Below are positions 1 through 64,000 of a DNA stretch of 64,000 nt, piece by piece. Position 1 is the first letter of the stretch; each line of letters begins with the position of its first letter. The position numbers and the translations under genes were made by a program. The notes beneath the pieces are model-generated. The model was not told the origin of the DNA, made no database searches, and was given only the letters and a program-made list of their open reading frames with translations. The DNA lies in assembly GCF_013167895.1 (NCBI RefSeq), contig NZ_BLWC01000001.1, forward strand, positions 992,001 to 1,056,000, read 5' to 3'. This DNA comes from Streptomyces fulvorobeus. Its GTDB lineage: Bacteria; Actinomycetota; Actinomycetes; Streptomycetales; Streptomycetaceae.

Positions 1-1386
1 AGGAGGGCACCGTGACGATCAGCTCGTCCTGCCCGTAGACGTCGCAGCCGACCTGCTGGAGGCGGCGTACGACGGTCTCCCGGCCGTACGCGACGCCGGC
101 CACCCGGTCGGGATGGTCGGCCGGCATGGCGATGGTGCGGGGCGCGGACGGGGCGCTGATCTCGGTGACGCCCGACTCGGCCATGCCACCCGCCAGGAGG
201 ACCAGCAGGTCCACCGTGCGCTGGGCGGCGGCGGCGGCCGCTGCGGGGTCGACGCCGCGCTCGAAGCGCTTGGACGCCTCGGAGGACAGCTTGTGACGGC
301 GCGCGGTGCGGGCCACGGAGATCGCGTCGAAGTGCGCCGCCTCGATGACGACCGAGGTGGTGGTGTGCTCACCGGCCGCGGAGTCCGCGATCTCGGTGTT
401 GGCTCCGCCCATGACGCCCGCGAGGCCGATCGGCCCGCGGTTGTCGGTGATGACGAGGTCCTCGGCGTCCAGGACGCGCGCGGTGCCGTCGAGCGTGGTG
501 AGCTTCTCGCCCTGCTGGGCGCGGCGCACCCCGATGGGCCCGTCGACCAGGGTCCGGTCGTAGGCGTGCAGCGGCTGGCCGAGTTCGAGCATCACGTAGT
601 TCGTGACGTCGACGGCGAGCGAGATCGGGCGCATCCCGGCCTTCTGCAGACGGCGCTGCAGCCAGATCGGGGAACGCGCATCGGGCTCCAGGCCGACGAC
701 GGTGCGCGCGGTGAAGCGGTCGCAGCCGAAGGGGTCGGAGACCTTCACCGGGTAGCCGAACGCGTTCGGCGGGGGTACGTCGAGCAGGGCCGGATCGCTC
801 AGCGGCAGCCCGTACGCGATGGCGGTCTCACGGGCCACGCCGCGCAGGGAGAGGCAGTACCCGCGGTCCGGTGTGACGGCGATGTCGAGGACCTCGTCGA
901 CGAGCTCAAGGAGCTCGATCGCGTCGGTGCCCACCTCGTGCTCCGGCGGCAGCACGATGATGCCGTGCGTGCCGTCGTCGCCCATGCCGAGCTCGTCGGT
1001 GGAGCAGATCATGCCGTGGGAGGTCTTGCCGTACGTCTGACGGGCGGCGATGGCGAAGTCACCGGGCAGCACGGCGCCGGGGAGCACCACGACGACCTTG
1101 TCGCCCACGGAGAAGTTGCGGGCTCCGCAGACGATCTCCTGCGGTTCGCCGGTGCCGTTGGCCATGCCGACGTCGACCGTGCAGAAGCGGATGGGCTTCT
1201 TGAAGCCCTCCAGCTCCTCGATGGTCAGGACCTGTCCGACGACCAGCGGGCCCTTGAGGCCGGCGCCGATCTGCTCGACGGTCTCGACCTCCAGTCCCAC
1301 GGCGACGAGCTTGGCCTGTACGTCACGGCCGGTCTCCGTCGCCGGCAGGTCGACGTACTCCCGCAGCCAGGAAAGCGGGACGCGCA

Positions 1387-1387
<1 letters not shown>
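1..1387 (-). CDS. pheT: Phenylalanyl-tRNA synthetase beta subunit (3' end cut off)
   Basis: Beta chain of the alpha2beta2 cytoplasmic enzyme that charges tRNA-Phe. About 462 N-terminal residues are present and the rest lies beyond the left edge. It opens with [12 protein letters not shown], the standard PheT start, followed by an EMAP-type tRNA-binding domain (about residues 40-150, with [13 protein letters not shown]), the B3/B4 editing domain and the start of B5. The ATG overlaps the pheS stop by one base (TGATG), so the two subunits are translationally coupled. Identification is certain. The full protein is usually about 830 residues. Confidence 0.97.
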
Positions 1388-2559
<1,172 letters not shown>

Positions 2560-2617
2560 TTACCGGGGGATACCCCCGGACCTCCGTGGCCCCGCTCGAC
2601 GCCTGGAGGACACAAAG

Positions 2618-2737
2618 GTGCCAAAGGTCGAGTCTAAGCGCCGCCGGGAGGCGAAGAAGCCCGTGGCCGCTCAGGCGCTCGCGCCGCCCGCCGCCACCTG
2701 GTCCGATCCGCTGCGCGGAGCCGCCTATTTCAGATAG
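2618..2737 (+). CDS. Small basic ORF (39 aa) divergent from pheS
   Basis: I do not recognise this as a named family. A GTG at 2618 is preceded by a strong ribosome site (GGAGG, 8 nt spacer). The product starts VPKVESKRRREAKKP, then an Ala/Pro-rich middle, and ends GAAYFR. The lysine/arginine-rich start and the good start context look genuine. It lies divergently from pheS, and its last 13 bases overlap the end of the convergent sensor kinase gene. It could be a conserved small protein or a chance ORF; only conservation in other Streptomyces would decide. Confidence 0.4.
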   Translation: MPKVESKRRREAKKPVAAQALAPPAATWSDPLRGAAYFR

Positions 2738-3891
2738 GCCGGAGTGCTCACAGGCAGGATAAATCGGAACTCGGCGCCGCCGCCGGGCCCCCGGTCGACG
2801 GTGATCGTGCCGCCGTGCGCCTCGACGATGCCCTTGACGATGTAGAGGCCGAGTCCCGTGCCGCCGCGCTTGCTCCCCCGCCAGAACCGGGTGAAGACGC
2901 GGCTCATCGACTCCTCGGGGATTCCGGGACCTTCGTCGCTCACGGTGACTGCCGTTCCTGTCTCGTCACTGTTCGCCGGCGCGGCTGCGGGGGCGATCTC
3001 AATGGTGACGGTTCCCTCGCCGTGGCGCACCGCGTTTTCGAGGAGGTTGCCGAGGACCTGGTCGACCTTGTCGGGATCGGCCCACAGGGCGGGCAGCGGC
3101 TTGCGGGAGCGGACGAGGAAGCGGCCGGGGTCCTGGCCGGTCGCGATATGGGCCTGGACATGGCGCTCGACGGCGGCGGAGATGTCCACGGGCTGGCGGC
3201 GCAGCTCCAGACGGCCGGAGTCGATCCGGGAGATGTCGAGCAGCTCGGCGATGAGCCGGGTGACGCGGTTGGCGTCGGCGTCGACCGTCTCCAGCATCAG
3301 CCGCTTCTGGTCGTCCGTGAACCTCTCCCACTTGGCGAGCAGGGTCGCGGTGAAGCCCTTGACCGAGGTCAGCGGGGAGCGCAGCTCATGGGCGACGGTG
3401 GCGATCAGCTCGGCGTGGCTGAGCTCGGTACGGCGGCGGGCCTCGGTGCCCCGCAGGGAGACCACCAGGCGGCGTACCGGACCGGTCGGCCTCTCGCGCA
3501 CGTACCGCGCGGAGACCAGCACCTCACGCCCGCCGGGCAGGAGCAGGTTCCGTTCAGGCTGGCCGACCCGGGTGGCCAGCCCTCCGTACGGATCGGTCAG
3601 CGTCCACCACCGCCTGCCCTTGAGGTCTTCGAGGGGCAGCGCCTGTTCCAGCCGGCGGCCGAGCACGGCGGAGCTCGGAGTGGCGGTGATCCGGGCCGCG
3701 GCGGAGTTGAAGCAGATGACCCTGCCGGTCTCGTCGGCGACGACGAGGCCGTCGGGAAGATCGTCCGGGGCCAGGCCGCCGTATCCGAGGAGGGTGCCGG
3801 TGTCGGCTTCACCCAGCGGGGCGGTTGCGGCCTTGGCGGCGCGCATGACGGCCGTGTGTGTCTTCCGCGGCCTGCTCATGCCGACTGCCAT
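2725..3891 (-). CDS. PAS-domain sensor histidine kinase, probably cytoplasmic
   Basis: About 388 residues with no evident membrane segment. It has a PAS-like region (about residues 45-140, GLVVADETGRVICFN), a dimerisation/phosphoacceptor H-box (VAHELRSPLTSVKGF, His near 168), then an HATPase domain with N box LGNLLENAVRHGEG, G1 DEGPGIPEE and G2 GTGLGLYIVKG. It should autophosphorylate on the H-box histidine and pass phosphate to a response regulator, but none is adjacent, so it is an orphan kinase. ATG 3891 was chosen for the AGGTGGGG ribosome site 9 nt upstream; the open frame extends further but into the neighbouring methyltransferase gene. It lies 56 bp downstream of that gene on the same strand. 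Confidence 0.9.
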   Translation of the reverse strand: MAVGMSRPRKTHTAVMRAAKAATAPLGEADTGTLLGYGGLAPDDLPDGLVVADETGRVICFNSAAARITATPSSAVLGRRLEQALPLEDLKGRRWWTLTDPYGGLATRVGQPERNLLLPGGREVLVSARYVRERPTGPVRRLVVSLRGTEARRRTELSHAELIATVAHELRSPLTSVKGFTATLLAKWERFTDDQKRLMLETVDADANRVTRLIAELLDISRIDSGRLELRRQPVDISAAVERHVQAHIATGQDPGRFLVRSRKPLPALWADPDKVDQVLGNLLENAVRHGEGTVTIEIAPAAAPANSDETGTAVTVSDEGPGIPEESMSRVFTRFWRGSKRGGTGLGLYIVKGIVEAHGGTITVDRGPGGGAEFRFILPVSTPAYLK

Positions 3892-3947
3892 ATCGCCGTA
3901 CCCCACCTCTCGAACCGGTGCAGTGGGCCCCCGAGTTCGCCACCCTA

Positions 3948-4856
3948 CTAGTCGTCGGGGAACGAGCGACACCCTGCGGGATCGAATGGGCGACGATCCC
4001 CGGGGGCGCGTTCGGGAAGGGACGCGCGCCGCGAGCGCTGGGCGCGCGCGGAGGCGTACAGGCATACGGCCGCCGCCGTCGCGAGGTTGAGGCTCTCCGC
4101 CCTGCCGTGGATCGGTACCCGGATCACCGCGTCGGCCAGGGCGCGCGTCTCCTCGGGGAGCCCCCATGCCTCGTTGCCGAAGACCCAGGCGGTCGGCCCG
4201 CCCATGGTGCCCGCGTCCAGCTCGTCGTCGAGGTCGTCGTCGCCCGCGCCGTCCGCCGCGAGGATGCGCACGCCCGCGTCCCGCAGCCCGCGCACCACCC
4301 GCTCGACGGGTACGCCCATGGCTACCGGCAGGTGGAACAGGGAACCGGCGGACGCCCGCACGGACTTCGGGTTGTAGAGGTCCACGGAGGCGTCGGTCAG
4401 GACGACGGCGTCGGCCCCGGCCGCGTCGGCGCAGCGCAGCACCGTCCCCGCGTTCCCGGGGTCGCGTACGTTGGCGAGCACGGCGACGAGCGCCGGTTTC
4501 GCGGCGAGGATGTCCTCGAACGGCGAGTCCAGGAAGCGGCAGACGCCGATCAGCCCTTGCGGGGTGACGGTCTGCGACACGTCGGCGAGTACGTCGCCGT
4601 CGGCGAGATGGATGCGGGCTCCCGCGTCGTGGGCGGCGCCGACGATGTCGGCGTACCGCTCGGCGGCCTCCACGGTGGCGAAGAGTTCCGTCAGTGTCGG
4701 CTGCCCGTCGCCGCCCCGGTGCCCTGCGGCCTCGCGCACCGCCTGCGGCCCCTCGGCGATGAACCTGCGCTCCTTGCCGCGGAAGTTTCGCTTGGCCAGC
4801 CGCCGGGCGGCTGTGACGCGCGGCGATCGCGGGGAGATCAGTTCGGGGGTGCCCAT
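3948..4856 (-). CDS. SpoU/TrmH-family RNA 2'-O-methyltransferase
   Basis: 302-residue SPOUT enzyme that transfers methyl from AdoMet to a ribose 2'-OH, most likely in 23S rRNA. The N-terminal RNA-binding region (AAEG-type FIAEGPQAVREA, about residues 35-60) is followed by the three SpoU motifs: NVRDPGNAGTVLRCADAAGA, VFGNEAWGLPEE and the knot-forming IHGRAESLNLATAAA. It follows rplT on the same strand, as commonly seen in actinomycetes. ATG 4856 (MGTPELISP) was chosen; a longer open frame exists but includes the rplT terminator hairpin. The exact target nucleotide cannot be told from sequence. Confidence 0.9.
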   Translation of the reverse strand: MGTPELISPRSPRVTAARRLAKRNFRGKERRFIAEGPQAVREAAGHRGGDGQPTLTELFATVEAAERYADIVGAAHDAGARIHLADGDVLADVSQTVTPQGLIGVCRFLDSPFEDILAAKPALVAVLANVRDPGNAGTVLRCADAAGADAVVLTDASVDLYNPKSVRASAGSLFHLPVAMGVPVERVVRGLRDAGVRILAADGAGDDDLDDELDAGTMGGPTAWVFGNEAWGLPEETRALADAVIRVPIHGRAESLNLATAAAVCLYASARAQRSRRASLPERAPGDRRPFDPAGCRSFPDD

Positions 4857-4911
4857 GGTCGGCGGCGAGCCTCTCTGCGTACGGAGGGACGGAAGACGGG
4901 GGTGCAACGCA

Positions 4912-4946
4912 CCGGACCCGCAGACGGCTGGCGCCTGCGGGTCCGG
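4912..4946 (-). terminator. Hairpin terminator downstream of rplT
   Basis: Perfect 12-bp inverted repeat (CCGGACCCGCAG / CTGCGGGTCCGG, 11-nt loop) between the rplT stop and the methyltransferase start. There is no U-run, which is usual for Streptomyces hairpins. Confidence 0.6.
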
Positions 4947-4973
4947 CTCACACACCTGGAAGGACTGCCTGGA

Positions 4974-5357
4974 TCAGGCGGCCTTCGGGGCGTTGACGTC
5001 GCTCGGGAGGGCCTTCTGGGCCACCTCGACGAGCGCGGCGAACGCGTTGGGGTCGTTGACCGCGAGCTCGGCCAGGATCTTGCGGTCCACCTCGATGTTG
5101 GCGGCGTTCAGACCCTGGATGAGGCGGTTGTACGTCATACCGTTCTGGCGGGCAGCGGCGTTGATGCGCTGGATCCAGAGACGGCGGAAGTCGCCCTTGC
5201 GCTTCTTGCGGTCGTTGTAGTTGTAGACCAGGGAGTGGGTGACCTGCTCCTTGGCCTTGCGGTACAGGCGCGAACGCTGACCGCGGTAGCCCTTGGCCGC
5301 CTCGAGAATTGCCCGGCGCTTCTTGTGGGCGTTGACTGCCCGCTTGACGCGTGCCAC
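4974..5357 (-). CDS. rplT: 50S ribosomal protein L20
   Basis: 127-residue assembly protein of the large subunit. It starts [15 protein letters not shown] and contains the characteristic [17 protein letters not shown] and [17 protein letters not shown] segments, full length for actinobacteria. It is third in the infC-rpmI-rplT operon. In other bacteria L20 represses this operon by binding its mRNA leader, which gives interest to the structured leader upstream of infC here. Confidence 0.98.
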
Positions 5358-5463
5358 TTGTTAACTCCTTGTAGCGGGGCCGTGGTTGAAACCCACACAG
5401 CCCGGAAACGAATTGGTCCCGGTCGGATCGAGCACCCGCCCCCGGGTCAGCGGGGGCGGCGGC

Positions 5464-5658
5464 TCACTTGCCGAGAAGCTTCTTGATCTTCTTGGCGTCG
5501 GCCGGAGCCACGACGACCGTGCCGGACAGCGAGCGGGTCTTCTTGGACGACTTGTGCTCGAGAAGGTGGCGCTTGCCGGCCTTCTCGCGGAGCACCTTGC
5601 CGGAGCCGGTGATCTTGAAGCGCTTGCTGGCACCGCTGTGCGTCTTGTTCTTCGGCAT
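5464..5658 (-). CDS. rpmI: 50S ribosomal protein L35
   Basis: 64-residue L35: [20 protein letters not shown] start, [17 protein letters not shown] core and KKIKKLLGK end, all family-typical. It lies between infC and rplT on the same strand. The 106-bp gap to rplT contains a GC-rich hairpin with arms CCGCCCCC/GGGGGCGG near 5437-5460. Confidence 0.98.
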
Positions 5659-5781
5659 CGCGCCGTTCTCTCCTCGTCAGTGGCGTCCCTCACGGTGCGG
5701 AACACCGGACTGCAGGGGCGTCAGATCTTTGGTGGGATGTCCCGCGGGGACCTGGGGGCGCCTGGATGGCGGCCCCAGAGG

Positions 5782-6443
5782 TCACGCCTCGGAAGGTGTC
5801 TCGGTCGGAGCCTCGGCCGCCTCGGCCGGAGCCTCGGCCGCGTCGCCCTCGGGGTCGGCGTCGTGGGCGTAACCCTGACGCTCCGCCTTGCGGGCGGCCT
5901 GGGCCTCACGGGCCTCGGCCATGGCTTCGGTCTTCTTCTTGTGCGGGCCCAGAACCATGATCATGTTCCGGCCGTCCTGCTTCGGGTTGGACTCGATGAA
6001 CCCGAGGTCCTCGACATCCGAAGCGAGACGCTGGAGCAGTCGGAAGCCCAGCTCCGGGCGGGACTGCTCACGACCACGGAACATGATCGTGATCTTGACC
6101 TTGTCACCCTGCTTGAGGAACCGGACGACGTGACCCTTTTTGGTGTCGTAGTCGTGCGGGTCGATCTTCGGCCGGAGCTTCATTTCCTTGATGACCGTGT
6201 GCGCCTGGTTCTTGCGCGCCTCACGGGCCTTCATGGCCGACTCGTACTTGAACTTCCCGTAGTCCATGAGCTTGCACACGGGGGACGGGCTGTCGCCGCC
6301 ACCTCGACCAGGTCGAGGTCATACTCCTGTGCGAGCTCCAGGGCCTTGGCAAGCGGGACAATCCCGACCTGCTCGCCACTGGGACCGACAAGTCGCACCT
6401 CGGGAACGCGAATCCGGTCGTTGATGCGGGGCTCGGCGCTGAT
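5782..6443 (-). CDS. infC: Translation initiation factor IF-3, AUC start, frame broken by an apparent 1-base loss
   Basis: IF-3 keeps 30S subunits free and polices initiator tRNA and start codons. The N-terminal domain ([19 protein letters not shown], then [19 protein letters not shown]) and the C-terminal domain ([15 protein letters not shown] ... ITIMFRGRE) are in different frames. They join if the five-G run 6280-6284 had six ([12 protein letters not shown]), giving about 220 residues with an acidic Ala/Glu-rich tail. No ATG, GTG or TTG lies near the conserved start. An ATC at 6443-6441 follows AGGAGG with a 4-nt spacer and begins exactly at the conserved SAEPRIND, matching the rare AUU-type starts known for infC. 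First gene of infC-rpmI-rplT. Confidence 0.93.
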
Positions 6444-6526
6444 GGATCCTCCTCGGTAGCACCACGCGGACCGCCTGGCGGACAGCCGCGTGACGTCTGT
6501 TTCGAAAGACCAACCGTGCCGGGAGC

Positions 6527-6686
6527 AAGAAAAACGCCCCGGACGGGACACAGGCGGGGCTCCTGGAAATACCGGAACACCGCCGCAGTCAACCGCGGGG
6601 CGCATCATCGGGCAGCTCCATCGTCCGTACGGAACGATGGGCGCCACCTGACCGGTGACCCGCCGTCCCGGAGGACGGTCAGGTGG
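6527..6686 (-). promoter_or_regulatory. Structured infC leader with intrinsic terminator (attenuator candidate)
   Basis: On the minus strand, upstream of infC, there are in order: an 11-bp stem (6676-6686 with 6644-6654) with a nested CCGTCC/GGACGG hairpin; a 7-bp stem (6634-6640 with 6618-6624); and a GC hairpin GCCCCG/CGGGGC (6555-6560 with 6536-6541) followed by GTTTTTCTT, a textbook intrinsic terminator. The 3' arm of the terminator (CGGGGCG) can instead pair with CGCCCCG at 6596-6602, a mutually exclusive antiterminator. This is read from sequence only; the effector (L20, IF-3 or another) is inference. Confidence 0.6.
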
Positions 6687-6744
6687 GAGATCGGAGCCTC
6701 CACTTGTGGGCCGGGCACACTGGTGTCCGGCCGGTCGTTACACA

Positions 6745-6774
6745 AGGTTAGCAGCTCCCGGCGGGTGCCGCTAA
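6745..6774 (-). promoter_or_regulatory. Probable vegetative promoter for infC operon
   Basis: On the minus strand TTAGCG (6774-6769) and TAACCT (6750-6745) are separated by 18 bp. The -10 fits the TANNNT pattern of HrdB promoters, and the predicted start is about 60 nt upstream of the first leader hairpin. Confidence 0.4.
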
Positions 6775-6845
6775 CCCCTGGGCACCGCGGGCGGGGACCG
6801 TCTCCCGCAGTCGGGACCGTCCGGGCCTGGCCTTATCGTGTGGAC

Positions 6846-7208
6846 ATGAGTGACGCGACCCCCCGCAGTGAGTCCCCCGGCTTCGACGACATGACCCGCG
6901 ACATCGCGGAGGTCCCCGCGGTCGAGGTGATCGTGACGGTCGCCGTGAACCTGATGAGCGCAGCCGCCGTGAAGCTCGGCCTCACCGAGGACGGCGACCA
7001 GCACAAGGACCTGGACGAGGCCCGCAAGCTGGTGCAGGCCCTGGCCGGCCTGCTGGACGCGAGCACCACCGAGATCAGCACCTTCCACGCCTCTCCGCTG
7101 CGCGACGGCCTGAAATCGCTCCAGCTGGCGTTCCGCGAGGCGTCGCTCGTACCGGACGAGCCGGGCAAGGGGCCGGGTGAGAAGTACACGGGGCCGGTGT
7201 ACGGCTAG
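6846..7208 (+). CDS. DUF1844 domain protein
   Basis: 120-residue soluble protein of unknown function. The DUF1844 signature is clear: MTRDIAEVPAVEVIVTVAVNLMSAAAVKLGL, then DEARKLVQALAGLLDA and PLRDGLKSLQLAFREAS. The C-terminus is Gly/Pro-rich (PGKGPGEKYTGPVYG). It is divergent from infC, a position conserved in Streptomyces as far as I recall. ATG 6846 has no strong ribosome site (GTG two codons upstream is an alternative), so it may be translated from a very short leader. Confidence 0.85.
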   Translation: MSDATPRSESPGFDDMTRDIAEVPAVEVIVTVAVNLMSAAAVKLGLTEDGDQHKDLDEARKLVQALAGLLDASTTEISTFHASPLRDGLKSLQLAFREASLVPDEPGKGPGEKYTGPVYG

Positions 7209-7243
7209 TCCGTCCCGCCCACGCCCCGCCCCAGCCGATCCGC

Positions 7244-7298
7244 CGCATGACCCGAGCCCGCCGCCTGTGACCAAGGCGGCGGGCTCGCGTCATGCGGG
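7244..7298. terminator. Bidirectional hairpin terminator
   Basis: Near-perfect stem of about 22 bp (CCGCATGAC...CCCGCCGCC with GGCGGCGGG...GTCATGCGG, one unpaired position per arm, 9-nt loop) between the convergent DUF1844 and SseB-like genes. Confidence 0.75.
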
Positions 7299-7306
7299 TC
7301 CGAGGG

Positions 7307-8035
7307 TCAGCGCGCGAACAAGGGCTCGCCCGGTGCGGCGGCGTCGGCCGGCAGCAGCGCCAGGTCGAGGCCGCGCACGAGCCCGGCCCGCAGCGCCTCG
7401 CTGGCGGCCAGGGCAGCGGCCAGCCGCTGCGCGGCCTCGGCGGGAACGGCGTCCGGGGTGAGGACCACCGCCACGATGCCGTCGGCCGGGCCGGGGCCGA
7501 GGTGGGCACGGAGCACCGCGGGCTCGGCGGCGACGACGTCCCGTACCGCCGCGACGACGGCGGGGTCGTCGAGCGGCTCGGCGCTGGCCCGGTTCTCGGC
7601 GAGGGCGCGCAGGGCCGGGCCGGTCAGCTCGAAGGGGACCGGGCCCGCGAGATCAAGCACCACGGTGTCCGCCTTCTCGTGCGCGGCGGCCTGGAGCGCC
7701 TGGTGCAGGGGCACGGCGACCGGGCGGGCCTGCGGGTCCCAGCGCGCCAGTGCCGCGGTCGAGGTGAAGGCGGGCAGTGCGCGGCGGTCACCCGCCTGCA
7801 GGGTGGGGACGGCCATGTCGCTGGTCTTCTCGCGGCGCAGTCCGTTCCCGTCCGTCTCCACCTCGCCGAGCACCGCGACGACGGGCACGAGCAGCCGGGC
7901 GCCGAGCAGGGCATGCAGAACCGGGCCGACCGCCTTCCGGTCCTGGGACCACGCGGCGAGCGCCGCGGTCAGCTCGGGAGCGGCTGTGCCGTCGTCGTCG
8001 GAGAAACCGGGGTCCGGGATGTTCTTGAGCGCCAC
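7307..8035 (-). CDS. SseB-family protein
   Basis: About 242 residues. The N-terminal half (about residues 20-140: GPVLHALLGARLLVPVVAVLGEVE, LPAFTSTAALARWDP) matches the SseB N-terminal domain; the rest holds Ala/Leu-rich helices resembling an SseB C-terminal domain. The cellular role of actinobacterial SseB-like proteins is unknown to me. GTG 8035 (VALKNIPDPGF) was preferred over the longer open frame because the upstream part is low-complexity Arg/Pro sequence. It converges on DUF1844 and is divergent from the beta-lactamase-like gene. Confidence 0.75.
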   Translation of the reverse strand: MALKNIPDPGFSDDDGTAAPELTAALAAWSQDRKAVGPVLHALLGARLLVPVVAVLGEVETDGNGLRREKTSDMAVPTLQAGDRRALPAFTSTAALARWDPQARPVAVPLHQALQAAAHEKADTVVLDLAGPVPFELTGPALRALAENRASAEPLDDPAVVAAVRDVVAAEPAVLRAHLGPGPADGIVAVVLTPDAVPAEAAQRLAAALAASEALRAGLVRGLDLALLPADAAAPGEPLFAR

Positions 8036-8217
8036 GTGACGAGCGTAGTGGGTCGGTCTTCCCGTCCCGGCGACAGGTCGGCACAGGGGGCTGCCTGCGG
8101 GTTCGGCCGCCGGGGCGCCTTCCTGGTGGTTCGGCCGCCGGATCGCGCGCCCCTCGCTCCGGTGTGCGTATCCTCCGCTGCGAGCCGGCCGGCGCGCCGG
8201 CGGGCGAGGAGGCACGG

Positions 8218-8946
8218 GTGGATCTCGACGCGGTACTGGCCGAGGCGGTGGCGCCGCTGACCGGCGACGCCTCGTTGTCCGTCGCGGTGCTGTCCCTCCC
8301 GGCGCGGGGTGAGGGCGGCGGCGAACCGATCGCGGCGTACGGGGGCACGACGGCGTACGACACCGCGAGCATCGTCAAGGTCGACGTGCTGGCCGCCCTG
8401 CTGCTCCTGGCCCAGGACGAGGGGCGTCAGCTCAACGGGGCCGAGCTCGGGTACGCGGACGCCATGATCCGGCGCAGCGACAACACCTCGGCGACGAGGC
8501 TGTGGCGGGTGATCGGCGGGGCGGCGGGGCTCGACGCGGCCAATGCCCGGCTCGGGCTGACCTCGACCACGGCCGCCCGGGCGTGGGGGCTGACCCGGAC
8601 GACGGCCCCGGACCAGGTGCGCCTGCTCAGGGCGGTCTTCGGACCGGCCGGGGGTTCCGTGCTCCGCGAGGCTTCCCGGGCGTACGTCCGGGAGCTGATG
8701 GGCGGGGTCGAGGCGGATCAGCGGTGGGGGGTGTCCGCCGCGGGTACCGGCTGGGCGCTGAAGAACGGCTGGATGCCGCGGACCACGACGGGGCTGTGGG
8801 ACATCAACAGCATCGGCCGGGTCACCGCCGGCGGCCGTACGCGTCTGGTGGCCGTGCTCTCGGACGGGCACGCCACGAAGGAGGCGGGCATCGCACTCGT
8901 CGAGTCGGTGGCCCGGGCGGCGGTCGCGGCGGTGGGCGGTGCCTAG
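8218..8946 (+). CDS. Class A beta-lactamase-like serine hydrolase
   Basis: 242 residues of the serine beta-lactamase/DD-peptidase fold. The catalytic SxxK is in TASIVKVD, the second motif is SDN (RRSDNTSATRL), and the KTG-equivalent is KNG (ALKNGWMP). No signal peptide is seen, so it may be cytoplasmic or the start may lie elsewhere. GTG 8218 is preceded by GAGGAGG with a 5-nt spacer, strong support. Whether it hydrolyses beta-lactams is unknown; many such Streptomyces proteins are esterase- or peptidase-like. Its stop overlaps the convergent protease stop by a few bases. Confidence 0.85.
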   Translation: MDLDAVLAEAVAPLTGDASLSVAVLSLPARGEGGGEPIAAYGGTTAYDTASIVKVDVLAALLLLAQDEGRQLNGAELGYADAMIRRSDNTSATRLWRVIGGAAGLDAANARLGLTSTTAARAWGLTRTTAPDQVRLLRAVFGPAGGSVLREASRAYVRELMGGVEADQRWGVSAAGTGWALKNGWMPRTTTGLWDINSIGRVTAGGRTRLVAVLSDGHATKEAGIALVESVARAAVAAVGGA

Positions 8947-10136
8947 TAGGGCCTGGGCGCCCGGACGTGCCCGCCGCGCCACAGGACGACGGCGAGGGCC
9001 AGCAGTACCGCGCCGAGTCCGCCGGCGGTCGGGGCCAGCCAGTGCGCCGAGCCGCCGTCCGCACGCCGGGGGGTGGGGCCGGGGCCGAAGTACCGCTTGC
9101 CGTAACCGGGCGCCGCGGAGCCGGGGTGCTTGGCGGTACGGGTACGCGATCCGGCCTCGATCGCGGCGGCCGGGTCGACGAGCCCGTACCCCCGGGCGTC
9201 GTCGCGGCCGTCCGGCGGGGGGTTGCGCGCGGTGTCCGCGATGAGCTTCTTGACCTGGGCGGGGGTCAGGGCCGGGTGGGCGGAGCGGACCAGGGCGACC
9301 GCCCCCGACACGAACGCGGAGGCCGCGGACGTGCCCCACTCGATGTAGTAGTGCCGGTCGGGGTTGGCCACGACGATGTCCACGCCGGGCGCGCTGACGG
9401 TGGCGTACCAGCGGCGGGTGGAGAACGAGGCGTGCGTGCCGTACTTGTCGACGGCCGCGACGGCGATCACTCCGGGGTAGGCGGCCGGGTAGGAGACGCG
9501 GTCGCCCTTCTCTCCGCTGTTGCCGGCCGACGCGACGACGGATACCCCCTTGGCCAGGGCGTACTGGACGGCCGCATCCTCGCTGGGCTCGGGGTGGGCG
9601 GACTTGCTGTCGTCGCCGAGGGAGAGGTTGATGACGTCCGCGCCCTGGTCGGTGGCCCAGCGGATGCCCTCCGCCAGGGCGGTGCCGCGTGATTCGCGGG
9701 CCTTCGCGCGGGACGGGTCGTTGGACTCCAGGATCACCCGGCCGGGGAGGATCCTGGCTTCGGGCGCGATGCCGAGGACGCCGTCGCCGCGGCCGGGGCC
9801 GTTGCCCCGGCCCGCGATGATCCCGGCCATCGCGGTGCCGTGCAGGGCCCAGGCCGGGTCGCCGCGCTCGGCGCCGAAGCCGATGAGGTCCTTGCCCGGC
9901 AGTACCTGGCCCGCGAGGTCGGGATGGCCGGCGTCGACGCCCGTGTCCAGGACGGCGACCGTGACGCCCTCGCCCTTCGTGGTCTGCCAGGCCCGGTCGG
10001 TGTGGAGCGCCGCCAGGCCCCACTGCTGGTCGCGGATGTTGTCGGCGTGGGCGGGCACGGCGGGGAGCACGGTGAACGCGGTCGCGGCGCAGGCCGTCGC
10101 GAGTGCCCGGCGTCCGGGCGGACGTCGGCGGTTCAC
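8943..10136 (-). CDS. Mycosin-type subtilisin-like serine protease (S8), membrane-anchored
   Basis: 397 residues. An Arg-rich signal peptide ends near AHA-DN. The catalytic triad is visible as Asp in VAVLDTGVDAGHPDL, His in LHGTAMAGIIAG and Ser in WGTSAASAFVSGAVAL, with the oxyanion Asn in ASAGNSG. A C-terminal membrane anchor (GGLGAVLLALAVVLW) follows, the layout of mycosins of type VII secretion systems. It starts with GTG in a 4-base GTGA overlap with the upstream membrane protein, so the pair is coupled. No EccB/C/D/E or WXG100 gene is in the window, so a link to type VII secretion is inference from family only. Confidence 0.9.
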   Translation of the reverse strand: MNRRRPPGRRALATACAATAFTVLPAVPAHADNIRDQQWGLAALHTDRAWQTTKGEGVTVAVLDTGVDAGHPDLAGQVLPGKDLIGFGAERGDPAWALHGTAMAGIIAGRGNGPGRGDGVLGIAPEARILPGRVILESNDPSRAKARESRGTALAEGIRWATDQGADVINLSLGDDSKSAHPEPSEDAAVQYALAKGVSVVASAGNSGEKGDRVSYPAAYPGVIAVAAVDKYGTHASFSTRRWYATVSAPGVDIVVANPDRHYYIEWGTSAASAFVSGAVALVRSAHPALTPAQVKKLIADTARNPPPDGRDDARGYGLVDPAAAIEAGSRTRTAKHPGSAAPGYGKRYFGPGPTPRRADGGSAHWLAPTAGGLGAVLLALAVVLWRGGHVRAPRPY

Positions 10137-11406
10137 TCCGGCTGCTCCGTGAGGTCGGTGACGGCCCCGCGCAGACCGCGTTCCACCCGGTCCGCGACGC
10201 CTTTCGCCTCGTGGCCGAGTCCGGCCTCGGCGACGGCCGTCGCCGCGCCCGGGGCCATGGCGTCGGCGGCGGGCTGGGGTGCGGTCACCAGGCGTCCGTC
10301 GGCGAATCCGGAGACGGCGAACACGACGACGGGCATCTCGGTCAGGACGCGGACGGTCCAGCTGGCTCGCTGCCGGTCGCCGAAGCCGGCGGCCGCGGTG
10401 CCCTCGGGGGCGAAGGTACGGGGCATCAGGTCGGCGCGGGCGCCGAGGCCCTGGCGGGTGAAGCCGGCGCGGAGGCCGCGCATTCCCTCGGGTCCGGCCT
10501 CGGTGAAGACCATGCCCACGGTGACGACGCTGCTGCGGGTCGCGTCGGTGTAGGTGGCCCGCACCAGGCGGGCGCAGCCCACGGGGCGCAGCGTCTTCAG
10601 GAGCAGCGGGTCCAGGCCCGTGGCGCAGGAGGTGTCCGGGGCGACCGCGACCCGTGTCCAGAGGCGGTCCGTGGCCCCCGGGCCGGCCCCGTCGCCCTTG
10701 AGGGTGGCGGGGAAGAGGGTGCCGACGGGCACGCTGTGCCAGGCGGTACGGCCCTCGCTGTACGCGGTCCGGGCGGAGCCGGCCGAGGAGTCGCCGGTCA
10801 GCCAGGTCCCGGTGACCGCGCCGCCGATCAGACCGAGCCCGAGCACGAGACAGACGGCGGCGCCCAGGGTCCGCGCGGGGCGGCGCGGCCGGACGGGGCG
10901 CAGCCGGGTGGTGGTCTCCATGGGCGTCTCGGCGAACCCGTACGGGGCCGCCGCGTAGGGGTGCGGGTACGGGAGGGACGCCGGGGCGGTCCCCGGCGCG
11001 GCGGAGAGATCAAGGGCGCCTGCGGGTCCGCGCCGCGTGACGGGGGGCGGCGGCCCGGCGGGCCCACCGGGCCACGGCCCCGGGCCGGTCCCCGCCGGAG
11101 GGACGGGCCGGGGCCACGCGGTCGTCCCGGCGGCCGGGGGCGGACCGCCCGGAGCCCGTCCGGAGGGTGCGCGGCGCGGGGGCTGTGGGGCGGAGGGCTG
11201 CCGGTGCGCGGCAGCGGGGGGCGCCCCCTCGGGTCCGGCCGGCCGGTGCGCCGGAGCGGGGCGCTCGCCTCCGGGTCCGGGCCGGCGGCGGGCCGGAGCG
11301 GGAAACGGTCCGCCGGCGACCGCCTGTCCGTCCTGGGGGCGGGCGGCGGGGCGGGAGGAGCGGGCGGGCGGGGTGGCACGGGAGCGCGTCGCGCTTCGGT
11401 ACTCAT
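10133..11406 (-). CDS. Proline-rich membrane protein partner of the mycosin, probable 1-base frame break
   Basis: From ATG 10921 the intact frame gives 262 residues: a short basic tail, one membrane helix (AAVCLVLGLGLIGGAVTGTWL) and an extracytoplasmic domain of about 210 residues with Cys in DTSCATGLDP and PVGCARLV. I do not recognise the fold. Upstream, the same frame stays open and rich in Pro/Gly/Ala but has no start; an ATG at 11406 (MSTEARRAPVPPRPP) lies in another frame. One extra base in the five-G run 11335-11339 joins them (APQDGQAVAGGPFPAPA) into a protein of about 424 residues with a long proline-rich cytoplasmic region. The stop overlaps the mycosin start. Confidence 0.65.
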
Positions 11407-11587
11407 CCGGCCCCTGGTTCGCGTCCTCGTACCGCCCGCGGACCCCCGCACGGGCGGGCCCGTTGGTCAGCGCGTGGCCCTTACTCTACGGGCTGGCGAC
11501 CGGCGCCCGGGAACGGACGCCGTGGCCCGGGGCATCCGCCCAGATCCTCCCCTACCCAGCGGTACGGGTGTCTGGCAAGCTGCGGCC

Positions 11588-12790
11588 ATGACTGCCCGCG
11601 CCGCTGACCGGACCTGTTACGACCGGGCCACCGCCCACCTCGACGCCCCGCTCGCCGTGGTCGATCTGGAGGCGTTCGACGCCAACGCGGACGACCTGGT
11701 GAGCCGGGCCGCGGGCAAGCCGGTCCGGGTGGCGAGCAAGTCGGTGCGCTGCCGGGCGCTGCTGGAGCGGGTCCTCGCGCGTCCGGGGTTCGCGGGAGTC
11801 ATGTCGTTCACCCTCGCGGAGTCGCTGTGGCTGGCCCGCAGCGGTTTCGATGACGTACTGCTGGCCTATCCCTCGGCCGACCGCGCCGCGTTCGCCGAGC
11901 TGGCCGGTGACCCGAAGCTCGCCGGGGCGGTGACCGTGATGGTCGACGACCCGCACCAGCTGGAACTGATCGACGCCTCGCGGGCGGGCGGCCGGGAGGA
12001 GATCAGGGTCTGCCTGGAGCTGGACACCTCGCTGCGGCTGCTCGGCGGCCGAGTCAGGATCGGCGCGCTGCGCTCGCCCCTGCGCTCGCCCGCCCAACTG
12101 GCCGAACTGGCCCGCTCGGTGGCCCGCAGGCCCGGTTTCCGGCTGGTGGGGCTGATGGCGTACGAGGGGCACGTCGCCGGTGTCGGTGACGCGGTGGCCG
12201 GGCGGCCGCTGCGCTCCCGGGCCGTGCGGCTGATGCAGGCGGCGGCGCGCGGAGAACTGGCCGCGCGGCGCGGCGAGGTGGTGCGGGCGGTACGCGCGGT
12301 CGCCCCGGAGCTGGAGTTCGTGAACGGCGGCGGAACCGGCAGCGTGCAGCACACGGCCGCCGAGGCGGCGGTGACGGAGATCGCGGCCGGGTCGGGTCTC
12401 TACGTACCGCGGCTGTTCGACCACTACACGTCGTTCACCGGCCGTCCCGCCGCCCTGTTCGCGCAGCCGGTGGTCCGGCGGCCCGGGGTGGGCGTGGTGA
12501 CGGTGCTCGGTGGCGGCTACCCCGCGTCCGGCGCCGCGGGCCGTGACCGGCTGCCCGTGCCGTACCTGCCGGAAGGACTGCGCTACGACCGGCAGGAGGG
12601 GCCGGGCGAGGTGCAGACGCCGCTGCTGGGCTCGCCCGCCGACGATCTGCTGATCGGTGACAAGGTGTGGTTCCGGCACGCGAAGGCCGGTGAGCTGTGT
12701 GAGCGCTTCGACGCCCTCCACCTGATCGAGGGCGACCGGATCACGGCGACCGTGCCGACGTACCGCGGTGAGGGCCTGACCTTCCTCTGA
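11588..12790 (+). CDS. PLP-dependent alanine racemase-fold aldolase/dehydratase
   Basis: About 400 residues with an N-terminal alanine racemase-type PLP barrel. The Schiff-base Lys is in VRVASKSVRC, and GGGTGSVQHTA is a phosphate-binding loop. The C-terminal D-serine dehydratase-like domain carries HxxxxxC (HAKAGELC), the usual metal ligands. It belongs to the family annotated as amino acid deaminase/aldolase or D-threonine aldolase; the substrate cannot be told. ATG 11588 was chosen because the racemase domain starts soon after it (LDAPLAVVDLEAFDAN), whereas the long upstream open frame is antisense to the proline-rich protein. It converges on the DUF2510 gene. Confidence 0.85.
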   Translation: MTARAADRTCYDRATAHLDAPLAVVDLEAFDANADDLVSRAAGKPVRVASKSVRCRALLERVLARPGFAGVMSFTLAESLWLARSGFDDVLLAYPSADRAAFAELAGDPKLAGAVTVMVDDPHQLELIDASRAGGREEIRVCLELDTSLRLLGGRVRIGALRSPLRSPAQLAELARSVARRPGFRLVGLMAYEGHVAGVGDAVAGRPLRSRAVRLMQAAARGELAARRGEVVRAVRAVAPELEFVNGGGTGSVQHTAAEAAVTEIAAGSGLYVPRLFDHYTSFTGRPAALFAQPVVRRPGVGVVTVLGGGYPASGAAGRDRLPVPYLPEGLRYDRQEGPGEVQTPLLGSPADDLLIGDKVWFRHAKAGELCERFDALHLIEGDRITATVPTYRGEGLTFL

Positions 12791-12801
12791 CGGGTCCATG
12801 T

Positions 12802-13736
12802 TCAGGGCAGAGGAGCGACCGAGCTGCCCACTCCCCGCCCGTCGCGCTGTCGCCGACCGGGCGGATGCCCCTGGTGATGGTGTCCATGAGGGAGAGCGGC
12901 AGGCCGTCCTGGCCCGCGTCGAAGGCGAAGCGCACGATGACGGGCGTCTCGCTGCCCACGGCGGAGGGGAAGACGAGGGACTGGACGTAGCCGCCGGGCC
13001 CTTTGCCCGTGGTGACCCGCCAGCGCACCAGATGACCGGTGCGCCCGGCCACGGTGACGGAGGTGGACGCGAGTTCCCGGTGGGACCTGACGCCCCCGTG
13101 GGCGCGGTTGCCGAGGGAGTCCTCGCCGTACGCGTTCTTCGCGGCGGTCCCGATGTCCGCCCTGGCCAGGGCCTCGACGGAGGTGAGGTCGGTGGAGCTC
13201 GCCGTGCGGCTGGTGACGGTGCCGTGGTAGCAGAAGTTCGCCGCGTCGCCGGGGCACCGGTAGGAGAGGCCCGTTCGCATGGCCGTCGTCGCCTGCTCCA
13301 GGGTGTTGTCCGGCTTCTCCCAGCCTTCCGGCACGGGCAGGGTGATCCCGTTGAGCTGGTCGACGAGCACCCTCGGGTCGTCCGAGGGGGTGGCGCCGCG
13401 CGCCGGGGCCCGCGAGGACGCGCTGTCCTCGGGAGCCGGGGCCGGGCCGCTGGTCGCCGCCGCGGGCTTCGTCGCACCGTCGTCCCCGCCGAGCAGTACG
13501 GCTCCGGTGACGGCCGCTCCGGCGACGAGCACGCCCGCCAGGATCATGACGACGGTCCTGGTGCCGCCGCCGGGGCGTCCCGCCGGCGGCAGCGGGGTCC
13601 CGAACTCCCGGGGGACGTATGCCTGGTGCGCGCCGGACGGGCGGGTGTGCGCACTCCACGCCGTGCCGTCCCACCAGCGTTCGGAACCGGGTGTGGCCGC
13701 GTCCGGATACCAGCCGGGCGGTGTCGCGTCGCTCAT
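12802..13736 (-). CDS. DUF2510 membrane protein, probable 1-base frame break near its end
   Basis: An N-terminal DUF2510 motif (PPGWYPDAATPGSERWWDG), one membrane helix (VVMILAGVLVAGAAVTGAVLL), a Pro/Ala/Ser linker and an extracytoplasmic domain of about 190 residues (LDQ-type LVDQLNGITLPVPEGWEKP ... FAFDAGQDGLPLSLMDTI). As given, the frame runs into the neighbouring gene's 3' end to about 12741. One more base in the four-C run 12833-12836 would end it as GGGVGSSVAPLP with a stop at 12802, just clear of the convergent gene, giving about 311 residues. Function is unknown; DUF2510 often marks actinobacterial cell-envelope proteins. Confidence 0.75.
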
Positions 13737-13803
13737 CCGCCCTACCCTAGGGGGTGCCCGCGACGTCCTGAACAGGACGGCGGGCATGAGCGGCGCGGGC
13801 GCG

Positions 13804-14727
13804 TCAGGGCTCCCGGCCGGTCAGTGAGAGCAGGTCGCGGGCCGGGCCGGCCGGACGATGGCCGGTGGGCCAGACGGCGCGGAGCTGGCGCCGGAGCCGT
13901 ACGCCCGCGACGGGAATCCTGACGAGGCGGCGGGCCGACAGTTCCTCGCCGAGCGCCAGTTCGCTCAGGACGCAGGGGCCGGCGCCGCTCTCGGCCGCCC
14001 CCTTGACGGCCGTGGTCGAGGAGAGCTCCAAGAGCGGCGGTGCCAGTCCTCCGTGGACGGCGAGCGCGGCGTCCAGGACCTGGCGGGTGCCGGAGCCATA
14101 CTCGCGCAGGATGAGCGGGGTGGCGGCCAGTTCGGCGGGGGTCAGGGGCGTACGGCGGCGGGCCCAGGCGTGGCTGGGGGCGACCACGACGACGAGCCGG
14201 TCGTGCGCGATGACCGTACCGTCCAGACCTTCCGGTATGGACAGTCCCTCCACGAACCCGAGGTCGGCCTCACCGCCGAGCAGACGCTGGGCGACCGCGG
14301 CGGAGTTCCCGGCGAGCAGTGAGACCGCCGTGCCGGGCCGTTCGGCGCGCAGGGCGATCAGCCAGCCCGGCAGGAGGTACTCGGCGATGGTCATACTGGC
14401 CGCGACCCTCAGCCGGGAGTCCCGCCGGTCGCGCAGCGCCTGGGCGCCCGCGTCGAACGCCTCGGCCGCCTCGACGATCCTGCGGGCCCAGTCCGTGACG
14501 AGTGCTCCGGCGTCGGTCAGCCGGGAGCCGCGGGGCGAGCGGTCCAGGAGCGCGACCCCGAGCTGCCGTTCCATCGACCGGACGCGGCTGGAAGCGGCGG
14601 GCTGGGTGATGCCCACGTCGCGCGCCGCGCGGCCGAGGCTGCCATGACGGGCCACCGCGAGCAGCAGTTCCAGCGCCCCCAGGTCGGGAACCCGGTGGGA
14701 CAGGGGACTGTGCTGGTCACTGGGCAT
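13804..14727 (-). CDS. LysR-family transcriptional regulator
   Basis: 307 residues. The N-terminal winged helix (LGALELLLAVARHGSLGRAARDVGI, TQPAASSRVRSMERQLG) is followed by the usual two-lobed effector-binding domain (RLRVAASMTIAEYLLPGWL onward). It is divergent from a TDT-family transporter with a 70-bp spacer containing a T-N11-A palindrome, the standard arrangement for a LysR protein that controls the divergent gene and itself. The inducer is unknown, probably a substrate of the transporter (sulfite, dicarboxylate or another small anion). Confidence 0.9.
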   Translation of the reverse strand: MPSDQHSPLSHRVPDLGALELLLAVARHGSLGRAARDVGITQPAASSRVRSMERQLGVALLDRSPRGSRLTDAGALVTDWARRIVEAAEAFDAGAQALRDRRDSRLRVAASMTIAEYLLPGWLIALRAERPGTAVSLLAGNSAAVAQRLLGGEADLGFVEGLSIPEGLDGTVIAHDRLVVVVAPSHAWARRRTPLTPAELAATPLILREYGSGTRQVLDAALAVHGGLAPPLLELSSTTAVKGAAESGAGPCVLSELALGEELSARRLVRIPVAGVRLRRQLRAVWPTGHRPAGPARDLLSLTGREP

Positions 14728-14736
14728 AAAGGCAGC

Positions 14737-14749
14737 TTATGACCTCATA
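14737..14749. promoter_or_regulatory. LysR-type T-N11-A operator candidate
   Basis: TTATGACCTCATA fits T-N11-A, with TATGA and TCATA as perfect inverted arms around CC. It sits between the divergent LysR gene and the TDT transporter, about 50 bp before the transporter ATG. Confidence 0.55.
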
Positions 14750-14797
14750 GGCCGGGACTCCCTGGTGGGGCCCGCCGCACCCCACCAGAATCGTGTC

Positions 14798-15946
14798 ATG
14801 GCCATCTACCCGCCGACCCGGCCCCGTGCCGGGGCCATCCGTCCGGCCGCCCGTCGGTTCCCGGCGCTGCGGTACGTCGGTCCCCACTGGTACGCGAGCG
14901 TCATGGGGACCGCGATCGTGGCGAGCGCGGGCGCGGCCCTGCCCGGTGACCACGGCTGGCTGCGTGCTGCCTGCACGGGTGTGTGGGCGCTCTCGGCCGT
15001 GCTGCTCGCCGTCGTCCTCGTGGCCCGCGCGGGCCACTGGCTCTTCCACCGGGACCAGGCGCGCGCCCACCTTCTGGACCCGGCGGTCGCACCCTTCTAC
15101 GGCTGTCTCTCCATGGCGCTGCTCGCGGTCGGCGGAGCCACGATGGTGGCCGGCCGGGAGGTGACCGGGCACGGGGCCGCGGTCGCCGTGGGCTCGCTGC
15201 TGTTCGCCGTCGGTACCGTGACCGGACTCGCCACCGCGGTGGCGATCCCGTATCTGATGGTCGTCCGCCACCGGCCCGCCCCCGGTACGGCCTCGCCGGT
15301 CTGGCTGCTGCCGCTGGTGGCCCCGATGGTCTCCGCGGCGGTGGGGCCGCTGCTGGTGCCCGAGCTGCCCACCGGGCAGTGGCGGGAGGCGCTGCTGCTG
15401 GCCTGTTACGCGATGTTCGGGCTGTCCCTGCTGGCGACGCTGGTGATGCTGCCGCTGGTCTTCGGCCGGCTGGTGCACCACGGGCCGCTGCCCCTGGCCC
15501 TGACGCCCACACTGTTCCTGGTGCTCGGTCCGCTGGGGCAGTCGACGACCGCGGTGAACCAGCTGGCCGATGCGGCGCAGGGGGCGGCCGGAGCCCCGTA
15601 CGCCTCCGCCTTCGGCGCGTTCGCCGTGCTGTACGGGGTGCCCGTGATGGGGTTCGCCCTGCTGTGGCTGGCGCTGGCCGGTGCCATGGTGCTGCGGGCG
15701 GCGCGGGGCGGGATGACGTTCACGATGACCTGGTGGGGCTTCACCTTCCCGGTCGGCACGTGTGTGACGGGCGCCGCCGGGCTGGCGGGGCGCACCGGGC
15801 TCGCGGCCTTCACCTGGCTGGCCGTGGTCCTGTACGTGTTCCTGGTGGCGGCCTGGTCGGTGGCGGCGGTGCGGACGCTGCGGGGGCTGGCCGGCAGGAC
15901 CCTCCTGGTGGCGCCGCCCTCTCCGCTGCCGGTGACCGCCGCCTGA
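14798..15946 (+). CDS. TDT-family (TehA/SLAC1-type) membrane transporter
   Basis: 382 residues, almost entirely hydrophobic, with about ten predicted helices in alternating hydrophobic stretches. It begins after a short basic tail at RYVGPHWYASVMGTAIVASAGAAL, the typical first helix of the tellurite-resistance/dicarboxylate transporter family (members export sulfite, C4-dicarboxylates or act as anion channels). HRDQARAHLLDPAVAPFYG in the second loop is a family feature. ATG 14798 was chosen over an upstream in-frame GTG because the conserved part starts soon after. The divergent LysR gene is the likely regulator. Confidence 0.82.
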   Translation: MAIYPPTRPRAGAIRPAARRFPALRYVGPHWYASVMGTAIVASAGAALPGDHGWLRAACTGVWALSAVLLAVVLVARAGHWLFHRDQARAHLLDPAVAPFYGCLSMALLAVGGATMVAGREVTGHGAAVAVGSLLFAVGTVTGLATAVAIPYLMVVRHRPAPGTASPVWLLPLVAPMVSAAVGPLLVPELPTGQWREALLLACYAMFGLSLLATLVMLPLVFGRLVHHGPLPLALTPTLFLVLGPLGQSTTAVNQLADAAQGAAGAPYASAFGAFAVLYGVPVMGFALLWLALAGAMVLRAARGGMTFTMTWWGFTFPVGTCVTGAAGLAGRTGLAAFTWLAVVLYVFLVAAWSVAAVRTLRGLAGRTLLVAPPSPLPVTAA

Positions 15947-15968
15947 GGAGAGGGCGGACGGCGTTCTC

Positions 15969-16514
15969 TCAGCGCCGGGGGTCGAAGGTGGCGTCGATGT
16001 GTTCCGCCACCGCGACGACGAGCAGCCGGGTGCCGGGCACGGCCGCACGCCAGCGGTGGCGTACGCCACCGGAGAGGAACAGCGTGTCACCGCGCTCAAG
16101 GCGGTACGCCTGTCCCTCGGCCTCCACCTCGGCGGCGCCCTCCACGACGTACATCACCTCGTCGTTGCGGTGCTGGAACTCGCGGCCGAGGTCCTGCTCG
16201 CCGGTGAACTCCAGGGCGCTGAGCTGGTGGCGGCCGCGCACCACCCGGCGTACCCCGTCGCCCTCGCCCGCCCGTACGACGTCGACGGCGCGCGCCGAGT
16301 CGGCCGCGGCCCTCAGCCGGCCGGTCGTGGTCTCCAGGGCCCCGGCGACCCGGTCCAGCGACTTGGCGCTCGGCCTGGCCCGCTCGTTCTCGATCTGGCT
16401 GAGAAAGGGCACGGACAGCCCGCTGCGCGCGGCGACCGCGGACAGCGTGAGGCCGAGGTTCCTGCGCCGTCGGCGGACCGCGGCGCCTACCCGCGGTGTG
16501 TCCTTGTCGTCCAT
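15969..16514 (-). CDS. XRE-family regulator with C-terminal cupin
   Basis: 181 residues. A helix-turn-helix (residues about 10-65: VGAAVRRRRRNLGLTLSAVAA, GLSVPFLSQIENERARPS) is joined to a cupin domain (about 105-178: EFQHRNDEVMYVVEGAAEVE, LERGDTLFLSGGVRHRW). Such proteins sense a small ligand through the cupin and repress nearby catabolic or stress genes. ATG 16514 has GGGAGGGAG upstream. The immediate neighbours (TDT transporter, betaine importer) are possible targets, but nothing in the sequence fixes this. Confidence 0.88.
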   Translation of the reverse strand: MDDKDTPRVGAAVRRRRRNLGLTLSAVAARSGLSVPFLSQIENERARPSAKSLDRVAGALETTTGRLRAAADSARAVDVVRAGEGDGVRRVVRGRHQLSALEFTGEQDLGREFQHRNDEVMYVVEGAAEVEAEGQAYRLERGDTLFLSGGVRHRWRAAVPGTRLLVVAVAEHIDATFDPRR

Positions 16515-16641
16515 GTCCGGCTCCCTCCCGCCTGGCCATCCTCGCGGCTGACGGCGCCCCGCGCATGTCGTTCGCGGCACGGCGCCGCGACGAATGCAGG
16601 GAAACCTACCGGGGAGTGACCGGAAGTACACCGAAAGGGAG

Positions 16642-16664
16642 GGTCCCGGTGCGATACCGGGACC
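16642..16664 (-). terminator. Hairpin terminator after the betaine transporter operon
   Basis: Perfect 9-bp stem GGTCCCGGT/ACCGGGACC with a 5-nt loop, 28 bp downstream of the transporter stop on the minus strand. Confidence 0.55.
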
Positions 16665-16692
16665 GTCTCTCAGGGGTGTTCCACGCGGTGGA

Positions 16693-19323
16693 TCAGCCGC
16701 CCACGGGCGCCATCTCGTCGATGACATCCGGATTGGCGTCCATCCAGCGACGGGCGGACCGCTTCTCCTCGCCGGCGCCGCCCTTCTGGATCTCCACCTC
16801 CAGCGAGGCGAGCTGCGCCTCGCTGAGCTCGAACTCCTTGAGCCAGCCGGTCAGCTCGGGGAACTCCTGGGGGAAGTCCTTCTTGGCGACCGTGTGGATC
16901 TGCTCGCCCTCGCCCCAGGCGCCCTTGGGGTCCTTGAGCTTCTTCAGGTCGTGCTTGCCGTAGGCCCAGTGCGGCGACCACAGGGTCACCACGACGGGCT
17001 CCTTCTTCTTGATCGACCGGTTGAGTTCGGCGAGCATCGAGGAGGTGCTGGAGGAGACGACCTCGTACTCGCCCTCCAGGCCGTACTCCTTGAGCACCTT
17101 CTTGTTGAGCGTGCCCATCATCCCGGCACTCGACTCGATGCCGATGATCTTGCCGTCGAACTTCTTGCCCTGGCCCTTGAGGTCGTCCAGGGAGTCGACG
17201 CCCTCGACGTAAGAGGGGACCGTCAGCTCCAGCGAGGTCGGGCCGTACCAGGAACCGAGATCGGTGAGGTCGTCCTTGTAGCGGTCCCAGTAGTCCTTGT
17301 GCGTGGTCGGCAGCCAGGAGTCGAACTGGACGTCCAGCTGCCCCTGCGCGAGACCGGTGTACAGCGGGCCGGGGTCGAGCTGCTTGACCGTCGTTCCGTA
17401 CCCGCGGTCCTCCAGCACGTTCTGCCAGAGGTACGTGCTGGCGATGGCCTCGTCCCAGGGGAAGTAGCCCAGGTCGACGGTCTTGCCCGCGTCCTTGCCC
17501 TGCGCCGTGCCGCCCGCACCGGCCGGCAGCGGGGCCAGCTCGTCGAGGAGGCCCGGCTTCTTCTTCAGCCAGGCGCGGACGCCGTCCTGCTCCTTGCCCT
17601 GGCCGGCTCCCTGGATCTCGTTCTCCAGGCTGGTGAGCTGCTCCTCGGAGAGCTCGAACTTCTTGAGCCAGCCGGCGACGGCGGGAGCCTTCCCGGCGAA
17701 GCCCTTGTGCGCCACGGTGTGGATCTGCTCGCCCTCGCCCCAGGCGCCCTTGGGGTCCTTGAGCTTCTTCAGGTCGTGTTTGCCGTAGGCCCAGTGCGGC
17801 GACCACAGGGTCACCACGACGGGCTCCTTCTTCTTGATGGAGGCGTTCAGCTCGGCCAGCATCGAGGAGGTGCTGGAGGAGACGACCTCGTACTCGCCCT
17901 CCAGGCCGTACTCCTTGAGCACCTTCTTGTTGAGCGTGCCCATCATCCCGGCACTGGCCTCGATACCGATGATCTTGCCGTCGAACTTCTTGCCCTGGCC
18001 CTTGAGGTCGTCCAGGGAGTCGACGCCCTCGACGTACGAGGGGACCGTCAGCTCCAGCGAGGTCGGGCCGTACCAGGAACCGAGGTCGTCCAGCTTGTCG
18101 CTGTACTTGTCCCAGTAGTCCTTGTGCGTGGTCGGCAGCCAGGAGTCCGTCTGGAAGTCGATGTCCCCGCGGGCGACACCCGAGTAGAGCGGACCGGCGT
18201 CGAGCTGCTTGATGTCCGTGGTGTAGCCGCGCCGCTCCAGAAGTTCCTTCCAGAGGAAGGTGGAGGCGATGCCCTCGTCCCAGGGGATGTACCCCAGGTT
18301 GATCTTCTGGCCCTGGCCGATGTCCGTACCGTCCGCCCGCGCGTTCTTGCCGTCGTCCGAGCCCACGAGGTTCAGGCCGCCCGCGATCAGCGCCAGGACG
18401 ACCACGCCGGCCATCGCGACCGCGGTGCCCGGCTTGTAGTGCGTGAACCTGAGGCGGCGCGCACCGGCGGCGGCCTTGGCGGCGGCCCGGCGGCCGAGCG
18501 GGGAGACCCGCTCGTTGAGCGCTCCGGTCATCCGGTCCAGGTACATGGCGAGGATGACGACGGCGATCCCGCTCTCGGCGGCGAGGCCGACCTGGAGCTG
18601 GGTGATCGCGGCGTACACCTTCTCGCCGAGACCGCCGGCTCCGGCCATGCCGCCGATGACGACCATCGACAGCGCCAGCATGATGACCTGGTTGACACCG
18701 GCCATGATCGTCGGCAGTGCGAGCGGGAGCTGCACCCGGGTGAGGGTGTCGCGCGGCGTGGTGCCGAACGCCTCGGCCGCCTCGACCAGCTCGGTGTCCA
18801 CCTGGCGGATGCCGAGCTCGGTCATGCGTACGCCGGGCGGCATCGCGAACACGATGGTGGCGATGACACCGGGGGTGACACCGACGCCGAAGAACATGAC
18901 GCCGGGAATCAGGTAGACGAAGGCCGGCATCGTCTGCATGACGTCGAGCACCGGTCGCAGCGTGGCGCTGACCTTGTTGTTCCGCGCGGCCCAGATGCCC
19001 ATGGGCACCGCGATCGCGATGGTGATGACCGCCGCGACGACGACCAGCGACAGTGTCGCCATCGCCTCGTCCCAGAGGGAGAGGGAGTCGATCAGGGCGA
19101 AGCCCACGAAGGTGAGCGCGGACGGGACCACACCGCGCAGCCAGAACGCCAGTACGGCGAAGATGCCCGCCAGGAGCAGCGGTTCACCGCCGCCGAGGAC
19201 CGCGTTGACGCCGTCGTACATGCCGCCGAGCACGGCCTTGACCGCGTCGAAGATCCAGGCGAGGTTCGACTGGAGCCAGTCGACCGCGCTCTCGACCCAC
19301 TCGCCGAAGGTGAACCTAGGCAC
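16693..19323 (-). CDS. Glycine betaine/proline-type ABC importer: permease fused to two tandem substrate-binding domains
   Basis: 876 residues. Residues about 1-310 are a ProW/OpuAB-type permease with helices and the EAA loop (EAAEAFGTTPRDTLTRVQLPLALPTI). A further helix (AVAMAGVVVLALIAGGLNLV) leads to two OpuAC-type binding domains, about 335-615 and 640-876, each with PWDE, SWLPTTHKDYWD and TLWSPHWAYGKHDL aromatic-rich segments expected to cage a quaternary amine. Single-domain fusions (OpuA) are known; two betaine domains on one permease are unusual, and the two copies are about 95% identical in DNA over 431 bp. GTG 19323 overlaps the ATPase stop by 8 bases. Probable role: osmoprotectant uptake. 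Confidence 0.92.
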   Translation of the reverse strand: MPRFTFGEWVESAVDWLQSNLAWIFDAVKAVLGGMYDGVNAVLGGGEPLLLAGIFAVLAFWLRGVVPSALTFVGFALIDSLSLWDEAMATLSLVVVAAVITIAIAVPMGIWAARNNKVSATLRPVLDVMQTMPAFVYLIPGVMFFGVGVTPGVIATIVFAMPPGVRMTELGIRQVDTELVEAAEAFGTTPRDTLTRVQLPLALPTIMAGVNQVIMLALSMVVIGGMAGAGGLGEKVYAAITQLQVGLAAESGIAVVILAMYLDRMTGALNERVSPLGRRAAAKAAAGARRLRFTHYKPGTAVAMAGVVVLALIAGGLNLVGSDDGKNARADGTDIGQGQKINLGYIPWDEGIASTFLWKELLERRGYTTDIKQLDAGPLYSGVARGDIDFQTDSWLPTTHKDYWDKYSDKLDDLGSWYGPTSLELTVPSYVEGVDSLDDLKGQGKKFDGKIIGIEASAGMMGTLNKKVLKEYGLEGEYEVVSSSTSSMLAELNASIKKKEPVVVTLWSPHWAYGKHDLKKLKDPKGAWGEGEQIHTVAHKGFAGKAPAVAGWLKKFELSEEQLTSLENEIQGAGQGKEQDGVRAWLKKKPGLLDELAPLPAGAGGTAQGKDAGKTVDLGYFPWDEAIASTYLWQNVLEDRGYGTTVKQLDPGPLYTGLAQGQLDVQFDSWLPTTHKDYWDRYKDDLTDLGSWYGPTSLELTVPSYVEGVDSLDDLKGQGKKFDGKIIGIESSAGMMGTLNKKVLKEYGLEGEYEVVSSSTSSMLAELNRSIKKKEPVVVTLWSPHWAYGKHDLKKLKDPKGAWGEGEQIHTVAKKDFPQEFPELTGWLKEFELSEAQLASLEVEIQKGGAGEEKRSARRWMDANPDVIDEMAPVGG
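16892..17322. repeat. Internal direct repeat, copy 1 (offset 825 bp)
   Basis: This stretch matches 17717-18147 at a constant offset of 825 bp (275 codons) with roughly 20 mismatches counted by eye. It encodes most of the second binding domain of the betaine importer. Confidence 0.9.
17717..18147. repeat. Internal direct repeat, copy 2
   Basis: Partner of 16892-17322, encoding most of the first binding domain. Identity extends to synonymous positions, pointing to recent duplication or ongoing gene conversion. Confidence 0.9.
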
Positions 19324-20407
19324 CGGCGGTCACCTTCTCGATGTCACGCGGGGCGGGGAGCACCGTCTCGACCCGCGGTTCCTCGCCCAGGGCCGCGAGC
19401 AGCCGGCTGCGGGGGACGACGCCGATGACGTCGCCACCCGCGTCGGTGACGGCCACGGCGACGCCGCTGGTGGAGCAGGGGGTGAAGAGTTCGGCGATGG
19501 GCGTCCCGGCGGAGACGGTCGCGGGCGCTTCGGCCAGGAGTTGGGCGTCGGAGCGGCCCTTCTCGGGCTGCTCCATGATCGAACCGGCGGTGAGCACCCG
19601 CGAGCGGTCGACGTCCTGGATGAACGAGGCGACGTAGTCGTCGGCCGGACGCACGAGGATGTCCTCCGCGGTGCCCTGCTGGACGATCTTCCCGTCGCGC
19701 ATCACGGCGATCCGGTCACCGAGCCGCATGGCCTCGTTGAGGTCGTGGGTGATGAAGACGATGGTCTTCTTGAGCCGCTTCTGCAGTTCGAGGAGCTGGC
19801 TCTGCATGTCGCGGCGGATCAGCGGGTCGAGCGCGCTGAAGGACTCGTCCATCAGCAGCAGGTCCGCGTCCGTGGCGAGCGCGCGGGCCAGGCCCACGCG
19901 CTGCTGCATACCGCCGGACAGCTCGTCGGGCCAGGACTTCTCCCAGCCGGCGAGGCCGGTCATCTCCAGTGCCTCGGCGGCGCGCCTGTCGCGCTCGGCG
20001 CGCGGCACTCCTTGTACTTCGAGGCCGTACGCGGCGTTCTCCAGGACACTTCTGTGCGGGAAGAGCGCGAAGTGCTGGAAGACCATGCTGATCCTGGTGG
20101 AGCGGACCTTGCGCAGCTCCCGGGCGCTCAGGGCGGTCAGGTCCTGGTCGTCGAACAGCACCCGTCCGGCTGTGGGATCGAGCAGTCCGTTGAGCATCCG
20201 CAGCAGCGTCGACTTGCCGGACCCGGAGAGTCCCATCACGACGAAGATCTGGCCCGGTTCCACGGTGAACGATGCGTCGATCACCGCTGCGGTCGTTCCG
20301 TCGGCGCGCAGTTCGTCGCGGCCGGTGCCGCTTTGAAGCTTCTGCACGGCTTGATCGGGTCGTTTGCCGAACACCTTGTACAGGTGCTCAGCTTGCAGCC
20401 TTGACAC
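19316..20407 (-). CDS. Glycine betaine/proline-type ABC transporter ATP-binding protein
   Basis: About 363 residues of the ProV/OpuAA type. It has Walker A GLSGSGKST, signature LSGGMQQRVGLARAL, Walker B ADLLLMDESFSALDP and H-loop FITHDL, then a C-terminal CBS-like region (about 265-360, TVSAGTPIAELFT ... GVVPRSRLLAAL), which in this family gates transport with ionic strength. The stop overlaps the permease start, so the two are coupled. GTG 20407 was chosen because GAGGT lies 4 nt upstream; ATG 20422 is five codons longer. Confidence 0.92.
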   Translation of the reverse strand: MSRLQAEHLYKVFGKRPDQAVQKLQSGTGRDELRADGTTAAVIDASFTVEPGQIFVVMGLSGSGKSTLLRMLNGLLDPTAGRVLFDDQDLTALSARELRKVRSTRISMVFQHFALFPHRSVLENAAYGLEVQGVPRAERDRRAAEALEMTGLAGWEKSWPDELSGGMQQRVGLARALATDADLLLMDESFSALDPLIRRDMQSQLLELQKRLKKTIVFITHDLNEAMRLGDRIAVMRDGKIVQQGTAEDILVRPADDYVASFIQDVDRSRVLTAGSIMEQPEKGRSDAQLLAEAPATVSAGTPIAELFTPCSTSGVAVAVTDAGGDVIGVVPRSRLLAALGEEPRVETVLPAPRDIEKVTAGA

Positions 20408-20717
20408 ATACACCTCACGCATTGAACCGAAAACGGTCCGCCACCCCCGTCGGCAGACCGTGGAGCGGTGCGGATTCGGTCCACAGTGCACGCGCACGGA
20501 TGAGAAGTGCGCGTGGTCCGCTCCGGTGCCGCGCCTGCCCGGACTTATGCAACCCAAACACGAGAGTGACTCAGTTCACTTATAATCCCGGGTCAACCGG
20601 GAGGCGCCGGACGGCGGACGCCGGCCGCCGGACGCTGACCGCGCGCGGCAGGGGCGGGCGGTACGGGTGCCTGCGGCGTGCGGGCCGGGTGTCAGTGGCG
20701 TGCGGCATCATCGGGGT
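20408..20717. other. Divergent intergenic region, betaine importer / exonuclease
   Basis: About 310 bp without a supported gene. It holds the promoters of both flanking genes, an AT-richer patch around 20540-20590 unlike the surroundings, and the inverted repeat listed separately. I could not assign -35/-10 elements with confidence. Confidence 0.5.
20565..20580. promoter_or_regulatory. Inverted repeat AGTGA-N6-TCACT
   Basis: Perfect 5-bp arms separated by 6 bp in the AT-richer part of the spacer upstream of the betaine importer. A possible repressor site; no matching regulator is identified. Confidence 0.3.
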
Positions 20718-21641
20718 GTGACGCGACGCCTGATGCTCCTGGACACCGCCTCCCTCTACTACCGCGCCTACTTCGGCGTGCCCGACTCGGTGCGCGCACC
20801 GGACGGCACCCCCGTCAACGCCGTGCGCGGACTGCTCGACTTCATCGGACGGCTGGTGCGGGACCACCGGCCGGACGATCTGGTGGCCTGCATGGACGCC
20901 GACTGGCGGCCGCACTGGCGCGTCGAGCTGATCCCCACCTACAAGGCCCACCGCGTGGCGGTGGAGACACCCCCGGGCGTGGCCGACGAGGAGGACACCC
21001 CAGACACCCTGGCCCCGCAGGTCCCGGTCATCGAGGACGTGCTCGACGCCCTCGGGATCGCCCGGGTCGGCGTCGCCCCGTACGAGGCGGACGACGTGAT
21101 CGGCACGCTCACCGGCCTGGCCAAGGGTCCGGTGGACATCGTCACGGGCGACCGGGACCTCTACCAGCTGGTCGACGACGCCCGCGAGGTGCGGGTGCTC
21201 TACCCGTTGAAGGGCGTCGGCTCCCTCCAGGTGACCGACGAGGCGTGGCTGCGCGAGAAGTACGGGGTCGACGGCGCCGGCTACGTCGATCTGGCCCTGC
21301 TGCGGGGCGATCCGAGTGACGGCCTGCCCGGCGTCCCCGGCATCGGCGAGAAGACGGCCGCCAAGCTGCTCGACACCTTCGGCGACCTCGCCGGGATCAT
21401 GTCCGCCGTCGACAACCCCGCCGCCCGGCTCACCCCGTCGCAGCGCAAGCGCCTGTACGAGGCGCGGGACTACGTGGCGGTCGCGCCGAAGGTCGTCCGG
21501 GTCGCCGCCGACGTACCCCTGCCCCCGTTCGATCCGGCCCTGCCGCGCGAGCCGCGCGATCCGGCGGCGCTCGAAGCACTCGCCGAACAGTGGGGCCTGG
21601 GAGGCGCCTTGACGCGCCTGCTCTCCACACTACGGAGCTGA
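20718..21641 (+). CDS. 5'-3' exonuclease (DNA polymerase I N-terminal/FEN-like)
   Basis: 307 residues. It resembles the 5' nuclease domain of DNA polymerase I as a free-standing protein: LMLLDTASLYYRAYFGVPDS with the first metal-binding Asp, PTYKAHR, the metal cluster in YEADDVIGTL and VTGDRDLYQLV, and a helix-hairpin-helix GLPGVPGIGEKTAAKLL that binds DNA. It removes 5' flaps or RNA primers. GTG 20718 (VTRRLMLLDTAS) was chosen because the family begins there; the ribosome site is weak. The stop is 48 bp before the siderophore-interacting protein gene and an iron box intervenes, so they are separate units. Confidence 0.9.
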   Translation: MTRRLMLLDTASLYYRAYFGVPDSVRAPDGTPVNAVRGLLDFIGRLVRDHRPDDLVACMDADWRPHWRVELIPTYKAHRVAVETPPGVADEEDTPDTLAPQVPVIEDVLDALGIARVGVAPYEADDVIGTLTGLAKGPVDIVTGDRDLYQLVDDAREVRVLYPLKGVGSLQVTDEAWLREKYGVDGAGYVDLALLRGDPSDGLPGVPGIGEKTAAKLLDTFGDLAGIMSAVDNPAARLTPSQRKRLYEARDYVAVAPKVVRVAADVPLPPFDPALPREPRDPAALEALAEQWGLGGALTRLLSTLRS

Positions 21642-21650
21642 AGTGCTAAC

Positions 21651-21669
21651 TTAGGTAAGCCTAAGTAAT
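21651..21669 (+). promoter_or_regulatory. Iron box (DmdR1/IdeR-type operator)
   Basis: TTAGGTAAGCCTAAGTAAT matches the recalled consensus TWAGGTWAGSCTWACCTWA at about 15 of 19 positions, including the whole left half, and the core TTAGG-TAAG-CCTAA is a perfect inverted repeat. It lies 20 bp before the siderophore-interacting protein start, where a bound repressor would block transcription when iron is replete. Confidence 0.75.
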
Positions 21670-21688
21670 AACCGACAGGGAGGCCCTT

Positions 21689-22531
21689 GTGGCAGATCGA
21701 CCGGTACGCCAGGCACCGAAGGCCCAGGGTGCCCAGGTTCTGCGCACCGAGCAGCTCACCCCGCACATGGTGCGGGTGGTGCTCGGCGGTGACGGTCTCG
21801 CCGATTTCGCGCTCTCCGGTTTCACCGACCACTACATCAAGCTGTGCTTCGCACCTGAGGGCGCTGACTACGCGCACCCCTTCGACATCGCCGCGATCCG
21901 CGAGAGCCACCCGCGCGAGCTGTGGCCGACCACCCGTACGTACACGGTGCGGGCCTGGGACCCGGACGCCCGGGAGATGACGGTCGACTTCGTGGTGCAC
22001 GGCGACGAGGGTCTCGCGGGCCCCTGGGCGATGCGCGCGGCCCCCGGCGACCAGGTGACCTTCCTCGGCCCCGGCGGGGGCTACGGCCCGGACGCCTCGG
22101 CGGACTGGCACCTGCTGGCCGGCGACGAGAGCGCGCTGCCGGCCATCGCGGCGACCCTGGAGCAGATGCCGGCGGGCGCGGTGGCCCACGCGTTCATCGA
22201 GGTCACGGACGCCTCGGAGGAACAGAAGATCGTCACGCCCGACGGCGTCGCCGTCACCTGGCTGCACCGCGGCGGCCGTCCGGTCGGCGAAGCCGTGACC
22301 GCGGCGGTGAAGGCCCTGGACTTCCCCGCGGGCGAGGTCCAGGCGTTCGTGCACGGCGAGGCCGGTTTCGTGAAGGAGATCCGCCGCCATCTGCGCCTGG
22401 AGCGGCAGATTCCGCTCGCGCGGCTCTCGATCTCGGGTTACTGGCGTGCGGGCCAGAGCGACGACGCCTGGCGCGCGGTCAAGCGCGAGTGGAACGAGCA
22501 GGTGGAGCGCGAGCAGGAGAGCGCCGCGTAA
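21689..22531 (+). CDS. Siderophore-interacting protein (FAD-dependent ferric-siderophore reductase)
   Basis: 280 residues of the SIP/ViuB family, which reduces Fe(III) in siderophores in the cytoplasm to release iron. The FAD-binding barrel includes RTYTVRAWDPDAREMTVDFV (R-x-Y-T flavin motif) and GPWAMRAAPGDQVTFLGPGG; the NAD(P)H domain follows (WHLLAGDESALPAIAATLEQ), ending with YWRAGQSDDAWRAVKREW, typical of the family. GTG 21689 is preceded by AGGGAGG. The iron box just upstream predicts derepression under iron limitation. No siderophore biosynthesis or uptake genes are adjacent. Confidence 0.93.
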   Translation: MADRPVRQAPKAQGAQVLRTEQLTPHMVRVVLGGDGLADFALSGFTDHYIKLCFAPEGADYAHPFDIAAIRESHPRELWPTTRTYTVRAWDPDAREMTVDFVVHGDEGLAGPWAMRAAPGDQVTFLGPGGGYGPDASADWHLLAGDESALPAIAATLEQMPAGAVAHAFIEVTDASEEQKIVTPDGVAVTWLHRGGRPVGEAVTAAVKALDFPAGEVQAFVHGEAGFVKEIRRHLRLERQIPLARLSISGYWRAGQSDDAWRAVKREWNEQVEREQESAA

Positions 22532-22547
22532 CAGGCGGGCGCACCGA

Positions 22548-22578
22548 CCCCGGTCACCACGCAGGACGGTGACCGGGG
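22548..22578 (+). terminator. Hairpin terminator after the SIP gene
   Basis: Perfect 11-bp stem CCCCGGTCACC/GGTGACCGGGG with a 9-nt loop, starting 17 bp after the stop codon. Confidence 0.7.
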
Positions 22579-22615
22579 TTCAGCCGCTCCCGGGCCCGTC
22601 CGCCCGGTTCCCGCG

Positions 22616-23563
22616 ATGACCGTGCCGGCGTTCGTCGCCGGAGTGGGACTCCTGGTCGACGACCGCGTCCTGGCGGGCGAGGCCGTCTGGGCGAAACCCT
22701 TCAAGTTCGCCGTCTCCTTCGTGGCGTACGCCCTCTCGCTCGCCTGGATGCTGACCCTGCTGACGCGTGGCCGGCGTATCGGCCGGTGGGCCGGGAGCGT
22801 CGTGGCGGTGGCGAGCCTGGTGGAGATGGCGCTCATCACCACGCAGGCGGTCCGCGGCAGGCGCAGCCACTTCAACCACGCCACCCCGTTCGATTCGTAC
22901 CTCTACGACGCGATGGCCGTCAGCGTCGTCGTCCTGTGGACCGGCACCCTCGTCATCGCGATCACGCTGCTGCGCGCCCGGATCACGGACCGCGCCGCCG
23001 CCTGGGTGATCCGCGCGGGCGCCCTCATCGCCCTGGCCGGAGCCGGAATCGGCTTCCTGATGACCCAGCCGACCGCGGAGCAGCGGGCCGCGGGCGGTCT
23101 CGACACCGCGGACGTCGTCGGGGCGCACGCGGTCGGCGTGGCGGACGGCGGCCCTTCGATGCCCCTCACCGGCTGGTCGACGACCGGTGGCGACCTGCGC
23201 ATCCCGCACTTCGTCGGCATGCACGCCCTCCAGCTGCTCCCGCTCCTCCTGCTGGCGCTGATCGCCCTGGCGGCGCGGCTTCCCCGGCTGGGCGACCCAC
23301 GGATGCGGCTGCGTCTCGTACACGTCGGCTCCGGTGCGTACGCGGCCGTCGTCGCCCTGCTCACCTGGCCGGCCCTGCGCGGGCAGCCGCTGATCCACCC
23401 GGATGGGGCGACACTCACCGCCGCGGCCGGGGTCCTGGCCGCCACAGCCGGCGCGGCGTACGCGGCGCTGCGCCCGGGCCCCGTTCGCCCGGTGAGTCCC
23501 GAGAGCCCGGAGAGCCCCGAGAGCGCTTCGTACGGCTCCGTCGAGAAGGACCTCACGCCATGA
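22616..23563 (+). CDS. Polytopic membrane protein, function unknown
   Basis: 315 residues with about seven or eight hydrophobic helices, a short charged C-terminal tail with the repeat PESPESPES, and a conserved-looking AVWAKPFKFAVSF near the start. I do not recognise a named family. ATG 22616 is the only start in frame but has no ribosome site, and the first helix looks shortened, so the true N-terminus may be missing because of a sequence error upstream or a non-standard start. A strong hairpin separates it from the SIP gene. Confidence 0.7.
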   Translation: MTVPAFVAGVGLLVDDRVLAGEAVWAKPFKFAVSFVAYALSLAWMLTLLTRGRRIGRWAGSVVAVASLVEMALITTQAVRGRRSHFNHATPFDSYLYDAMAVSVVVLWTGTLVIAITLLRARITDRAAAWVIRAGALIALAGAGIGFLMTQPTAEQRAAGGLDTADVVGAHAVGVADGGPSMPLTGWSTTGGDLRIPHFVGMHALQLLPLLLLALIALAARLPRLGDPRMRLRLVHVGSGAYAAVVALLTWPALRGQPLIHPDGATLTAAAGVLAATAGAAYAALRPGPVRPVSPESPESPESASYGSVEKDLTP

Positions 23564-23661
23564 TCCGGTGCGCTCCTCTGTTCAGGTGCCCGCCGGCCCC
23601 TGACGCACTTGGTGGACACGGCCTCGCGGATCACCCGCAGTGTGGAAGAATTTCCGAGGAG

Positions 23662-23694
23662 TGACCAATCCGCGCGGGCGTCGACTCCGAATCA
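23662..23694 (+). promoter_or_regulatory. ECF sigma promoter, copy 1 (upstream of sigK-like gene)
   Basis: TGACCAATCCG (23662-23672), 15 bp, CGAATCA (23688-23694). Exactly the same two elements with the same 15-bp gap occur at 25254-25286. The position predicts transcription from about 23700, some 34 nt before the sigma GTG, consistent with autoregulation by the sigma factor encoded downstream. Confidence 0.75.
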
Positions 23695-23733
23695 CCGCAG
23701 GGAAGCGATGCGCCGACTTTGGAGGAAGCCCGC

Positions 23734-24318
23734 GTGAGAGAAGCCGTACACATCAGCGGAGCCCCGTCTCCGGGGCCCGACCTCCAGGAACTCCTGGTGC
23801 TGGTCGCCCGAGGCGACCAGAACGCCTTCGCCAAGGTGTACGACGCGGTCTGCGGGCCCGTACTCGGTCTGGTGCGCAGTGTCCTGCGGGACCCGGCCCA
23901 GTCGGAGGAAGTGGCGCAGGAGGTGCTGGTGGAGGTGTGGCGCACGGCGCCCCGCTTCCAGCCGGCCCGCGGCAGTGCGATGAACTGGGTGCTGACGCTG
24001 GCCCACCACAGGGCAGTCGACCGGGTCCGCTCGGCGGAGGCCGCGTCGGCCCGTGAGCACAAGGCCGCCCTGCTGGACCGTACGCCCGACTTCGACGAGG
24101 TGTCGGAGCAGGTCGAGACCCGGCTCGAACGTGAACAGGTCCGCCGCTGTCTGCGGACCCTGTCCGAACTGCAACGCCAGTCCGTGACCCTGGCCTACTA
24201 CCGCGGACTCACTTATCGCGAGGTGTCGGAGCTGCTCTCCGTACCTCTTGGCACGATCAAGACACGACTGCGTGACGGACTCATCCGGATGCGCGACTGC
24301 CTGGGGGTGAACGCATGA
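23734..24318 (+). CDS. sigK: ECF RNA polymerase sigma factor, SigK-like
   Basis: 194-residue group 4 sigma factor. Region 2 is DQNAFAKVYDAVCGPVLGLV ... SEEVAQEVLVEVWRTAPRF, and RGSAMNWVLTLAHHRAVDRVRS is region 2.4. Region 4 is LSELQRQSVTLAYYRGLTYR and VPLGTIKTRLRDGLIRMR. GTG 23734 was chosen for the GGAGG 8 nt upstream. Its stop overlaps the start of an RskA-type anti-sigma factor (ATGA), and fasciclin and oxidoreductase genes follow, the company kept by SigK in mycobacteria. The SigK name rests on this context and family resemblance. Confidence 0.88.
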   Translation: MREAVHISGAPSPGPDLQELLVLVARGDQNAFAKVYDAVCGPVLGLVRSVLRDPAQSEEVAQEVLVEVWRTAPRFQPARGSAMNWVLTLAHHRAVDRVRSAEAASAREHKAALLDRTPDFDEVSEQVETRLEREQVRRCLRTLSELQRQSVTLAYYRGLTYREVSELLSVPLGTIKTRLRDGLIRMRDCLGVNA

Positions 24319-25067
24319 GCACCGCCGAGCTCCACACGCTCACCGGGGCCTACGCCCTGCACGCGCTGCCGGACGACGAACGCCAGGAGTTCGAACGGCA
24401 TCTCGGGATGTGCGAGGCGTGCTCCCAGGAGGTACGGGAGTTGTCCGCGACCGCCGCACGGCTCGGGCTCGCGGTGTCCCGCAGACCGGGGCCCGCACTG
24501 CGCGACCGGGTGCTGAGCGAGATCACGACCGTACGTCAGGAGCCGCCGTCGCACGGCGCGCTCAGCCGCTCCACCGGGACCGGGAACCGGGCGCGCCGCC
24601 GGACGAGCTTCGTGCTCGCCGCCTGTATCGCCGCGTCCGCCGCCTTCGGCGGGGTCGCCGTCTGGCAGAACCAGGTGGCCCAGGACGCCCGGCAGGAGGC
24701 GAACCGTGCCGACGAGCGGAGCGAACAGCTCGCCCAGGTGCTCGCGGCTCCGGACGCGAGGACGACCTCGGGCACGCTCAAGGGCGGCGCCCGGGGCACC
24801 GTCGTCGTCTCGCGCGGTGAGAACCGCGCGGTGTTCCTGACGTCCGGGATGGAGCAGCCGCCCGCCGGCAAGGTCTACCAGCTGTGGTTCGACGAGGGCG
24901 GCACGATGCGGTCGGCGGGGCTGATGGACCCGTCGGCGGCGAGTGAGGCCGTACTGATGGACGGAGAGGTCGCAGGGGCGTCCGGGATGGGTATCACCGT
25001 CGAACCCGTCGGCGGCTCGGAACAGCCGACCTCCGCGCCGCTGGCCCTGATGAGCCTGCCGGCCTGA
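24315..25067 (+). CDS. rskA: Anti-sigma factor, RskA family
   Basis: 250 residues. The N-terminal cytoplasmic anti-sigma domain carries the zinc-type motif HLGMCEAC (HxxxCxxC) after an earlier His in LHTLTGAYALHALPDDE. One membrane helix (SFVLAACIAASAAFGGVAVW) follows, then a coiled segment and an extracytoplasmic RskA domain (GKVYQLWFDEGGTMRSAGLM). It should hold the upstream sigma factor inactive until cleaved, in mycobacteria by regulated intramembrane proteolysis. The site-2 protease gene at 50.2-51.4 kb is one possible participant, though nothing here links them directly. It overlaps the sigma gene by 4 bases. Confidence 0.9.
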   Translation: MSTAELHTLTGAYALHALPDDERQEFERHLGMCEACSQEVRELSATAARLGLAVSRRPGPALRDRVLSEITTVRQEPPSHGALSRSTGTGNRARRRTSFVLAACIAASAAFGGVAVWQNQVAQDARQEANRADERSEQLAQVLAAPDARTTSGTLKGGARGTVVVSRGENRAVFLTSGMEQPPAGKVYQLWFDEGGTMRSAGLMDPSAASEAVLMDGEVAGASGMGITVEPVGGSEQPTSAPLALMSLPA

Positions 25068-25101
25068 GAGAAGCCGCGGCCCGTGGGACCGCTCGGCCCG
25101 C

Positions 25102-25140
25102 AAGACCCGGTGGCGTCCGCGCCACCGGGTCTTCGGCTTT
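25102..25140 (+). terminator. Strong hairpin terminator after rskA
   Basis: Perfect 14-bp stem AAGACCCGGTGGCG/CGCCACCGGGTCTT with a TCCG tetraloop, followed by CGGCTTT. It isolates sigK-rskA from the oxidoreductase gene, which has its own promoter. Confidence 0.85.
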
Positions 25141-25253
25141 CCGGGGCCGGGACGACGCGGCCTTGTCAGACTTCGCCGCTCCGCGCAACTCTGCCGCCAG
25201 GCATTACGGGGCAATTCCCCCTCCAGACAAGTAGTTTCATTCGATCGGGTGAC

Positions 25254-25286
25254 TGACCAATCCGCAGCCCGACCGGCACCGAATCA
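25254..25286 (+). promoter_or_regulatory. ECF sigma promoter, copy 2 (upstream of oxidoreductase)
   Basis: TGACCAATCCG (25254-25264), 15 bp, CGAATCA (25280-25286), identical in both elements and spacing to the sigma gene's own promoter. The -10 element reaches the ATG at 25286, so transcription would begin near the GTG at 25292. Confidence 0.75.
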
Positions 25287-25291
25287 TGGGT

Positions 25292-26923
25292 GTGAAAGCA
25301 GATCAGAACGATTCGCAGCCGCACAGGGGCTCCCTGTCCCGGCGATCCCGTTGGGCACGCGCCTTCCTCGCCGCGCTCAGCGGTCTGATCGCGGGGTTCT
25401 GCGCCCTGTGCGTCGCCGAGCTGGTCGCGGCAGTCGTACGTCCCGAGGCCGGTCCGGTCACGGCGGTGGGCGGTGCGGTCATCGACCGCACTCCCGCGGC
25501 GGTGAAGGATTTCGCCATCCGGAACTTCGGCACCGCCGACAAGCTGGTGCTCCAGCTCGGCATCCTCACACTCCTGGCGGTCTTCGCCATGGCGGTGGGG
25601 GTGCTGGCACTGCGGCACCGGCGGCTCGGTGCGGCGGCCGTCCTGATCTTCGGCGTGGTCGGGGCAGTAGCGGCGATCGGGCGGCCCGAGGGCCGGCCGG
25701 GCGACGCCCTGCCTTCGGTGGTGGGTGCCCTGGTGGCCGCAGGAGTGCTGTACCTCCTGGTCGGACGGCTCGCCCCGAGGACCCTTCCGCCTCCCGCGGC
25801 TGGGGAGACGGAGGTCCGGGCGGACCAGGGCACCTTCGACCGTCGTTCGTTCGTCATCGCGGCGACCGTCGCGGCGGCCGCATCGGCGGGTGCCGGTTAC
25901 GCGGGGCGCCGGGTCACCGCGTCCCAGCAGGCCGGTGCGTCCGCCTCACGCGGTGCGATCACCCTTCCGGCCCCCGCCTCGGCGGCGCCCCCCGTGCCTC
26001 GCGGCGTGGATCTGGGCATCCGCGGGCTGAGCTCGTTCGTCACCCCGAACAAGAGCTTCTACCGCGTGGACACCGCCCTGGTCGTCCCCCGTGTCGACGC
26101 CGGACGCTGGAGCCTTCGTATCCACGGCAAGGGAGTGACACGCCCCCTCACGGTGGACTACCAGGAGCTGCTCCAGCGGGAGCTGATCGAGCGTGACATC
26201 ACGCTGACCTGCGTATCCAACGAGGTCGGCGGCCCGTACGTCGGCACCGCCCGCTGGATCGGCGTACCCCTGGCCGATCTGCTGCGCGAGGCCGGGGTGA
26301 AGCCGCCGTCGAAGGGCGGAAAGGCCGATCAGCTCGTGGCCAGGTCCGTCGACGGCATGACGATCGGCACACCCGTCGAGGACGTCATGGACGGCCGCGA
26401 CGCGATGCTCGCCCTCGGGATGAACGGCGAACCGCTCCCCTTCCGCCACGGTTTCCCCGTCCGCATGCTCGTCCCCGGCCTGTACGGCTATGTGTCCGCC
26501 TGCAAATGGATCAAGGACATCGAGCTGACGACCTTCGACGAGTACGACGCCTACTGGGTCAAGCGCAGCTGGTCGCGTGAGGCTCCCATCAAGACCCAGT
26601 CGCGCATCGACACCCCGCGCCCGTTCGCCTCCCCCAAGGCGGGCACGGTGCCGGTCGCCGGAGTCGCCTGGGCCCAGCAGCGGGGCATCGCCCGGGTGGA
26701 GGTCCGGGTCGACGGCGGGGAGTGGCAGACCGCCCGGCTGGCCGCGGAGGACAGCAGGGACACCTGGCGCCAGTGGGTGTGGGAGTGGCCCGCCACGACC
26801 GGCAGCCACACCCTCGAAGTCCGCGCGACGGACCGTACGGGTGCCACTCAGACGGACAAGCGCGTCGGCACCGTCCCCAACGGTGCGACCGGCTGGCATT
26901 CGGTGGTGGTCAACGTGCCCTGA
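25292..26923 (+). CDS. Membrane-anchored molybdopterin-dependent oxidoreductase (sulfite oxidase/SUOX family)
   Basis: About 543 residues. Four N-terminal membrane helices (to about residue 165) precede a twin-Arg-like stretch (FDRRSFVIAATVAAAASAG) and a sulfite oxidase-type molybdopterin domain. The cofactor Cys is in DITLTCVSNEVGGPYVGTARW, with RHGFPVRMLVPGLYGY and a C-terminal Mo-cofactor dimerisation domain (VAGVAWAQQRGIARVEVRVDGGEW). The active site should face outside the cytoplasm. The substrate is unknown. GTG 25292 was chosen since the ECF promoter would make a leaderless message starting there; ATG 25286 is two codons longer. A fasciclin lipoprotein follows. Confidence 0.88.
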   Translation: MKADQNDSQPHRGSLSRRSRWARAFLAALSGLIAGFCALCVAELVAAVVRPEAGPVTAVGGAVIDRTPAAVKDFAIRNFGTADKLVLQLGILTLLAVFAMAVGVLALRHRRLGAAAVLIFGVVGAVAAIGRPEGRPGDALPSVVGALVAAGVLYLLVGRLAPRTLPPPAAGETEVRADQGTFDRRSFVIAATVAAAASAGAGYAGRRVTASQQAGASASRGAITLPAPASAAPPVPRGVDLGIRGLSSFVTPNKSFYRVDTALVVPRVDAGRWSLRIHGKGVTRPLTVDYQELLQRELIERDITLTCVSNEVGGPYVGTARWIGVPLADLLREAGVKPPSKGGKADQLVARSVDGMTIGTPVEDVMDGRDAMLALGMNGEPLPFRHGFPVRMLVPGLYGYVSACKWIKDIELTTFDEYDAYWVKRSWSREAPIKTQSRIDTPRPFASPKAGTVPVAGVAWAQQRGIARVEVRVDGGEWQTARLAAEDSRDTWRQWVWEWPATTGSHTLEVRATDRTGATQTDKRVGTVPNGATGWHSVVVNVP

Positions 26924-27029
26924 GCAGTCCGGCCGATGAACTCGCCCACGTATTCCGCTCCATACCCCCACCCATGACGCACCGCACACGCCCTTTCCGG
27001 GCCGTCACCATCCGAAACAGGAGAACACC

Positions 27030-27674
27030 ATGAACACCCTTCGCTTCCGCCGCGCCGCCATCGCCGTGTCCGCCGCAGCCGTGCTGCCGCTCGCGCTGAC
27101 GGCCTGTTCGAGCGACACCAAGGACTCCGCATCGGGCTCCACCCCCTCGGCCGCTTCCTCCGAGCCCGCCGCGGCGCCGGAGAAGACGGCGGACATGGAC
27201 AAGCCGTTCGGTCCGGGCTGCGCGTCCGTGCCCGCGGACGGTGCGGGATCGTTCGACGGCATGGCCCAGGACCCGGTCGCCACGGCCGCGTCGAACAACC
27301 CGGACCTCTCCACGCTGGTCACCGCCGTCAAGCAGGCCGGTCTGGTCGACACGCTGAACAACGCCGAGAACATCACGGTGTTCGCGCCGACCAACGACGC
27401 CTTCGCCAAGGTCCCGAAGGCCGACCTCGACGCGCTGCTGGCTGACAAGGCCGCGCTCACCAAGGTCCTCACCTACCACGTGGTGGGCGAGAAGCTGACG
27501 CCGCAGCAGCTGGAGAAGGGCTCCTTCGACACCCTGGCGAAGAGCAAGCTCACCACCGCCGGTTCGGGCGTGGACTACACCGTCAACGACGCCTCCAAGG
27601 TGGTCTGCGGCAACGTCCCGACGGCGAACGCCACGGTCTACATCGTCGACTCGGTCCTGATGCCCCCGAAGTAG
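27030..27674 (+). CDS. Fasciclin-domain lipoprotein (MPT83/MPT70-like)
   Basis: 214 residues. A signal peptide with lipobox LTAC (Cys near 27) is followed by a Ser/Ala-rich linker and one FAS1 domain (about 75-213: LSTLVTAVKQAGLVDTL, ITVFAPTNDAFAKVP, LTYHVVGEKLTPQQL, ATVYIVDSVLMPPK). It is predicted to be anchored on the outer face of the membrane and to act in adhesion or partner binding. AGGAG precedes the ATG. No copy of the ECF promoter was found in the 106-bp gap, so it is probably cotranscribed with the oxidoreductase. Mycobacterial SigK controls homologous fasciclin antigens. Confidence 0.92.
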   Translation: MNTLRFRRAAIAVSAAAVLPLALTACSSDTKDSASGSTPSAASSEPAAAPEKTADMDKPFGPGCASVPADGAGSFDGMAQDPVATAASNNPDLSTLVTAVKQAGLVDTLNNAENITVFAPTNDAFAKVPKADLDALLADKAALTKVLTYHVVGEKLTPQQLEKGSFDTLAKSKLTTAGSGVDYTVNDASKVVCGNVPTANATVYIVDSVLMPPK

Positions 27675-27986
27675 CCGGCACGCCACCCGGCGTACAGCAG
27701 GACGGGACCGGAACCGGCCCGCGCGATTCGCTCGCGCGGGCCGGTTCCGTCTGTCGGCAACAGCCGGGTGAGCCGGTCCACCGGTCCCAGACCCCGGGCC
27801 CCGGGCCGAATGTGTGCTGACGAGCGAGGAGCCGTGCGATCTCGCGTCGGCCCGCCACTTCCCAAAATTCACTCGCCGGAAAACTACACATAAGGGGCAT
27901 ATAAGCGCAGAATGGCCATGATAGGTGCCCACCGCGTGCACTCATCCGAAGCGGTCGGGCCTGCGGAACCGAAGGAGACGAATCCC
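27675..27986 (+). other. Intergenic region before the SPW-repeat gene
   Basis: 312 bp. It starts with a strong terminator (27710-27748). The AT-rich stretch 27850-27915 probably carries the promoter of the next gene; I see no clear regulatory repeat in it. An open frame from 27912 continues into the SPW gene but lacks a ribosome site. Confidence 0.5.
27710..27748 (+). terminator. Strong hairpin terminator after the fasciclin gene
   Basis: Perfect 17-bp stem, arms 27710-27726 and 27732-27748 (GGAACCGGCCCGCGCGA and its complement), with a 5-nt loop. Confidence 0.85.
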
Positions 27987-28424
27987 ATGAGCAACGTCTC
28001 GCACCCCCGGAGTGACATAGGCGCTCACCCCGATGTGTCAGAAATGTCAGCACGGTACGACCGCGTACTCGGCGGCCGTGACGTAGCTCTCGTGGACGCA
28101 CCGGTACTCCTGGTCGGGCTGTACTGCGCCGTCTCGCCGTGGGTGCTCCACTTCACGGCGAGTCAGCCCTCGCTGGCGACGCACAACCTCATCCTCGGCA
28201 TCGCGATCGCGGTGCTGGCACTCGGGTTCACCGTGATGCCGGAGCGGATGTACGGACTGAGCTGGGCGATCTGCGCCATCGGCGCCTGGCTCATCGTGTC
28301 GACGTGGATCGTGGGCACCAGCCCGGACGCCGGAGTCGTCCTCAACAACATCATCGTGGGAGCACTGACCTTCCTGCTGGGGCTGGTCTGCGCGGGCGCG
28401 GTGATGAAGAGCAAGAAGACCTGA
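27987..28424 (+). CDS. SPW-repeat small membrane protein
   Basis: 145 residues with four hydrophobic helices and an SPW motif (VSPWVLHF) in the first repeat and SWAICAIGAWLIVS in the second, typical of the SPW-repeat family. The N-terminal about 45 residues are hydrophilic (HPRSDIGAHPDVSEMSARYDR). ATG 27987 is preceded by AAGGAG with good spacing. Function is unknown. It converges on the helicase gene. Confidence 0.8.
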   Translation: MSNVSHPRSDIGAHPDVSEMSARYDRVLGGRDVALVDAPVLLVGLYCAVSPWVLHFTASQPSLATHNLILGIAIAVLALGFTVMPERMYGLSWAICAIGAWLIVSTWIVGTSPDAGVVLNNIIVGALTFLLGLVCAGAVMKSKKT

Positions 28425-28605
28425 GGCAGGACCGACAGGCCACCGCGGCCGCGGACGGCACGGACGTGTCCACCCACGGCCGCAGGCGCACTCGTCAGGC
28501 GTAGAACTGCACGGCGAAGCGCCCACGCACCCCAGCGGCCCGGCACCGCACGACTGCCGGACCGCGCATACCGGACCTGTATCCCATGAGGGCCGGAGCT
28601 TCGGC

Positions 28606-31440
28606 TCACCCCACCGAGCTGTACGCCACCACGCCCCGCCGCACCGCGTCGACCGCCTTGTGCGCGTTCTTCGCCACGGACCCGCCCGCTCCCTCGCGCG
28701 GCGCGGCGGCCGCGATCTGCCCCAGCACGTCGATCACCTGCTTGCACCACCGCACGAAGTCCCCGGCGGGCATCTCCGCCTCGCGCAGCACCTCGTCCAG
28801 CGTCCGCCCCGAGGCCCACATGTGGACCGCCCAGGCGAAACCGAGATCGGGCTCGCGCTGTCCGACCCCCTCCGCCTGATTGATCCTGAACTCCTCCTCC
28901 AAGGCGTCGAGTCGGCCCCAGATCCGCACCATCTCGCCCATCGCCGTCTTCACCGGGCCGCTCGGCAGCTTCGGCGCCACCGGGTCGTCCGCCTGCCGCG
29001 CCTCGTACACCAGCGCCGAGACGCACGCCGCGAGTTCGGACGGGTTCAGCCCTTCCCAGACGCCTTCCCGCAGGCATTCGCTGGCGAGCAGGTCGAGCTC
29101 ACCGTAGAGGCGGGACAGCCGCCGGCCGTTCGACGTGACCTCGTTGTCGCGCAGATAGTCCAGCTCGGTGAGGAGCGCCACGATGCGGTCGAAAGTCCGG
29201 GAGATGGTGTTCGTACGCCCGGCGATCCGGCTCTCCAGCTGCTTCGTGTCACGCTGCAGCCGGTGGTACCGCTCCGCCCACCGCGCGTGGTCCTCGCGCT
29301 CGTCGCACCCGTGGCAGGGGTGCGCGCGCAGAGCCGTCCGCAGACGCGAGATCTCGCGGTCGTCGGCCGCCGCCGCCCGCTCCCTGCGGTGCCGCTCCGG
29401 CACCAGGTGCCCGGCCTTCGTCCGCAGCGCGGACGCCAGATCGCGGCGCGACTGGGGCGAGCGCGCGTTGAACGACTTCGGCACCCGCATCCGGTCCAGC
29501 GCCTCCACCGGCACCGGGAAGTCGATCGAGGCGAGCCGCTTGACCTGCCGCTCGGCGGTGAGCACCAGCGGCCTGGGCCCCTCGGCGTACTCCATGCCGC
29601 GGTGCCCGTTGGCCCGCCCGGCGGGCACCCCCGGGTCGAGGACGAGCGCCAGCCCGGCGAACTTGCCGGTCGGTACGTGGATGACGTCACCCGGCTTCAG
29701 CCTCTCCAGGGACGCCGCCGCCGCGACCCGGCGCTGCGCCGCTCCCTGCTTGGCGAGCTCCGTCTCGCGGTCCTTGAGGTCGCGCCGCATCCGCGCGTAC
29801 TCCTCGAAGTCACCGAGGTGGCAGGTCATGCCCTCGCGGTAACCCGCCAGCCCCTCCTCGTTGCGCTGGACCTGCTTGGAGATCCCGACGACCGACCGGT
29901 CGGCCTGGAACTGCGCGAACGAGGTCTCCAGCAGCTCGCGCGAGCGGTGCCGCCCGAACTGGTGCACGAGGTTCACGGCCATGTTGTACGAGGGGCGGAA
30001 GCTGGACCGGAGCGGGTACGTGCGTGTGCCCGCGAGCCCGGCCAGACCGGTCGGGTCCATGCCCCGCTGCCACAGCACCACGGCGTGGCCCTCGACGTCG
30101 ATCCCGCGGCGACCGGCACGACCGGTGAGCTGCGTGTACTCACCGGGGGTGATATCGGCGTGCTGCTCGCCGTTCCACTTGACCAGCTTCTCCAGGACCA
30201 CGGACCGCGCCGGCATGTTGATGCCCAGTGCCAGCGTCTCCGTCGCGAAGACCGCCTTGACGAGACCGCGGACGAAGAGCTCCTCGACGACCTCCTTGAA
30301 GGTCGGCAGCATGCCCGCGTGGTGCGCGGCGATACCCCGCTCCAACCCTTCGAGCCATTCGTAGTAGCCGAGGACGTGCAGATCCTCACCCGGGATGGCG
30401 GCGGTCCGCTCCTCGACGATCTCCCGCACCTGCCGGCGCTTGTCCTCGTCGTTCAGCCGGAGCCCGGCCTGCAGACACTGCTGGACCGCGGCCTGGCAGC
30501 CCGCCCGGCTGAAGATGAAGGTGATGGCCGGCAGCAGCCCCTCGTGGTCCAGCCGGTCGATGACCTCGGGCCTCGAAGGGGTCCAGATCCGGCTGCGCTG
30601 GCGCCGCTCGCGCTCGCGGTCCGCCTCGCGCACCATCTTGCCGCGGCGCCGGTCGCGCGGGTTGTGACCGACCTGGTTCTCCATGCGGGCGAGCCGCACG
30701 AGATCCGGGTTGACCTCACGGCGTCCCGTGCCCCGGCCCCCGTGATCGGTCTCCTCCTCGAAGAGGTCGTACATCCGGCGCCCGGCCAGCACGTGCTGCC
30801 AGAGCGGCACGGGGCGGTGCTCGGAGACGATCACCTCGGTGTCGCCGCGGACGGTGCCCAGCCAGTCACCGAACTCCTCGGCGTTGGACACCGTCGCCGA
30901 CAGGGACACCAGGGTCACGGACTCCGGCAGGTGGATGATCACTTCCTCCCACACCGCGCCCCGGAAGCGGTCGGAGAGGTAGTGCACCTCGTCCATCACC
31001 ACGTAACCGAGGCCGGTCAGGGACTGTGAGCCCGCGTACAGCATGTTCCGCAGGACCTCGGTGGTCATGACGACCACCGGTGCCTCGGGATTGACACTGT
31101 TGTCGCCGGTCAGCAGACCGACCTTGTCCGCGCCGTGACGCCGGGCCAGGTCGGCGAACTTCTGGTTGGACAGCGCCTTGATCGGGGTGGTGTAGAAGCA
31201 CTTGCGGCCCTGCTGGAGCGCGAGGTGCACGGCGAACTCGCCCACGATCGTCTTGCCCGAGCCGGTGGGCGCGGCCACCAGCACGCCCTTGCCCGCCTCC
31301 AGGGCCTCGCACGCCTCGACCTGATAGGGGTCGAGACCGAATTCGTACAACTCGCGGAAGGGCCCGAGGGCGGTGGCCCGCTCGGCCGCACGGACGCGGG
31401 AAGCCTGGTATCGCTCAGCTGGTGAGAGGTCCTCTGTCAT
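28606..31440 (-). CDS. helY: Ski2-like DEAD/DEVH-box RNA helicase (HelY type)
   Basis: 944-residue superfamily 2 helicase. Motifs: Walker A AAPTGSGKT, MTTEVLRNMLY, DEVH (VMDEVHYLSDRFRG), SAT (LVSLSATVSN), and the C-terminal ALGINMPARSVVLEKL and QLTGRAGRRGID. A long C-terminal region of the Ski2/Mtr4 type (about 560-944) carries a CxxC-like segment (HPCHGCDEREDH). It is probably RNA-directed, in turnover or rRNA processing. It is the last gene of the pafB-to-helY block, after tatC and a diacylglycerol kinase, an arrangement widely conserved in actinobacteria as I recall. Confidence 0.93.
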   Translation of the reverse strand: MTEDLSPAERYQASRVRAAERATALGPFRELYEFGLDPYQVEACEALEAGKGVLVAAPTGSGKTIVGEFAVHLALQQGRKCFYTTPIKALSNQKFADLARRHGADKVGLLTGDNSVNPEAPVVVMTTEVLRNMLYAGSQSLTGLGYVVMDEVHYLSDRFRGAVWEEVIIHLPESVTLVSLSATVSNAEEFGDWLGTVRGDTEVIVSEHRPVPLWQHVLAGRRMYDLFEEETDHGGRGTGRREVNPDLVRLARMENQVGHNPRDRRRGKMVREADRERERRQRSRIWTPSRPEVIDRLDHEGLLPAITFIFSRAGCQAAVQQCLQAGLRLNDEDKRRQVREIVEERTAAIPGEDLHVLGYYEWLEGLERGIAAHHAGMLPTFKEVVEELFVRGLVKAVFATETLALGINMPARSVVLEKLVKWNGEQHADITPGEYTQLTGRAGRRGIDVEGHAVVLWQRGMDPTGLAGLAGTRTYPLRSSFRPSYNMAVNLVHQFGRHRSRELLETSFAQFQADRSVVGISKQVQRNEEGLAGYREGMTCHLGDFEEYARMRRDLKDRETELAKQGAAQRRVAAAASLERLKPGDVIHVPTGKFAGLALVLDPGVPAGRANGHRGMEYAEGPRPLVLTAERQVKRLASIDFPVPVEALDRMRVPKSFNARSPQSRRDLASALRTKAGHLVPERHRRERAAAADDREISRLRTALRAHPCHGCDEREDHARWAERYHRLQRDTKQLESRIAGRTNTISRTFDRIVALLTELDYLRDNEVTSNGRRLSRLYGELDLLASECLREGVWEGLNPSELAACVSALVYEARQADDPVAPKLPSGPVKTAMGEMVRIWGRLDALEEEFRINQAEGVGQREPDLGFAWAVHMWASGRTLDEVLREAEMPAGDFVRWCKQVIDVLGQIAAAAPREGAGGSVAKNAHKAVDAVRRGVVAYSSVG

Positions 31441-31483
31441 CTTGATACGAGCCTACCCGCCGCCTCTGACAGTCAGGCGATCT

Positions 31484-32377
31484 TTACTTTCCCGGGCAGA
31501 GGACCCTCACCGCGCCCGGCACGCTGGTGGCCGTGAGGGGCAGCGCACCCAGTGGCTCCCCGTCCGCGTAGGCGGTGACACCCGGCGCCGCCAGCTCGAT
31601 GGAGGAGACCCGGTGCACGGTGACCTTGGGATGCCCCAGGTGCATACCCCTGTACACCTGGGGGAACACCTTCAGCAGCGTCGCCCGGCCGCAGTCGCCC
31701 ACCACGGTCACGTCGAACAGCCCGTCGTCCATGACCGCGTCCGCACAGATCCGCATGCCACCGCCGTACGAGGGCCCGTTGCCCACCGCGATCAGCGTCG
31801 CCTCGACCTCCCGGACGGCGCCACCGTCGAGCCGGATGCGGTACGGGATCGGCTTGAACGCCGCCAGCTCGGCGAGGATCGCCAGGTCGTACTTGAAGCG
31901 CCCGCCCCGGACCATGCGGTTGCCCCGGTCGTTCACCCGTGAGTCGAAGCCGGAGGCGAGGACCGAGCCGAACCACCGCCCGCCGGCCCGCCCGAGGTCG
32001 ATGTCCCGGATACGGCCCTCCTTGAGGGCCCGGGCGGCCAGCCGGCCGGCGGCGGCCGGGTCCCGAACCGGAAGGCCGAGCGCGCGGGCGAAGTCGTTGC
32101 CGGTACCGACGGCGACGACGCCGAGCGGGGTCGTGGTCCCGGCGACGGCCTGAAGGGCGAGGGAGGCCATCCCGTCCCCGCCCACGGCTATCACCGCCCC
32201 GGTCCCGGCACACACGGCCGCGCGGACCCGGAGCAGCGCATCATCCGCGTCCGCTCCAAGGACGGTGCGCACCGAGAACCCGGCGTCCCGCAACGCCGAA
32301 GCGGCCGGCTGCGCGGCGTGCGCGCCCCGGCCGCGTCCTGCGGTGGGATTGACGAAAAGGGTGATCTCGCTGGTCAC
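31484..32377 (-). CDS. Diacylglycerol/sphingosine kinase-family lipid kinase
   Basis: 297 residues. The N-terminal ATP-binding domain has LFVNPTAGRGRG and the GGDG motif (VIAVGGDGMASLAL) with GTGNDFARALG; the C-terminal beta-sandwich (YRIRLDGG ... VEATLIAVGNGPSYGGGM) is typical of DgkB/YegS enzymes. It probably phosphorylates diacylglycerol to recycle it to phosphatidate. GTG 32377 is the only sensible start. It lies 18 bp downstream of tatC on the same strand and is likely cotranscribed. Confidence 0.9.
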   Translation of the reverse strand: MTSEITLFVNPTAGRGRGAHAAQPAASALRDAGFSVRTVLGADADDALLRVRAAVCAGTGAVIAVGGDGMASLALQAVAGTTTPLGVVAVGTGNDFARALGLPVRDPAAAGRLAARALKEGRIRDIDLGRAGGRWFGSVLASGFDSRVNDRGNRMVRGGRFKYDLAILAELAAFKPIPYRIRLDGGAVREVEATLIAVGNGPSYGGGMRICADAVMDDGLFDVTVVGDCGRATLLKVFPQVYRGMHLGHPKVTVHRVSSIELAAPGVTAYADGEPLGALPLTATSVPGAVRVLCPGK

Positions 32378-32395
32378 CCGCCGGACCCTACAAGG

Positions 32396-33343
32396 TCAGG
32401 TGATGTCGTCGTAACCGTTGAGCCGGTGCGAGCGGGCGCCGTCCGGCGCCCCGGTCGCCTGCTCGGGCAAGGGGGCACGCGAGGCGGACACCACCTCGGG
32501 GGTGAGGTCCAGCCTCGACGCCTCGTCGTCGTCGAGCTCGGCGTCGGGGTTGTTGCGGCGTCTGCGGGCGTCGTTGAGGAGCGAGAAGCCGGTGGCCACG
32601 AAGTAGAGCACGGCCAGCGGTCCCGCGAGGAGCAGCATGGAGACCGGTTCACCACCGGGCGTGGCGATCGCCGCGAACCCGGTGAGGCCGATGATCATGC
32701 CCCGCCACCAGCCGAGCATCCGCTTGCCGGTGACGACGCCCGTCATGTTCAGCGCGATGAGGAAGAGCGGCAGTTCGAAGGCGAGACCGAAGACGATCAC
32801 CATGCGCGTGAGCAGATCCAGATAGCTGTCGAGCCCGATCTGGTTCTGCACGTCGCTGGGGGTGAACCCGAGCATGATCTCCGCCGTCTGCGGCAGGATC
32901 GAGTAGGCGAGGTATCCGCCAGCGAGGAACAACGGCGCTCCGAGGACCGCGAAGCCGTAGGCGTACCGCTTCTCGCCCTTGTGCAGACCCGGCGCCACGA
33001 ACGCCCACAGCTGGTAGAGCCAGACCGGGGCGGCCAGCAGCACACCCGACATCAGGGCGACCTTCAGCGCGTTGGTGAAGGGGCCCATCAGGGTGTCGGT
33101 CTTCAGCAGCGCGCAGGGATTCCCGTTCTTCGCGACGACGACAGCGCCTTCACAGCCCACCGAGCTGATGAGCGGGCGCAGCAGGAAGTCGTAGATGTCC
33201 TTCTGGAAGAAGGCGGCGACGATCGTCACCACGAGAATCGCCAGTACGGCCTTCAGCAGCCGGTTACGCAGCTCACGCAGGTGATCGAGGAGGGGCATGC
33301 GCCCCTCCTCGTCCTTCTCCTGCTTGCGGGCAGACTTGAGCAA
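32396..33343 (-). CDS. tatC: Sec-independent protein translocase TatC
   Basis: 315 residues with six membrane helices. It has the substrate-binding N-terminal signature MPLLDHLRELRNRLLKA and the conserved loop VWLYQLWAFVAPGLHKGEKRY, with AFELPLFLIAL and FAAIATPGGEPVSM further on; the Glu in FELP is the conserved signal-peptide contact. A charged C-terminal extension of about 60 residues is cytoplasmic. A TTG at 33343 is the first start; ATG at the MPLLDHL position is an alternative. It lies downstream of tatA in the same operon and builds the twin-arginine export pore receptor. Confidence 0.95.
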   Translation of the reverse strand: MLKSARKQEKDEEGRMPLLDHLRELRNRLLKAVLAILVVTIVAAFFQKDIYDFLLRPLISSVGCEGAVVVAKNGNPCALLKTDTLMGPFTNALKVALMSGVLLAAPVWLYQLWAFVAPGLHKGEKRYAYGFAVLGAPLFLAGGYLAYSILPQTAEIMLGFTPSDVQNQIGLDSYLDLLTRMVIVFGLAFELPLFLIALNMTGVVTGKRMLGWWRGMIIGLTGFAAIATPGGEPVSMLLLAGPLAVLYFVATGFSLLNDARRRRNNPDAELDDDEASRLDLTPEVVSASRAPLPEQATGAPDGARSHRLNGYDDIT

Positions 33344-33392
33344 CCCACTTCCCTCATCTCGTGCGGCAGCTGTCGGTGGAGCCTGCCGGCTG

Positions 33393-33695
33393 TCAGCCCT
33401 GGGTGGTGGGCTGGGTGGGCTTGACGTCGCTGACCGGGCGGGAGCTGCTGACGTCTCCGGGCGCCGCCTGGATGGTGCGTGCGGGGGTCGCCTGCGGAGT
33501 CTGGTCCGTGACGGTCTCGGTGGTGGGCGCCGCGGGCTCCGCGTCGTCCTTCTTCATCGCCTTGGCCTCGCTCTTGAGGATGCGGGCCGACTTGCCGAGC
33601 GAACGCGCCATGTCCGGAAGCTTCTTGGCACCGAAGAGAAGCAGGATGACAGCGATGATCAGAACGATCTCGAGGGGCTTCAGATTGCCGATCAT
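33393..33695 (-). CDS. tatA: Sec-independent protein translocase TatA
   Basis: 100 residues: one membrane helix (LEIVLIIAVILLLFGAKKLPDM), the FGAKKLP hinge and an amphipathic helix (ARSLGKSARILKSEAKAM), then a low-complexity tail. It forms the size-adaptable channel of the Tat system with TatC just downstream. ATG 33695 was chosen (MIGNLKPLE is the usual N-terminus), with AAGGAA upstream. The Tat system would export folded proteins such as cofactor-bearing oxidoreductases. Confidence 0.95.
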   Translation of the reverse strand: MIGNLKPLEIVLIIAVILLLFGAKKLPDMARSLGKSARILKSEAKAMKKDDAEPAAPTTETVTDQTPQATPARTIQAAPGDVSSSRPVSDVKPTQPTTQG

Positions 33696-33911
33696 GTGCG
33701 ACTTCCTTCTCACTGAGGCGGCTGGAGGGTGGGCTCGCTACCCGTTCGATCGGACACCGGCCCGATCCGTGCGCTGGCAGCGATCGTATCCCGCAGGGGT
33801 GAACAGGGGGCAATGCCCTTGCGTACTCCCGGTTGCGACCCTCACCTCCCTGCCTGGGCCGACACCTGCAGCGTACCCCTCGAACCCCCGGAACAGGAGG
33901 CCGCACACCTT

Positions 33912-34109
33912 CTATCGCAGGGTCTCACCGGCGGCGGCCAGGCCGGTCGCCGCCCGTTCGAGATCCTCCGCCGCCCTGTTGATCCGGTCGGTGGTGGCGG
34001 CGACCTGGCGGCCGAGCCGCTGGGCCTCCACGAAGACCTTGACGGCGAGAACGCCGAGTACGGCGGTCCCCAGGAATCCCAGGGCGATGGCGAGCATGGG
34101 CCAGAACAT
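33912..34109 (-). CDS. Small single-pass membrane protein
   Basis: 65 residues: one N-terminal helix (MLAIALGFLGTAVLGVLAVKVFV) followed by an amphipathic coiled segment (EAQRLGRQVAATTDRINRAAEDLERAATGL). No named family is known to me. It lies between the zinc-ribbon gene and tatA in the same direction. The helix-plus-coil layout resembles TatA/TatB or DUF948-type proteins, but without the FGxxKLP hinge. Confidence 0.75.
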   Translation of the reverse strand: MFWPMLAIALGFLGTAVLGVLAVKVFVEAQRLGRQVAATTDRINRAAEDLERAATGLAAAGETLR

Positions 34110-34136
34110 GCGGCGGTGCCTCGATGTCGTCGGGTG

Positions 34137-34403
34137 TTACGGGGCGGTGTGGAGGCGCAGCGTCCGCACGCCTCCACCGGTGAGGAGTTCGATGACGCGC
34201 TCCCCCGCGGGCTTGCGGACGGCGGCGCCGCAGGCGGGGCAGGTGAAGGTGTAGAACGTGGTGCGGCTGCCGGCGCCGATGACGAGACGCAGGGCGCCCG
34301 CAGCGAGCTCGAAGCGCTCACGGCAGGCGGGGCAGGCGGCCCTGAAGCGGACGGCGGCGGGCAACGGCACGGGCGTGACACCGGTCGTCACGGACATCCG
34401 CAT
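34137..34403 (-). CDS. Small zinc-ribbon protein (FmdB-like)
   Basis: About 88 residues with two CxxC knuckles (RAACPACRERFELAAGAL and YTFTCPACGAAVRKPAG), predicted to bind one zinc. Function is unknown. ATG 34403 is preceded by GGGAGG with 8 nt spacing; an upstream GTG at 34412 is an alternative. It lies between pafC and the small membrane protein in the same operon. Confidence 0.75.
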   Translation of the reverse strand: MRMSVTTGVTPVPLPAAVRFRAACPACRERFELAAGALRLVIGAGSRTTFYTFTCPACGAAVRKPAGERVIELLTGGGVRTLRLHTAP

Positions 34404-34428
34404 CTGCTCCACCTCCCCTCCGCGCCGC

Positions 34429-35385
34429 TCAGATCACGTCGTCGTACGCGGCGAGCGCGACCCTGGCCGCCTCGCGCGCACTGCGCGCGAGCTCGGGCGG
34501 CGAGACGATCCGCCCTTCCCCGCCGAGCCGCAGGGCGAGCCTGCGCAGCGAGGCCGGGTCGGGGGTGCGCAGGGTGATCCGCAGACCACCGTCGGGGAGC
34601 TCGTCCGCGCTGTCGTGCGGGTAGTACTCGGCGACCCAGCGGCCACCGGGCCCCACCTCGATCACGACCTCCGGGTCCTCGGCCGCCGGCTGCACGAGCC
34701 CTTCGGAGAGGTCCCGCAGCTCCAGCTCCGGCGGGGCGGAGGGGGCGTCCAGGAGCCGGATCTCGGCGACCCGGTCGAGCCGGAACGTGCGCCGGGCCTC
34801 GGAGAGCCTGCACCACGCCTCCATGTAGGTGTGGCCGACGGCGAACAGCCTGATCGGGTCCACCTCGCGCTCGGTGAGCTCGTCGCGCGCCGGGGAGTAG
34901 TAGCGCAGCCAGAGCCGGCGCCGCTCGGAGATCGCCCGGTCCACATCGGCGAAGACCCCGCCCTCGGCCTCGAAGGTGACCGAGAGCCGGGAACTGGCTG
35001 CGCCCACCTCACCGGCGGCGGTCTCCAGCTTGGCCGTCGCGCGGACCAGCGCGAGCCGGTCGCTCTCGCGGAGCCCGGGCAGGGTCGCCACGGCGCGGGC
35101 GGCGACGAGCAGGGCGGTGGCCTCGTCCGATGCCAGGCGCAGGGGCTCGGCGACGTCGTCCGGGTTGTGCCACCAGATCCGGTCGCCGTCGGTGTCGATG
35201 TCCAGGAGGTCCCCGCCCCGGAAGCTCGTCCCGCACATGGGCAGCACGTCCAGGTCGGAGATCAGCTCGTCCTCGGTGATCCCGAAGGCCCTGGCGACGT
35301 CCTGGACGTGGGCGCCGGGGCGCTCACGCAGATAGGTCACCAGGGACAGCATCCGGCGGGTCTGGTCGATCGCGTTCGCGGCCAT
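34429..35385 (-). CDS. pafC: WYL-domain transcriptional regulator PafC
   Basis: 318 residues. The N-terminal winged helix (IDQTRRMLSLVTYLRERPGA, HVQDVARAFGITEDELI) and middle WYL domain (RRLWLRYYSPARDELTEREVDP, FAVGHTYMEAWCRLSEARRTF) are followed by the WCX extension. PafB and PafC form the activator of the LexA-independent DNA-damage response in mycobacteria, named for their position beside pafA. It starts 16 bp after pafB. I expect a heterodimer with PafB that senses single-stranded DNA, by family knowledge. Confidence 0.93.
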   Translation of the reverse strand: MAANAIDQTRRMLSLVTYLRERPGAHVQDVARAFGITEDELISDLDVLPMCGTSFRGGDLLDIDTDGDRIWWHNPDDVAEPLRLASDEATALLVAARAVATLPGLRESDRLALVRATAKLETAAGEVGAASSRLSVTFEAEGGVFADVDRAISERRRLWLRYYSPARDELTEREVDPIRLFAVGHTYMEAWCRLSEARRTFRLDRVAEIRLLDAPSAPPELELRDLSEGLVQPAAEDPEVVIEVGPGGRWVAEYYPHDSADELPDGGLRITLRTPDPASLRRLALRLGGEGRIVSPPELARSAREAARVALAAYDDVI

Positions 35386-35400
35386 GAGCTACGGGTCCCC

Positions 35401-36348
35401 TCAGTCCTTGGCCACGGCGCGCAGCCGGTCCACTACATCGGCCCGCAGATCGGCGGGTTCCCTCACGACGACGTCCGGACCGAACTCGACGAGCCAGGCA
35501 TCCAGTCCGTGTCCGTACGGGATCTCCAACTCGTCCCAGCCGTCGCCGAGTTCCCGCACCGATATCGCCCGGGAGCGCAGCGGGTAACCGGAACCGGAGC
35601 GGAGTCTGATCCACGCGGTCCTGGTGGCGGTCTCACCGGCCCAGCTCTCCACGGTCTCGCGCACGGTCACCACGTCCGGTACGGGGGCGGTGAACGCCCC
35701 GGCGCGTGAGCGGACCCGGCCGGTGATCCGGGAGAGCCGGAAGACCCGCTCGGCGCCGCGGTCGCGGTCCCAGCCGGCCAGGTACCAGTGGCCCCGCCAG
35801 CACTCCAGGGTCCAGGGCTCCACCTGGCGCTGCTCGTGGTGGGCGGCGTTGCCCCTGCGGTAGTCGAAGGTGACCGGGCGGCGGTCGCGGCAGGCGAGCA
35901 TCAGCGGTTCGAAGGCGGCCTCGTGCACGGGGATACGGGGTTCGAGGGCGCTGTGCACCTCGTAGGCGTCCTCCGGCATGCCCGCAGCCCGCAGCTTCTG
36001 CAGGGCTCCGCTGGCGGCACCGGCGAGGCGGGCCTGCTGCCACACCTTGGCGGCCAGCCCGAGCGCGGCGGCCTCCTCAACGTCCAGGGTGATGGGGGGC
36101 AGCCGGTTGCTGTCGCGGCGGGCGAGGTAGCCGGTCTCGGCGTCCAGGTTCTCCACGGTCTCGATGACCAGGCCGAGTTCGCGCAGATCGTCCTTGTCGC
36201 GCTCGAACATCCGGTTGAAGGAGTCGTCGGTACCCGCTTCCAGGTACGCCTCGATGGACTCGCGCAGCTCACGCTTGCTGAGCGGGCGCCGGGTACCCAG
36301 CAGGCACAGCGCCAGGTTCATCAACCGTTCGGCCTTGGCAATCGCCAT
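35401..36348 (-). CDS. pafB: WYL-domain transcriptional regulator PafB
   Basis: 315 residues with winged helix (AERLMNLALCLLGTRRPLSK, RELRESIEAYLEAGTDDSF, FERDKDDLRELG), WYL domain (RRPVTFDYRRGNAAHHEQRQ, RGHWYLAGWDRDRGAERVFR) and C-terminal WCX. Partner of PafC. It is the first gene of the minus-strand block running to helY; a strong terminator (36409-36448) on its 5' side separates it from the FKBP gene, so the block has its own promoter in 36349-36408. Confidence 0.93.
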   Translation of the reverse strand: MAIAKAERLMNLALCLLGTRRPLSKRELRESIEAYLEAGTDDSFNRMFERDKDDLRELGLVIETVENLDAETGYLARRDSNRLPPITLDVEEAAALGLAAKVWQQARLAGAASGALQKLRAAGMPEDAYEVHSALEPRIPVHEAAFEPLMLACRDRRPVTFDYRRGNAAHHEQRQVEPWTLECWRGHWYLAGWDRDRGAERVFRLSRITGRVRSRAGAFTAPVPDVVTVRETVESWAGETATRTAWIRLRSGSGYPLRSRAISVRELGDGWDELEIPYGHGLDAWLVEFGPDVVVREPADLRADVVDRLRAVAKD

Positions 36349-36408
36349 CGGCGCCCTTTCTCTCCGTGCTCTCCGACCCTCGACCGTACCGCCCCGGGGT
36401 GTCCGGAC

Positions 36409-36448
36409 AAAAAGCGAGGGCCCGTGCCTGCCGGCACGGGCCCTCGCT
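36409..36448 (-). terminator. Intrinsic terminator after the FKBP gene
   Basis: Perfect 16-bp stem AGCGAGGGCCCGTGCC and its complement with a 4-nt loop; on the minus strand it is followed by TTTTTG, a rare classical U-run for Streptomyces. Confidence 0.9.
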
Positions 36449-36464
36449 CACGTACGACCGTGGC

Positions 36465-36839
36465 TCAGACGCCCATCAGGTCGCAGACGAAGATCAGCGT
36501 CTCGCCGGGAGCGATGGCGCCCGCGCCGGCTCCGCGGTCACCGTACGCGAGGTGCGCGGGGATGATCAGCTGGCGGCGGCCGCCGACCTTCATGCCCTGC
36601 ACGCCCTGGTCCCAGCCCTTGATGACCTGACCGGCACCGAGCTGGAACTTGAGCGGAGCGCCGCGGTTCCACGAAGCGTCGAACTCCTCGCCGGTGGAGT
36701 AGGCCACGCCCACGTAGTGGACGGAGACGGTCTGGCCGGCCGTGGCGACCTCGCCCTCGCCCTCCCAGATGTCCTTGATCTCCAGGTCGACCGGCGGCTC
36801 GCCACCCGGGAAGTCGATCTCGGGCTTCTCGATGCTCAC
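36465..36839 (-). CDS. FKBP-type peptidyl-prolyl isomerase, cytoplasmic
   Basis: 124 residues, a single FKBP domain with the catalytic/FK506-binding pattern VSVHYVGVAYSTGEEFDASW, FQLGAGQVIKGWDQGVQGMK and GGRRQLIIPAHLAYGDRGAG. It catalyses cis-trans isomerisation of prolyl bonds in folding. GTG 36839 (VSIEKPEIDFPGG) has AGAGGAG upstream. It follows the FKBP lipoprotein gene by 43 bp, probably cotranscribed. Confidence 0.95.
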   Translation of the reverse strand: MSIEKPEIDFPGGEPPVDLEIKDIWEGEGEVATAGQTVSVHYVGVAYSTGEEFDASWNRGAPLKFQLGAGQVIKGWDQGVQGMKVGGRRQLIIPAHLAYGDRGAGAGAIAPGETLIFVCDLMGV

Positions 36840-36882
36840 TGAAGTGCTCCTCTGGATGATGAACTGGGCGACCGGGACAGTC

Positions 36883-37817
36883 TTACATCTTCGCCAGGAC
36901 GTCGACCGCGAAGACCAGCGTCGACTTGGCGGGGATGCTCTGCTGCGCCTTGTCACCGAACGCCTGGTCCGGCGGGATGACGAGCAGGACGCGGCTGCCG
37001 ACCTTCTTGTCGACCAGACCGTCCTTCAGCCCCTTCAGGGTGACCTGGGCCAGCGGGAACGTCTGGGTCTTGCCCTGGTCGTAGGTGCTGTCGAACTTCT
37101 TGCCGCCCTTCCACAGCAGAGCCACGTAGTTCACCACGACGCTGTCGCTCGCCTTGATGACCGCGCCGTCGGACTCCAGGATGTAGCTGGAGACCAGCTT
37201 GGCGGGCGGGTCGCTCTTGGGGACCGTGACGGTGGGAGCCTTGCCGTCGGTCTTGGTGCCCACCTTCGGCAGGTCGATGTCGTCCTGGGCGACTTCGGAG
37301 CCCTTGGCCGAGGCCGGGATCTGCGTCGCCTTCACGATGTCGATGACGAAGACGAGTGTGGCGTTGGGCTTGATGTCGCCCTGGCCCTGCGCTCCGTAGC
37401 CGAGCTCGGGCGGGATCACGAGCTCGACGCGGCTGCCGACCTTCTGACCGGCCAGCCCCTTGTCCCATCCCTGGATGACCATGCCCGCACCGAGCGTCAG
37501 GTCGAACGGCTGCTTGCGGTCGAAGCTGTTGTCGAACGGCTTCGTGGAGTCCCACGACTGCCCGAGGTAGTTGACCTGGATCGCGTCGCCGTTCTTCAGC
37601 TTCGCGCCGTCACCCTCACTGACGACCTCGGTCTGCAGCTCCTTGGGCGGGTCGCCCTCGCCCTTCGCGAGGGTGGGCTTCTCGCCGAACTTCGTGCCCG
37701 CGGTGATGGCGGGCATTCCGTTCTTTGACGAGGCGGTGTCGGAGCCCTTGTCGTCGCCACAGGCCACTGCCGACAGCAGCAGGAGGGGGCGACGAGAAGG
37801 CCGGCGAGTCGGCGCAC
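36883..37817 (-). CDS. Tandem-FKBP lipoprotein, frame broken by an apparent 1-base loss in the signal peptide
   Basis: Two FKBP domains (about 75-170 with NYLGQSWDSTKPFDNSF and GWDKGLAGQKVGSRVELVIP; about 210-310 with NYVALLWKGGKKFDSTY and KKVGSRVLLVIP), presumably on the outer face of the membrane. The open frame begins only at ACGDDKGSD. The signal peptide VRRLAGLLVAP lies in another frame, and one more base in the five-G run 37785-37789 would give APLLLLSAVACGDDKG with a lipobox SAVAC. Corrected length is 311 residues from GTG 37817 (GAGGAA upstream). Probably a folding factor for exported proteins. Confidence 0.88.
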
Positions 37818-37875
37818 TGGTTCCTCAGATCTCAGACGGCACGTTGGTTGGGTCCCCGACACTCTAGGGCGTACC

Positions 37876-37907
37876 CAGGGCCCCGTACGAGGAACGTACG
37901 GGCCCTG
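37876..37907 (-). terminator. Hairpin terminator downstream of pafA
   Basis: CAGGGCC-CGTACG pairs with CGTACGGGCCCTG (13 bp, one bulged C, 5-nt loop), between pafA and the FKBP lipoprotein gene. Confidence 0.65.
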
Positions 37908-37942
37908 TCGTGACCTTGCGTGCCTGGGCGCCGTGCGCCCGG

Positions 37943-39304
37943 TCACATTCCCGCGATCAGTTTCTCCACCCGCTCGTCCACGGACCGGAAGGGGTCCTTG
38001 CACAACACCGTGCGCTGCGCCTGGTCGTTGAGCTTGAGATGGACCCAGTCGACGGTGAAGTCCCGCCGCTGCTCCTGGGCCCTGCGGATGAAGTCCCCGC
38101 GCAGCCGTGCCCTGGTGGTCTGCGGGGGCACGGTCTTGCCCTCGAAGATCTTCAGGTCGTTGCAGATGCGGGCGACCTGCCCCTTGCGCTCCAGCAGGTA
38201 GTAGAGCCCTCGGCGGCGGTGGATGTCGTGGTAGGCGAGGTCTATCTGAGCGATCCTCGGATTCGACATGGTCATGTTGTGCTTGGCGCGGTACCGCTCG
38301 ATGAGCTTGTACTTCATGACCCAGTCGATCTCGGTACCGATCCGGTCGAGGTCCTCCGCCTCGATCGCGTCGAGCGTGCGGCCCCACAGTTCGAGCACCT
38401 GGTCGACGGTGCCGGTGCGGATGCCCCGGCGCTCCACGAAGTCGACGGCCTTCTCGTAGTACTCGCGCTGCACCTCGATGGCCGATGCCTCACGGCCGTT
38501 GGCCAGGCGCACCTTGCGCTGCCCGGTGATGTCGTGGCTGACCTCGCGGATGGCCCGGATCGGGTTCTCCAGGGTCAGGTCGCGCATCACGGTGCCCGCC
38601 TCGATCATGCGGAGCACCAGGTCGGTCGCGCCGACCTTGAGCAGCATGGTCGTCTCGGACATGTTGGAGTCGCCGACGATGACGTGGAGGCGGCGGTACC
38701 GCTCGGCGTCGGCGTGCGGTTCGTCCCTGGTATTGATGATCGGCCGGGAGCGGGTCGTCGCGGAGCTGACGCCCTCCCAGATGTGCTCGGCACGCTGGCT
38801 GACGCAGTAGACCGCCCCGCGCGGAGTCTGCAGCACCTTGCCGGCACCGCAGATCAGCTGCCTGGTGACGAGGAACGGAATGAGGATGTCCGCGAGCCGG
38901 GAGAATTCTCCGTGCCGGGCCACGAGGTAGTTCTCGTGGCACCCGTAGGAGTTTCCCGCCGAGTCGGTGTTGTTCTTGAAGAGATAGACGTCGCCCGCGA
39001 TTCCCTCCTCGTGCAGGCGGCGTTCGGCGTCGACGAGCAGTCCTTCGAGAATGCGCTCGCCGGCCTTGTCGTGCGTGACCAGCTCGGTCACGTTGTCGCA
39101 TTCGGGGGTTGCATATTCCGGATGCGATCCCACGTCGAGGTAGAGGCGGGCGCCGTTCCGCAGGAAGACATTGCTGCTGCGGCCCCATGACACAACACGG
39201 CGGAAGAGGTAGCGCGCCACTTCGTCAGGTGACAGTCGGCGCTGTCCCCTGAACGTGCACGTGACGCCGTACTCGTTCTCCAGCCCGAAAATGCGGCGGT
39301 CCAT
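37943..39304 (-). CDS. pafA: Pup-protein ligase PafA
   Basis: 453 residues, a glutamine synthetase-like ligase that joins the C-terminal Glu of Pup to lysines of target proteins using ATP. It starts [18 protein letters not shown], with the catalytic metal-binding Glu in [26 protein letters not shown] and [21 protein letters not shown] form the active-site cradle, and the C-terminal domain ends [20 protein letters not shown]. Full length. It is separated from prcA by an MFS/LacI pair, as I recall for other Streptomyces. Confidence 0.97.
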
Positions 39305-39313
39305 GACTGAACA

Positions 39314-40573
39314 TTACGCCTTATGGCCTGAGCTGAAACCGGGTTCGACAGCACCGTTTCGATCATTTTCCGAACCCGTCACGAAAGTGGGCGTACGGAC
39401 GGGAACTGCGAGGACCCTTCCGGTGGCCAGCAGGACCGCAAGCGCGGCCACTCCGCCCGCTCCCGCGACGGCGAAACTCCACGCCGTTCCGCCGAGCTCG
39501 ACGGCCGGGCCCGCCAGGGCCGTTCCGGCCGCCGCGCCTACGCCGAACGTGGTGACGAGCCAGGAGAACGCCTCCGTGACCGTGCCGCGCGGCGCGTGCC
39601 GGTCGACGACGATGAACGAGCAGGCGATCGCGGGGGCGAGGAAGACGCCCGCGAGTGCCGCGAGGCCGGTCATGGCGGCCACGCCGGGGGTGAGCATCAA
39701 CGGCAGGTAACCCAGCGCCAGCAGGGCGACGATGCCGCGCAGCCGCCGTTCGGGCGCACCGGCCCACTGCCGCGCACCGTAGGCCACTCCCCCGATCAGG
39801 GCGCCGAGGCCGAGTGCCGCCATGAGCCAGCCGTAGACGGAGGCGTCGCCGTGGTCGTCGGCGTAGGCGACGCCCGCGACCGTGATCGAGCCGAGGGCCA
39901 GCCCGACGAAGAAGAAGGAACCGAGCAGGGCGAGCAGTCCGGGCGAGCGCAGTGCGCCGAGCCAGTGCGCCTCACGGGGTGCGGAGCGCCAGGTGCGGGA
40001 GGGTTCGGAGAGGACGACGGACAGGGCTCCCGCGACCCCTATGGCGTTGATGACCAGCAGGGCCACGGCCGGCGACCAGACGGCGACGAGCACCGTCACG
40101 AGCAGCGGGCCCACGGTGAACATGATCTCCTGGGCCACGGCGTCCATGGCGTACGCCCGGTGCACCCGGTCCTCACGTCCGAGCACGGTCGGCCACAGGG
40201 CGCGCAGGCCGCCTTCCAGCGGGGGCGTGCAGACTCCCGCGATGACGACCGCCAGACAGGCCAGGGGCAGCGGGTCGAGTCCCACGAGGGCGAACAGGGC
40301 CATGCCGAGCGCGGAGAGGATCGCGGCGGGGAGCTGGACGCGCGGCTGGCCGTGGAGGTCCACCGCACGGCCGAGCAGGGGCTGTCCGACAGCCGTGGCG
40401 AGCCCGTAGGCGGCGGCGAGCGCGCCGGCCAGGGTGTAGCTGCCGCCCTCGGCCCGGGTGAACAGCACGATCGCGATGTGCGCGGTGCCGCTGGGCAGCC
40501 GTCCCACGAGGGTCCCGGCCAGCAGCCGCGTAGCGTGCCGCGCCCGGAGGACGTCCAAGTATCCCGCGGCCAT
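39314..40573 (-). CDS. Major facilitator superfamily transporter
   Basis: 419 residues with about 12 hydrophobic helices in two halves joined near residue 200 (SEPSRTWRSAPREAHWLG). GRAVDLHGQPRV between helices 2 and 3 is the degenerate MFS loop (G-x-x-x-D-R-x-x-x-x). The substrate is unknown. It lies divergent from a LacI-family regulator with a 144-bp spacer containing a 7-bp inverted repeat, so it is likely the regulator's target. It ends 9 bp before pafA, so readthrough into pafA is possible. Confidence 0.88.
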   Translation of the reverse strand: MAAGYLDVLRARHATRLLAGTLVGRLPSGTAHIAIVLFTRAEGGSYTLAGALAAAYGLATAVGQPLLGRAVDLHGQPRVQLPAAILSALGMALFALVGLDPLPLACLAVVIAGVCTPPLEGGLRALWPTVLGREDRVHRAYAMDAVAQEIMFTVGPLLVTVLVAVWSPAVALLVINAIGVAGALSVVLSEPSRTWRSAPREAHWLGALRSPGLLALLGSFFFVGLALGSITVAGVAYADDHGDASVYGWLMAALGLGALIGGVAYGARQWAGAPERRLRGIVALLALGYLPLMLTPGVAAMTGLAALAGVFLAPAIACSFIVVDRHAPRGTVTEAFSWLVTTFGVGAAAGTALAGPAVELGGTAWSFAVAGAGGVAALAVLLATGRVLAVPVRTPTFVTGSENDRNGAVEPGFSSGHKA

Positions 40574-40619
40574 TCCTGCCCCTCTCCCTCGGACGGGCTT
40601 GCGACCCGGGCCGAGGTTT

Positions 40620-40646
40620 TACGTATAACGCCGTGGTCCATACGTA
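40620..40646. promoter_or_regulatory. Operator candidate for the divergent MFS/LacI pair
   Basis: Perfect inverted repeat TACGTAT-N13-ATACGTA in the spacer between the two starts. Its length and symmetry fit a LacI-family dimer site or a pair of half-sites. Confidence 0.5.
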
Positions 40647-40717
40647 CCATGTGCGCAGTCCCGGGTCCACCTCGCGGTGTCCGGGCATCACGGCACCACC
40701 GAGCACGGAGGCCCGAA

Positions 40718-41746
40718 GTGACCAGCGCGCAGCAGCCCGCCCCGGCACGGCCCACCAGCCGGGACGTGGCGCGGGCGGCGGGTGTCTCCCAGGCCACCGT
40801 CTCCCTCGTGCTCGGCGACAAGTGGCGGGGCCGGGTGTCGCAGGCCACAGCCGGACGCGTCCGGGAGAGCGCGGCGGAGCTCGGATACCGGCCGAATCTC
40901 GCCGCCCGCAGTCTCCGCCTCGGCAGCACCCGGACCGCGCTCCTCGTGGTCCCCGCGCTCACCAACGAGTTCTTCGCCCGGGTCTACACGGGGGCGGCCG
41001 GTGTCGCCGCCGCGCACGACTTCGGCGTCGTGCTCTATCCGTCACCGGACGGCACCGGGCCCGCCAGGGACCCCTTCGCCTCGGCCCGTGCCTCGCTCGA
41101 CGGTGTGATCGCCTCGTCCATGGCCGCGGGCGCCCTGGGCGCGCTGCGCGACGCCGGGCTGCCGCTGGTGATGCTGGACAGCGACCCGGCCGATCCGGGG
41201 GCGGCGGCGCACGTGAACCTCGATGTCGCGGACGGCATGCGCCAGGTGGCGGAGCATCTGCTGGGCCTGGGTCACCGCCGGTTCGTCCACCTCGCGTCGG
41301 CCGTGGACTCCTGGACCTTCGCGGTCCGGGCGCGGGCGCTGCACGACACCCTTCGCGCGGTGTCCGGCGCCTCCGTACGCACGGTCCCCGCCGCACTCGA
41401 CGTCACAGCCGGGCGGGAGGCCGTGGAGGAGGCCCTGACGGCTCCCGGGGCCCGGCCCACCGCCATCGTCTGCGACGACGACATCCTCGCCGCGGGGGCC
41501 TGCAAGGCCGTCCGCAGGAGCGGTCTGCGGGTGCCGGACGACATCTCGGTGACCGGCTTCGACGACCTCGCTCTGGCGACGGCGGTGGAACCGGAGCTGA
41601 CCACGGTGCGGCTGCCCGCCGAGCAGGTGGGCGAGCGCGGGATGACGGCGCTGCTGGCCGTCCTGGACGGCCGGCCCGGGGAGCCCGGCAGTCTGCCGGT
41701 ACGGCTGGTGGTGCGCGGTTCGACCGCCCCCGCGGCCCGGACATGA
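40718..41746 (+). CDS. LacI-family transcriptional regulator
   Basis: 342 residues. The N-terminal HTH (TSRDVARAAGVSQATVSLVL) and hinge helix (RPNLAARSLRLGSTRT) are followed by a periplasmic-binding-protein-like effector domain (ALLVVPALTNEFFARVYTGA ... VTGFDDLALATAVEPELTTV). GTG 40718 has GGAGG with a 6-nt spacer; the very long open frame upstream is antisense to the transporter and is not coding. It probably represses the divergent MFS gene. The effector is unknown. Confidence 0.92.
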   Translation: MTSAQQPAPARPTSRDVARAAGVSQATVSLVLGDKWRGRVSQATAGRVRESAAELGYRPNLAARSLRLGSTRTALLVVPALTNEFFARVYTGAAGVAAAHDFGVVLYPSPDGTGPARDPFASARASLDGVIASSMAAGALGALRDAGLPLVMLDSDPADPGAAAHVNLDVADGMRQVAEHLLGLGHRRFVHLASAVDSWTFAVRARALHDTLRAVSGASVRTVPAALDVTAGREAVEEALTAPGARPTAIVCDDDILAAGACKAVRRSGLRVPDDISVTGFDDLALATAVEPELTTVRLPAEQVGERGMTALLAVLDGRPGEPGSLPVRLVVRGSTAPAART

Positions 41747-41776
41747 GCGGCCGGCTCCCCGGCCCGCCCGTACGCG

Positions 41777-41818
41777 GCCGTGCCCCGCACCGCCGGACAT
41801 GGCGGTACGGGACACGGC
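41777..41818. terminator. Hairpin terminator between lacI-family gene and prcA
   Basis: 18-bp stem with two mismatches (41777-41794 with 41801-41818, 6-nt loop) between convergent genes, so it may serve both. Confidence 0.7.
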
Positions 41819-41840
41819 GACCAGGCGTCGAGCGGCCGGG

Positions 41841-42680
41841 CTAGCCCTCGGCCGGGGGCTCCGTGGTCCCGCCGGGCTTCTTGTCCTCGGCGCTTGCGGT
41901 GCTTGCCGTGCTTCCGGTCTCCGTATCGGTGGAGTCGGCGCTCTCGTCGTCGGAGGGGGCGTCCGTCGGGGTCCCGGCACCGTCCGCCTCCAGCAGGCGG
42001 GCCAGCTGCCGTCCGACGATCCGCTTGAACTTGCGCTGCTGCGGCCTGGTGCGGTCCAGCACCGCGACCTCCAGCCGGTCGGCGGGGATCTCCCGCTCAC
42101 CCCCGTTGGGCTCCCGCGAGAGCGCCTGGACGGCCAGTCTGAGCGCCTCGGCGAGCGTCATGCCGTCGCGGTGGCGCTGATCGAGGAAGGTGCTGATCTG
42201 CTCGGCGTTCCCGCCGACCGCGACCGAGCCGTGCTCGTCCACGATCGAGCCGTCGTGCGGCAGCCGGTAGATCTGATCGCCCTCGGGCAGCGCGCCGACC
42301 TCGGCCACCACCAGCTCCACCTCGTACGGCTTCTCGGCCGCGCTGGAGAAGATGGTGCCCAGAGTCTGGGCGTAGACGTTGGCCAGTCCACGAGCCGTCA
42401 CATCGTCACGGTCGTAGGTGTATCCGCGGAGATCCGCGTAGCGCACTCCGCCGATACGGAGGTTCTCGTACTCGTTGTACTTGCCGGCGGCGGCGAAACC
42501 GATCCGGTCGTAGATCTCGCTGAACTTGTGCAGCGCACGGGACGGGTTCTCGCCGACGAACACAATGCCGTCGGCGTACTGCAGCACGACCAGGCTGCGA
42601 CCACGGGCGATGCCCTTCCGGGCGTATTCCGCCCGGTCGGCCATGGCCTGCTGAGGTGAGACATAGAACGGCGTCGACAC
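41841..42680 (-). CDS. prcA: Proteasome alpha subunit
   Basis: 279 residues. An alpha-type 20S subunit with the N-terminal gating/assembly segment ([40 protein letters not shown]) and no catalytic Thr. Conserved core: [29 protein letters not shown]. The C-terminal about 45 residues are acidic and Ser/Thr-rich, as in other Streptomyces PrcA. GTG 42680. It lies 55 bp downstream of prcB and forms the outer rings that ARC docks on. Confidence 0.96.
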
Positions 42681-42735
42681 CGGCTATCCGTCCCTTTCTG
42701 TCAGTGACGAGTGCATCGAAGAAACGGGGAGGCCG

Positions 42736-43581
42736 TCAGAGCAGGGCGGCGCGCGGGCCGTCGGGCTCCTGCATCCGGCGCTCCAGCACGGCGCGGGCGA
42801 CCTCGGCGGACTCCACGTCGGTCAGCCTCCGGAAGCCCTCGTCCGTGATGACGGTGACGATCGGATAGATCCGGCGTGCCACGTCAGGCCCGCCGGTCGC
42901 GGAGTCGTCGTCCGCCGCGTCGTAGAGCGCCTGCACCACCAGGGTCAGCGTCTGCTGCTCCGTCAGGTCGTCGCGGTAGAGCTTCTTCATCGATCCGCGG
43001 GCGAAGATCGAACCGGAACCGGTGGCCGCGTACCCGACTTCCTCCGAGCGGCCGCCCGTGACGTCGTACGAGAAGATCCGGCCCTTCTCGCGGTCCACGT
43101 CGTACCCCGCGAAGAGCGGGACGACGGCGAGGCCCTGCATGGCCATGGCCAGATTGCTGCGGATCATGGTGGAGAGGCGGTTGGCCTTGCCCTCCAGGGA
43201 GAGCGTGGCGCCCTCGACCTTCTCGAAGTGCTCCAGCTCCAGCTGGAACAGCTTGACCATCTCCACGGCCAGGCCCGCCGTACCGGCGATGCCCACCGCC
43301 GAGTACTCGTCGGCCGGGAAGACCTTCTCGATGTCGCGCTGCGCGATCATGTTCCCCATGGTCGCCCGCCGGTCACCGGCGAGCACCACGCCACCGGGGA
43401 AGGACGCCGCGACGATGGTCGTCCCGTGCGGTGCCTCGATGGCCCCCTGAAGGGGCGGCAGGCTCCGCTTGCCGGGCAGCATGTCCGGTGAGTGGACGGA
43501 CAGGAAGTCCATGAACGAGGACGAACCCGGCGTCAGGAAGGCAGCTGGTAGACGCCCGGTGCTACGAGTGTTGGCTTCCAC
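42736..43581 (-). CDS. prcB: Proteasome beta subunit
   Basis: 281 residues, made as a precursor. A propeptide of about 53 residues ([20 protein letters not shown]) ends at EAPHG and the mature protein begins [19 protein letters not shown] with the catalytic Thr nucleophile, Asp in LAGDRRAT and Lys-equivalent region following. It forms the inner proteolytic rings with PrcA. GTG 43581 is inside the 3' end of the degenerate endonuclease gene (49-bp overlap), preserving the family propeptide start [12 protein letters not shown]. Confidence 0.96.
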
Positions 43582-43975
43582 GCGTTTCCCTCCAGGTATG
43601 CGATGGCCCTGCGCAAGGTGTCAGGATCATCCCCCGACTTGCCGATGGCCGGATCACGGTTGAAGCACGGTACGCCCCGGACCCTACCCGTCCCGTGGGA
43701 GTGATCAACATGGATGGCGGGTGCGGCCGGGCAGATCGCGCGGACGCGGTCCGGGACAAGATCCTCTCGTTTCGCCCGGCCCCGGTCACGCCGTACGGAC
43801 GCCGGAGGCCGCCCGCAGCGCCCGCACGGCCCCGCGCGCTGCGCAGCGCGTCGGCAGGCCGTGAGAGGCGGTCGGGCCGCGGTGCCGTGCGACGCGCGGC
43901 GGCTCGCGGGACCCCGTGGTCCGTCGTCCCGCCCGCGGTGCCGGCCGAACGCCTCAGGGAGCACGAACCGCTCAC
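43533..43975 (-). pseudogene. Degenerate recombination endonuclease VII-like (HNH/T4 gp49-type) gene
   Basis: Between prcB and pup. The recognisable part is PAIHVDHSHGTGRVRGVPCF (the H-x-D-H catalytic core) and the tail [20 protein letters not shown]. The preceding LRRPYGVTGAGRNE lies in another frame, needing one extra base between about 43745 and 43790. Two of the four expected zinc Cys are Arg (VRAIC for VCAIC-type; CFNRD for CFNCN-type), each one base from a Cys codon, and no Cys-rich N-terminal region is seen. I call it a decaying gene. Whether the frame break is real or a base-calling loss like those elsewhere is open. Confidence 0.5.
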
Positions 43976-44013
43976 AGCGAGGGCCCCCTCCCCTCGGCCT
44001 CCATGGACGTGGG

Positions 44014-44232
44014 TTACTGCCCGCCCTTTTGGACGAAGGACCTCACGAAGTCCTCAGCGTTCTCCTCGAGGACGTCATCGATCTCGTCCAGCACCGAGTC
44101 GACGTCGTCGCTCAGCTTCTCCTGTCGCTCCGCGAGGTCCTCGGAAGCCTGCGCGTCCTGCGTCTGCTCCTCGGTCTCCTCGGTGGAACGCGTCGCCTTC
44201 TGCTGTCCGCCGCCGGTGTCCTTGGTCGCCAT
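44014..44232 (-). CDS. pup: Prokaryotic ubiquitin-like protein Pup
   Basis: 72 residues, disordered and very acidic. The start MATKDTGGGQQKATRS and the C-terminal half SDDVDSVLDEIDDVLEENAE, then FVRSFVQKGGQ, are family-typical. It ends in Gln, so Dop must deamidate it to Glu before PafA can ligate it. The middle helix binds the ARC coiled coil. ATG 44232 was chosen; an in-frame start three codons upstream lacks better support. It lies downstream of dop on the same strand. Confidence 0.97.
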   Translation of the reverse strand: MATKDTGGGQQKATRSTEETEEQTQDAQASEDLAERQEKLSDDVDSVLDEIDDVLEENAEDFVRSFVQKGGQ

Positions 44233-44352
44233 GTAGCTCACCCCGCTCGGTTCGAAGCACTTGATCAGACCCTACCTACGGGGTCCGACATTGGCCCGGT
44301 ACTTGTCTCAACGTCCGGAGGTCATGGGAATGATTCCCAGCCGGGAGCCCTT

Positions 44353-45864
44353 TCAGCCGCCCGAGAGCACCCGGACCAGCTCCTCCGCCGTACGGCAGCG
44401 GTCCAGGAGGGCCTTGACGTGCTCGCGCGTCCCGCGCAGCGGTTCCATGGTGGGGACCCGTTGCAGGGAGTCGTGGCCAGGCAGGTCGAAGATGACCGAG
44501 TCCCAGGAGGCCGCGGCGACGTCGTCCGCGTACTGCTCCAGGCACCGGCCCCGGAAATAGGCCCTGGTGTCCTCCGGAGGCTTGGTACGCGCCCGCTCGA
44601 CGTCGTTCTCGTCGAGGAGGCGCTTCATCCTGCCACGGGCCGCCAGACGGTTGTACAGCCCCTTGTCGGGCCGCACGTCGGCGTACTGGAGGTCCACCAG
44701 GTGCAGGCGCGAGGCGTCCCAGTCGAGGCTGTCGCGGCGCCGGTAGCCCTCCATGAGCTCCTTCTTCGCGACCCAGTCCAGCTCTCCGGACAGGCTCATC
44801 GGATCGTTCTCCAGCCGGTTGAGCGTGTCCTCCCACCGGAGCAGTACGTCCTTGGTCTGCTCGTCGGCGTCCGCGCCGTACCTCTCCTCGACGTACTTGC
44901 GGCCCAGCTCGAAGTACTCCATCTGGAGCTGCACGGCGGTGAGTGTGCGGCCGCTGCGCAGAGTGATCAGCTGCTTCAGCTCCGGGTCGTGCGAGACCTG
45001 GTGCAGGGTGCGCACCGGCTGGTCGACGGCGAGGTCGACGTTGATGAAGCCGTCCTCGATCATCGACAGGACCAGTGCCGTGGTGCCCAGCTTGAGGTAC
45101 GTCGAGATCTCGGACAGGTTCGCGTCGCCGATGATCACGTGCAGCCGGCGGTACTTCTCCGCGTCCGAGTGCGGTTCGTCGCGCGTGTTGATGATGGGGC
45201 GCTTGAGCGTGGTCTCCAGGCCCACCTCGACCTCGAAGTAGTCGGCGCGCTGACTGATCTGGAAGCCGTGCTCATGGCCGTCCTGGCCGATGCCGACCCG
45301 GCCCGCGCCGGTCACGACCTGCCGGGAGACGAAGAAAGGCGTGAGGTGGCGCACGATGTCCGAGAACGCGGTCTCCCGCTTCATCAGGTAGTTCTCGTGC
45401 GTCCCGTAGGAGGCGCCCTTGTTGTCGGTGTTGTTCTTGTACAGGTGGATCGGCTGGGCGCCGGGGATCGCGGCGGCCCGCTCGGCGGCCTCCGCCATGA
45501 TCCGTTCGCCGGCCTTGTCCCAGAGCACCGCGTCCAGCGGATTGGTGATCTCGGGGGAGCTGTACTCGGGGTGCGCGTGGTCGACGTAGAGCCGCGCACC
45601 GTTGGTGAGGATGACGTTGGCCAGGCCGATGTCCTCGTCGGTGAGCTGGCTGGAGTCCGCGGTCTCCCGGGCGAGGTCGAAGCCTCGCGCGTCGCGCAGC
45701 GGATTCTCCTCCTCGAAGTCCCAGCGGGCGCGGCGCGCCCGGTGCATCGCCGCCGCGTAGGCGTTGACGATCTGGGACGAGGTGAGCATGGCATTGGCGT
45801 TGGGGTGACCGGGGACGGAGATCCCGTACTCGGTCTCGATGCCCATTACTCGCCGTACGGTCAT
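44353..45864 (-). CDS. dop: Pup deamidase/depupylase Dop
   Basis: 503 residues, paralogue of PafA. It starts [20 protein letters not shown] with the metal-binding Glu in ETEYG, then the Dop loop region ([20 protein letters not shown]), [20 protein letters not shown] and [20 protein letters not shown]. It converts the C-terminal Gln of Pup to Glu and removes Pup from substrates. ATG 45864 has AAGGAGG upstream. The sequence in the window is full length. Pup lies 120 bp downstream. Confidence 0.97.
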
Positions 45865-46053
45865 GCGGCCCTCCTTGCCCGGCGGCGCTCCCCTCCGGGG
45901 GCGGCGCTCACGTACCGCTGCTTGTCCGGCGGTGTGCGGTACCCGACTCCGCACTGCGCGACTCGGCGGTACGGCAGAGCCTAGAGCGCCATTGCGCCGG
46001 TGGGGAGATCAAATACGTCATTGCTCCGATACGGCCGGAACGGCCGGGAAAGC

Positions 46054-46093
46054 GACCGGCTGCGGATGCCCGGCCGGGCATCCGCAGCCGGTC
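46054..46093 (-). terminator. Terminator after arc
   Basis: Perfect 40-nt palindrome (20-nt arms 46054-46073 and 46074-46093; the innermost bases form the loop), 6 bp past the arc stop. It indicates that dop-pup-prcBA is transcribed separately from arc. Confidence 0.85.
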
Positions 46094-46099
46094 TGTGTT

Positions 46100-47866
46100 T
46101 TACAGGTACTGCCCGGTATTCGCCACCGTGTCGATGGATCGTCCGGTGTCCGCACCCTGCTTTCCGGTGACGAGCGTGCGGATGAAGACGATCCGCTCGC
46201 CCTTCTTTCCGGAAATCCTGGCCCAGTCGTCCGGGTTCGTCGTGTTGGGGAGGTCCTCGTTCTCCTTGAACTCGTCCACGCAAGCCTGGAGGAGGTGGGA
46301 GACCCGGAGACCCTTTTGACGGTGTTCGAGGAATGCCTTGATGGCCATCTTCTTTGCCCGGTCGACGATGTTCTGAATCATCGCGCCGGAGTTGAAGTCC
46401 TTGAAGTACAGGACTTCCTTGTCACCGTTGGCGTACGTGACTTCGAGGAAGCGGTTCTCCTCGGACTCGGTGTACATCCTCTCCACGACGGACTGGATCA
46501 TGGCGTGGGCGGCGGCCGGCTTGGAGCCGGCGTGCTCGGCCAGGTCCTCCGCGTGCAGGGGCAGCGAAGGCGTCAGGTACTTCGCGAAGATGTCCTTGGC
46601 GGCCTCCGCGTCCGGACGCTCGATCTTGATCTTCACATCGAGGCGGCCGGGCCGCAGGATGGCGGGGTCGATCATGTCCTCGCGGTTGGAGGCACCGATG
46701 ACGATGACGTTCTCCAGGCCCTCCACACCGTCGATCTCGGCGAGCAGCTGGGGGACGATGGTGTTCTCCACGTCCGAGCTGACACCGGAACCACGGGTGC
46801 GGAAGAGGGATTCCATCTCGTCGAAGAAGACGATGACAGGGGTGCCCTCGCTCGCCTTCTCCCGGGCACGCTGGAAGACCAGGCGGATGTGCCGCTCGGT
46901 CTCGCCGACGTACTTGTTGAGGAGCTCGGGGCCCTTGATGTTGAGGAAGTAGCTCTTCCCCGCGGGTTTGCCGGTGACCTCGGCCACCTTCTTGGCCAGC
47001 GAGTTGGCGACGGCCTTGGCGATCAGGGTCTTGCCGCAGCCGGGCGGACCGTAGAGCAGGATGCCCTTCGGTGGCCGCAGTTCGTGCTCCTTGAAGAGGT
47101 CGGGGTGCAGGTACGGAAGCTCGACCGCGTCGCGGATCAGCTCGATCTGGTCGCCCAGTCCGCCGATCTTCTCGTAGTCGATGTCCGGGACCTCTTCGAG
47201 GACCAGTTCCTCGACCTCGCTCTTGGGGACCACTTCGTAGACGTAGCCGGATCTGGGTTCCAGCAGGAGGGCGTCGCCCGGCCGGATGGTGATGTCGAGC
47301 AGCGGCTCGGCGAGCCGCACCACGCGCTCCTCGTCGGTGTGACCGACCACCAGGGCCCGTTCGCCGTCCTCGAGGATCTCCTTGAGGGTGACGATGTCCC
47401 CGGCACGCTCGAACGCCATGGCCTCGACCACGTTGAGCGCTTCGTTGAGCATGACTTCCTGACCTCTTCTGAGGTCTTCGAGCTCGACACCGGGGCTGAC
47501 GTTCACCCGGAGCTTGCGGCCCCCGGTGAAGATGTCGCAGGTGCCGTCCTCGTTGGTCTGCAGGAAGACACCGAAGCCGGCCGGCGGCTGTGCGAGCCGG
47601 TCGACCTCCTCCTTGAGGGCCACGATCTGGTCCCGGGCCTCGCGGAGCGTGTTGGCGAGCCGCTCGTTCTGCGCGGACACGCCGGCGAGGTTGGTCTGCA
47701 ACTCGACGATCCGCTCTTCGAGAATCCTCGTATGACGCGGAGAGTCGGCGAGCTTACGTCGCAGGACGGCGATTTCCTGCTCAAGATAGGCGACCTGGCC
47801 GGCTGGGTCTTCTGACCCCCGCCCGGGCCGGATGCCGCGGTTGATGTCGTCGTCGTGGGCTGCCAC
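46100..47866 (-). CDS. arc: Proteasome-associated AAA ATPase ARC/Mpa
   Basis: 588 residues. An N-terminal coiled coil (about 20-80: [20 protein letters not shown]) captures Pup. Two OB domains (about 85-230) follow, then the AAA domain with Walker [18 protein letters not shown], Walker [13 protein letters not shown] and the pore loop in [19 protein letters not shown]. It ends GQYL, the C-terminal motif that docks into the proteasome alpha ring. GTG 47866 has GGAGG 8 nt upstream; a TTG 18 bp upstream is an alternative. It unfolds pupylated proteins and feeds them to PrcBA. Confidence 0.97.
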
Positions 47867-48106
47867 GGTCCTCACCTCCTCCAAGGGGAGCTGGACGCTT
47901 CCTGACCCTACCTGGGTGGGTGATGATTGAAACCCCTAGATCACAAAGACTGCGGGGCGTGTCCGATCTTCACCCTTGCGCTCCCCCTCACGCCAAGGGA
48001 ATACCCACTTTCAGCACCCGAAAGCGGCCGGTTGTATCGTCGAAGTGTTCAACACCCGCCAGGGCTGGATTCATTTGCTTCGGATACGCAGGGAACGGCA
48101 GGACAT

Positions 48107-48418
48107 ATGACCGTGCGGCAGGACGCTCCGGGCGAGGGCGAGACACAGGATCTGGAGGTCTGGATCGACCAGGACCTCTGTACGGGCGACGGCATCTGCG
48201 TGCAGTACGCACCGGAGGTGTTCGAGCTGGACATCGACGGTCTGGCGTACGTGAAGAGCGGCGGGGACGAGCTCCTCCAGGACAAGGGCGCCACGACGCC
48301 CGTGCCGCTGCCGCTCCTCCAGGACGTGGTCGACTCGGCCAAGGAGTGCCCGGGCGACTGCATCCACGTACGACGTGTCTCGGACAGCGTCGAAGTATTC
48401 GGCCCGGACGCCGCGTAG
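48107..48418 (+). CDS. Ferredoxin (3Fe-4S/4Fe-4S single-cluster type)
   Basis: 103 residues. DQDLCTGDGICVQYAPEVFE carries CxxxxxC and ECPGDCIHVR supplies the last Cys of a single-cluster ferredoxin, with Gly/Asp at the position of one usual Cys, suggesting a 3Fe-4S centre. An extension between the two halves (GGDELLQDKGATTPVPLPLL) is found in Streptomyces homologues near arc as I recall. It is divergent from arc. The redox partner is unknown; no P450 is nearby. Confidence 0.88.
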   Translation: MTVRQDAPGEGETQDLEVWIDQDLCTGDGICVQYAPEVFELDIDGLAYVKSGGDELLQDKGATTPVPLPLLQDVVDSAKECPGDCIHVRRVSDSVEVFGPDAA

Positions 48419-48445
48419 CGGTCCGGGCGGCCCGGACGGGGTGCC

Positions 48446-49015
48446 TCAGGCGCCGCGGGCCGGGTCCTGGGCCGATCTGACGAAGGCGTCGCCCTCCCAC
48501 CGCCAGCCGGCCCGCTCCTGCTCGTCGGGGCAGCAGCGCGGCACGTCCGCGGAGGAGTAGCCGAGCAGCGTCGCCGAGACGATTCCGTCCCGTACGGAGA
48601 AGTCGGTGACCGTCAGTTTGCGGGCGGGGTCCACCAGGGTCGCGACGACTGTCGGGGCGGCCCCGCTTCCGTGTGTCAGGACGTAGACGCCGCTGGGCGG
48701 CGTGCCCGTGCCGGCGTCGCAGCGGACCACGGCCACGGTCTCGGGGCGGCCGTCGCCGTCGAGGTCTCCGGCCGCTTCGTGGGTCACCACGTTCTTCGCG
48801 CCGCCGCAGTCGAGCGGGTACGCCGCGGCCGCCGCGTCGGGAGCGGCCACGGGGGCTCCGCCCCGCGAGGAGGCGGCGGATGCCGTGGCGGTGGCGGTGC
48901 CCGGCTGGAGCAGGCCCGCGCAGGCCACGACGGCCGCCATGGCCGTCGCCGTGGCGAGCCAGTGCACCGGCTTCGTCGCGGTGTGCGCGAGGTCCGGGAG
49001 CGCGGAGGTCTGCAC
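48446..49015 (-). CDS. Predicted secreted protein
   Basis: About 189 residues: a signal peptide (VHWLATATAMAAVVACAGLLQ) followed by an Ala/Ser linker and a domain with DGDGRPETVAVVRCDAGTGT (EF-hand/FG-GAP-like DxDxDGxxE) and paired Cys (LDCGGAK, RCDAG, RCCPDE). Family not recognised. GTG 49015 was chosen for AGGAG at 9 nt; the open frame runs further upstream through a terminator hairpin. It converges on the ferredoxin gene, with a short hairpin between them. Confidence 0.72.
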   Translation of the reverse strand: MQTSALPDLAHTATKPVHWLATATAMAAVVACAGLLQPGTATATASAASSRGGAPVAAPDAAAAAYPLDCGGAKNVVTHEAAGDLDGDGRPETVAVVRCDAGTGTPPSGVYVLTHGSGAAPTVVATLVDPARKLTVTDFSVRDGIVSATLLGYSSADVPRCCPDEQERAGWRWEGDAFVRSAQDPARGA

Positions 49016-49093
49016 GCGGTATGTCTCCTGTGGTTCCTGGGGGCCCGGGTGGGCGGTGCCGGCTGCGCGCCGGCGGGCGGGGGTGGCCAGCAT

Positions 49094-49111
49094 CGTGCCA
49101 CACCTGGCACG
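49094..49111. promoter_or_regulatory. Perfect inverted repeat CGTGCCA-N4-TGGCACG
   Basis: 7-bp arms around CACC, 79 bp upstream of the secreted protein start. It looks like an operator for a dimeric repressor; no cognate regulator is identified. Confidence 0.35.
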
Positions 49112-49131
49112 GCATCGGAACGGCGGGGCAA

Positions 49132-49187
49132 CAAAAAGGCGTCGTTGCCGAGTTCCCGCCGGTGCGGGGAACTCGGCAGCGACGCCC
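49132..49187 (-). terminator. Intrinsic terminator after the tRNA methyltransferase
   Basis: Long stem of about 19 bp with one mismatch (GGCGTCG...CCGAGTTCC with its complement); on the minus strand it is followed by TTTTTGTTG. Confidence 0.88.
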
Positions 49188-49202
49188 GAGCGTTGTACGG
49201 GG

Positions 49203-50102
49203 TCAGGCGCGGGAGGAGGTGCTGCCCGGACCGTCGTAGTCGTCACCGTAGGCGCCCTTGGAGGGGCGGCGGCGGCGCAGCGGGGCCTCGACGCCGTCCG
49301 CCAGGCGGCGGGCGGTGACCAGGAAGCCGGTGTGGCCGATCATCCGGTGGTCGGGGCGGACGGCCAGGCCCTCGACGTGCCAGTTGCGGATCATCGACTC
49401 CCAGGGCTGCGGCTCGGCGAAGCAGCCGATCTCCCGGATGGACTCGACGGTCCGCGAGAGCTGGGTGGTGGTGGCGACGTACGCGCAGAGGATGCCGCCG
49501 GGCACGAGCGCCTTGGAGACGGCCTCCAGGCACTCCCAGGGAGCGAGCATGTCCAGGACGACCCGGTCGACGTCGGTGTCCGAGAGATTGTCCTGGAGGT
49601 CGCCGACGGTGAGCTGCCAGGCGGGGTGCGGGGAGCCGAAGTAGCGCTCGACGTTCTGCTGGGCGATCTCGGCGAAGTCCTCGCGGCGCTCGTAGGAGTG
49701 CAGCATTCCCTGCTCGCCGATGGCCCGCAGCAGGAAGGTGCTGAGCGCGCCCGATCCCACGCCGGCCTCCACGACGCGGGCGCCGGGGAAGATGTCGCCG
49801 AAGGCCAGGATCTGCCCCGCGTCCTTCGGGTAGACCACGGCGGCACCGCGGGGCATGGACAGGACGTAGTCGGGGAGCAGGGGGCGCAGCGCGAGGTAGG
49901 CGACGTTTCCCGTGGTGCGGACAACACTGCCCTCGGGAGCACCGATCAGCTCGTCGTGCGGGAAAGAACCCTTGTGGGTGTGGAAGTTCTTTCCGGCTTC
50001 GAGCGTGAAGGTGTAGTGGCGTCCCTTGGGATCGGTGAGCTGTACCTGGTCCCCGACCTTGAAGGGCCCGCGACGTCGGGCGGCACCGGTCGGTTCAGAC
50101 AT
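49203..50102 (-). CDS. trmI: tRNA (adenine-58-N1)-methyltransferase TrmI
   Basis: 299 residues. A small N-terminal barrel (FKVGDQVQLTDPKGRHYTFT) is followed by a Rossmann methyltransferase: motif I VVEAGVGSGALSTFLL, VLSMPRGAAVVYPKDAGQIL upstream as in TrmI, YERREDFAEIAQQNV and DVDRVVLDMLAPWE. It methylates N1 of A58 in the T-loop of tRNAs. The C-terminal tail is Gly/Ser-rich. ATG 50102. Its position beside the arc/proteasome locus is usual in actinobacteria as I recall. Confidence 0.94.
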   Translation of the reverse strand: MSEPTGAARRRGPFKVGDQVQLTDPKGRHYTFTLEAGKNFHTHKGSFPHDELIGAPEGSVVRTTGNVAYLALRPLLPDYVLSMPRGAAVVYPKDAGQILAFGDIFPGARVVEAGVGSGALSTFLLRAIGEQGMLHSYERREDFAEIAQQNVERYFGSPHPAWQLTVGDLQDNLSDTDVDRVVLDMLAPWECLEAVSKALVPGGILCAYVATTTQLSRTVESIREIGCFAEPQPWESMIRNWHVEGLAVRPDHRMIGHTGFLVTARRLADGVEAPLRRRRPSKGAYGDDYDGPGSTSSRA

Positions 50103-50153
50103 GTGGCCAGCGTACCGGTGTTTTGCGGGGCTCCGACCGCTCCGGCCGCGGTG

Positions 50154-51440
50154 TCAGGCGGCCGGGCGCGCCATCGCGGCGACGAAAGCGCGTTCGACGT
50201 CCGTGGTGGACAGGACCCCGTAGATCTCGCCGGTCTCCTCGACGACCAGGTACTCGGTGGCCGGGGTGGTCTTGAGGTGGTCCAGGAGGGCTTCACCGGC
50301 GAGTTCGGCGGGAATCCTCATGCCCTCGGTGAGGTCCTGGGCCAGGCCGCTGACGGCGACCCAGGGGCGGCGGTGTTCGGGGACGCCCGCGATGGCGGCC
50401 TCGCGGACCACGGCCTTGGGGGTGCCCTGTCCGTCGACGACGACGAGGGCGCGGGCTCCCGCCTCGTTGGCCCGGCGCAGGGCCTCGGAGAGGGGGGTGG
50501 CGGACTCCACGGGGACGGCGCGCCGGGTGAGGGTGCGGGCGCGCAGGTCGGGGAGGTGCTCGCGGAGGCGGGCCAGGCGCAGGCTGTTCCCGGCGCCCGT
50601 CCAGATGATCCCGGCGAGGATGGCGGCGAGCAGCGCGTCCGTGACGGTCTCCACGCCGCTGATCTCCTCGGTGGCGTTGCCGAGGGCCCCCGTGTGGGTG
50701 AGGAGCGGGAGCCCGATGAGCACGGCCACGGCGAGGCCCCTGCCGACCCAGGCCGCGGCGATGGTGCCGCTCATGGGCTTGCCGGTGATCTTCCAGACGA
50801 CGGCGCGCAGCATGCGTCCGCCGTCGAGCGGGAGGCCGGGCAGCAGGTTGAAGGCGGCGACGAGGAGGTTGGAGATCATCAGCCCGGCGAGGAGCACACC
50901 GGGCACGGTGGGCGGATCGACGAACTGCATGCCGGCGTAGAAGACCCCGGCGAGCACGAGGGAGAGCAGCGGGCCGACGAAGGCGAGGACGAACTCGCGG
51001 CCGGGGGTCTCGGACTCCTTCTCGATCTCGGAGACGCCGCCGAAGAACTGGAGCTGGATGCGCCTGACGGGCAGCTTGTAGCGCAGCGCAGCGACCGTGT
51101 GGGCGAGCTCGTGGACCAGGACGGAGGCGTAGAAGGCGATCGCGAAGAACAGCGAGACGAGGTAGCGGGTGTTCCCGAGCTCGGGCAGGACCCGTTCGAG
51201 CTGGCCGCCGAAGACCCACGTGATGAGCGCCGCGACGATGAACCAGCTGGGCGCGACGTAGACCGGCACGCCGAAGGGGCGGCCCATGAGGATGCCGCCG
51301 CCCGGTTCCGCCGGTCGCCGCGGTGCGCCCTTGCCTGGTGCGGCGCCCGGGTCCGTGCCCCCTGCGCCTGGCTGCGGCCGCCCGCTGTCGCCGCTGTCGT
51401 CCACGAGGTCCCTTCGGTCGGTGGCGTTCACCACGATCAT
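50154..51440 (-). CDS. Site-2-type intramembrane zinc metalloprotease with CBS pair
   Basis: About 428 residues. A hydrophilic Pro/Gly-rich N-terminus is followed by membrane helices with the zinc site VLVHELAHTVAAL (HExxH) and NLLPGLPLDGGR (third ligand Asp in PLDGG), placing it in the S2P/SpoIVFB family. The C-terminal part holds two CBS domains (VESATPLSEALRRANEAGAR; TPATEYLVVEETGEIYGVLS), which often bind adenosine nucleotides. It cleaves membrane-embedded regulators such as anti-sigma factors in other bacteria. The start is uncertain: ATG 51440 was chosen, but MGRPFGVPVYVAP is where homology begins. Confidence 0.9.
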   Translation of the reverse strand: MIVVNATDRRDLVDDSGDSGRPQPGAGGTDPGAAPGKGAPRRPAEPGGGILMGRPFGVPVYVAPSWFIVAALITWVFGGQLERVLPELGNTRYLVSLFFAIAFYASVLVHELAHTVAALRYKLPVRRIQLQFFGGVSEIEKESETPGREFVLAFVGPLLSLVLAGVFYAGMQFVDPPTVPGVLLAGLMISNLLVAAFNLLPGLPLDGGRMLRAVVWKITGKPMSGTIAAAWVGRGLAVAVLIGLPLLTHTGALGNATEEISGVETVTDALLAAILAGIIWTGAGNSLRLARLREHLPDLRARTLTRRAVPVESATPLSEALRRANEAGARALVVVDGQGTPKAVVREAAIAGVPEHRRPWVAVSGLAQDLTEGMRIPAELAGEALLDHLKTTPATEYLVVEETGEIYGVLSTTDVERAFVAAMARPAA

Positions 51441-51509
51441 GCAGTGTGCGAGGGTCTGTCGTCGATGGTATTCCGCCCGCTGTCGGTGGCGGGCCGTAGG
51501 GTCTTCGGC

Positions 51510-52418
51510 ATGACCTCCGCACCCCGGCCGCCTCAGCCGCCCACGTCGTTGTCGCCGTCGCGGGCGAGCGACTTCATGCAGTGTCCCCTGCTGTACAGGT
51601 TCCGGGTCATCGACCGGCTTCCCGAGAAGCCCAGCGAGGCGGCCACCCGGGGCACACTGGTCCACGCGGTCCTTGAGCGTCTGTTCGACGATCCGGCGGT
51701 GGAGCGTACGGCCCCGAAGGCGCGGGCGCTGATTCCCGGCCAGTGGAACCGCCTGCTGGAGTCGAAGCCCGAGCTGACGGAGCTGTTCCCGGACGACGCG
51801 GAGGGCGAGCGGCTGACGCGCTGGCTCGGCGAGGCGGAGCGGTTGGTCGAGCGGTGGTTCTCGCTGGAGGACCCGGCACGCCTGGAGCCGGCCGAGCGTG
51901 AGCTGTTCGTCGAGACGGAGCTGGAGTCCGGGCTGCGGCTGCGCGGGGTGATCGACCGGATCGACGTGGCGCCGACGGGCGAGGTCCGGATCGTGGACTA
52001 CAAGACCGGCAAGGCGCCGCGTCCGGAGTACGCGGAGGGCGCGCTGTTCCAGATGAAGTTCTACGCCCTGGTGGTCTGGCGGCTGAGGAAGGTGGTGCCC
52101 AAACGCCTCCAGCTGGTCTACCTCGGCAGCGGTGACGTCCTGACGTACGACCCGGTCGAGGCGGATCTGGAACGGGTGGAGCGCAAGCTGCTGGCGCTCT
52201 GGGAGGCGATCCGGGAGGCGACGGAGAGCGGTGAGTGGCGGCCGAGGCCGACGAAGCTGTGCGGCTGGTGCGACCACCGGGCGTTGTGTCCTGAGTTCGG
52301 CGGCACTCCCCCGGTCTACCCCCTGTCCGTACGCCCGGCGCGGGCCGCCGGGGACGCGCAGGGCAGAATGGCACCCCGGGCCGAGGCCGGCCAACCGGTG
52401 GCCCTCGAAGGCCCTTAA
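51510..52418 (+). CDS. RecB/Cas4-family PD-(D/E)XK exonuclease
   Basis: 302 residues. It has LSPSRASDFMQCPLLYRFRV at the N-terminus, RGTLVHAVLERLF, the nuclease core GVIDRIDV ... VRIVDYKTGKAPRPEY (D-x-K) and QMKFYALVV. A Cys at QCPLL plus CGWCDHRALC near the end complete the four Cys of a 4Fe-4S staple, as in AddB and Cas4. It probably acts in DNA repair or recombination; no CRISPR array or addA/recB helicase is nearby. ATG 51510 is preceded by a weak GTAGGG. Confidence 0.92.
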   Translation: MTSAPRPPQPPTSLSPSRASDFMQCPLLYRFRVIDRLPEKPSEAATRGTLVHAVLERLFDDPAVERTAPKARALIPGQWNRLLESKPELTELFPDDAEGERLTRWLGEAERLVERWFSLEDPARLEPAERELFVETELESGLRLRGVIDRIDVAPTGEVRIVDYKTGKAPRPEYAEGALFQMKFYALVVWRLRKVVPKRLQLVYLGSGDVLTYDPVEADLERVERKLLALWEAIREATESGEWRPRPTKLCGWCDHRALCPEFGGTPPVYPLSVRPARAAGDAQGRMAPRAEAGQPVALEGP

Positions 52419-52427
52419 GGAGATTTC

Positions 52428-53099
52428 GTGGCGATCCGCGTCCTTCTGGTCGATGACCAGCCGCTGCTGCGCACCGGCTTCCGGATGATCCTGGAGGCGG
52501 AGGGGGATCTCGCGGTGGTCGGCGAGGCCGGTGACGGTCTGCAGGCCATCGATCAGGTGCGGGCGCTCCAGCCCGACGTCGTCCTGATGGACATCCGGAT
52601 GCCCCGGATGGACGGGGTCGAGGCGACCCGGCAGATCACCGGGCCCGGCCGGGACGGTCCGGCGAAGGTGCTGGTGCTGACCACCTTCGACCTCGACGAG
52701 TACGTGGTGGAGGCGCTGCGCGCCGGAGCCAGCGGGTTCCTGCTCAAGGACGCCCCGGCCAACGAGCTGGTGCAGGCCATCAGGGTGGTCGCGGCGGGCG
52801 AGGCGATGCTGGCGCCCAGCATCACGCGCCGGCTGCTCGACAAGTACGCGGACCATCTGCCGTCGGGCGAGGAGGCCGTCCCCGACGCCCTGCACACGCT
52901 GACGGACCGTGAGGTCGAGGTGTTGAAGCTGGTGGCGCGGGGGCTCTCCAACGCGGAGATCGCCGCCGACCTGTTCGTGAGCGAGACGACGGTCAAGACC
53001 CATGTGGGGCATGTGCTGACCAAGCTGGGGCTGCGCGACCGCGTACAGGCCGCCGTGTACGCGTACGAGAGCGGACTGGTGCGCCCCGGCGCCCAGTGA
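52428..53099 (+). CDS. NarL/LuxR-family response regulator (orphan)
   Basis: 223 residues. The receiver domain has the acidic pair in VLLVDDQPL, the phosphoacceptor Asp in VVLMDIRMPRMDG, Thr in VLTTFDLDEY and Lys in FLLKDAP. The C-terminal LuxR helix-turn-helix is LTDREVEVLKLVARGLSNAE, then VSETTVKTHVGHVL. AAGGAG sits upstream of GTG 52428, only 9 bp after the nuclease gene, so the two may be cotranscribed. No kinase is adjacent. Confidence 0.94.
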   Translation: MAIRVLLVDDQPLLRTGFRMILEAEGDLAVVGEAGDGLQAIDQVRALQPDVVLMDIRMPRMDGVEATRQITGPGRDGPAKVLVLTTFDLDEYVVEALRAGASGFLLKDAPANELVQAIRVVAAGEAMLAPSITRRLLDKYADHLPSGEEAVPDALHTLTDREVEVLKLVARGLSNAEIAADLFVSETTVKTHVGHVLTKLGLRDRVQAAVYAYESGLVRPGAQ

Positions 53100-53109
53100 G
53101 CGGGCCTGC

Positions 53110-53144
53110 GGAACCGGTCCGGAGCGGCGCCCCGGACCGGTTCC
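53110..53144. terminator. Bidirectional hairpin terminator
   Basis: Perfect 13-bp stem GGAACCGGTCCGG/CCGGACCGGTTCC between the convergent response regulator and solute-binding protein genes. Confidence 0.8.
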
Positions 53145-53151
53145 CCGGTTC

Positions 53152-54752
53152 TCAGACGGAGCGGCGTCCGAGTTCCCAGAGCTGGAGGTCGGCGGAGGCG
53201 TTGACGGCCCACTCCACCCCGGTGACGCCCTCGCGGGAGGCGATGTACTGCTTGCCCTGCCAGATCGGGAGTACGGGGACGTCCTCGGCGACGATGTCCT
53301 GGAGCTTCTCGAAGGTCTTGGACGCGGCGCTGCGGTCGGTCTTGCGGCGGGACTGCGGGATCAGGGTGTTCTCCGCCACGGCGGAACGGTAGGGCGAGTT
53401 GAGGAAGTCGTTCTTGTCCAGGAACGGTGCCGTGTAGTTGTCCGGGTCCGGGAAGTCCGGGAACCAGCCCATGCCGTAGACCTCGTACTCGCCGCGCTTC
53501 TGCGCCGGGCGGTACTCCGCCCAGGGTGTGCCCTTGATAGTGACGTCGAACAGCTTCGAGTCGTTGAGCTGCTGCTTCAGCGTCTTGAACTCGGCGGCGG
53601 TCGCGGGGCCGTAGTGGTCCGTCGTGTAGTGCAGCGTGAACTTCACCGGGGTGTCGATGCCGGCGGCCCGCAGGGTGCGCGCCGCCTTGGCCGTGTCCGG
53701 CTCGCCGTACTTGTTGAAGAACGAGTTGGTGTGCCCGGTGATGGTGGACGGGATCAGCGAGTACAGCGGCTCGGCGGTGGAGCCGTACACCTGGCTCGCG
53801 ATGGCGCCCCGGTCGATGACCTGGGCCATGGCCTGGCGGACGGCCTTGTCCTTCACCGCGGGGGCGTCCGTGTCGAAGCCGAGGTAGCTGATGGCGAGGC
53901 CGGGCATCTCGGTGAGCTTGACGCCGTCCTCGGGCTTCACGAGCATCCGGCCGGCCTGCTCGGGCGACATGGTGCGGGTCATCATGTCGACCTTCTTGTC
54001 GTCGAGCGCCCGGCCCATCGCGGCGGCGTCCGGGAACAGGGCGAGCTCGACCCTGTCGTTCAGGATCTCCAGGTCGCCCTTGTACTTCGGGTTCCTGGTG
54101 AAGACGACCTTGGCGACCTGGCCCTTCTCGACCTCGGGCTTCATGGTGTACGGGCCCGAGCCGTCGACCTGGAACCCCTCGCGGGCGCCCTTGGCCGGGT
54201 ACTTGCTCTTCTGGACGATGGCCGCGGCGGGGGTGGCCAGCTTGTACGGGAAGGTGGCGTCCGGGGTACGCAGGTGGAAGACGATCTCGTCCTCCCCCTT
54301 GGTCTCGATCGTGTCGATGTTGTCGAGCAGGCCGGCGGGTCCGCTGTCGGACTTGATGTCCAGTACGCGCTGGATGGAGTAGCGCACGTCCTCCGCGGTG
54401 AGCGGCGTGCCGTCGGCGAAGGTGAGGCCCCGCGCAGGGTGCAGCGGTAGCTCTCGTTCTCCGTGTCCGTGAAGGCGCAGCTCTTGGCGGCGTCGGGCAC
54501 CGGCTCACCACCGCTGCGCGGGACGTGCGTGAGTGTCTGCACCGTCTGCCGCAGGACGTTCCAGACGCCCGCCTCGTACCCGGTGGCCGGGTCGAGCGGC
54601 GCCGGGTTGTCCTTGGAGGCGATGAACTGGTCCGTGGTGCCGACGACGATGGCGTCCTTGCCTCCGTCCCCACCACCCGTCACGCCGCAGGCGGCGAGTA
54701 CGGGCGCGAGCAGGCCGACCACGGCCGGCAGCACCAGCGTCTTGCGGTTCAT
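53152..54752 (-). CDS. ABC transporter peptide/solute-binding lipoprotein (SBP family 5), frame broken by an apparent 1-base loss
   Basis: Corrected length is about 533 residues. The N-terminal part has signal peptide and lipobox (VVGLLAPVLAACG), TTDQFIASKDNPAPLDPATGY and CAFTDTENESYRCTLR. The continuation ADGTPLTAEDVRYSIQRVL and the rest of an OppA/DppA-type binding fold (AKVVFTRNPKYKGDLE, YGMGWFPDFPDPDNY) are in another frame. One more base in the four-C run 54428-54431 restores LRGGLTFADGTPL. ATG 54752 has GGGAG upstream. It binds oligopeptides or similar solutes for import; the permease and ATPase genes are not in the window. Confidence 0.9.
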
Positions 54753-55130
54753 CTGGACGTTCTCCCTCATTCCGGTATGTGAGACAACGAGATTAGTAGG
54801 GATGTCCACGGGCTCCGGACAGGCGGACAGCCCTCCCACGATCCCCCGGCCTCTCCCAGGGCCCGGTCAGGGATTCACCCGGTCCCGACAGCTCCGTACC
54901 CGGCCTGACGGCTTACACCTCGGCCGGGTCCCGGTGAGGGCATGAATCGGCACATTGCACCGGATATTTCACGCGCCGAAACTCCCAGCAATCCGACAAG
55001 TCGCGCGAAGAGGTCACCAGCAGGAACTTGACATGGACCTGATTCGTGCGCACTTGCGACCGAGGGAAAACTCACATTCCGGCACCGGGAGTTTTTCCGT
55101 ACATTCACAGGAGACTCCCGGTGGGCGACG
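54753..55130. other. Intergenic region between solute-binding protein and HAD gene
   Basis: 378 bp with lower GC than its surroundings. It contains the promoter of the solute-binding protein on the left and a hairpin near the HAD stop. A plus-strand open frame from 54955 has no recognisable product and runs antisense into the HAD gene; I do not count it as a gene. Confidence 0.5.
55083..55123 (-). terminator. Hairpin downstream of the HAD phosphatase gene
   Basis: Perfect 10-bp stem CACCGGGAGT/ACTCCCGGTG with a 21-nt loop, 8 bp past the stop. The long loop weakens the case. Confidence 0.4.
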
Positions 55131-55832
55131 TCAGAGGACTCCGGTGACCAGACCCCGGAGGAATGCCAGATCGACGTCTTCGAGGGACCCCACGACGACT
55201 CTTCCCGAGGCCGGTGCGATCGGGGCGACGGACGGCACGGCCACCACCCGGCAGCCCGCCGCCTCCGCCGCGGCCACCCCGGTCGCGGTGTCCTCGATGA
55301 CGGCGCAGCGCTCCGGGTCGGCGCCGAAGCCGGAGGCCGCGGTGAGGTAGGGCTCGGGATGGGGCTTGGTACGGGTCACCTCGTCCCCGGCGACCGTGAG
55401 GCCGAAGTGGTGGTGTCCCAGCGAGTCGAGGACGCGGTCGATGATGCGCCGGTGCGAGGCCGAGACCAGGGCGGTCGGCATGTCGTGCGCGGCCAGCTCG
55501 GAGAGCAGCCGTGCCGCGCCCGGCATCAGCGGCACGCCGCGGGCGATACGCTGCTCGAAGCAGTCGTTCAGCAGCACCGTGAGCTCGTCCAGCCGGATGT
55601 CCGCGCCGGTCACGTCGATGAGATAGCCCGCACTGCGGGTCATGGGGCCGCCCACGACCACGTCGCGCCACGCCTCGTCGAGCCGGTGCCCGAGGCCGGC
55701 GAAGACCTCGACCTCCGCATCCCACCAGAAGCCCTCGGTGTCCACCAGGGTGCCGTCCATGTCGAGGAATACGGCCTGCAGGGTGGACCCATCGGCCGTA
55801 CGGGTCAGGGACGCGGGGACCGTACTGGTCAT
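55131..55832 (-). CDS. HAD-superfamily phosphatase, beta-phosphoglucomutase-like
   Basis: 233 residues. Motif I VFLDMDGTLVDTEGFWWD with the nucleophile Asp, a helical cap, motif II LVSASHRRI, the Lys/Pro segment EVTRTKPHPEPYL and motif IV VIEDTATGVAAAEAAGCRVV. A subfamily IA HAD hydrolase acting on a small phosphorylated metabolite or sugar; the substrate is not determinable. ATG 55832 has GGAGGAG upstream. It lies downstream of metH on the same strand by 119 bp. Confidence 0.92.
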   Translation of the reverse strand: MTSTVPASLTRTADGSTLQAVFLDMDGTLVDTEGFWWDAEVEVFAGLGHRLDEAWRDVVVGGPMTRSAGYLIDVTGADIRLDELTVLLNDCFEQRIARGVPLMPGAARLLSELAAHDMPTALVSASHRRIIDRVLDSLGHHHFGLTVAGDEVTRTKPHPEPYLTAASGFGADPERCAVIEDTATGVAAAEAAGCRVVAVPSVAPIAPASGRVVVGSLEDVDLAFLRGLVTGVL

Positions 55833-55951
55833 CCGTACTCCTCCGTGAGGGACGAGAAGGCCGACCGCCATTCCCGTGACAGGAACAGCGACCGGCCTCA
55901 CTGGACCGACCATTCTACGACGTGCCCGGCCGCCATGCGCCGAACGGCGCC

Positions 55952-58900
55952 TTAACGCGCGTTGAAGTACTTCGCCTCGGGGTGGTGGATGACGATCGCG
56001 TCGGTCGACTGCTCGGGGTGCAGCTGGAACTCCTCGGAGAGCTTGACCCCGATCCGCTCCGGCTCCAGCAGCCCGGCGATCTTCGCCCGGTCCTCCAGGT
56101 CGGGGCAGGCGCCGTAGCCGAGCGAGAAACGCGCCCCGCGGTACTTCAGCGCGAACATGTCCTCGACCTCGGAGGGGTCCTCCCCGCCGTATCCCAGCTC
56201 GCCGCGGACCCGGGCGTGCCAGTACTCGGCCAGCGCCTCGGCCAGCTGGACGGAGAGACCGTGCAGCTCCAGGTAGTCGCGGTAGGAGTCGGCGGCGAAG
56301 AGCTCGGCCGTGGCCTCGCCGATCTTCGAGCCGACGGTGACGACCTGGAGGCCGACCACGTCCCGCTCACCCGATTCCTCGGACCGGAAGAAGTCCGCGA
56401 GGCAGAGCCGGCGGCCCCGGCGCTGGCGCGGGAAGGTGAAGCGGGTGCGCTCCGAGCCGTCCTCGTGGAGCAGGATCAGGTCGTCGCCCTTAGATACGCA
56501 GGGGAAGTAGCCGTAGACGACGGCGGCCTCCAGCAGGTTCTCGGTGTGCAGCTTGTCGAGCCAGCCACGCAGGTGCGGGCGGCCCTCGGTCTCGACCAGC
56601 TCCTCGTACGTGGGTCCGTCACCGGCACGGGACTGCTTCAGCCCCCACTGGCCCTTGAAGAGCGCACCCTCGTCCAGCCAGGAGGCGTAGTCCTTGAGCG
56701 GGATGCCCTTGACGACCCGGGTGCCCCAGAAGGGGGGCGCGGGGACCGGGTTGTCGGTCGCCACGTCGGAGCGGCCGCCCGCCTCGGGCTCGTCGGCCTC
56801 CAGGACGGCGGCGGTGTCCTTTCTGGCGACGCGGCGCTGCTTCAGCTCCGGAAGGACGGCGCCGGGAACGCCTCGCTTGATGCCGATGAGGGCGTCCATG
56901 AGACGCAGCCCTTCGAAGGCGTCACGGGCGTAACGGACCTCGCCCTCGTAGATCTCGTGGAGGTCCTGTTCGACGTAGGCCCTGGTGAGCGCGGCCCCGC
57001 CCAGGATGACGGGGAAGTCCGCCGCCATCTTGCGCTGGTTGAGCTCCTGGAGGTTCTCCTTCATGATCACGGTCGACTTCACCAGGAGGCCGGACATGCC
57101 GATGACGTCGGCCCGGTGCTCCTCGGCCGCTTCCAGGATCGCGGAGACGGGCTGCTTGATACCGAGGTTGACGACGTTGTAGCCGTTGTTCGTGAGGATG
57201 ATGTCGACGAGGTTCTTGCCGATGTCGTGGACGTCGCCGCGCACGGTGGCCAGCACGATGGTGCCCTTGCCCTCCGCGTCGGACTTCTCCATGTGCGGCT
57301 CCAGGTGGGCGACCGCGCTCTTCATGACCTCGGCGGACTGGAGGACGAAGGGCAGCTGCATCTGGCCGGAGCCGAAGAGCTCACCGACGACCTTCATGCC
57401 CTCCAGGAGCGTCTCGTTGACGATGTCCAGCGCCGGGCGGGTGCGCAGGGCCTCGTCGAGGTCGGCCTGGAGGCCGTTCTTCTCGCCGTCGATGATCCGG
57501 CGCTGGAGGCGCTCGTCGAGCGGCAGGGCGAGCAGTTCCTCGGCGCGCCCCGCCTTCATCGACTTCATGTTGACGCCCTCGAAGAGCTCCATGAGCTTCT
57601 GGAGGGGGTCGTAGCCCTCCTCGCGGCGGTCGTAGATCAGGTCGAGGGCGACCTTGACCTGCTCCTCCTCCAGGCGGGCGATGGGCAGGATCTTCGAGGC
57701 GTGCACGATCGCGGAGTCCAGTCCGGCCTTGACGCACTCGTCGAGGAAGACGGAGTTCAGCACGACACGGGCGGCCGGGTTGAGGCCGAAGGAGATGTTG
57801 GACAGGCCGAGCGTGGTCTGGACGCCGGGGCGGCGGCGCTTGAGTTCGCGGATGGCCTCGATGGTGGCGATGCCGTCCTTGCGGGACTCCTCCTGACCGG
57901 TACAGATGGTGAAGGTCAGGGTGTCGATGAGGATGTCCGACTCGTGGATGCCCCAGTTGCCGGTGAGATCGTCGATGAGGCGCTCGGCGATGGCGACCTT
58001 GTGCTCGGGCGTCCGGGCCTGGCCCTGCTCGTCGATGGTCAGCGCGATCAGCGCGGCGCCGTGCTCCCGGGCCAGTGCGGTGACCTTGGCGAAGCGGGAG
58101 TCGGGGCCGTCGCCGTCCTCGTAGTTGACGGAGTTGATGACGGCCCGCCCGCCCAGCTTCTCCAGGCCCGCCCGGATGACGTCTACCTCGGTGGAGTCGA
58201 GCACGATGGGCAGCGTGGAGGCGGTGGCGAAGAGGCCGGCCAGCTTCTCCATGTCGGCCACACCGTCCCGGCCCACGTAGTCGACGCAGAGGTCGAGCAT
58301 GTGCGCGCCTTCGCGGATCTGGTCGCGGACCATCTCGACGCAGTCGTCCCAGCGGGCCTCCAGCATGGCCTCGCGGAACTTCCTGGAACCGTTGGCGTTC
58401 GTGCGCTCACCGATCGCCATGTACGAGGTGTCCTGGCGGAAGGACACGGTCTGGTAGAGCGAGGAGGCGCCCGGCTCGGGGCGCGGCTCGCGTGCGCCGG
58501 GTGTCAGGTCACGGACGCGCTCGACGACCTGGCGCATGTGCTCGGGCGTCGAGCCGCAGCAGCCGCCGACGAGCGAGAGGCCGTACTCCCGGACGAAGGT
58601 CTCCTGGGCGTCGGCCATCTCGGGCGGGGTCAGCGGGAAGTGCGCGCCGTCCTTGGTCAGCACGGGCAGTCCGGCGTTGGGCATGCACATCAGGGGCGTA
58701 CGGGAGTGGCGGGCCAGATAGCGCAGGTGCTCGCTCATCTCGGCGGGGCCTGTCGAGCAGTTCAGTCCGATCAGGTCGATGCCGAGCGGTTCCAGGGCGG
58801 TGAGCGCGGCACCGATCTCGGAGCCGAGCAGCATGACGCCGGTCGTCTCGAAGGCGAGCGAGCAGATCAGCGGCACGTCCACGCCGAGGGCGTCCATGGC

Positions 58901-59467
58901 CCGCCGCGCGCCGATCAGGCTCGACTTGGTCTGCAGCAGGTCCTGTGTGGTCTCCACGATCAGGGCGTCCGCGCCCCCGGTGAGCAGGCCCTCGGCGTTC
59001 TGCTGGTAGCCGTCGCGCAGCACGTCGTACGCGATGTGGCCGAGGGTGGGGAGCTTGGTGCCCGGCCCGACGGAGCCCAGGACCCAGCGCTGCCGGCCGT
59101 CCCGTTCGGTGAACTCGTCCGCCACCTCGCGGGCGATCCGGGCGCCCGCCTCGGAGAGCTCCACGATCCGGTCGGCGATCTCGTACTCGTTGGCCGCGGA
59201 GTGGTTGGCACCGAAGGTGTTCGTCTCGACGCAGTCCACGCCGACCGCGAAATACTCCTGGTGCACGGAGCGGACGATGTCCGGGCGGGTGACGTTGAGG
59301 ATCTCGTTGCAGCCTTCGAGGTTCTCGAAGTCCGCGAGCGTGGGGTCCTGTGCCTGGAGCATCGTGCCCATGGCACCGTCCGCTACCACCACCCGGGTGG
59401 CGAGCGCCTCACGGAGCGCTTCGGCTCGGTTCCGGCTGTCAGCGGAAGGGGTCGGCGACGAGGCCAT
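55952..59467 (-). CDS. metH: Cobalamin-dependent methionine synthase
   Basis: 1171 residues, all four modules. The homocysteine-binding barrel (VVVADGAMGTMLQ; zinc Cys in LNCSTGP and GGCCGSTP), the methyltetrahydrofolate barrel (GERTNANGSRKF ... GRAVINSVNYEDGDG), the cobalamin domain with the lower-ligand motif VRGDVHDIGKNLVDI, and the AdoMet reactivation domain (HLRGWLDKLHTENLLEAAVV ... RFSLGYGACPDLEDR). It transfers methyl from 5-methyl-THF to homocysteine. ATG 59467 has CAGGGAGAA upstream. The 240-bp spacer to gylR shows no cobalamin or SAM riboswitch pattern. Confidence 0.97.
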   Translation of the reverse strand: MASSPTPSADSRNRAEALREALATRVVVADGAMGTMLQAQDPTLADFENLEGCNEILNVTRPDIVRSVHQEYFAVGVDCVETNTFGANHSAANEYEIADRIVELSEAGARIAREVADEFTERDGRQRWVLGSVGPGTKLPTLGHIAYDVLRDGYQQNAEGLLTGGADALIVETTQDLLQTKSSLIGARRAMDALGVDVPLICSLAFETTGVMLLGSEIGAALTALEPLGIDLIGLNCSTGPAEMSEHLRYLARHSRTPLMCMPNAGLPVLTKDGAHFPLTPPEMADAQETFVREYGLSLVGGCCGSTPEHMRQVVERVRDLTPGAREPRPEPGASSLYQTVSFRQDTSYMAIGERTNANGSRKFREAMLEARWDDCVEMVRDQIREGAHMLDLCVDYVGRDGVADMEKLAGLFATASTLPIVLDSTEVDVIRAGLEKLGGRAVINSVNYEDGDGPDSRFAKVTALAREHGAALIALTIDEQGQARTPEHKVAIAERLIDDLTGNWGIHESDILIDTLTFTICTGQEESRKDGIATIEAIRELKRRRPGVQTTLGLSNISFGLNPAARVVLNSVFLDECVKAGLDSAIVHASKILPIARLEEEQVKVALDLIYDRREEGYDPLQKLMELFEGVNMKSMKAGRAEELLALPLDERLQRRIIDGEKNGLQADLDEALRTRPALDIVNETLLEGMKVVGELFGSGQMQLPFVLQSAEVMKSAVAHLEPHMEKSDAEGKGTIVLATVRGDVHDIGKNLVDIILTNNGYNVVNLGIKQPVSAILEAAEEHRADVIGMSGLLVKSTVIMKENLQELNQRKMAADFPVILGGAALTRAYVEQDLHEIYEGEVRYARDAFEGLRLMDALIGIKRGVPGAVLPELKQRRVARKDTAAVLEADEPEAGGRSDVATDNPVPAPPFWGTRVVKGIPLKDYASWLDEGALFKGQWGLKQSRAGDGPTYEELVETEGRPHLRGWLDKLHTENLLEAAVVYGYFPCVSKGDDLILLHEDGSERTRFTFPRQRRGRRLCLADFFRSEESGERDVVGLQVVTVGSKIGEATAELFAADSYRDYLELHGLSVQLAEALAEYWHARVRGELGYGGEDPSEVEDMFALKYRGARFSLGYGACPDLEDRAKIAGLLEPERIGVKLSEEFQLHPEQSTDAIVIHHPEAKYFNAR

Positions 59468-59648
59468 GGATGTTCTCCCTGGGATGCGACGGCTGTCGGC
59501 TTTGCGGCCTTCCTGTGGAGGGCGCACGCCGCCAGCGTAGCCGGGAGGGGGCGCGGGCCGTCACGGTGTCCCACGGGGCGGACTGCATGCTGTTCGGGGG
59601 TGGATCGGCCGGGGCGGCGGGTACGGGGTTTCCGGGCCACCGGACATG

Positions 59649-59662
59649 GGTCGACATCGACC
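59649..59662. promoter_or_regulatory. Inverted repeat GGTCGA-CA-TCGACC upstream of gylR
   Basis: Perfect 6-bp arms, 7 bp before the GylR-type site; possibly part of the same operator region. Confidence 0.35.
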
Positions 59663-59668
59663 GATAGT

Positions 59669-59685
59669 GTTCAGCATTGTCGAAC
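59669..59685 (+). promoter_or_regulatory. GylR operator candidate, copy at gylR
   Basis: GTTCAGCATTGTCGAAC, an imperfect palindrome (GTTC-N9-GAAC) 23 bp before the gylR start. It shares 15 of 17 bases with the site before glpF at 60616-60632. Confidence 0.65.
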
Positions 59686-59707
59686 CACAGTGGAGGAGTA
59701 CGGCGCG

Positions 59708-60472
59708 ATGGCCAAGAACATCCAGTCGCTGGAGCGGGCGGCAGCGATGCTGCGGCTGCTGGCGGGCGGCGAGCGCCGGCTCGGACTGTCCGACATCTCT
59801 TCCTCGCTGGGGCTGGCCAAGGGCACCGCTCACGGCATCCTGCGCACGCTCCAGCACGAGGGCTTCGTCGAGCAGGACGCGGCGTCCGGCCGCTACCAGC
59901 TCGGCGCCGAGCTGCTGCGCCTGGGCAACAGCTATCTGGACGTGCACGAGCTGCGGGCCCGCGCCCTGGTGTGGACCGACGACCTGGCCCGCTCCAGCGG
60001 CGAGAGCGTCCATCTCGGAGTGCTGCACCAGCACGGCATCCTCATCGTCCACCACGTGTTCCGGCCGGACGACAGCCGCCAGGTGCTGGAGGTGGGCGCC
60101 ATGCAGCCGCTGCACTCCACGGCGCTGGGCAAGGTGCTCTCCGCCTACGACCCGGTGGCCCACAGCGAGGCGGTCGAGGTGGAGCGGCAGGCGTTCACCC
60201 CGCGGACCGTGACCGGCCCGGAGGAGTTCGAGTCCCTGCTCGACCTGATCCGGGCGCGCGGCTGGGCCTCCGACGTGGAGGAGACCTGGGAGGGGGTGGC
60301 CGCCGTGGCCGCTCCCGTCCATGACCGGCGGCGGATGCCGGTCGGCGCCGTGGCCGTCACCGGCGCGGTGGAGCGGGTCTGTCCGGGCGGCGAGCTCCGC
60401 CCCGAGCTGATCGCCGCCGTACGCGACTGTGCCCGTGCCGTCTCCCGGGACCTGGGCGCCGGGCGCTTCTGA
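59708..60472 (+). CDS. gylR: IclR-family glycerol operon repressor GylR
   Basis: 254 residues. The N-terminal winged helix (IQSLERAAAMLRLLAGGERR, LGLSDISSSLGLAKGTAHGI) is followed by the IclR effector domain (SVHLGVLHQHGILIVHHVF, VGAMQPLHSTALGKVL). The length and gene order match GylR of S. coelicolor, which represses the glycerol operon and itself until glycerol 3-phosphate is present. ATG 59708 has GGAGGAG upstream. The huge open frame surrounding it is antisense to metH and not coding upstream of this start. Confidence 0.95.
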   Translation: MAKNIQSLERAAAMLRLLAGGERRLGLSDISSSLGLAKGTAHGILRTLQHEGFVEQDAASGRYQLGAELLRLGNSYLDVHELRARALVWTDDLARSSGESVHLGVLHQHGILIVHHVFRPDDSRQVLEVGAMQPLHSTALGKVLSAYDPVAHSEAVEVERQAFTPRTVTGPEEFESLLDLIRARGWASDVEETWEGVAAVAAPVHDRRRMPVGAVAVTGAVERVCPGGELRPELIAAVRDCARAVSRDLGAGRF

Positions 60473-60575
60473 GGTACCGCGCCGGGCGGCCGGCCACCCC
60501 CGGCCGGGTCCGGTCGGCCCAGGTGGGCCGTCGGTAACGATCGGGGCATGTGCCGAGTCGCATGTGCCACAACCC

Positions 60576-60605
60576 TTGACGTTGGATTCACCGGGGAGCA
60601 ACACT
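60576..60605 (+). promoter_or_regulatory. Probable promoter of glpFKD
   Basis: TTGACG, 18 bp, AACACT, just upstream of the GylR-type operator, so a bound repressor would block the start region. Confidence 0.45.
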
Positions 60606-60615
60606 GCCGTTCACC

Positions 60616-60632
60616 GGTCGGCATTGTCGAAC
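60616..60632 (+). promoter_or_regulatory. GylR operator candidate, copy before glpF
   Basis: GGTCGGCATTGTCGAAC; identical to the gylR copy in GCATTGTCGAAC and lying immediately downstream of the predicted promoter. Confidence 0.65.
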
Positions 60633-60633
60633 A

Positions 60634-60655
60634 CCTAACGGCAATACGCGTTAGG
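60634..60655 (+). promoter_or_regulatory. Inverted repeat CCTAACG-N8-CGTTAGG
   Basis: Perfect 7-bp arms 2 bp after the GylR-type site. It could be a second regulator's site or an RNA hairpin in the leader. Confidence 0.4.
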
Positions 60656-60787
60656 GTGTGACAGTGCCAGGGACCGGTCGGCCCACATAGGTGAGTACCC
60701 GCACAGCGCGGATACCCATCGTGGGCGCGAACCACCGGAGGGACCCGGTGTTCGCCTTCCCCTGGACGAAGGACAAAGGAGTCACGG

Positions 60788-61579
60788 GTGTCCAGCTCCG
60801 ACATCTTCATCGGCGAGACCATCGGTACCGCCGTTCTCATCCTCCTCGGCGGCGGAGTGTGTGCCGCCGTCACGCTCAAGCACTCCAAGGCGCGGAACGC
60901 CGGGTGGCTGGCCATCACCCTCGGGTGGGGCTTCGCCGTCCTGACCGCCGCCTACCTGGCCGGCGGCGTGTCCGGCGCGCACCTCAACCCGGCGGTGACG
61001 CTCGGCCTCGCCATCCAGGGCGGCACCGCATGGGGCGACGTACCGCTGTACTTCGCCTCCCAGCTGCTCGGCGCGATGATCGGCGCGGTGCTGGTCTGGG
61101 TGGTGTACTACGGGCAGTTCCAGGCCCACCTCACCGATCCCGAGATCGTGCGTGCCCAGCCCTTTGAAGAGGCCATGGTCGACCAGGCGGCCGCCCCGAA
61201 GGCCGGCCCCGTCCTGGGCATCTTCTCCACGGGCCCGGAAATCCGGAACGCCGTCCAGAACGTCGTCTCCGAGGTCATCGCCACCGTCGTGCTGGTCCTC
61301 GCGATCCTGACCCAGGGCCTCAACGACGAGGGCAACGGCCTCGGCACCCTCGGCGCGCTGATCACCTCCCTGGTCGTCGTGGGAATCGGTCTCTCGCTCG
61401 GCGGGCCGACCGGTTACGCGATCAACCCGGTCCGCGACCTCGGTCCGCGTATCGTGCACGCGCTGCTGCCGCTGCCGAACAAGGGCGGTTCCGACTGGGG
61501 TTACGCCTGGGTACCGATCGTCGGACCGCTCATCGGTGCCGCGATCGCGGGCGGGCTCTACAACGTCGCCTTCGCGTGA
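60788..61579 (+). CDS. glpF: Glycerol uptake facilitator (aquaglyceroporin)
   Basis: 263 residues of the MIP family (gylC in S. coelicolor nomenclature). Six helices and two pore-lining half-helices: [12 protein letters not shown] (first NPA) and [13 protein letters not shown] (second box NPV in place of NPA, with the Arg of the selectivity filter). The loop between helices 3 and 4 is long (about residues 113-150). GTG 60788. First structural gene of the glycerol operon; it lets glycerol diffuse into the cell for GlpK to trap. Confidence 0.95.
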
Positions 61580-61632
61580 GCCGCACAGCTCAGAGCCGTA
61601 CCTCAGACCACACACACCTCCGGGAGCACACC

Positions 61633-63183
61633 GTGACCGACGCACACACCACCGGGAGCCACGGCACCGGCCCGTTCATCGCGGCCATCGACCAGGGCAC
61701 CACCTCCAGCCGCTGCATCGTCTTCGACAAGGACGGCCGGATCGTCTCCGTCGACCAGAAGGAGCACGAGCAGATCTTCCCGAAGCCGGGCTGGGTCGAG
61801 CACGACGCGGCAGAGATCTGGACGAACGTCCAGGAGGTCGTCGCCGGCGCCATCTCCAAGGCGGGCATCACCTCGGCCGACGTCAAGGCGATCGGCATCA
61901 CCAACCAGCGCGAGACGACGCTGCTCTGGGACAGGAACACCGGTGAGCCCGTCCACAACGCCCTCGTCTGGCAGGACACCCGCACCGACGCGCTCTGCAA
62001 GGAACTCGGCCGCAACGTCGGGCAGGACCGTTTCCGCCGGGAGACGGGCCTGCCGCTCGCCTCCTACTTCGCCGGGCCCAAGGTCCGCTGGCTCCTGGAT
62101 AACGTCGAGGGCCTGCGGAAGCGCGCCGAGCGGGGCGAGATCCTCTTCGGGACCATGGACTCCTGGGTCATCTGGAACCTGACCGGGGGCACCGACGGCG
62201 GCGTACACGTCACCGACGTCACCAACGCCTCGCGCACCCTGCTGATGAACCTGCACTCGATGCAGTGGGACGAGAAGATCCTCCAGTCGATGCACATCCC
62301 GGCGGCCGTGCTGCCGGAGATCCGCTCCTCGGCCGAGGTGTACGGCCACGCCAAGGGCGGCGTCCTGGACGGCATCCCGGTGGCGTCCGCGCTCGGCGAC
62401 CAGCAGGCGGCGCTCTTCGGCCAGACCTGTTTCGCCCAGGGCGAGGCCAAGTCCACGTACGGCACCGGCACCTTCATGCTCATGAACACCGGCCACACGC
62501 CCGTCAACTCCTACAACGGGCTGCTGACGACCGTCGGATACCGCGTCGGCGACCAGAAGCCGGTCTACGCGCTCGAAGGTTCCATCGCCGTCACCGGCTC
62601 GCTGGTGCAGTGGATGCGCGACCAGATGGGCCTGATCAAGTCCGCCGCCGAGATCGAGACCCTGGCCTCCTCGGTCGAGGACAACGGCGGGGCGTACTTC
62701 GTGCCCGCCTTCTCCGGGCTCTTCGCCCCCTACTGGCGCCCCGACGCCCGGGGCGTCATCACCGGCCTCACCCGTTACGTCACCAAGGCGCACATCGCCC
62801 GTGCCGTGCTGGAGGCCACCGCCTGGCAGACCCGCGAGATCAGCGACGCCATGACCAAGGACTCCGGCGTCGAGCTGACCGCCCTCAAGGTCGACGGCGG
62901 TATGACCTCCAACAACCTGCTGATGCAGACCCTCTCCGACTTCCTGGACGCGCCGGTGGTGCGCCCCATGGTCGCCGAGACCACCTGCCTCGGCGCCGCC
63001 TACGCCGCCGGTCTCGCCGTCGGCTTCTGGCCGGACACCGACGCGCTGCGCGCCAACTGGCGCCGGGCCGCCGAGTGGACACCCCGTATGGACGCGGCCA
63101 CCCGTGACCGCGAGTACAAGAGCTGGCTCAAGGCCGTCGAACGTTCCATGGGCTGGCTCGACGAAGACACTGTCGAGGAGTAA
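61633..63183 (+). CDS. glpK: Glycerol kinase
   Basis: 516 residues of the FGGY family (gylA). [18 protein letters not shown] phosphate-binding start, [40 protein letters not shown] and [19 protein letters not shown], then [13 protein letters not shown] near the end: all active-site segments are intact. It phosphorylates glycerol to sn-glycerol 3-phosphate, also the likely GylR inducer. GTG 61633 has GGGAG at 6 nt. It lies 53 bp after glpF. Confidence 0.97.
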
Positions 63184-63188
63184 GCGAT

Positions 63189-64000
63189 ATGACCACCCTG
63201 CAGAGCGTCCCCGCCCTCGGGACGCATCCGGCCTCCGGCTCCCTTCCGAGCCGCGCCGAGACCCGGGAGCAGCTGTCCAAGGCGACGTACGACCTCCTGG
63301 TGATCGGCGGCGGCATCCTGGGCATCTCCACCGCCTGGCACGCCGCGCAGTCCGGTCTGCGGGTGGCCCTGGTGGACGCCGGCGACTTCGCCGGCGCCAC
63401 CTCCTCCGCCTCCTCCAAGCTGCTCCACGGCGGTCTGCGCTACCTCCAGACCGGCGCGGTGAGGCTGGTGGCGGAGAACCACTTCGAGCGGCGTGCCGTC
63501 TCGCGCCAGGTCGCACCGCACCTGGCCAACCCCCTCACCTTCTACCTGCCGGTCTACAAGGGCGGCCCACACGGCGCGGCCAAGCTCGGAGCGGGCGTCT
63601 TCGCCTACTCCGCGCTGTCCGCGTTCGGTGACGGCGTCGGCCATGTGATCAGCCCTGCGAGGGCGCGGCGCGACGTGCCGGAGCTGCGGACGGACAACCT
63701 CAGGGCCGTCGCGGTCTACGGCGACGACCAGATGAACGACGCGCGGATGGCACTGATGACCGTGCGCGCGGCGGTCGAGGCGGGCGCGACCGTCCTCAAC
63801 CACGCCGCGGTCACCGGACTGCGGTTCACCCGGGGCCGGGTCACCGGCGCCGACCTCCGCGACAGCGCGGACGGTACGGAGTTCGGCGTCGACGCCCGCC
63901 TCGTGCTGAACGCCACCGGCCCGTGGGTCGACCACCTGCGGAAGATGGAGGACCCGGACGCGGCCCCCTCGATCCGGCTGTCCAAGGGCGCGCACCTGGT
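63189..64000 (+). CDS. glpD: Glycerol-3-phosphate dehydrogenase, FAD-dependent (3' end cut off)
   Basis: About 270 N-terminal residues are present (gylB). The FAD-binding Rossmann motif YDLLVIGGGILGISTAWHAA, the DAGDFAGATSSASSKLLHGG segment and GGLRYLQTG contact FAD; VYGDDQMNDARMALM and LNATGPWVDH are family-typical. It oxidises glycerol 3-phosphate to dihydroxyacetone phosphate at the membrane. ATG 63189 lies 5 bp after the glpK stop, so the two are cotranscribed. The rest is beyond the window. Confidence 0.96.
   Translation, partial: MTTLQSVPALGTHPASGSLPSRAETREQLSKATYDLLVIGGGILGISTAWHAAQSGLRVALVDAGDFAGATSSASSKLLHGGLRYLQTGAVRLVAENHFERRAVSRQVAPHLANPLTFYLPVYKGGPHGAAKLGAGVFAYSALSAFGDGVGHVISPARARRDVPELRTDNLRAVAVYGDDQMNDARMALMTVRAAVEAGATVLNHAAVTGLRFTRGRVTGADLRDSADGTEFGVDARLVLNATGPWVDHLRKMEDPDAAPSIRLSKGAHL

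Follow-up and report, generated by a model that had tools for sequence, protein, structure and literature searches.

Gene organization around sigK

The window analysed here is a 64,000-nucleotide stretch of the Streptomyces fulvorobeus genome (C1:992001–1056000 of an assembly of 6,633,309 bases, 6.63 Mb, that is 94.22% complete). On the forward strand it contains the genes for an ECF sigma factor (sigK) and its anti-sigma factor (rskA), followed by those for a molybdopterin oxidoreductase (MoOx), taken as an envelope enzyme, and a fasciclin protein (Table 1). An exact copy of the pattern TGACCAATCCG-N15-CGAATCA precedes sigK (the first site), and another precedes MoOx (the second site), both on the forward strand.

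Table 1. Features of the sigK locus, in positions of the window
Feature	Position	Strand	Basis and remarks
SigK-type promoter of sigK-rskA (−35 TGACCAATCCG, −10 CGAATCA)	23662..23694	+	Exact site; kept in relatives
Shine-Dalgarno-like GGAGG of sigK	23721..23725	+	Read from sequence; 8 nt before GTG
sigK, ECF sigma factor, start GTG	23734..24318	+	NCBIfam SigK; 4nqw_A
rskA, anti-sigma factor	24315..25067	+	Pfam RskA_C, RskA_N and zf-HC2 above cut-off; 4-nt overlap with sigK
Hairpin after rskA	25102..25133	+	Fold and consensus terminator scan; 14-bp stem, no T run
Dyad TCATTCGATCGGGTGA	25237..25252	.	6/8 pairs symmetric; directly before the MoOx −35
SigK-type promoter of MoOx-fasciclin	25254..25286	+	Exact site; core kept in relatives; ends on the A of ATG 25286
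MoOx, molybdopterin oxidoreductase, probable corrected start GTG	25292..26923	+	PF00174, PF03404; start 7 nt after CGRAT
Fasciclin protein	27030..27674	+	PF02469; only match in the genome

The sigK product scores 293.4 bits against the NCBIfam SigK model (NF007228, cut-off 226) and matches the solved chain 4nqw_A with an E-value of 1.5e-46. Two of its cysteines align with cysteines of that chain, a feature of SigK-RskA systems; the available text of PMC7509140 gives the conserved SigK cysteines as 133 and 183. Another feature of these systems, an RskA-type anti-sigma gene directly 3′ of sigK, is also present, its product scoring 108.4 bits with PF10099 and 30.8 bits with PF22618, both above the cut-off. 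No close SigK paralogue was found in the 94.22%-complete assembly, where the next ECF sigma factor is only 31% identical. To judge from these matches, the locus encodes a SigK-RskA system of the kind already known.

Between rskA and MoOx lies a hairpin. The 96-nt stretch that holds it folds better than 200 of 200 shuffled versions (z of −2.76), and 19 of 75 related loci have a perfect stem of at least 9 bp no more than 150 nt from rskA, with a maximum of 8 for shuffled stretches. A first reading of the window, made from the sequence only, had called this a strong terminator. The hairpin is real, but the consensus scan, which applies a T-run rule, finds no intrinsic terminator after rskA. It is plausible that the hairpin separates sigK-rskA from the MoOx unit.

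The Pfam matches of MoOx, PF00174 and PF03404, identify broader folds only. Its NCBIfam scores stay far under the cut-offs for the named sulfite dehydrogenases SorA (118.7 of 600 bits), SoxC (100.5 of 420) and SorT (83.4 of 570) and for MsrP (43.7 of 207).

Just 5′ of sigK, on the same strand, positions 22616–23563 encode a 315-residue probable membrane protein, which matches no Pfam or NCBIfam family and has homologues near sigK in several relatives (for example L008, L009 and L011). Further upstream, on the reverse strand, an 876-residue frame (16693–19323) appears by eye to consist of a permease-like part followed by two near-identical substrate-binding stretches; an ABC-ATPase-like frame (19316–20557) adjoins it.

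The promoter core and its probable sigma factor

The relatives used for comparison are the best 80 of 451 sigK loci, from Streptomyces or close kin; they belong to one family, so that counts among them are not independent. Each was searched from up to 250 nt upstream of sigK to 60 nt inside it for the core CCAATCC-N16-CGAAT with a score of at least 10 out of 12. The core is found before sigK in all 80, scoring 12 in 51, 11 in 23 and 10 in 6, with a spacer of 16 in 78 loci and of 17 in two. When a slightly longer stretch is considered, the best site lies 20–44 nt before aligned residue 1 in 75 of these 80 loci; in the remaining five it is 84–269 nt away from that residue and is perhaps not the promoter. 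For comparison, 16 of 780 random 310-bp stretches from these loci score at least 10, some of them probably being true sites. MoOx is present in 25 of the 80 loci, 24 of which have a core scoring at least 10 upstream of it; in the exception (L084) MoOx aligns only from residue 174, and its true upstream region falls outside the view. With its core kept before sigK and before a target, the twin repeat is, on this comparative evidence, a SigK-type ECF promoter.

We consider it very likely that a single SigK, held by RskA, reads both promoters, giving a leadered sigK-rskA mRNA and a leaderless MoOx-fasciclin mRNA. The sequence-only reading had already proposed that SigK drives both, and had taken the repeat for functional evidence. 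The first part is made likely by the comparisons (the NCBIfam match, the RskA partner, the cores kept in relatives, and the 31% identity of the next ECF sigma factor), but the repeat itself amounts to sequence evidence and is not functional evidence.

The core is not restricted to loci of this kind. Its exact form is present in 72 of 101 genomes of the genus, with 163 sites in all against 3 in the reversed control. One locus from each of 29 genomes (L134–L162) was inspected, with Pfam run on one fragment per type. A DUF4331-like gene lies behind the core in nine of the 29 (L136, L137, L142, L143, L148, L151, L152, L158 and L159), while seven others have a distant ECF gene (28–31% identical) beside a zinc-finger anti-sigma gene. 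The DUF4331 loci resemble the locus in the window in having the same core, a sigma factor 65–71% identical to SigK, a paralogue that adjoins the core-bearing gene in eight of the nine, and an RskA-like partner (34–37%) in seven. They differ in that the target is DUF4331 and no start codon is seen by eye to be fused to the promoter in the manner described below; no such site is present in the genome studied here. From these neighbourhoods, the core is a mark of SigK-class promoters and some others, not of one sigma factor. Because the same core elsewhere serves SigK paralogues or precedes zinc-finger anti-sigma genes, a match to the pattern is not enough to attribute a site to SigK.

This breadth bears on the possibility that one or more other ECF sigma factors read both promoters, sigK being a target and not the driver. 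The genome does contain other ECF-like genes, with at most 31% identity to SigK, and the core stands elsewhere beside different SigK-class sigma genes and distant ECF genes. We nevertheless regard this as improbable: the assembly holds no SigK-class paralogue, the core precedes sigK itself in all of the 80 best loci, and orthologues of SigK from other species are able to use a SigK site, according to the available text of PMC7509140.

The start of the molybdopterin oxidoreductase gene

The ATG at 25286, which the ORF finder had given as the start of MoOx, is located inside the −10 element of the second promoter, an overlap that the sequence-only reading had overlooked. A transcript from the second site cannot hold this codon, since CGAATCA ends on its A. 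The in-frame TGA at 25250 excludes a start further upstream, and the first in-frame start codon beyond the ATG is the GTG at 25292, located 7 nt after CGAAT; as it is the sixth base past CGAATCA, a MoOx transcript beginning after 25292 would lose the start codon.

The distance from the −10 element to the start is almost fixed in relatives. Among 24 loci drawn from the best 80 of 451, the first in-frame start is found 7 nt after the element in 23 (21 GTG, 2 ATG) and 8 nt after it in one. In 29 further loci of the genus a GTG is present at 7 nt in 24, at 8 nt in two and at 19 nt in L115, and absent in L118 and L131. None of these 53 related loci has an in-frame start at the place of ATG 25286. 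When 50 of 54 loci and the window are combined into a set of 51 MoOx promoters (L084, L115, L130 and L131, with scores under 10 of 12, having been dropped), 47 have a GTG or ATG at exactly 7 nt from CGRAT (45 GTG, 2 ATG) and three a GTG at 8 nt; the remaining one, L118, has the core and no in-frame start. The two sets of loci may share species, and all 51 upstream sequences differ. The same position holds a start codon in none of the 80 sigK promoters (best 80 of 451 loci) and in none of 17 amine-oxidase promoters. A Shine-Dalgarno-like string is found in none of the 42 MoOx stretches tested, and in 52 of the 80 sigK stretches (best 80 of 451 loci) and all 17 amine-oxidase stretches.

The MoOx gene thus combines the three characters of a leaderless gene: no start upstream, no Shine-Dalgarno sequence, and a start codon at the expected +1. 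Its true start codon is probably GTG 25292, with the mRNA leaderless. Upon release from RskA, SigK would bind both sites and polymerase would start at each of them. The first site would give the leadered sigK-rskA mRNA, which amounts to autoregulation. From the second site, an RNA whose first base is at GTG 25292 or within a few bases upstream would be translated from its 5′-terminal GUG, and read-through would carry it into the fasciclin gene. Consistent with this, 16 of 20 fasciclin upstream regions in related loci lack a core scoring at least 10 of 12, and the fasciclin gene is probably read from the MoOx promoter. Two loci without a MoOx match (L055, core at 8829, and L053, core at 9040) retain the promoter before the fasciclin gene; in L055 the GTG at 7 nt from the core is retained as well, and a 256-residue frame runs from it into fasciclin.

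Directly upstream of the second promoter is a dyad. At its place the 51 MoOx promoters have a mean of 4.98 symmetric pairs out of 8, against 1.61–3.22 at other offsets, and none of 2000 re-dealings of the arms reaches the observed sum, in a test that is inflated by relatedness. The same place at sigK promoters has a mean of 2.09, which 75 of 2000 re-dealings reach. Variants that keep the symmetry, ACCCGATCGGGT, ACTCGATCGAGT and ACCTGATCAGGT, are found among the MoOx promoters, and the consensus TCAYYCGATCGRRTGA has one exact place in the genome, 25237–25252; the reversed control gave 0 but is a poor one, as the reversed pattern contains CTAG, a word rare in such genomes. The dyad, absent at sigK, is perhaps a candidate second operator.

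Could MoOx be translated from ATG 25286 after all, from a promoter farther upstream, for example one tied to the dyad, with the second site minor or inactive? The ATG is in frame and the dyad just upstream is conserved, but no in-frame start occupies its place in any of the 24 plus 29 related loci, a consensus scan of 22400–28600, covering sigma-70-type promoters only, finds none, and the core is retained upstream of MoOx. We judge this very improbable.

Leaderless mRNAs of actinobacteria share with MoOx the start codon at the expected +1 and the lack of a Shine-Dalgarno sequence. What differs here is that the feature is bound to a single ECF promoter class with a constant distance of 7 nt, and that GUG is used in 48 of the 50 promoters with a start at 7 or 8 nt. 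In Streptomyces coelicolor, the available text of PMC4895711 reports about 21% of primary transcription start sites as leaderless, and AUG is preferred there (76.4% of these), whereas the MoOx promoters mostly have GUG. For Mycobacterium tuberculosis, the available text of PMC3898074 describes similar use of ATG and GTG in leaderless and leadered genes.

Extent of the regulon and its known relatives

The pattern found at both genes, with the same spacing, holds as first reported: both copies are exact, and with up to three mismatches two are present in the window against 0.06 expected, none of 100 shuffles giving two. The genome scan that had been proposed with it finds the exact pattern twice in the assembly (reversed control, 0), and the core CCAATCC-N15..17-CGRAT likewise occurs only at the twin places. 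The spacers, which had been called unrelated, do agree at only 5 of 15 positions, but a GGC shortly 5′ of CGAAT is conserved in those of relatives. The twin sites could be taken for a functionless chance match or recent local duplication, since only 1.6 kb separates them and all 18 specified bases agree. This is hardly credible: only 0.06 matches are expected, the spacers differ at most positions, and both sites are kept in relatives even where sigK and MoOx are kilobases apart.

Looser searches are less specific. A core with one mismatch occurs twice in the window against 1.22 expected (35 of 100 shuffles reach two), a count that in the window alone is not significant. With up to three mismatches, the genome gives five matches, the twin sites and three at three mismatches, against one in the control; the latter three are near background. 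Two of them (L004 and L005) were discarded, being inside long open frames and lacking a suitably placed start codon. The third, L003, was retained as a candidate though near background (control 1).

When the core is combined with a start codon at 7 nt and one mismatch is allowed, three places are found in the genome and none in the control: MoOx, sigK (where the mismatch is the start codon) and a HATPase gene. Here CCCATCC-N16-CGAAT-N7-ATG precedes a HATPase_c_2 protein at C1:161403–161879 (L003, also L208 and L210; G000:C1:161368–161879), which we propose, with modest support from its promoter sequence, as a third candidate SigK target. Of 120 other genomes of the genus, six have a homologue with an E-value of 1e-20 or better. 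That of G006 is part of the sigK-fasciclin cluster and has its own CCCATCC-N16-CGAAT-N7-ATG, the match holding one TGA. Those of G113 and G078 have no site and stand behind MoOx or behind MoOx and fasciclin, and the other three have no start codon at 7 nt after a core; the fused form is thus present in two of seven cases. The earlier proposal of a search pattern for the whole regulon stands in part: its relaxed form adds this candidate, but as written it returns only the twin sites, and the core is not specific for SigK.

A phylum-wide search yielded scattered, often AT-rich matches in 68 of 198 genomes, from which three loci (L204–L206) were taken. In L204, from another genus of the same class, a dipZ-like gene with DsbD_TM and thioredoxin-like domains lies between two fasciclin genes (3726–5512) and has a SigK-type core with CGAAT-N7-GTG; the 7-nt distance is not kept at a second site, which precedes a fasciclin gene. 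This arrangement resembles the mycobacterial order mpt70-dipZ-mpt83. L205 has a leader between its site and fasciclin-sigK-rskA. From these cases the promoter-start fusion is, as far as sequence can tell, recurrent and not universal.

In several relatives a divergent SigK-type site accompanies the MoOx site, with 35 bp between the core starts in L013, L026, L047, L081, L082 and G057, and 46 bp in L054. Behind it lies an amine oxidase in L007, L020, L026 and L047 (by Pfam in L026), while L013, L081 and L082 have no amine-oxidase match among the matches listed. The same stretch contains a DUF1295 gene in L026 and a cyclopropane-synthase gene in L073; these genes recall M. tuberculosis Rv0449c–Rv0446c. 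A candidate DUF1365-like stretch was also seen in this region of relatives. In the nearest relative, G057, with a MoOx 92% identical, the divergent site points to a DUF1295 open frame of 197 residues. The genome of the window has no clear amine-oxidase orthologue (best E-value 5.9e-5 over 43 residues), and a remnant of the divergent promoter was sought in the window and dismissed, there being no GGATTGG at the 35-bp distance. The regulon looks reduced here, loss of the divergent site and the amine oxidase being the simplest reading.

Genes of the M. tuberculosis SigK regulon include mpt70, mpt83, dipZ and Rv0449c–Rv0446c. With the mycobacterial regulon, as described in the available text of PMC7509140, the locus shares the SigK-RskA pair, a fasciclin gene and conserved SigK sites; the same text already reports such sites as highly conserved in Actinobacteria, and SigK orthologues as reading the M. 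tuberculosis mpt70 promoter. It also states that M. tuberculosis sigK is autoregulated via the Rv0449c promoter, the promoter directly before sigK not being SigK-regulated, whereas here a site lies directly before sigK. A further difference is the target, a molybdopterin oxidoreductase fused to its promoter. Literature searches of titles and starts of abstracts returned no paper on this promoter-start fusion at output genes; nor did their listings show the corrected start of MoOx, the dyad or the candidate HATPase target.

More tentatively, and with less than even confidence, SigK regulons may generally combine a leadered regulator with some outputs (MoOx, HATPase, dipZ-like) fused at 7 nt and leaderless, a regulator at the dyad acting as a second gate on MoOx. 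If the leaderless reading is true, a SigK output would be translated without Shine-Dalgarno initiation. The promoter-start fusion corrects the start of MoOx and makes a sharp prediction, that the output is leaderless and the regulator leadered, while the relaxed pattern supplies a further candidate target missed by the exact one. What is known of SigK systems comes mostly from mycobacteria. With its one SigK, its clear comparative support and a genus that has safe laboratory strains, this small regulon would be a convenient model for SigK-RskA signalling.
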